From IMG/VR virus record IMGVR_UViG_3300031645_000017, positions 1 through 23,302 of that record: 23,302 bases of DNA; one strand, 5' to 3'. Below are positions 1 to 23,302 of the stretch, piece by piece. The stretch comes from a virus. Position 1 is the first letter of the stretch; the number at the start of each line of letters is the position of its first letter. A program made the translations under genes and the position numbers. The notes beneath the pieces were generated by a model. The model was not told where the DNA came from. It searched no databases and saw only the letters and a program-made list of their open reading frames with translations.

Positions 1-123
1 CCTTTCCTTCATTGAGCCAAGCCAAGATTCCATTCCCCGATTCAAACTTTGGAGGCCTTCGCTTAAAGCTCCCCTATTTTGTCGCTGTGAACTCTCTGCT
101 AAACCAGCTAACGATCCTATCAT
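1..123 (-). CDS. Start of an unidentified late protein (truncated by window edge)
   Basis: The last gene of the minus-strand operon in this window enters it with 41 codons and no stop, beginning MIGSLAGLAESSQRQ. The ATG is at 123-121 and follows a GAGGTG ribosome site by about six bases and the upstream TAA (140-142) by 16 bases, so the start is well supported. The visible part is Gly/Ser/Gln-rich with short hydrophobic stretches. This resembles the N-termini of podoviral internal or ejection proteins, and the position after two large proteins of that kind fits. No domain can be assigned from 41 residues, and it could equally be another tail protein. Confidence 0.6.
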   Translation of the reverse strand, partial: MIGSLAGLAESSQRQNRGALSEGLQSLNRGMESWLGSMKER

Positions 124-139
124 AATACACCTCTACTTA

Positions 140-2824
140 TTACATCCAGGGACTTCCGAAACCAGCATAGGGTGAAGTACCACTACTATTTACCCCCCCC
201 CACCATCCCTGATTTTGTCCAAAGTCCCATACGTTTAGACCTGTTTGCAAAGCTCCAAGTCCTGATCCTGCTATATTTAACCAGTCACCTACCTGACCAG
301 ACACTGGTTGACCTGGAACCTGTACACTTGCATCTGTAGTCTGCGAAGGAACACCATAAGCCAACCTCTGCATATCCATTCCGGCCTTTGCAAGACTATC
401 TGCATAGCGCATAAAAGCCGTGTATGGGGTATTCTGTTGAGCGTAATCTTGCTGTGCCTGGGGAGCCAACATATTAGCGCTTAAGCGTTGCTGCTCAGCA
501 GCCATGCCGCCACCCATCATTACGTTGCCTACTGGCTTTCCACCAAAAGAAATATTAATCGGATTGGCTTTAGCTGCATCTATAGCTTGATTATATGGTT
601 GGACATTTTGTTGTATAGCATCTACATATTGCTGGTTTTGGGCATCACGGTATTGCTGTTCTCCGGCTAATGCCTGCGCTAAATAGGACGCTTGACCTGC
701 ACCCGGACTTCCAAAAACATTATCCAAATACATTTCCCAAACAGCCGCTCCGCCCGCCGGCAGAGGACCAGGCGCTTGTATTTGAGTTTGAGTTCCTTCG
801 GTATCGCCGCTCATATTATTACCTCCGATTGACCCTATTCCGGACAACGTGCCCAGAGACGAGGGTTGCTGTGTTCCTCCCAAAAAATCCGTTTGTGGTT
901 GTGCTCCGTCAGCTATTTCCGACAAGGAAAGCGCCGGAGGTTGTTGAGCGGTGGGTTGGTGGCCCAAAATATTCTGCGGTAGCAACATACTTGCATCCGT
1001 AGCCGCAGGCTGTTCCGTGGGTTGTTCGGCCTGCCCTGGCAATAATGTACCGGTATCGCTAGGGGGTTGCTGCTGTGGCGGGGCGAGGTCTCCGTTGGTA
1101 GCAGGCAAAGAGGGAATTGATGGTTCCCTTGGCAATAATGTACCGGCATCGCCGGGGGGCTGCTGTTGTATATTTCCCGCAAAGGGTGGTTGATCTGACA
1201 ATAAAGGAGCATAAGCCTCGTTTGGGACGACTTGGGAACTACCAAAATCAATAGTCAGGGAATCGCCTTCTTTATAGCTTAATGAGCCGACATCATCGTA
1301 AAAACCACCAACAGTTCCCAGATAGTTACCTTCCAAATCGTAAGTATGTCCTCTGCGGGTATCTACATAACCAATTAATTGATCGTTTGCATAAAGTTCT
1401 CCCTGGGGGTGTCCAGGAGTAAAAGAATTTGAGTAGGGCGCGCTCCCAGTTTGTTCCCGTTGCCATTGATGGAATTGCTTATATGCCCCATTTTGCACAA
1501 ACTGGCCGTAATATTTCCCGCTCTGGCCTTCATCAAACGTAATTCCATAATTATCTAACCACCATTTGTCCCAATCTTCTGGCGTTCCTCCGCGAGTATC
1601 TTCTTTAATGTTGCGGACACTGATATCATTCCTTGGCCTATTTAAGCTAATGCTGCCAGGCAAACCCAAAATAGAAGTCTCTTCACTGTCCATAAAAGCA
1701 GGTGCATGGATATCAGTTAATTCCCCCCCCTGCGGCTCCCTGTTCAACTTTCCAGTCAGAATAGGGTCAACAGTGCCATCATCGTTTATTGCAGATGTTT
1801 TTGAACTGCAAACGAAAGAGTTTACATTGTTACCGTCTTCACTAAGATTTCCTATAATTTGACCGCCCGAATTAAATACCATTCCAGATTCATCAGCCCA
1901 ATATCGTTTTCCGGCTAAAGTGACCGGCGTGAAATCCCCTTGTGACTGTGGTACTTGACCAGACGGAACGAGTACCTGGTTATAAATTTGAGCTTGCAAT
2001 GAAGGCACATTGTAATATACAAATGGTTTCCATTTGTATCTATTACTTCCAAATTTAGGAGGTTTCGGTTTATATATAAGTGGGTCGAATTCTTCCCATC
2101 CTATATTGTCAAGTGTGGCGATTGCTTCTTTTTCTTTCCCCTGGCGAAAAAGTTTACGAAATTCTGTTTCTGGTATATCTGCAGGCTGATCTCCATGCAG
2201 ACGTTCATTCGTGCATTGTTCTAATTTATTGGTTCCAGGGTTATACCTGAGGAGAACACGAGCTTGATTTTGTCCTGTGTCCTGTAAGTAATAATTTCCT
2301 TCATTGTCAATATGTATTGTTTCTAACTCAGGATTACGCCATGAAACGCGGGGCTTTAGATTTTTTGCCCACTTTTTCTGTGCGTGCTTCGACATGAAAT
2401 GACTAAAAATTCCCATTCCCACGCCAACAACAATAGCCGCAGGATTACCTGTTGCTGCCCATACTGCCATTCCTCCAAGATCGAACGCAGTTCGGCCAGA
2501 CGGGTCTTTTGCAAAGTTGTAAGCTGCAAGACCGGTGCCTACCCACGGAATCCATTCACCGACAGAACTTGCACCAGCCAATCCCGCCCCTTCGGCAGCC
2601 TGATTTGCATATTGAGTTGCGGCAGTTCCGGAAAGGCCCATTTCTGCTGCTTCTTGAAGTCCTTGCTGAAAGGCCCGTTGTATTAGTACGGTATTGGCAG
2701 TGTTATAAGCACCTAATCCTTGCTGTACTCCGGCAGCGACTTGACCCGGATCTCCTTCGTCAAAACCTTGATAGATATCCAACCCGCTCTGGGCACCGCC
2801 TAAACCAACGTTTGCTATACCCAT
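140..2824 (-). CDS. Large virion protein, probable internal/ejection protein (894 aa)
   Basis: I do not recognise a named family. The N-terminus (1-100) is Gly/Ala/Gln-rich. Residues about 88-143 contain a Gly/Ala-rich hydrophobic stretch (core AAIVVGVGMGIF at 129-140) long enough for a membrane segment, followed by a basic patch (146-160, KHAQKKWAKNLKPR). The middle (160-530) is beta-like with short tyrosine/glycine repeats. Residues 475-508 resemble the module found in the next two upstream genes. Residues 548-630 are a disordered Pro/Gln linker with the element QQPPxDxGTLLP repeated. The C-terminus is Gln/Ala-rich helix. ATG at 2824 follows an AGAGGA site. Late position, low complexity and a membrane-like segment suggest a protein injected with the DNA to form a channel, as known for podoviral ejection proteins. 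That role is inferred from architecture and position only. Confidence 0.65.
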   Translation of the reverse strand: MGIANVGLGGAQSGLDIYQGFDEGDPGQVAAGVQQGLGAYNTANTVLIQRAFQQGLQEAAEMGLSGTAATQYANQAAEGAGLAGASSVGEWIPWVGTGLAAYNFAKDPSGRTAFDLGGMAVWAATGNPAAIVVGVGMGIFSHFMSKHAQKKWAKNLKPRVSWRNPELETIHIDNEGNYYLQDTGQNQARVLLRYNPGTNKLEQCTNERLHGDQPADIPETEFRKLFRQGKEKEAIATLDNIGWEEFDPLIYKPKPPKFGSNRYKWKPFVYYNVPSLQAQIYNQVLVPSGQVPQSQGDFTPVTLAGKRYWADESGMVFNSGGQIIGNLSEDGNNVNSFVCSSKTSAINDDGTVDPILTGKLNREPQGGELTDIHAPAFMDSEETSILGLPGSISLNRPRNDISVRNIKEDTRGGTPEDWDKWWLDNYGITFDEGQSGKYYGQFVQNGAYKQFHQWQREQTGSAPYSNSFTPGHPQGELYANDQLIGYVDTRRGHTYDLEGNYLGTVGGFYDDVGSLSYKEGDSLTIDFGSSQVVPNEAYAPLLSDQPPFAGNIQQQPPGDAGTLLPREPSIPSLPATNGDLAPPQQQPPSDTGTLLPGQAEQPTEQPAATDASMLLPQNILGHQPTAQQPPALSLSEIADGAQPQTDFLGGTQQPSSLGTLSGIGSIGGNNMSGDTEGTQTQIQAPGPLPAGGAAVWEMYLDNVFGSPGAGQASYLAQALAGEQQYRDAQNQQYVDAIQQNVQPYNQAIDAAKANPINISFGGKPVGNVMMGGGMAAEQQRLSANMLAPQAQQDYAQQNTPYTAFMRYADSLAKAGMDMQRLAYGVPSQTTDASVQVPGQPVSGQVGDWLNIAGSGLGALQTGLNVWDFGQNQGWWGGVNSSGTSPYAGFGSPWM

Positions 2825-2859
2825 TTATCGAAGTCCTCTTTTTTGGTTAAGTACCATTT

Positions 2860-4515
2860 TTAGGCACCCGGATTTCCATATTGAGCCATGTAAGGCAAAG
2901 CATTATAAACCATTTGATAGGGAGCCAAAGGATTGCGGCTTTCTGACTGAGAACCACTTGTCTGCGTTGTGTAGCTGCCCAAATTGCTGGCAAGCCCACC
3001 AAGCGTTGCAGGATAAGAGGTTTGATATGCTGCTTGCTGGCTTGCAAGTTGTCCCAATGCTCCTGCCTGTTGCCCTGCAAGTGAAGCTTGTTGAGGCAAA
3101 ATGCTTCGATATGCCGTATTGGCTGCATTAGCCAAGACTCCCTGCCCAGTAGTTGAATTAATCATATTCTTGGATGCAAGCTGATTTAATCCCCCCTGCA
3201 ACGCTGGTTGTAATTGTTGTTGGTATATAGTGGGCAAATAGTTCTGGGCCTTCTCGTACCCCTGGTTGATTTGCTGTCCCGCCGTATCGTATGACCCAGA
3301 GATTAAAGACTGAAATGCTTCAGGCGTCATGCTCTCTTGTAACTGAGACATCCATCCGGCAATAGTAGGGGCATATTGTTGCCCCATTCCAGAATATGAT
3401 GATCCTTGCGAACCAGATGTAGACCAGGGGCCTTCAACACCAGATACATCAGGAAGATTAAAGGCTGATCCCTCCTGGGACGATGCTTGGCCTGACGGAC
3501 CAGAACCTGCTTCTACAGTTCCATCAAGGTGGGTAAACCCAAGCTGTCCATTTTGCCCAGCCGCTATGTCACCAATATGATCACCACCTAAACCATAACA
3601 TTGACCTGTCTTGAGGTTCACTCTACCTGATACTTGACCATTAAGAAGTATATTCCCGTCAACATCAATATCAAAAGAACTATTTTGGAAATCATAATGC
3701 CCAGGGTTAACTATAGGTTCTTGATTTGGCACCGGGTAGGCACCACCATGCATGGGGCCTTCACCAGATGGCCCACCTCTTGCTTGAAGGAGGGCGCGCC
3801 TTATGGCATTAGTGTGAGAATTATCAGATCTTATAGGTTCTTGATTTGGCACCGGATAGGGGCCACCAGAAAAGGGGCCTTCAAAGGGTGCGCGGCCACC
3901 GTCCCCACTGTAAGGGTTATAAGATACTACAGGTTCTTGGGGATAGAAGGGGCCACCACCGTCCCCACTGTAAGGGCTATGAGATAGTATAGGTTCTTGA
4001 TTTTGAACGGGATAGAGGGGGCCACCTTGCATGGGGCCTTCACCAGAGGGCCGACCTTTTGCTTGAGGGAGTGCGCGGCTCATGGCATTAATGGGAGAGC
4101 TATCAGATATTATAGGTTCTTGATCTGGCACCGGATAAGGGCCACCAGAAAAGGGGCCTTCAAAGGGTGCGCGGCCACCGTCCCCACTGTAAGGGTTATA
4201 AGATACTACAGGTTCTTGATTTTGAAGGGGGGGGTCACTATAAGTTTGTAACGGACCAGAACCTGCTTCTACAGTTCCATCAAGGTGGGTGAACCCAAGC
4301 TGTCCATAATGCCCAGCCGCTATGTCACCAATATGATCACCACCTAAACCATAACATTGACCTGTCTTGAGGTTCACTCTACCTGATACTTGACCATTAA
4401 GAAGTATATTCCCGTCAACATCAATATCAAAAGAACTATTTTGGAAATCATAATGCCCAGGGTTAATTATTCGATTTTGATTACTTTCATTTCTTCCAAT
4501 TCCTGTCCAGGCCAT
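2860..4515 (-). CDS. Repeat-built virion protein with duplicated 72-aa module (551 aa)
   Basis: The protein has three zones. Residues 17-88 and about 269-340 are two almost identical copies of a beta-type module with the core CYGLGGDHIG. Between them lies a disordered Pro/Gly-rich zone made of repeats such as NQEPVVSYNPYSGDGG and APFEGPFSGGPYPVP. Residues about 360-551 form a Gln/Ala/Gly-rich helical tail (for example NQLASKNMINSTTGQG) of a type common in phage proteins located beside ejection genes. The start ATG follows a strong AAGGAG site. The upstream neighbour, the deacetylase, has a diverged copy of the same module inserted between its catalytic motifs. I infer a virion or tail-associated protein in which the module serves binding or docking. 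No enzyme motif is visible, and the function is unknown. Confidence 0.65.
   Translation of the reverse strand: MAWTGIGRNESNQNRIINPGHYDFQNSSFDIDVDGNILLNGQVSGRVNLKTGQCYGLGGDHIGDIAAGHYGQLGFTHLDGTVEAGSGPLQTYSDPPLQNQEPVVSYNPYSGDGGRAPFEGPFSGGPYPVPDQEPIISDSSPINAMSRALPQAKGRPSGEGPMQGGPLYPVQNQEPILSHSPYSGDGGGPFYPQEPVVSYNPYSGDGGRAPFEGPFSGGPYPVPNQEPIRSDNSHTNAIRRALLQARGGPSGEGPMHGGAYPVPNQEPIVNPGHYDFQNSSFDIDVDGNILLNGQVSGRVNLKTGQCYGLGGDHIGDIAAGQNGQLGFTHLDGTVEAGSGPSGQASSQEGSAFNLPDVSGVEGPWSTSGSQGSSYSGMGQQYAPTIAGWMSQLQESMTPEAFQSLISGSYDTAGQQINQGYEKAQNYLPTIYQQQLQPALQGGLNQLASKNMINSTTGQGVLANAANTAYRSILPQQASLAGQQAGALGQLASQQAAYQTSYPATLGGLASNLGSYTTQTSGSQSESRNPLAPYQMVYNALPYMAQYGNPGA
3495..3710 (-). repeat. 216-bp direct repeat, copy B (module B of the 551-aa protein)
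   Basis: This segment matches 4251-4466 with only a few substitutions (for example ggtaaaccc against ggtgaaccc, ccattttgc against ccataatgc) and no length change. It encodes one complete 72-aa module in frame. Near-identity at DNA level indicates recent duplication or gene conversion. Confidence 0.95.
3832..3939 (-). repeat. 108-bp direct repeat, inner copy 1
   Basis: It matches 4111-4218 with two visible differences and encodes 36 residues of the Pro/Gly-rich linker, including GRAPFEGPFSGGPYPVP. The flanking GEGPM-type segments are also partly repeated, so the linker grew by duplication of a larger cassette. Confidence 0.9.
4111..4218 (-). repeat. 108-bp direct repeat, inner copy 2
   Basis: This is the partner of 3832-3939, in the same reading frame of the 551-aa gene. 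Both copies lie inside the pair of 216-bp repeats, which gives a nested duplication. Confidence 0.9.
4251..4466 (-). repeat. 216-bp direct repeat, copy A (module A of the 551-aa protein)
   Basis: This is the partner of 3495-3710, offset by exactly 756 bp, which is a whole number of codons. It encodes residues 17-88 of the protein. Confidence 0.95.
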
Positions 4516-4546
4516 GATTATTTACTCCTTTTATGTTCTATTTCTT

Positions 4547-5581
4547 TTAAATAACAGGAACACTTTTTATTAATTCCTGAATCACTAAGTTATCCAAGGT
4601 ATAGTCAACCCCACCAGAAACAGCCAAAACATACTGCTGATTTCCTTGAGGACGATCATTTGCATCTCCCCAAGTCCAAAAACCAATAGAATAATCAGGA
4701 TACCAGGGCAATGTCCTTGCTCTCTCAGTTTCTTCTAAAAAGACATTCCTGAGTTGTTTATAGAGAGAACTTTGATAATATCCCCATTTATCAGCCATAC
4801 CAGAAAGATCGGCACCTGTATAGGTCAAATATCCACCTGCATCTCGAACCACAACAATATTAGGTATCCAAACATCTTTTCCGTATCGTGTCGCAAGTTG
4901 TCTGACTACATTGCTGACCATTCGGTGATGTTCATGCCCATACTCTCCCCAGGGATTATGAGTATAGATTGTGTCAACTTCGGGATCGGCGATTATGTCC
5001 CTCAAGAGCTTTTTTAAGATTATTTCATTTGTTCGCTCTTTATGAAACCTTCCTGTTTCAACTGGACCGCCACCAGGGATATGTGTAAACTGAATCTCTC
5101 CTGATGGGTTTCCCGACATCGTGCCGATAAAATCTCCGCCCAGGCCATAGCATTTGCCTGTGCTGAGTTCTACTGTTGCGGCTTTTTCTCCATCGACATA
5201 AATAAAGCCATTACTTGCAAGAACGTACGTCCCTGATTCAAAGATGTAATCACCAGGAACAAGCTCTCCTGATTCAGCACAAGGGCCGATTTCTCTATTA
5301 AGGAAGTTATCACAATATGGCCCGACCTCCATTATCCCTCTGGTAGGACACCACGTACCAGAGAAGTGCTTAGAGAGTTCGGTTGCTATATTACAGTGTC
5401 CATAAGTCATAGGTACTGCTGCAACATAAACTTTGTCGAATTGCTCAAGAAACGGTAGCATCCAGATGACCTCATCGTCGAGATGAGCAATAATCACAAT
5501 AGATTGAGCTTGCGCTTGTATTGAAGAACTCATAAGTAAAACCACCAAACTTACAAAAAGTATTTTAATCTTTTTTTTCAT
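4547..5581 (-). CDS. Secreted PIG-L/LmbE-family deacetylase with inserted module
   Basis: The N-terminus is a clear Sec signal peptide: a KKKIK start, a hydrophobic core to about residue 20, and a likely cut after IQAQA (25). Residues 32-37 read AHLDDE, the zinc and acid motif of the GlcNAc-PI/LmbE de-N-acetylase family (usually AHPDDE). Residues 207-219 (THNPWGEYGHEHH) hold the second histidine motif, so H33, D36 and H219 are the expected metal ligands. By family knowledge it should remove N-acetyl groups from an amino sugar, outside the cytoplasm. Residues about 108-178 are an insertion between the two motifs with the core CYGLGGDFIG, shared with the adjacent 551-aa protein. The ATG overlaps the end of a broken upstream frame by four bases (ATGA). 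The real substrate (capsule, LPS or peptidoglycan) is unknown. Confidence 0.85.
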   Translation of the reverse strand: MKKKIKILFVSLVVLLMSSSIQAQAQSIVIIAHLDDEVIWMLPFLEQFDKVYVAAVPMTYGHCNIATELSKHFSGTWCPTRGIMEVGPYCDNFLNREIGPCAESGELVPGDYIFESGTYVLASNGFIYVDGEKAATVELSTGKCYGLGGDFIGTMSGNPSGEIQFTHIPGGGPVETGRFHKERTNEIILKKLLRDIIADPEVDTIYTHNPWGEYGHEHHRMVSNVVRQLATRYGKDVWIPNIVVVRDAGGYLTYTGADLSGMADKWGYYQSSLYKQLRNVFLEETERARTLPWYPDYSIGFWTWGDANDRPQGNQQYVLAVSGGVDYTLDNLVIQELIKSVPVI

Positions 5582-5718
5582 TCTTTAATTCCTGAATCAT
5601 TTCTTCGACAAATTCCATGATCAAGATTTTCCAAGAATCCACCAAATCCAGCAATGATTTCTTTACTTAGGCGATTGCCTCGGTTTTCAGCCCAGTAGAC
5701 ATATTTGCTCTTGCATTG
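5578..5718 (-). pseudogene. Broken paralogue of the 75-aa protein encoded at 8265-8492
   Basis: A frame without a start codon opens after a TAA at 5719-5721 and runs 46 codons to a TGA at 5578-5580. Its middle (AENRGNRLSKEIIAGFGGF, then LENL) is identical to part of the 75-aa protein. After LENL this copy loses the similarity in frame, while the neighbouring frame continues with IMEFVEEMIQELKNEKKD, which resembles the other protein's VMEILEEELSKKK. The copy therefore carries at least one frameshift in addition to a lost 5' end. A second joint lies upstream, where the small frame at 5667-5762 runs into it out of frame. A sequencing error could explain the frameshift but not the missing start. 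Confidence 0.7.
5633..5691 (-). repeat. 59-bp perfect direct repeat, copy 1
   Basis: These 59 bases are identical to 8359-8417. Weaker similarity extends about 20 bases leftwards, into the frameshift point. This is the DNA basis for the broken paralogue. Confidence 0.95.
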
Positions 5719-5762
5719 TTATCAAAGTTATAAGTACCAGCTGGGAGGGGTAAATTGCCCAT
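5667..5762 (-). CDS. 31-codon frame fused to the broken paralogue; likely truncated gene
   Basis: An ATG at 5762-5760 follows a strong TAAGGAG site by seven bases. The frame encodes MGNLPLPAGTYNFDNNARAN, then MSTGLKTEAIA and TAA. The last ten or so codons are the duplicated 59-bp segment read in a different frame from the intact paralogue, so this protein's natural C-terminus is probably lost. The N-terminus looks like the beginning of a small beta-rich phage structural protein similar in size to its upstream neighbours. It is probably translated, given its ribosome site, but a function in this state is doubtful. Confidence 0.45.
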   Translation of the reverse strand: MGNLPLPAGTYNFDNNARANMSTGLKTEAIA

Positions 5763-5774
5763 AATTTTTACTCC

Positions 5775-6128
5775 TTACGATACGGCTTCATAATTTTCCA
5801 ACACAATATAACACCGCCCCCTAAGTGGCAAGCCGTTTCCGAAAGTGCTGTTATATGTGCCCTTGACAATAAAAATTCTCCTAACAACCTCAAATTGGGT
5901 CTCCCCGGCCTGGATTGCACAGTCATCACCGGAGAGAACTACATCCTCCGAGGCAGTCGGTGAAGCTATCGCAACCTCATCTCTACTATTGATTGTCGTG
6001 CCGCTTGCATCAGTAAGCGTCCAGTTGAGAGTTTCGGGAGCCTTGGTACTCCCATCTTCATCAGTGGTGGCAATATTAACAACATAAGTGCCACCTTCAT
6101 CCGCGTGAACAGATAATACAGTTGCCAT
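5775..6128 (-). CDS. Small beta-rich phage structural protein (117 aa)
   Basis: I chose the ATG at 6128 (MATVLSVHADEGGTYVV) because a GAAGG site sits about eight bases upstream. The longer frame would need a TTG at 6143 with no ribosome site. The sequence is rich in Thr, Val and Asp, with alternating hydrophobic residues typical of an immunoglobulin-like or jelly-roll beta fold, and there is no signal peptide or enzyme motif. It stands between the tail adhesin genes and the deacetylase, starting 12 bases after the stop of a similar-sized structural protein. I infer a minor virion or tail component. The exact role is unknown. Confidence 0.7.
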   Translation of the reverse strand: MATVLSVHADEGGTYVVNIATTDEDGSTKAPETLNWTLTDASGTTINSRDEVAIASPTASEDVVLSGDDCAIQAGETQFEVVRRIFIVKGTYNSTFGNGLPLRGRCYIVLENYEAVS

Positions 6129-6139
6129 GATATATACCT

Positions 6140-6544
6140 TCAAGCAAGAGTAAGTATGTTTGCACCAAAGTCGAGCTTGAGAGTTTCCCCATCTGCTACC
6201 GTTATCGAGGAGCCATAATCATGCCAGCAAACCAATTCGTCATTTGTCGCTGTGTTATCATAGATTGTCACATAGCGAAATGGTCCTATACTACCACCAG
6301 ATGCAGTCAGGGTTAAGTCTGTTAAGACAAGAGCATAGGTTCCTGCAGTTTGTGCTGAAGAGACAGTAGCAATATCTCGTGTCGAGCAAAACGTGTAAGC
6401 CACCTCGGTAAGATCAGCCAATACAGTATTGGTAGCTACTGGAGCGACATTGCTCAGAGCCACCACAAGCTGATCTGCTCCGAGGTCATGCTTCTTTTCT
6501 GCTATAGCCTCTACAAAAGATTGAAATTTATTGAAAGTTGCCAT
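6140..6544 (-). CDS. Phage structural protein of a common tail-associated type (134 aa)
   Basis: The ATG at 6544 (MATFNKFQSFVEAIAEKKHD) has an AAGGAG site at good distance. A TTG two codons upstream is less likely. The pattern of an N-terminal helix with FVEAIAEK, then APVATNTVLADLTE, then LTASGGSIGPFRYV and a final WHDYGSSITVADGETL, is one I associate with small structural proteins found in many phages next to tail-fibre genes. The second half is beta-rich. It follows the large DUF2341/LamG adhesin by 13 bases and probably acts with it at the tail tip or on the capsid surface. The family resemblance is from memory and the role is inferred. Confidence 0.75.
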   Translation of the reverse strand: MATFNKFQSFVEAIAEKKHDLGADQLVVALSNVAPVATNTVLADLTEVAYTFCSTRDIATVSSAQTAGTYALVLTDLTLTASGGSIGPFRYVTIYDNTATNDELVCWHDYGSSITVADGETLKLDFGANILTLA

Positions 6545-6557
6545 AATCAAACTCCTT

Positions 6558-8261
6558 TTAAATCCTTGGTGTAAATGTTATCCCCGGCTTCCTTGGTGTA
6601 AATGTTATCCCCGGCTTCCTTGGTGTAAATGTTATCTTCATTCTGCCAATGGGTAATCCACTCCGAGTAAATGTTATGTCAGTCCCAGTTAGTATAAATT
6701 CTCCTGAGTCCATTGATAAAAGACGGTTGAAAAATAAGCCGATATCAGCACCGGTGAGTGTGAATGATCCTGAATCCATTGCAAGGAAGCGGTTTCGCAA
6801 CAGGTTAATATTTGCACCGGTGAAGGTGAATGATCCCGCATTCATTGATAAATATCTGTCCACAAGCAAATCAATATCTGCACCGGTGAAGGTGAATGAT
6901 CCCGCATTCATTGATAAATATCTGTCCACAAGCAAATCAATATCTGCACCGGTTAAGGTGAATGATCCGGAATCCATCGCAAGTAAATACGTTATTAAAT
7001 AGATGAGGTTAATATTTGCACCGGTGAGAACAAAAGATCCGGAATCCATCGCAAGTAAACGACCTCGCAACAAATCAATATCTGCACCGGTGAAGGTGAA
7101 TGATCCCGCATTCATATTAAGTGAGCGCCCCAACAATAAATCGACATCTGCGCCTGTAAGTGCAAAAGAACCTGCACCCATTGCAAGAGCAGGTATTTCC
7201 GGTGTTCCCTCTATAACAAAAGTTCCGGGATCACTTTGGTTTTTGTATTCTGCTCCCATCCATTCAACAGATCTAGCTATATTTGAAACACGAACCTCAT
7301 CTATCCAACCGTCCGAAGAAGTTCCGAAAGTTGATCTTTCTAATATACCAATATGACAGGTATTCAATATTGACATATCACCTAGTAAATCTGTGTTCGT
7401 CCCCTCCACAGCCCCACCATCCACATAAACCGATCTGGAACTTTTGCTCGCTTGTGTGCCAACAATATAGTGAATTGCGTCATCATTTATAGCAGTTGTT
7501 CCTTTTGCTTCGCATTTCCAAGTAGCATTTTCTTTGAATATTATTCGTGCTGAATACGGGGAGTTTGGATCTATCTGGAGCAAGAGTGCCCATGAAGTAT
7601 TTCCATTGTATCCTTCTCCAAATATTGTCCCAATTCCAGATGATCTAATCCAAGCACTTATAGACCAAGAGGTATTATTAACTACAAGCATATTAGCTGG
7701 TGTTATATAATCATCGCCAGAAGCACTACCATCAAAATCCTGCCCTTTACCTATTTTCCCAGTAGCCTCTATTGGTTCATTCGCAGCTTTTTTCGTCCCA
7801 TCATTACTATTACTTGTAGAATCAGTAATGGTAGAAGTGGTCGCATCATTCATATGCTGAACCATAATAAAATTACTGTCCCACACATTCTCAGCACCAT
7901 AAGCATTGTCTATTGCAGGCTGGCTTTCTCCAGACTTATGATACCAAACGTAAATGGTTGTGTTAGATGAAGAGCTTATTGAAGGAACTTTTACCCAAAT
8001 CTCGGCAACTCCATTGGCTGGGTCATTATCAATCGTGGAGGTAACAACTTCACAGGCAAGTTGGGTGTCCCCAGCGCTATCAGACGAAAAACGGATATCA
8101 CCACCACCACTGAGCGCAGGGTAGCTTCCATCTGCATCAAACATCTCAGATGGCAAAGTATCCTTTGTCAGCAAAACAGGAAAGTTTACCTGATTGGCAT
8201 CAACCTTGCTTGATTGTATTACTAGGGCACATTTGCGGCCCCAACCAGTTGGGAAACTCAT
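6558..8261 (-). CDS. Tail adhesin: DUF2341, LamG-like domain and 22-aa repeats (567 aa)
   Basis: Residues about 10-112 match the DUF2341 pattern (VNFPVLLTKDTLP, then DIRFSSDSAG, then TTIYVWYHKSG). Residues about 130-352 are a concanavalin/LamG-like sugar-binding domain (DGWIDEVRVSNIARS, then WMGAEYKNQSDPGTF). Residues 360-537 are eight repeats of about 22 aa with the consensus MDSGSFTLTGADIDLL. The C-terminus is three tandem copies of ITFTPRKPG, the last one partial. DUF2341 plus LamG is known from surface-binding proteins, and this repeat type occurs in phage fibres. I infer a receptor-binding or decorating fibre in which the repeats form a beta-rich stalk. The start ATG is three bases after the upstream TAA. 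No catalytic residues or chaperone domain are visible. Confidence 0.85.
   Translation of the reverse strand: MSFPTGWGRKCALVIQSSKVDANQVNFPVLLTKDTLPSEMFDADGSYPALSGGGDIRFSSDSAGDTQLACEVVTSTIDNDPANGVAEIWVKVPSISSSSNTTIYVWYHKSGESQPAIDNAYGAENVWDSNFIMVQHMNDATTSTITDSTSNSNDGTKKAANEPIEATGKIGKGQDFDGSASGDDYITPANMLVVNNTSWSISAWIRSSGIGTIFGEGYNGNTSWALLLQIDPNSPYSARIIFKENATWKCEAKGTTAINDDAIHYIVGTQASKSSRSVYVDGGAVEGTNTDLLGDMSILNTCHIGILERSTFGTSSDGWIDEVRVSNIARSVEWMGAEYKNQSDPGTFVIEGTPEIPALAMGAGSFALTGADVDLLLGRSLNMNAGSFTFTGADIDLLRGRLLAMDSGSFVLTGANINLIYLITYLLAMDSGSFTLTGADIDLLVDRYLSMNAGSFTFTGADIDLLVDRYLSMNAGSFTFTGANINLLRNRFLAMDSGSFTLTGADIGLFFNRLLSMDSGEFILTGTDITFTRSGLPIGRMKITFTPRKPGITFTPRKPGITFTPRI
6564..6637 (-). repeat. 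27-bp tandem repeat, about 2.7 copies
   Basis: Units begin at 6564, 6591 and 6618, the third incomplete. They encode the ITFTPRKPG steps at the extreme C-terminus of the 567-aa adhesin. The first two units are identical, which points to recent slippage. Confidence 0.95.
6651..7184 (-). repeat. Eight 66-bp repeats encoding 22-aa units
   Basis: The array encodes residues 360-537 of the adhesin. Seven units are 22 codons and one is 24. Neighbouring units around 6825-6960 are nearly identical over more than one unit length, while the outer units are diverged. This pattern is expected if the array grows from the middle by unequal recombination. Confidence 0.93.
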
Positions 8262-8264
8262 TGA

Positions 8265-8492
8265 TTATATCTCATCAGTCTTTGTATCCAATATAGAATC
8301 TGACTGCCCTTTTTTCTTGCTCAGTTCTTCTTCAAGTATTTCCATAACAAGATTTTCTAAGAATCCACCAAATCCAGCAATGATTTCTTTACTTAGGCGA
8401 TTGCCTCGGTTTTCAGCATCGAAATTTCTCATAAAAGGAACAAATTTATCTTGTACCCTAACAAGTAATTCTTGATTCTGTTTTTGCTCCAT
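8265..8492 (-). CDS. Small helical protein, unknown function (75 aa)
   Basis: The protein is charged and helical (MEQKQNQELLVRVQDKFVPF at the start), with the core GFGGFLENLVMEILEEELSKKK. There is no signal peptide, membrane helix or recognised motif. The ATG overlaps the upstream stop by one base (TAATG), which suggests coupled translation with the 113-aa gene. The next gene, the adhesin, starts three bases after its stop. Such small helical proteins beside fibre genes are sometimes fibre chaperones or assembly factors, but nothing in the sequence proves this. A broken copy of its 3' half lies at 5578-5718, close to another set of structural genes. Confidence 0.7.
   Translation of the reverse strand: MEQKQNQELLVRVQDKFVPFMRNFDAENRGNRLSKEIIAGFGGFLENLVMEILEEELSKKKGQSDSILDTKTDEI
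8359..8417 (-). repeat. 59-bp perfect direct repeat, copy 2
   Basis: Identical to 5633-5691. Here it lies inside the intact 75-aa gene and encodes AENRGNRLSKEIIAGFGGF in frame. Confidence 0.95.
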
Positions 8493-8833
8493 TATTTTTT
8501 TATCCCCCTATGAGGCAGTACACCTTCCGGCAAAGATTCGCATAACGTATTATCACTAAGCTTTCTATCTATTTCCAGTTTCCGTAAAAGCATATTGAGA
8601 ATTCTCTCAGGTGTATTGGCATTAACAGCTAAACAAAAATCTCTGGCTTTTTTATACCTTTCATTTCTGAAAATTAGCCGGACCGGTTCAGAATTAATTA
8701 GCTCGTTATTAACATCATACTTTTTGTTGACAGCCTCAACTTGCATTCTCTCTGTTTCGAGATCAAATGCAAATCGCAGTAATGTCAATTCTTCCCTTGT
8801 TACTTTAATTGATTCTCTAAGTTCTGTGTTCAT
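8492..8833 (-). CDS. Small charged helical protein, unknown function (113 aa)
   Basis: I do not recognise it. The N-terminal half is a predicted long amphipathic helix rich in Glu, Arg and Leu (VTREELTLLRFAFDLETERM). The second half has a further helical segment, ERILNMLLRKLEIDRKL, and a basic end. There is no signal peptide or membrane segment. It follows the 368-aa fibre gene by 22 bases and its stop overlaps the next start by one base, so the pair with the 75-aa gene is probably translated together. Position between two fibre genes is compatible with an assembly chaperone, which is inference only. Confidence 0.7.
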   Translation of the reverse strand: MNTELRESIKVTREELTLLRFAFDLETERMQVEAVNKKYDVNNELINSEPVRLIFRNERYKKARDFCLAVNANTPERILNMLLRKLEIDRKLSDNTLCESLPEGVLPHRGIKK

Positions 8834-8855
8834 TTATTTTTCCCAAAATTATAGA

Positions 8856-9962
8856 TTATGTTGTAAATTCAAACTCATACTGACTCAAGAAAGAATGGTC
8901 TACAATGCTATAAAGTTTAAGTCTTCCAGCAGCCTTATAAGCTCTCACTATATCTACGCAAGCTACTTGTCCACTTGTATTGACATGACGTACATATAAA
9001 TCCCTGAATCTATAACTAAGTGATCCCAAATCTGTAGATAAATTAGTATAAGGAACCATGGCTGGGGAAAAAATCTGCACTTCATATGAACATTTCAATT
9101 TCAAGGCATAACCACTTTCAGCAGTCATGTAAATTCCACGATTACAGTGCACATATAAATAATTATTATCTGCAAATATAGCCGCATAAAACACATCTCC
9201 TGAATTACGGAAATCTATAGCTTGCCCAGCGTGCATTCTAAATTCGCCATACATATCAAAGCCATAGGCTGCTTGGGTGGTAGAACCATTTACATAAACC
9301 GTGTTATCGGCCGTATGACTGGCTGTATAATCACCAGGATTGAGACAATTATGCTGTGATGTATAATCACCAGGATTGAGACAATTATGCTGTGATGTAT
9401 AATCACCAGGATTGAGACAATTATTAGCACTAGTTACATCAGCGCCATCGTCAGGTTTATGGGTATCATCATCTGCTATCTGACTCCAATTAGCGGTGTT
9501 GGCCGCTGTTGCTATTGTGCCGTCTCTTATTGAAGACCAGTTGGTTCCATCATATCTATAGGGTTCATTGTCATTATCCGTATCAAACCAGAGGTCATTT
9601 TCCCGCATACCTATAGTGGGCATAGATGTTTGAGCAAATACATTTCGATAATTTCTGTATCCTTCCGTATCCTGAAGAATCTGTAAAGATGGAAGTCTTA
9701 CTTCGTTTTCAGTGTTGCAGCGAGCATCGGGTTGACATACTATGTCAAATAGCTGCCCACTAGAATAATCATCGGGATCAATATAAAAATCAGCGAATCC
9801 TGCTGAATCGGTATAGATTTGAGGCGCTGTGTCATGAAGGCTATCGTTGGCATCAAAAACACGGGCAGGTGTAGACGTACCGGCAAGATAAATCGAAACA
9901 CCGGCATTCTTTAGAAGAACCCCGTTTTGCTTAAATGTTTGCCGCCAAAGAGTTTTAGCCAT
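8856..9962 (-). CDS. Tail fibre-like protein with 12-aa tandem repeats (368 aa)
   Basis: The start MAKTLWRQTFKQNG lies one base after the stop of the tail hub gene. Residues 1-100 form a beta-rich head (GVSIYLAGTSTPARVFDAND, then a GQLFDI segment) like the virion-attachment part of short-tail fibres. Residues about 115-150 (ENDLWFDTDNDNEPYRYDGT) match a small beta element common in phage fibres. The element NCLNPGDYTSQH is then repeated nearly three times. The C-terminal half includes GSLSYRFRDLYVR, a signature often seen just before a fibre's end. No peptidase-chaperone domain is visible. It should bind host surface or connect the adhesin to the hub. The assignment as fibre is good, its receptor unknown. 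Confidence 0.8.
   Translation of the reverse strand: MAKTLWRQTFKQNGVLLKNAGVSIYLAGTSTPARVFDANDSLHDTAPQIYTDSAGFADFYIDPDDYSSGQLFDIVCQPDARCNTENEVRLPSLQILQDTEGYRNYRNVFAQTSMPTIGMRENDLWFDTDNDNEPYRYDGTNWSSIRDGTIATAANTANWSQIADDDTHKPDDGADVTSANNCLNPGDYTSQHNCLNPGDYTSQHNCLNPGDYTASHTADNTVYVNGSTTQAAYGFDMYGEFRMHAGQAIDFRNSGDVFYAAIFADNNYLYVHCNRGIYMTAESGYALKLKCSYEVQIFSPAMVPYTNLSTDLGSLSYRFRDLYVRHVNTSGQVACVDIVRAYKAAGRLKLYSIVDHSFLSQYEFEFTT
9324..9423 (-). repeat. 36-bp tandem repeat, about 2.8 copies
   Basis: Units start at 9324, 9360 and 9396, the third losing identity after about 28 bases. The full units appear identical. The array is in frame and encodes repeated NCLNPGDYTSQH in the fibre, so copy-number change alters length by 12 aa without a frameshift. 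Confidence 0.95.
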
Positions 9963-9963
9963 G

Positions 9964-11943
9964 TCAGTGTCCTCTACTTCTCATGGATGCAATCAATAAT
10001 CCCAATCCCTGGATATTTACAGGACTTGTAAAAGTTAATGTATCCAGTTTTACCTGAATTGAATCACAGGAAAAATTTAAGCGGGATTGAACTGGACCGG
10101 CAGAGGTTGAAAGATTTTTGCTCAGAAATGCCGAATCGCTCCCATTTCGATAAAATGCCATTGTCCAGCTTGCATTTGCCGCGCTTGCTAATTCAATAAA
10201 CATATCTCGTACAAGGATGGAAGCCCCCGGCATTCCCAGGATTGCTGATTTTATTTCGTAGTCAGGAGTTGCCCCATCATCTTGAACCAAAGTATCATCT
10301 AGTCTATAAAGATAATAATTTGAACATCCTACATAGAATTTATTATTGAAAGACGCAAAAGCAGTCGGAGTAAGATTCTTGAATTTGTATTCTGACCAGG
10401 GATATCTGGTCGGACCCTCTTCTGAATTTATGGGGTATGCTACATGACAAACAAGCACATTGTCATACCCATTAAGTTTGATTAAATATTGTCCATCTGC
10501 CGGATTATACTCAGCAAAGGCATTATCATCAAAATAGGTAGCTATTTTATTCTTTACGGGATCGCCAGGAGAATAAGTCCTGATATCCCCGTATTCTTGT
10601 ACGCCTGCTATGTTATGAACAGATTCTCCACTTGCCAGCCAAACATCGTTTCTCAAACTTTTCACAGTTTTGTGATTTGTAAATATCTGTTGAAACAATG
10701 GCGGGAGAGTAAAATCGTTAGGAGTTGCTCCTGTCAAACGAGAGATATATGGCTGTTGCTCTTTTCCGAAAACAAAGAGATCGCCGTAATGAGCGACAAT
10801 CCCCCCCACAGGATACGAATTTGCGTTATCGTCAACCGCAGAAACATACCCCCCACCGTCCGTATCATAACCAGTGTTTGTAGACAAAAGGGAAGTAGCG
10901 GTAGACCAGTCGAAAACAGTATTGACATTTGAATACCAAATATACCCGGGATGGTCCGGGTCGCCGGCTACAAAAAGCCTATTATCTTTTACGTCTCCAA
11001 ACTTGGCTTTAGGTGGCAATCCAGGCTTTACGCCTAAGTTTGTATTTGCGGTAGACACATTGTGCCAAGTGCCATCATAGTAATATTGATCTCCACCGGA
11101 TGCTACCGTGGAGCCATGGACTTTGAGATAATTGGCAGCACCCCCGCCAGAATATTCTAAGCAGATAATAAACTCAGTGGCCGAGGCCATAAAATAGCTG
11201 CCATCAAATACAAAGCTTTTTTGTATGGCGTTTGTGGTTAGTGTAGCAATGTTGATTGCTGCAGATGTTGCAAGCAATGTGTCCCCTGAAGCATTGAACA
11301 ATTTAGCCGTAATGTTGCCCGTCGGAGAACCTGCCTTATTGATCCAAATATCCAAGGTAGTTAAAGGAATCGTATAACCCGTAAAGACGCCTGTAGTGAA
11401 CTTAGTCCCACAACGGATTTTTGATCCAGAATAGAGACTTTGAGTATTATCATCATTTGCACATAAATTGCTATGTTGATAGGCCGCGTGGCCCACTCCA
11501 TCATCATAGGCAAGACTAACTGTTGTCCCCTGCGTCACTTTGATATAATCTCCATCAAGAATGACACAATAGCCGTTAAATGGCACCAAGGTTGCCTCAC
11601 CGCTCAGGGTCGCAAGCGCGTTACCCGGATCGATAGTGGGTTCTACTCCTGTGCATTTGTAAATTTTGTGATCAGCATCAACTAAAAAAATATAGGTATT
11701 TGCTCCTATAGGAATATAGGCAATATGCTTTATTGCGGCGCCAGTTGCGACACTACTTACTTTTTTGAGACCGTCTCTTGTTACCCATTTTCCGAAATCG
11801 TTGAGCTTGAAATTTTGGCAAGAAGCAAACTCATCTGGGAGCAATTGCTTTTCATTGACAACCGAATTAAGGCCCAGAGGTTTAGTCCAGAGCATTAAAG
11901 GCTGTGATTGCCGTGGTTGAGTATTTGAAGTAGGCCACGGCAT
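9964..11943 (-). CDS. P22 gp10-like tail hub / DNA stabilisation protein with inserted domain (659 aa)
   Basis: The N-terminus (LGLNSVVNEKQLLPDEFASC, then GKWVTRDGLKKV) and the segment GLPPKAKFGDVKDNRLFVAG near residue 308-328 match the pattern of podoviral tail proteins related to P22 gp10, a beta-propeller-like hub that plugs the portal after packaging and holds fibres. Residues about 155-303 do not fit that fold. They read as an added beta-sandwich (TTLDIWINKAGSPTGNITAK, then TEFIICLEYSGG) of the kind seen in sugar-binding or choice-of-anchor domains. The gene lies between the adaptor (two-base gap) and the fibre (one-base gap), the order seen in related phages. Assignment is by pattern memory and is likely but not proven. 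Confidence 0.8.
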   Translation of the reverse strand: MPWPTSNTQPRQSQPLMLWTKPLGLNSVVNEKQLLPDEFASCQNFKLNDFGKWVTRDGLKKVSSVATGAAIKHIAYIPIGANTYIFLVDADHKIYKCTGVEPTIDPGNALATLSGEATLVPFNGYCVILDGDYIKVTQGTTVSLAYDDGVGHAAYQHSNLCANDDNTQSLYSGSKIRCGTKFTTGVFTGYTIPLTTLDIWINKAGSPTGNITAKLFNASGDTLLATSAAINIATLTTNAIQKSFVFDGSYFMASATEFIICLEYSGGGAANYLKVHGSTVASGGDQYYYDGTWHNVSTANTNLGVKPGLPPKAKFGDVKDNRLFVAGDPDHPGYIWYSNVNTVFDWSTATSLLSTNTGYDTDGGGYVSAVDDNANSYPVGGIVAHYGDLFVFGKEQQPYISRLTGATPNDFTLPPLFQQIFTNHKTVKSLRNDVWLASGESVHNIAGVQEYGDIRTYSPGDPVKNKIATYFDDNAFAEYNPADGQYLIKLNGYDNVLVCHVAYPINSEEGPTRYPWSEYKFKNLTPTAFASFNNKFYVGCSNYYLYRLDDTLVQDDGATPDYEIKSAILGMPGASILVRDMFIELASAANASWTMAFYRNGSDSAFLSKNLSTSAGPVQSRLNFSCDSIQVKLDTLTFTSPVNIQGLGLLIASMRSRGH

Positions 11944-11945
11944 TT

Positions 11946-12572
11946 TCAGAAATCCAATTTTCTTCTGGCAGGCATTTGTGGTGCATACCGTCTCATAATA
12001 TTTTTTGACATTACCGCTTGACTGAAAAATTTCATTAAAGCTCCATCCATCCCAGCATCAAATTCGTTGCGATTTTTGGCCTGAACAACCACTGCTTGTC
12101 TTAAGGTATCATTAAATTGATCTGCATAAGGCAGGGTTCCATCAATAAGCAGAGTTCCGGTTGCTTTGTCCAAATATAAAGTCAGCGAATAATCAGCATC
12201 AGCAGTCTCTTCAAATTCAATATTTTGCCCTATCACACACCAATAGTCAGGCTGTCCAGTAGAGGATATCCATTTTCTTTCATAATAAAGTCTTGCAGGC
12301 GGTGTCATCGGACTAAGTTGAGTAGTATCAATCCACACATCGGTAATAATTATGGTATTTGTCGGCACAGCGACCGAATTGTCGCCGCTCACAAGAGTTT
12401 TGCTCGTATCCTCAGCCATTACAAGATCGCTCCCGATTCCGGATAACGTATAGTCAAGCTGGAATATGGCCCTGTTGAGATACTCTAAAAGCTCGGCAAC
12501 AGTATACTCAGCTACATCAATATCCCGAAGATCATATCTTGCTACGGTTATTAGGGTATCTGGAGTGGTCAT
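11946..12572 (-). CDS. Head-tail adaptor protein (208 aa)
   Basis: The early segment LRDIDVAEYTVAELLEYLNR, a beta-rich middle (TIIITDVWIDTTQ, then PARLYYERKW) and a helical end (DTLRQAVVVQAKNRNEF, then FFSQAVMSKNIMRRYAPQ) fit the adaptor family that docks under the portal ring in podoviruses (P22 gp4 or T7 gp11 role). Length of about 200 aa and position directly before the gp10-like hub agree. The ATG at 12572 has only a weak purine-rich site (AAGAAAAG). It is separated from the preceding structural gene by a 153-bp stretch with an unusual open frame. Function by family and position. Confidence 0.75.
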   Translation of the reverse strand: MTTPDTLITVARYDLRDIDVAEYTVAELLEYLNRAIFQLDYTLSGIGSDLVMAEDTSKTLVSGDNSVAVPTNTIIITDVWIDTTQLSPMTPPARLYYERKWISSTGQPDYWCVIGQNIEFEETADADYSLTLYLDKATGTLLIDGTLPYADQFNDTLRQAVVVQAKNRNEFDAGMDGALMKFFSQAVMSKNIMRRYAPQMPARRKLDF

Positions 12573-12608
12573 CTTTTCTTATTACCGATCCATAATTCTT
12601 ACCAGTTG

Positions 12609-12725
12609 TTACCAACTGAGGTTATCTCCTGCTTCATAGACAATAGTTTCACCACCATAACAACTGATAGCCAGAGCTGCCGTCTCTACAGGCTTAAATT
12701 CCGCCAGAACTTGGCGTATTCCCTT
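12609..12725 (-). other. Open 38-codon in-frame extension after a TAA stop
   Basis: Directly after the TAA (12726-12728) of the 239-aa gene the same frame stays open for 38 codons, giving KGIRQVLAEFKPVETAA, then ISCYGGETIVYEAGDNLSW and TAA. The composition looks protein-like. No ATG, GTG or TTG lies in this frame, so it cannot begin on its own in the usual way. It is either reached by stop-codon readthrough, or is the remnant of a gene or of a longer C-terminus cut by a nonsense change. Confidence 0.4.
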
Positions 12726-13445
12726 TTAGTCAGTTCTGAAACAAAGTGCGCTTACCTCAACTATGAGCCCATCACAATCGACCGTTCCGGCACCGGAAAA
12801 ATCAATAGTGTCGGCAGTAGAGAAGTAGACCGGGACTTGCCTTAGTGGAGCTTTATTTACCATCACAGTCAAAGTAGCCGTGCCAAGATCAAGTGTACCG
12901 CCTGTGTTATTCAGCAATAACGCGGTGACTGTATCGGCTGCCGTAACAGAGGCAGTTAACGCCACGTCAGCTAGGTCAATGCTGTAATAAGCAACGCACA
13001 TATCACCCAACTGTGCCCCGTTCACCGTAACTTCTTTGGCTTCTTCATCGCCATCGGGAAGAGAAGCGGCATCCCAGGTATCCGAAGCGGTGTAAATGGT
13101 AGGGACTACCCCTGTGACATCCATGGCGAGTTCCTGACCCCACTTGTCTACATCACCGCCATAGCCAAGGTTGAGGATTGCTCCAGTACCTTCAGCCGTG
13201 ACGATCCGAGCCCAAACATCTAAAACTGTGGTTTCGGCAATCACATTCAGAACCTGGGCAACATCTGTATCGCCCGTATCCAAAGTTTGCTTTGTGAAAT
13301 CAACATAATTTCGTAAAACGAAAAGATGCTGATCTATTGGTGATAAAGGCCGCACAGCAGCCTTCTTGGATTTTATCTTAGAATGGCTACTCGGGATCAT
13401 CTGACCCCCAATAGTGCCATCCGTAAAGTTATATGTAGCAGCCAT
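12726..13445 (-). CDS. Capsid-surface or decoration-type structural protein, long paralogue (239 aa)
   Basis: Residues 1-112 (start MAATYNFTDGTIGGQ) and 201-236 (VPVYFSTADTIDF) align with the whole 149-aa protein upstream, including shared NLGYGGD/DLGYGGD and DGL-VEV signatures. Residues about 113-200 are an extra domain (KEVTVNGAQLGDMC, then DTVTALLLNNTGGTLDLGTA) of a beta type found in many phage surface proteins. The pair follows the coat gene, so a head-decoration or minor head role is likely. Start and ribosome site (GAGGTAATAAAATGGCTGC) closely copy those of the coat gene, which suggests equally strong translation. No signal peptide. Its stop is followed by an open in-frame extension. 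Confidence 0.75.
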   Translation of the reverse strand: MAATYNFTDGTIGGQMIPSSHSKIKSKKAAVRPLSPIDQHLFVLRNYVDFTKQTLDTGDTDVAQVLNVIAETTVLDVWARIVTAEGTGAILNLGYGGDVDKWGQELAMDVTGVVPTIYTASDTWDAASLPDGDEEAKEVTVNGAQLGDMCVAYYSIDLADVALTASVTAADTVTALLLNNTGGTLDLGTATLTVMVNKAPLRQVPVYFSTADTIDFSGAGTVDCDGLIVEVSALCFRTD

Positions 13446-13460
13446 TTTATTACCTCACAT

Positions 13461-13495
13461 AAGGAAGGGCGAACCTTGGAAAATCACCCTTCCTT
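13461..13495 (-). other. RNA hairpin between the two head paralogues
   Basis: A perfect 9-bp inverted repeat (AAGGAAGGG / CCCTTCCTT) surrounds a 17-base loop, just upstream of the ribosome site of the 239-aa gene. No T-run follows on the minus strand, so it is not a classical terminator. It may be a processing or stability element that lowers expression of genes downstream. Confidence 0.55.
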
Positions 13496-13521
13496 GTATT
13501 ATTTGTATTTACCCCTACAAG

Positions 13522-13971
13522 CTAAAATGCCGAAAGGTTTTTCACGCACATCGCCACGACTTCAACCTTTAAACCGTCAATATCAACAGCGCCGGTATCT
13601 GTAGTAGCCAGGATGTCAATGGTATCAGTAGCGGAGAAATATAAAGGAACCCGAAGATATCCAAGCAGGCTTCCCGCAGCACCATCAACCGCAAGAGCAA
13701 CACCCCAGACGTCAGGATCACCCCCATAACCAAGATCTACTGTTCCATTTGCTGTCTCGGCAGTAATTACCCTAAGCCAGGCAGTGAGAACGGTGGTTCC
13801 CGCCGGAATATTGATAACCTGGGCTGTATCAGTCGCAGTGGCCTCTATTGTCTGCAATGAAAAATCAACAATGTTGCGAAGAAAAAATACCTCATTCTCT
13901 TCGGCAGTCTTAACCCTGGGGGTTATTGCCCCAGCGATTGACCCGTCTGTAAAATTATACGTAGTAGCCAT
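13522..13971 (-). CDS. Capsid-surface or decoration-type structural protein, short paralogue (149 aa)
   Basis: Begins MATTYNFTDGSIAGAI after a GAGGTAAACAATT ribosome region. The body is beta-rich with VDLGYGGDPDVWG and a closing VDIDGLKVEVVAM. It aligns end to end with the larger next gene except for that gene's inserted domain, so the two arose by duplication. Location directly after the major capsid protein, small size and lack of any catalytic motif suggest a head decoration or accessory head protein. I do not know a named family for it. Confidence 0.75.
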   Translation of the reverse strand: MATTYNFTDGSIAGAITPRVKTAEENEVFFLRNIVDFSLQTIEATATDTAQVINIPAGTTVLTAWLRVITAETANGTVDLGYGGDPDVWGVALAVDGAAGSLLGYLRVPLYFSATDTIDILATTDTGAVDIDGLKVEVVAMCVKNLSAF

Positions 13972-13995
13972 AATTGTTTACCTCTTAGAAATTAT

Positions 13996-14013
13996 GGGAG
14001 AGGATCCTCCCCC
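13996..14013 (-). other. G/C-rich hairpin after the capsid gene
   Basis: Around the palindrome GAGGATCCTC a stem of seven pairs (one G-U on the minus-strand RNA) can form about 22 bases after the coat stop. No T-run follows. It could protect the 3' end of the capsid message or slow transcription, but it is short and may be chance. Confidence 0.35.
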
Positions 14014-14034
14014 CCTCCCTTTAATTAATTAATG

Positions 14035-15144
14035 TCAGTGAGCAGCAGCATAAGAAGTGATGGCTAATGTGCCAAAGTCCTTAGAATTAAAGGTATTCTT
14101 TTTAATTCCACACACCATTCCACCGCAAATGCCTTTCTGATTACCGTAATCGTCCGCATCCTCCGCCCAACTCATGTAATTCTTTTTCCCGTATCTTGAC
14201 TGATCCATCTTGTCATACGGATTGGCGAGAGCAAAAGAACCGGCCTGAGCACCAAGCAACATTCCCCTGCGTACATTAGAAACCGGGGAATGTATATGGT
14301 GAGTCTCAAAAATTATCATGCCGTGGTAAACGCCAAGTGCCCCTGTAAATACAGGGTTCTTGAGGCCACGAACATTTGCATATTGCTGAATTGTAGTCCA
14401 GTCAATATTAGTGCCAGGCCCAATGCCTAAGCGTATATCTGTTGCTTGATATGGATGAAGAACGACTATAAAGTACTCGCCGCCCTCAATCTTAACCGGA
14501 CGAATCGGAGGGATGCCCGTCGTCGGCACAGTTGCCTTTTCCTTGGCATAGTCAAGATCCTCAAGTGAAAGCTGATCATTAGCCCCAAGGCTGCCTTCAT
14601 CTGTGGCAATAGTCCCTGTATGAGAAACATCACCGCATACATAGTAGTGTGCGCTATCAGGAGCCGTACCCGACTGACCAAAGCTTATGGTCGTATCGCC
14701 ACACAAAAATCGCCACATATAACTCTCAAGAGTATCACCACATTTATCGCTGATATTTTCTTGAGCATCGCTTCTTAGATCATGTAGCGTTCTTTGCTGA
14801 GACATCCGCTTGAATTCGTGCGGAAACCTCATCTGGTCGATAACAAGCGAATCTTGGTAATAAACCAGGGCTTCGCCCATTCCTTTGGCTCGGTTATCTC
14901 CAGTGATAGGATCTTTTGTCATCTGCATTAACAGATCGTATTTGACAGTATCTCCCTCACCTTTGTCCATTTCGTCAAAAAATTCAATTACAGCGCGTTT
15001 CTTTGTAGGCATACCATTGACTTTTTTCCCGAGTCCTACAAACTTCTGAAAAAGATGTGTGCTTTTTAGAGACTCGCGGAAAGCCTTGGTAGACCAATTA
15101 AGAACATTTTGCGCTGAACCTGTTGCAAATTCAGTAGCAGCCAT
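14035..15144 (-). CDS. Major capsid protein, N4-gp56/DUF4043 type (369 aa)
   Basis: The characteristic order of this HK97-fold coat family is visible: GEGDTVKYDLLMQMTKDPIT near residues 63-82, then MGEALVYYQDSLVIDQMRF, then RMSQQRTLHDLRSDAQENIS (about 113-132), and later the FIVVLHPYQATDIR and NPVFTGALGVYHGMIIFE segments. Length of about 370 aa is normal. It forms the icosahedral shell. The gene follows the scaffold by 19 bases and has an excellent ribosome region (GAGGTAATAAAATGGCTGC). No cleaved N-terminal domain or protease gene is seen, in keeping with scaffold-driven assembly. High confidence from family pattern and context. Confidence 0.92.
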   Translation of the reverse strand: MAATEFATGSAQNVLNWSTKAFRESLKSTHLFQKFVGLGKKVNGMPTKKRAVIEFFDEMDKGEGDTVKYDLLMQMTKDPITGDNRAKGMGEALVYYQDSLVIDQMRFPHEFKRMSQQRTLHDLRSDAQENISDKCGDTLESYMWRFLCGDTTISFGQSGTAPDSAHYYVCGDVSHTGTIATDEGSLGANDQLSLEDLDYAKEKATVPTTGIPPIRPVKIEGGEYFIVVLHPYQATDIRLGIGPGTNIDWTTIQQYANVRGLKNPVFTGALGVYHGMIIFETHHIHSPVSNVRRGMLLGAQAGSFALANPYDKMDQSRYGKKNYMSWAEDADDYGNQKGICGGMVCGIKKNTFNSKDFGTLAITSYAAAH

Positions 15145-15163
15145 TTTATTACCTCATTTTTTG

Positions 15164-16198
15164 TTACTCCTCCTCCATCAGGTCATATAATTTTTCTGCC
15201 TGGGTCTCGGTTAAAGATAAGAGAGACTCAAGCGGTAAATCAGCAATACTTTCAAGTTTCATGCCCGGCTTTTTACTATTAGGCACACTAGCAAAGGACG
15301 TCTTTCTACCAAGAAGTTTGGCTTGATCAAGAGATTTTCCAGGCGTACCTTTAGCCGCTGACGCCATTCCCAACGCCTTGCGTAACTTCCTGGTAATAGT
15401 CGAGCCGGTAGCCATAAATGCCTCAACAACTGTTTCAAAATCAGAAGCAGGATATCGTTTTGCAAATTCTGCTTCTATACCAGACGAATAAAGCATTTCT
15501 TCAGCCTCTCGCTGTGACCTTGGACCCCGACCAGTCGAGTTAACAAGATTGTCAAAGTTCTGGCTAATCCAAGCCCATTCACCGCTTAATTTTTGCATAC
15601 CACCTCGATAGGCAGCATTTTCTGAAACAATGCTGTTTTGTATCTTCTGTAGCCCATCAAACTGCGTCTGCTGTACTTGCTGATTTCTGGTACTCATTAA
15701 GTCCTGTTGGAGTGGAGTAAGTTCTTTTCGGATTATTTCTCTAATTGCAGAAGCTTTGATTATAGGAGTTTCGGTTTCACCGTCTCCGTCTTGCCTGAAC
15801 TCAACCATAAGATCTTCAGGGACAGTCGGTTGCGCCGCTGCCTGTTGCTGTGCGGTCTCTTGCTGACGCTGTTGCTGTGCGGTGACAAGAAATTCATTAA
15901 CCTGGCTAAAACGGCCTTCAAGATTCTGTCTCTTATTCCTTTCTTTTTTGAGTTCTTCGAGTAATCCATTGTTGGCTGTTTCGAGCTCACCAAACCGCTT
16001 ATCTATAGGATTTTTTGGCGCGATTACCGGCTCCCCCCCTGCATCAACTTCGAGTGCAGGACTTCCAACAGCCTCTTTTCCGCCTGGCGAGGGCGTAATT
16101 TCTTCGCCGGAGAACGCTGGAGTTTCTACTTCTTCGATTTCAGGGAGAATGTCCTTTGCTTCCATAATCTCTTCTATTGTTGTTTTTTCTTCTGCCAT
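15164..16198 (-). CDS. Scaffold protein (344 aa)
   Basis: An acidic, disordered N-terminus (MAEEKTTIEEIMEAKDILPE) is followed by a coiled coil at about 67-105 (ELETANNGLLEELKKERNKR), a Gln-rich stretch (QQQRQQETAQQQAAAQ), further helices and a basic C-terminal region (KLRKALGMASAAKGTPGKS) before an acidic tail. High charge, helix content, length and position directly before the coat gene are typical of podoviral scaffolds, which guide coat assembly and then leave the shell. The ribosome site AAAGGAAAG lies just after a triple-hairpin leader. Sequence identity to a known scaffold is not claimed. Confidence 0.82.
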   Translation of the reverse strand: MAEEKTTIEEIMEAKDILPEIEEVETPAFSGEEITPSPGGKEAVGSPALEVDAGGEPVIAPKNPIDKRFGELETANNGLLEELKKERNKRQNLEGRFSQVNEFLVTAQQQRQQETAQQQAAAQPTVPEDLMVEFRQDGDGETETPIIKASAIREIIRKELTPLQQDLMSTRNQQVQQTQFDGLQKIQNSIVSENAAYRGGMQKLSGEWAWISQNFDNLVNSTGRGPRSQREAEEMLYSSGIEAEFAKRYPASDFETVVEAFMATGSTITRKLRKALGMASAAKGTPGKSLDQAKLLGRKTSFASVPNSKKPGMKLESIADLPLESLLSLTETQAEKLYDLMEEE

Positions 16199-16211
16199 TG
16201 TTCTTTCCTTT

Positions 16212-16284
16212 CACTCTTCGGGAGTGAGCCGATGCACCGTTTAACAGTGGTGAACCGAAAACATCTTTTAGCGGGGATGAGCCG
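16212..16284 (-). ncRNA. Three tandem hairpins in the leader of the scaffold-capsid genes
   Basis: Read on the minus strand, three units begin with CGG(C/T)T and then fold: CATC...GATG (16262-16279), CACC...GGTG (16235-16252, with further G-U pairs) and CACTC...GAGTG (16212-16226). Unit spacing is 26-27 bases. The stem bases differ between units but pairing is kept, which is compensating change. The last hairpin ends about eight bases before the scaffold ribosome site. Likely a cis-acting RNA for stability, protein binding or translation control. No known class is recognised. Confidence 0.6.
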
Positions 16285-16371
16285 ATCATAAGAATTGCTA
16301 ACCGGGCCTATATGGTCCTCGTGTTAGTTATTAGTTATTTGATTTTAAATGTAATTTTAAACTCTATGTTT

Positions 16372-16395
16372 TTAAGGCATGGCTTGTTCTCCTTT
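16372..16395 (-). other. Two-codon minigene (ATG CCT TAA) with strong ribosome site
   Basis: In the 281-bp gap between portal and scaffold a strong AAAGGAG site (16389-16395) stands eight bases from an ATG (16378-16380), followed at once by CCT and TAA. It would encode Met-Pro only. Apart from this and the hairpins the gap is AT-rich and holds no gene. A weak TTGATA/ATAAGT pair near the portal stop could be a promoter. Confidence 0.45.
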
Positions 16396-16479
16396 GTTAT
16401 TTTGTACCATAAACTTTCACGCTTGACAGATACTTATTAATTTGTTTAATACTTTATCAATATTGGACATCGTGAATTG

Positions 16480-18663
<2,184 letters not shown>

Positions 18664-18678
18664 TTTATGCCAAGCCCG

Positions 18679-19014
18679 TTAATTCCGTTCCCAGAAAATT
18701 ATAGCTTCTACGGTTTCAGTCCCGGCCTCAGATTTTTTCATCTTGATCATATCACCACGTGCCACAGACTTGGCCGGATCAAATACCATGTCCTGTGTGG
18801 TGCTTTCAGCCTTTGTGCCGGAGTTCCACCGTTCGTCTACATCTGTTTCCTGCGAATGATCGAATAGAGCGAAGGACACGGTCGAAGTCCCTGAAAGAGC
18901 CGGTATCTTGGCCCATATCTCACTCACCTTGCCGCGGAACTCAAAGGTTTTTAATGTTACCCATGCTGTTCCGGCCAAAGTTCCTGTAATTGTATTGCGC
19001 CTTTCTTTTGACAT
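18679..19014 (-). CDS. Small beta-rich protein, unknown function (111 aa)
   Basis: Begins MSKERRNTITGTLAGTAWVT after a GAGAGGA ribosome site. The rest alternates hydrophobic and polar residues (FEFRGKVSEIWAKIPAL, then STVSFALFDHS), as in a beta-sandwich, and ends EAIIFWERN. No signal peptide or catalytic motif. It lies between the terminase region and the portal, 15 bases before the portal start. Such a place is often used by minor head or decoration proteins. The function is not known to me. Confidence 0.65.
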   Translation of the reverse strand: MSKERRNTITGTLAGTAWVTLKTFEFRGKVSEIWAKIPALSGTSTVSFALFDHSQETDVDERWNSGTKAESTTQDMVFDPAKSVARGDMIKMKKSEAGTETVEAIIFWERN

Positions 19015-19025
19015 GATTTATCCTC

Positions 19026-19301
19026 TCATTTTGCCTTGGGAGGCCTACCGGGTTTCCGGCCTGCGTGTATCTCAGCCTCAGCCTTCTCTACAAATTCCGG
19101 CGTCACCGAAGACCCCACCAGAAGCTGTTGCGCTGGATTATCCCGATACATAGCCACGATATGAGATCCAACAAAACCCACTCCGGTCTTACCATCGTAA
19201 TGAACAGCAAAAGGATTAATCTTCCCGGTCTTCTTGATTCCATTGAATTTGTTTTCCGCAACTTCGAAAATATCACCCGTGATTAGCTTAACGTATGGCA
19301 T
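19026..19301 (-). CDS. Small protein with basic GRP tail, unknown function (91 aa)
   Basis: The start MPYVKLITGDIFEVAENKFN follows an AAGGAGCC site. The first 60 residues look like a small mixed fold, the next 20 a helix (TPEFVEKAEAEIHAG), and the end is RKPGRPPKAK. This basic end matches the AT-hook core (GRP flanked by K/R), which in other proteins binds the minor groove of AT-rich DNA. It may be a DNA-linked head protein. Position between the terminase and portal genes allows a packaging link, but this is inference. Confidence 0.6.
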   Translation of the reverse strand: MPYVKLITGDIFEVAENKFNGIKKTGKINPFAVHYDGKTGVGFVGSHIVAMYRDNPAQQLLVGSSVTPEFVEKAEAEIHAGRKPGRPPKAK

Positions 19302-19324
19302 CTATGGCTCCTTATAAATAATGT

Positions 19325-19570
19325 TTATCTACTGTGTGTCGATGTACTCAACCCAAGTCCTCCAGAATATGGATCTGCTTTTATCCTATCCCGCATCGAC
19401 TCCAACGCCTTGGCTCGCCTGTTCAAATCATCTAAACGTCGCTGCTCGTCAGCTTGTGTAGCCAGCGTCCATTCGATGTCACTTATCCTATCTTCGATGT
19501 CACCGTCTCTGTAAGCATAGCAAGGTAACGTCCATAACAACGCCAAGAGAAAAATAACAACTATTTTCAT
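19325..19570 (-). CDS. Small exported coiled-coil protein (81 aa)
   Basis: I take the ATG at 19570, which follows GGGGAGA by seven bases and the terminase stop by four. A longer frame overlapping the terminase end has no support. Residues 1-19 (MKIVVIFLLALLWTLPCYA) form a Sec signal peptide with a likely cut after CYA; the lipobox form is not met. The mature part is short, charged and helical (YRDGDIEDRISDIEWTLA, then QRRLDDLNRRAKALESMRDR), with a possible coiled coil. Phages rarely place an exported protein between terminase and portal. A periplasmic spanin-like or envelope-protective role is possible but unproven. Confidence 0.65.
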   Translation of the reverse strand: MKIVVIFLLALLWTLPCYAYRDGDIEDRISDIEWTLATQADEQRRLDDLNRRAKALESMRDRIKADPYSGGLGLSTSTHSR

Positions 19571-19574
19571 TTGT

Positions 19575-21896
19575 TTATCTCCCCATGAATCCGCCAAGAT
19601 ACTGTCTTTTTGGTAATTCTTGTTTCGTAATCTGCCTATACCCTGCGCCAAAAGTTCTAAAAGCGTCCGCGGGATGAGAGGTCCAGTCGTGCAATGGCCT
19701 ATCACCTAACTTCTTTTTCTTCTCGCTATACTCTGATCGATAATTTTCTAACCCTGCAAGACCTTTAGAACATTTTCCTTCGTCGAACCAGCTTACAGCA
19801 ATAGCATTCCGACAGGCCGGGATATGCTCTCTCATAATTACATCCATATTGCGAGCCCTGTCAACCACTATTATAGGCTTAATACCTAAATTTTCAGCAG
19901 TTTTTTTTACCGAGTGCGCTATCTCCCCAGTGCTAAGTTCCCTGTTGCGGGCATCGTGCGGCATCCAATGGTTACCGTATACGTAGGGCTTAGCCTTGAG
20001 TTGCTTAGCATAGTGCTCCATGCCGAATCCTACGCCCTCACAGTAGTCAATCCAGTGGTATGATTTTCCCATTGGCTGCATGAACCAGATCGACATCGAA
20101 TCGTCTAAACCAAGATCCCAAAAGGTGTCAACCTCTAGTCCTGGTTGCCACGGAACAACTGTTACTCTCTTCTCAGCCCTGGCCTTGGCAATCGCGGTAG
20201 CATAATAAGCGCCCATGACCGCACCGGCAAAATCGCAATTATGGACAACCACCCCGTTAGCTACATAACTTTCGTCAAACTGGACTGCTATATTATAAAC
20301 CTTCCCTATATATTTTTCTTTTTCTACAGAAAGAACCTTGCATGCAGCAGAATGTTTAGCCAATATAACCTTTTGTCTACCACACTTTTTCTTTTCTGTT
20401 GGTGACATAAAAACATTATAAGAATCAGAAAAATTACACTTTCGTTTTTCAATAAAACCAATTCCTGCTGTCTTGCCTTTATTTATCCGAGCTCTTTTCC
20501 CGATTATGTGAGCCAACATCTGTACATCTCTTGCTAAAGATAGACTAATAGTCGAATATACCTCTGTAGCACTTTTATATTGTCCTCTACATCCATCACC
20601 GTCAATTAAAGTGTTATATAAAAGTTCTTCGTGCCCAGATATTAAATTCCATGGAATTCTTTTATTTGCAGCTCCAGATCCGCAATGCGTAACCAAAAAA
20701 TCAGCTAATCTACATGAACACACCTGCACCATCATAGCCGTGGGAAGTTCATGTTTGCTACATTTGCCAAACTCGGCAGCTATTTCCTGGATTCTCTGTA
20801 CATAATGTGTCTCTTTCTTATTTAATGAAAAAGAAACTGCATTTTTCATTACAGAGCCTTCGGTGATATACCACCCAATCAACTCTATTAATTCAGGCTT
20901 TATAAAAGAATTTGAAGATTGTGTCTTTGGAAAAGTAATCCAGTGAGTCCCCGTTATGTCTGAAGCTTTTTCCCATTCATATTTCTGGGTTTTTGGATTA
21001 TATGTACGCACTGGATGTTCGGGAGTACAAATTAAGGCCTGGCAATTCCCAGAAGATTTTATTTTACACAAATCGTCTTCATATTCCCGGCAAAAACATT
21101 TTGTAATCTTGCGCCATCTGCCTGCATGAGTTAATACTATATCTCCAACCGAAAGTCCCTCAATCGGTTTCTGGCCTCTATCAGTCCAGATTAAAGTACT
21201 AGCCGGTACGCATAAGTATTCCTGGGAAAATAACGCTCCCCCCAATTCTAACCCAAAGAGATCAATATATTCAGTTTGTATTCTCCCGAGCTGTTCAGTG
21301 CTAAAAACTTTAGTTTCGATCGCTGTTTTCTTTTCGGCGAACCAGCCTTCAGTTCTTTTCGCTGTCTCAAAAGTAGTCTTCCCGTGGTTGTTCCCTCTGC
21401 TAGTATAAACGAACATAACCCAACCGCCGTTTTCCTCAAGGATAGGGGAAAGATACGCCCATGCCATGGGATCGGCCAACGCCCACTCGGAAAGAACTAA
21501 ACCGACCGGGGGTGATCCGACGATAGCGTTATAATTGTCAGACCCTACCAGCTGCCAAGTCGATCCGTTACGAAACTCTATAAACATCGAATCGTTGCGG
21601 GTCCGCTTGCGGATTTCTTTGGGAAATGCCTCGTCAATGCGTCTCAAGCTCGTCCTTGGGTTAACAGCATCCCAGATAGCCTTGCGCGCCTGGTCATATT
21701 TGGGAAGCATGTGCCAGTAATTGCCTACGCGTTGGAAAACTGCTGTTGCTGTATAATGTAAAGCACAATCATCCTTCCCCCAGCGCCTATGTGCGACTTC
21801 GACGGCTCGCTTACCACCTGCCTCCATGTAGGCCCATAGTGCCATCTGGTCGGGTCTGGGATGCCAATTGTTGGGGAGTGTCACAGTGCTAGACAC
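19575..21896 (-). CDS. Terminase large subunit with in-frame intein (773 aa, 448 aa after splicing)
   Basis: This is the ATP-driven DNA packaging motor and headful nuclease. ATPase motifs are VAHRRWGKDD at 34-43 (Walker A in the form usual for this podoviral group), LVLSEW at 133-138 (Walker B) and TSRGNNH at 165-171. The nuclease part has acidic residues at D594 (WDLGLDD), D648 (MPHDARN) and D744 (SHPADAF). Residues 229-553 are an intein that splits the motif SQEYL|CDFAG. The gene starts with GTG, whose first base is the last of the small subunit's TAG (TAGTG), so the two are coupled. Packaging would depend on protein splicing. Confidence 0.95.
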   Translation of the reverse strand: MSSTVTLPNNWHPRPDQMALWAYMEAGGKRAVEVAHRRWGKDDCALHYTATAVFQRVGNYWHMLPKYDQARKAIWDAVNPRTSLRRIDEAFPKEIRKRTRNDSMFIEFRNGSTWQLVGSDNYNAIVGSPPVGLVLSEWALADPMAWAYLSPILEENGGWVMFVYTSRGNNHGKTTFETAKRTEGWFAEKKTAIETKVFSTEQLGRIQTEYIDLFGLELGGALFSQEYLCVPASTLIWTDRGQKPIEGLSVGDIVLTHAGRWRKITKCFCREYEDDLCKIKSSGNCQALICTPEHPVRTYNPKTQKYEWEKASDITGTHWITFPKTQSSNSFIKPELIELIGWYITEGSVMKNAVSFSLNKKETHYVQRIQEIAAEFGKCSKHELPTAMMVQVCSCRLADFLVTHCGSGAANKRIPWNLISGHEELLYNTLIDGDGCRGQYKSATEVYSTISLSLARDVQMLAHIIGKRARINKGKTAGIGFIEKRKCNFSDSYNVFMSPTEKKKCGRQKVILAKHSAACKVLSVEKEKYIGKVYNIAVQFDESYVANGVVVHNCDFAGAVMGAYYATAIAKARAEKRVTVVPWQPGLEVDTFWDLGLDDSMSIWFMQPMGKSYHWIDYCEGVGFGMEHYAKQLKAKPYVYGNHWMPHDARNRELSTGEIAHSVKKTAENLGIKPIIVVDRARNMDVIMREHIPACRNAIAVSWFDEGKCSKGLAGLENYRSEYSEKKKKLGDRPLHDWTSHPADAFRTFGAGYRQITKQELPKRQYLGGFMGR
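20238..21212 (-). mobile_element. Intein with LAGLIDADG homing endonuclease (325 aa) in the terminase
   Basis: The intein starts at C229 (CVPASTLIWTDRG) and ends VVVHN at N553, followed by C554 as the +1 residue. Block B is TPEH (291-294), with the expected Thr and His. Two endonuclease blocks are seen: LIELIGWYITEGS (336-348) and LYNTLIDGDG (426-435). All splicing residues (C1, TxxH, His-Asn end, Cys +1) are present, so it should be active in splicing. The two acidic motif residues are also kept, so the endonuclease may still home. The spliced extein reads SQEYLCDFAGAVMGAYY without a gap. Confidence 0.95.
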
Positions 21897-22366
21897 TAGG
21901 TCTCCGGTCCATCTTTCTTTTTCCCAATATCGTCGTCAATTTTACCAAACTTGACTACGTTAACCGTCAAATCTCCACTCACGGCAACATCCTGCTTATC
22001 TCTCCAGTTCGCCCTGTCCCTGTTCTTCAACCAAAAAATCATACTGGTAGGATCAGGCGGATAAAATTTTGTAATCATTTCAGTGCGTTCCACCCCATCA
22101 ACAACTACAGTGCGTTTCTCAGCCGGACATGCAAAACCACATGCCCTTTGGTACAAAGATTTGACCACATTCTTGTCAGCTTCAGCCTTTGCATCCTTTA
22201 CGGACGTGAAAAACTTGGGGTATTTTTTCTTCCAATGGGTAAGTGTAGATTCGTCAATACTTAGAATATTGGACATCTCAACGTCAGTAAACGCCTTGAG
22301 GGCCATACACAAGATTTGCTTCTTAACCTTCTCGTTGAATTTGGTGGGCTGACCTGCTTTTGCCAT
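21896..22366 (-). CDS. Terminase small subunit (156 aa)
   Basis: An N-terminal helix-turn-helix like region (FTDVEMSNILSIDESTLTHW at about 27-46) is followed by WKKKYPKFFTSVKDAKAEAD and the characteristic PPDPTSMIFWLKNRDRANWR (about 104-123), a pattern known from many small terminases. It would bind the packaging site and load the large subunit. The start forms TAATG with the preceding gene's stop, and its own TAG overlaps the next GTG by one base. Length is typical. A charged C-terminus (KKKDGPET) probably contacts the motor. Confidence 0.9.
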   Translation of the reverse strand: MAKAGQPTKFNEKVKKQILCMALKAFTDVEMSNILSIDESTLTHWKKKYPKFFTSVKDAKAEADKNVVKSLYQRACGFACPAEKRTVVVDGVERTEMITKFYPPDPTSMIFWLKNRDRANWRDKQDVAVSGDLTVNVVKFGKIDDDIGKKKDGPET

Positions 22367-22569
22367 TACACAACCCCGCAGCTAAAGTGGCTAAACACAT
22401 TCACGGGCCCCGGCTCAAAGCACCAGGTAACATCCGCCACTTCCCACAATTTACTTTTCTCACCAAGCCGGTGGGTACCCCCTGCTACTGGTTCTCTGGC
22501 AAGTTCAAGGACTGGAGAATTCTTCCAAGGATGGTCATCCCGTTTCCGTTTATGGAATACTGTTTTCAT
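22366..22569 (-). CDS. Small protein upstream of the terminase, unknown function (67 aa)
   Basis: The stop overlaps the small terminase start by one base (TAATG). I chose ATG at 22569 (MKTVFHKRKRDDHPWKNSP) because ACGGGGAAA stands at good distance before it. A longer frame could begin at TTG 22653, but that TTG is part of a TTGACA box, or at ATG 22629, which has no ribosome site. The protein begins basic and contains LAREPVAGGTHRLGEKSKLW, with no recognised domain. First gene of the late operon; a regulatory or packaging role is possible but not shown. Confidence 0.55.
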   Translation of the reverse strand: MKTVFHKRKRDDHPWKNSPVLELAREPVAGGTHRLGEKSKLWEVADVTWCFEPGPVNVFSHFSCGVV

Positions 22570-22894
22570 AATTTCCCCGTAATACCATATATTGTATAAT
22601 GCAAAAAATGCAGCACTATCAGTATCCATAAGATCTTTAAGGGAATTTGTCAAGGTTTACTATTATTTTCATCTCTGCCTCTTGACAATATCCAAAACAG
22701 GTATTATTAATCTTTGATTAAGGCTTCTCACCCCCCCCCCTCATGTCAAAGTCAAACCAAAGAGGCCCCAACGGAATATATACAATAATATTAAATACTT
22801 AGCCAAACCTCTATAACCTAGCTGCTTGATATTATTATAAGTTCTGTTTTTACCCCCCTCTTGACAAAATCGCTCAAAAAATGAGAACATTGCA
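22570..22894. promoter_or_regulatory. Divergent AT-rich control region between late and plus-strand genes
   Basis: The strand of the genes changes here. The box CTTGACAA occurs three times: minus strand at 22648-22654, plus strand at 22681 and plus strand at 22860. A C10 run lies at 22731-22740. Several TATTAT-like stretches could serve as -10 boxes in both directions. No convincing gene lies in it. The most likely role is start of early (plus) and late (minus) transcription. Confidence 0.5.
22682..22710 (+). promoter_or_regulatory. Candidate sigma70-type promoter
   Basis: TTGACA at 22682-22687, a 17-base spacer, then TATTAA at 22705-22710. The -35 is perfect, the -10 matches four of six. 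It points to the plus-strand nuclease gene and would leave a leader of about 180 bases. Confidence 0.4.
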
Positions 22895-23230
22895 ATGGAT
22901 AATATCACCCTAATTATCGATACGCGTGAGCAAAACGCCTACAAGTTCAAGACGCCTTCTATCCGCGCCACTCTGTCTACCGGTGATTACTCAATCCAGG
23001 GATACGAGGACCAGATCGCAATCGAACGGAAAAATTTAGACGATTGTGTCGGCTCCCTCTCTATCGGTAGAGATCGCTTTGAGCGAGAACTCAAGCGCTC
23101 AAAATCCTACGAATATTTTGCACTGGTTATAGAGACAAGCCTAGGTGACTTGGCTACCGGTAATTACCGCAGTCGGATGAACCCGAAGTCAATTGACAAG
23201 GTGATTGAAATAAGGAGAAAAGAATTATGA
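22895..23230 (+). CDS. Short ERCC4-type nuclease (111 aa), C-terminus probably lost
   Basis: Residues 9-12 (DTRE), 30-32 (GDY), 44-46 (ERK) and D50 fit the XPF/ERCC4 nuclease motif GD(n)ERKxxxD, so all catalytic residues are there. These enzymes cut branched or flapped DNA; phage versions act in recombination or repair of replicating DNA. After residue 97 (RSRMNPKSI) the normal continuation of the domain is missing: the protein ends IEIRRKEL and stops within the start of the next gene (ATGA). These last codons also form the next gene's AAGGAG ribosome site, as if a deletion had joined them. Only a weak ribosome site precedes the ATG. Activity is uncertain. Confidence 0.8.
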   Translation: MDNITLIIDTREQNAYKFKTPSIRATLSTGDYSIQGYEDQIAIERKNLDDCVGSLSIGRDRFERELKRSKSYEYFALVIETSLGDLATGNYRSRMNPKSIDKVIEIRRKEL

Positions 23231-23302
23231 AAATTGACGTTGTTGTTACCAGACATCCTGGCCTAGTAGAATATCTGGTCGAAGAGGGGATTGTGACTAA
23301 AG
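23227..23302 (+). CDS. Start of a Csx16 (VVA1548)-like protein, truncated by window edge
   Basis: Twenty-five codons are visible: MKIDVVVTRHPGLVEYLVEE, then GIVTK. The TRHPGxVEYL opening is the one I associate with the Csx16 (Cas_VVA1548) family, small proteins found beside type III CRISPR systems and also, without CRISPR, in phages. Members have been linked to breakdown of cyclic oligoadenylate signals. The ATG overlaps the nuclease stop by four bases and has an AAGGAG site. Only about a quarter of the protein can be seen, so the family call is tentative. If right, an anti-type III defence role is a reasonable inference. Confidence 0.5.
   Translation, partial: MKIDVVVTRHPGLVEYLVEEGIVTK

Follow-up and report, generated by a model that had tools for sequence, protein, structure and literature searches.

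The locus described here raises the question of how a protein segment of about 72 residues came to lie both in the middle of a predicted phage deacetylase and, twice over, in the product of the adjacent gene, and of what a phage might gain from such an arrangement. The window, by which we mean the whole stretch of DNA that was analyzed, is a 23.3-kb viral contig with head genes that resemble those of podoviruses, e.g., the Burkholderia phages DC1 and BcepIL02. Another record, IMGVR_UViG_3300031601_000055, is 99.98% identical to it over 15.7 kb and stops short of the deacetylase gene, and the deacetylase with its module has been seen in one assembly. On the minus strand, at the end of the late-gene block, three consecutive genes encode proteins of 344, 551 and 894 amino acids, in that order (Table 1). 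From their position in the late block, the 551-aa and 894-aa products are likely to be virion (or ejected) proteins, and their comparison with known ejection and minor head proteins yielded a weak match to the minor head protein phrog_581 (E 0.03-0.12). In a sister phage the genes of the 551-aa and 894-aa types stand upstream of a gene for a 369-aa protein and a gene for a 2761-aa protein. A further candidate relationship, between the C-terminus of the 551-aa protein and an ejection-protein-like ORF of the phage record IMGVR_UViG_3300040794_000008 (L005), was dropped when no homology was seen.

Table 1. Positions of the genes, modules and motifs discussed in the text (window coordinates)
Feature	Residues	Position	Strand	Basis
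PIG-L/LmbE-type deacetylase, 344 aa, module inserted		4547..5581	-	Pfam PIG-L and fold match
Signal-peptide-like N-terminus (MKKKIKILFVSLVVLLMSSSIQAQA/QS)	1-26	5504..5581	-	Read from the sequence
Metal motif 1, AHLDDE (H33; general base D35; ligand D36)		5471..5488	-	HXDD motif as in PMC4101496
Module in the deacetylase	104-177	5051..5272	-	BLASTP E 4e-13 to the 551-aa protein
Metal motif 2, GEYGHEHH (H216; ligand H219)		4925..4948	-	Nearly invariant, 35 sequences
551-aa late-gene protein		2860..4515	-	Homologue of the sister phages' 420-aa protein
Module copy a in the 551-aa protein	17-88	4252..4467	-	BLASTP
Pro/Gly-rich linker with internal repeats in the 551-aa protein	89-268	3712..4251	-	Direct repeats D2-D4
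Module copy b in the 551-aa protein	269-340	3496..3711	-	BLASTP
894-aa late-gene protein		140..2824	-	Homologue of the sister phages' 776-aa protein
Possible divergent module in the 894-aa protein	459-529	1238..1450	-	BLASTP E 0.02; shuffles; hhalign

A module common to the deacetylase and its neighbor

The segment within the deacetylase is found again, at 38-40% identity, in two parts of the 551-aa protein (BLASTP E 4e-13 and 7e-13), and the Smith-Waterman scores of these alignments (145-149) lie far above the maximum of 58-62 reached in 5000 shuffles. A first-pass annotation, made from the sequence alone, had proposed this sharing and had named chance similarity as one of the things that would overturn it; chance does not account for the match, the segment coordinates and the core CYGLGGDxIG are as that annotation gave them, and the predicted fold and the sister phages described below strengthen the claim. 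The core is almost invariant between the module of the enzyme and the copies in the 551-aa protein, which otherwise differ from it at ~60% of residues and keep the same glycine pattern and predicted strands. Within the 551-aa gene, copies a and b fall in a 232-bp direct repeat with ~97% DNA identity, which indicates a recent internal duplication. The linker separates the two modules in the protein, and of the two it is copy b with which the sister phages' single module aligns.

The same annotation had described the module as present in all three genes. They are indeed consecutive and two of them carry it, but the copy in the 894-aa protein is suggestive only. The segment concerned gives a BLASTP E of 0.02 against the 551-aa protein and 0.49 against the deacetylase, with shuffle p values of 0.000-0.011, and in hhalign a probability of 15-22% (E ~0.001), so that as a test against chance the outcome is borderline. 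With a four-row profile the segment beats all 500 of 500 shuffled proteins, none of 100 column shuffles did as well in hhalign, and in the profile comparison it ranks above the other proteins of the window and above the 776-aa protein of the sister. The region that holds the segment is missing from that 776-aa homologue. A short ORF at ~5670-5762 (minus strand), whose start looks like the module's first hairpin, was rejected as a further relative, as the likeness was no better than chance when the search was made against the whole protein.

The module is predicted with confidence to be a self-contained small beta domain of ~72 residues, with eight strands in four hairpins. Modeled alone by AlphaFold2 from a four-row alignment, it gave eight short beta strands at pLDDT 87 and pTM 0.73 (the mean pLDDT of the five models ranged from 61 to 87), and six of the eight strands are in register in a model of the whole enzyme, an agreement that is partly circular because the alignment included rows from the 551-aa protein. 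Its neighbors in the PDB are middling (best Z 7.2) and consist of small eight-stranded barrels such as U-Omp19, lipocalin-like proteins and avidins, with no E below 0.001 in structure searches of the PDB and of viral structures. Pfam searches with whole proteins and module segments, at E up to 10, returned no ligand-binding family and no beta-flower domain (PF21784). The latter (PMC10584680) is a small domain made up entirely of beta structure, its eight short strands forming four hairpins, as is also predicted for the module, and in hhalign the two central hairpins are alike at a probability of 21%, with 0 of 100 shuffles as good, a likeness that is suggestive only. The beta-flower tip motif [DNEQ]xxG occurs at one module tip (DVDG in the 551-aa protein, DSSG in the sister) and is absent elsewhere, and a profile built from 29 Chloroflexota beta-flower loci had no significant match to the window proteins by hmmsearch. 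The module differs from the beta-flower in having no Pfam match and in having the tip motif at few hairpins; since the profile likeness is suggestive and the Pfam model does not recognize the module, we keep this as a resemblance and do not place the module in that family.

The enzyme and the place of the insertion

The 344-aa protein is a PIG-L/LmbE-type enzyme, and its sequence and modeled fold predict a metal-dependent N-deacetylase. It scores 34.2 bits against the Pfam PIG-L profile (cut-off 28.2), and an AlphaFold2 model of the whole enzyme (pLDDT 71.5) has the LmbE Rossmann-like fold, the best 18 PDB rows all being LmbE-type proteins (Z 10.6-13.4). The highest of these values is for 3dfi, and Z is 12-13 for the A40926 deacetylase, the teicoplanin deacetylase and MshB; by phmmer the whole protein found no useful match among PDB sequences. 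All metal and catalytic residues are kept: H33, D35 and D36 are nearly invariant among 35 aligned relatives, and the third metal ligand, a downstream His, is present as H219. In fold (Z 11-13) and in its HXDD plus H motif the enzyme is like MshB, BshB, the teicoplanin deacetylase Orf2, Dbv21 and diacetylchitobiose deacetylase. It differs from the characterized LmbE deacetylases in a signal-peptide-like start and in a foreign beta module of ~74 residues between the second and third ligands. The N-terminus forms a helix (residues 2-17) in the model, and the enzyme is apparently exported by the Sec route. Its signal-peptide-like start supports its first-pass description as "secreted", as do the N-termini of its two closest bacterial relatives, which read as those of a likely lipoprotein and of a membrane-anchored protein.

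The spacing between the H.DDE and GEYGH motifs is 180 residues in the window enzyme as compared to 84-141 in ~95 bacterial and viral relatives, and alignment with its four nearest relatives locates the inserted part within residues ~98 to ~180. Characterized LmbE members have 97-148 residues between ligands 2 and 3 (PMC4101496); the corresponding spacer here is 182 residues with the module, outside that range, and 108 without the 74-residue module, inside it. The earlier view that a module splitting the enzyme between its metal motifs is unusual for the family therefore agrees with the spacing in the relatives that were scanned.

Relatives and the likely history of the module

A scan with the major capsid protein detected two sister phages, IMGVR_UViG_3300027979_000003 (45 kb) and IMGVR_UViG_3300009078_000007 (30 kb). 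Their homologue of the 551-aa protein has 420 aa (63% identical over 274 residues) and contains, at the corresponding position, a single divergent module (E 1e-5 in a whole-record search); their homologue of the 894-aa protein has 776 aa and is 55% identical to it over 334 residues of the C-terminal part. No PIG-L gene was found in either record. Scans of viral contigs with proteins of the 551-aa and 894-aa types returned just these two sister records.

The relatives of the enzyme present the reverse picture. It forms one clade (support 99/99) with homologues from a Bdellovibrio MAG (L009), a Thiohalocapsa MAG (L008), Thiohalocapsa phage LS06-2018-MD04 (L004) and the phage L005, and it is the only one of the five members to carry the module, the motif spacing in the other four being 99-102. 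The two bacterial enzymes are the nearest cellular relatives and are apparently exported as well, with best local segment identities to the window enzyme of 44% for L009 and 34% for L008; they differ from it in lacking the module and in their motif spacing (99 and 102, respectively). The two phage enzymes belong to the same clade and are encoded among head and tail genes, but they have neither module nor signal-peptide-like start, and they bear an extra N-terminal domain of ~90 residues that, among the loci scanned, occurs only in these two.

Because the module is absent from the nearest enzymes and present in sister phages that lack the enzyme, the simplest history, as read from these sequences, would be that it is native to the phage late-gene protein and that an acquired enzyme took a copy of it on this lineage. 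The copies in the enzyme and in the 551-aa gene have diverged to ~56% DNA identity, which argues that the transfer was not recent. GC content was considered as proof of the donor's direction and set aside: it is 0.473 in the module and 0.40 in the rest of the gene, and third-position GC is no different. The search for further relatives of the module used pattern scans that detect close relatives only. Two approaches turned up no relatives among viral contigs, genome contigs gave no confirmed case, and 291 genomes from the Bdellovibrio MAG's phylum gave none. Nothing convincing came from phages or plasmids, and 398 further genomes gave a single marginal match (L155, per-genome E 2e-4) that looks like chance.

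What the module may do

The reading that we prefer, with a probability of roughly 0.45, is that the module directs both proteins, the exported enzyme and its phage neighbor, to a common ligand in the cell envelope. A module that belonged originally to a late-gene protein in this lineage of podoviruses would have been copied, by in-frame insertion between the second and third metal ligands, into an accessory Sec-exported PIG-L-type N-deacetylase that this phage acquired and that its sister phages do not have. It would serve there as a targeting domain, much as carbohydrate- or wall-binding modules do in other envelope enzymes, and would bring enzyme and phage protein together at a single component of the envelope. 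A glycan is the likeliest such component, e.g., peptidoglycan or surface polysaccharide, and deacetylation would thereby happen where the phage apparatus acts. The 551-aa protein has two modules on its Pro/Gly-rich linker and the sister protein has one; such a change in copy number, together with long linkers, would fit a binding module. The 551-aa protein might instead act inside the virion and not at the envelope, in which case the two proteins may never meet the same ligand.

It could also be that the module mediates protein-protein interaction and binds the exported deacetylase to virion proteins, or to some partner common to both, with the result that the particle carries the enzyme along. 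The module's donor is the adjacent structural-type protein, and the PIG-L homologues of the phages L004 and L005 are encoded between head and tail genes, so enzymes of this clade are indeed found amid structural genes. We nevertheless consider such docking unlikely. A protein assembled into the particle has no need of the signal-peptide-like start seen in the window enzyme, and a common module would suffice only with self-association or a common partner, of which none is known. A common ligand is preferred over docking because the enzyme seems to be exported alone, and also because the duplicates on a long linker and the place of the insertion beside the active site can both be accounted for by a binding module.

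That place also invites the thought that the insertion is an enlarged lid, setting access to the active site and specificity, with its origin in a neighboring gene being incidental. Loops can occur at this position between the metal ligands, the active-site loops of LmbE enzymes set specificity, and the capping loop inserted in the teicoplanin deacetylase is a precedent (PMC4101496). A mere cap seems improbable, however, in view of the 40% identity and the near-invariant core that it has in common with a protein without enzymatic signs, which suggests that a common surface or ligand has been kept. We find it less probable still that recombination dropped the module into a tolerant loop by accident, with no common role for the copies. 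The late region is repeat-rich and rearranged, with 70-bp direct repeats 2.7 kb apart and the internal duplication in the 551-aa gene, as such an accident would lead one to expect. Yet the diverged copies have the same core, the same pattern of glycines and the same predicted strands, and the reading frame and active site of the enzyme are intact, all of which points to an insertion that is not recent and has been retained.

Targeting to a common ligand could be taken one step further, to a new small phage beta module that serves as a transferable address tag and directs an exported N-deacetylase, as well as late proteins that the phage probably ejects, to one and the same glycan of the envelope, deacetylation then being part of the infection or maturation apparatus; this fuller version is doubtful. 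The locus is an apparent case of a domain from a phage structural-type protein having moved into a loop of an accessory enzyme, and if targeting is true, it would show a way for phages to make a tool that acts on the envelope out of a deacetylase of metabolic type. The literature searched, of which coverage was partial, did not describe any phage PIG-L enzyme into which a module of a structural protein had been inserted. Nor did we find, in the literature searched, a description of the PIG-L clade that recurs among the head and tail genes of podovirus-like phages (here L004 and L005). Tail spikes with deacetylase activity are known and offer a possible functional parallel, e.g., gp55 of the Pectobacterium phage PP99, a trimeric tail spike that deacetylates a talose residue in the O-polysaccharide (PMC6989608); like it, the window enzyme may take acetyl groups off a glycan at the cell surface. 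The window enzyme differs from that tail spike in having an LmbE-type fold and in being apparently exported, and its phage is known only from metagenomes. Phage PIG-L genes have otherwise been noted beside sugar-metabolism genes, e.g., in DLP3 (PMC7326821), and many of the viral PIG-L homologues that we found are parts of large glycosyltransferase proteins.

The repeat-flanked cassette upstream of the deacetylase

The genes for the 567-, 136- and 122-aa proteins of the window are bracketed by a pair of 70-bp direct repeats, of which the copy at 5622 lies immediately upstream of the start of the deacetylase gene and seems to be a duplicate of part of the 75-aa gene. This cassette is absent from the sister phage, where a 168-aa gene occupies its position. 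Within the 567-aa protein, the run of ~22-residue units corresponds to 66-bp units at the DNA level, and short DNA repeats also occur inside the gene for the 368-aa protein. A DUF2341-like ORF also lies near the PIG-L gene of another locus (L006).

Locations of features in the window and in related phages
Feature	Location	Remarks
70-bp direct repeats	window 5622-5691 and 8348-8417	near-perfect; border the 567-, 136- and 122-aa genes
567-aa protein	window 6558-8261	DUF2341 domain and ~22-residue repeat run
368-aa protein	window 8856-9962	three tandem NCLNPGDYTSQH-type repeats
Portal protein polyglutamine tract	window 16480-16651	very long, C-terminal
Terminase large subunit, 773-aa	window 19575-21896	intein-like insertion
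111-aa ORF	window 22895-23230 (+)	opposite strand
2761-aa gene	L153 (sister phage) 11750-20032	downstream of 776- and 369-aa genes
PIG-L proteins	L004 7485-8549; L005 7737-8807	two phages; among head and tail genes

PIG-L proteins of other phages and viral contigs

The PIG-L proteins of Thiohalocapsa phage LS06-2018-MD04 (L004) and IMGVR_UViG_3300040794_000008 (L005) have in common an N-terminal domain of ~90 residues (SNINPxxPAAGAASTxNVR), which was seen in none of the other loci scanned. Large proteins with PIG-L domains, of up to 2696 aa, are encoded on many viral contigs (L089-L117), and two of the three that were scanned against Pfam combine PIG-L and glycosyltransferase domains.

Terminase and other genes of the window and sister phage

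The intein-like insertion of the window terminase shows, over residues ~227-557, similarity to parts of phage RNR and DNA polymerase families, and the 451-aa terminase of the sister phage seems to be without the insertion. Part of the 2761-aa sister phage gene matches phrog_21 (2e-48). On a reading of its sequence alone, the 111-aa ORF of the window looks similar to the N-terminal part of an ERCC4-type nuclease.
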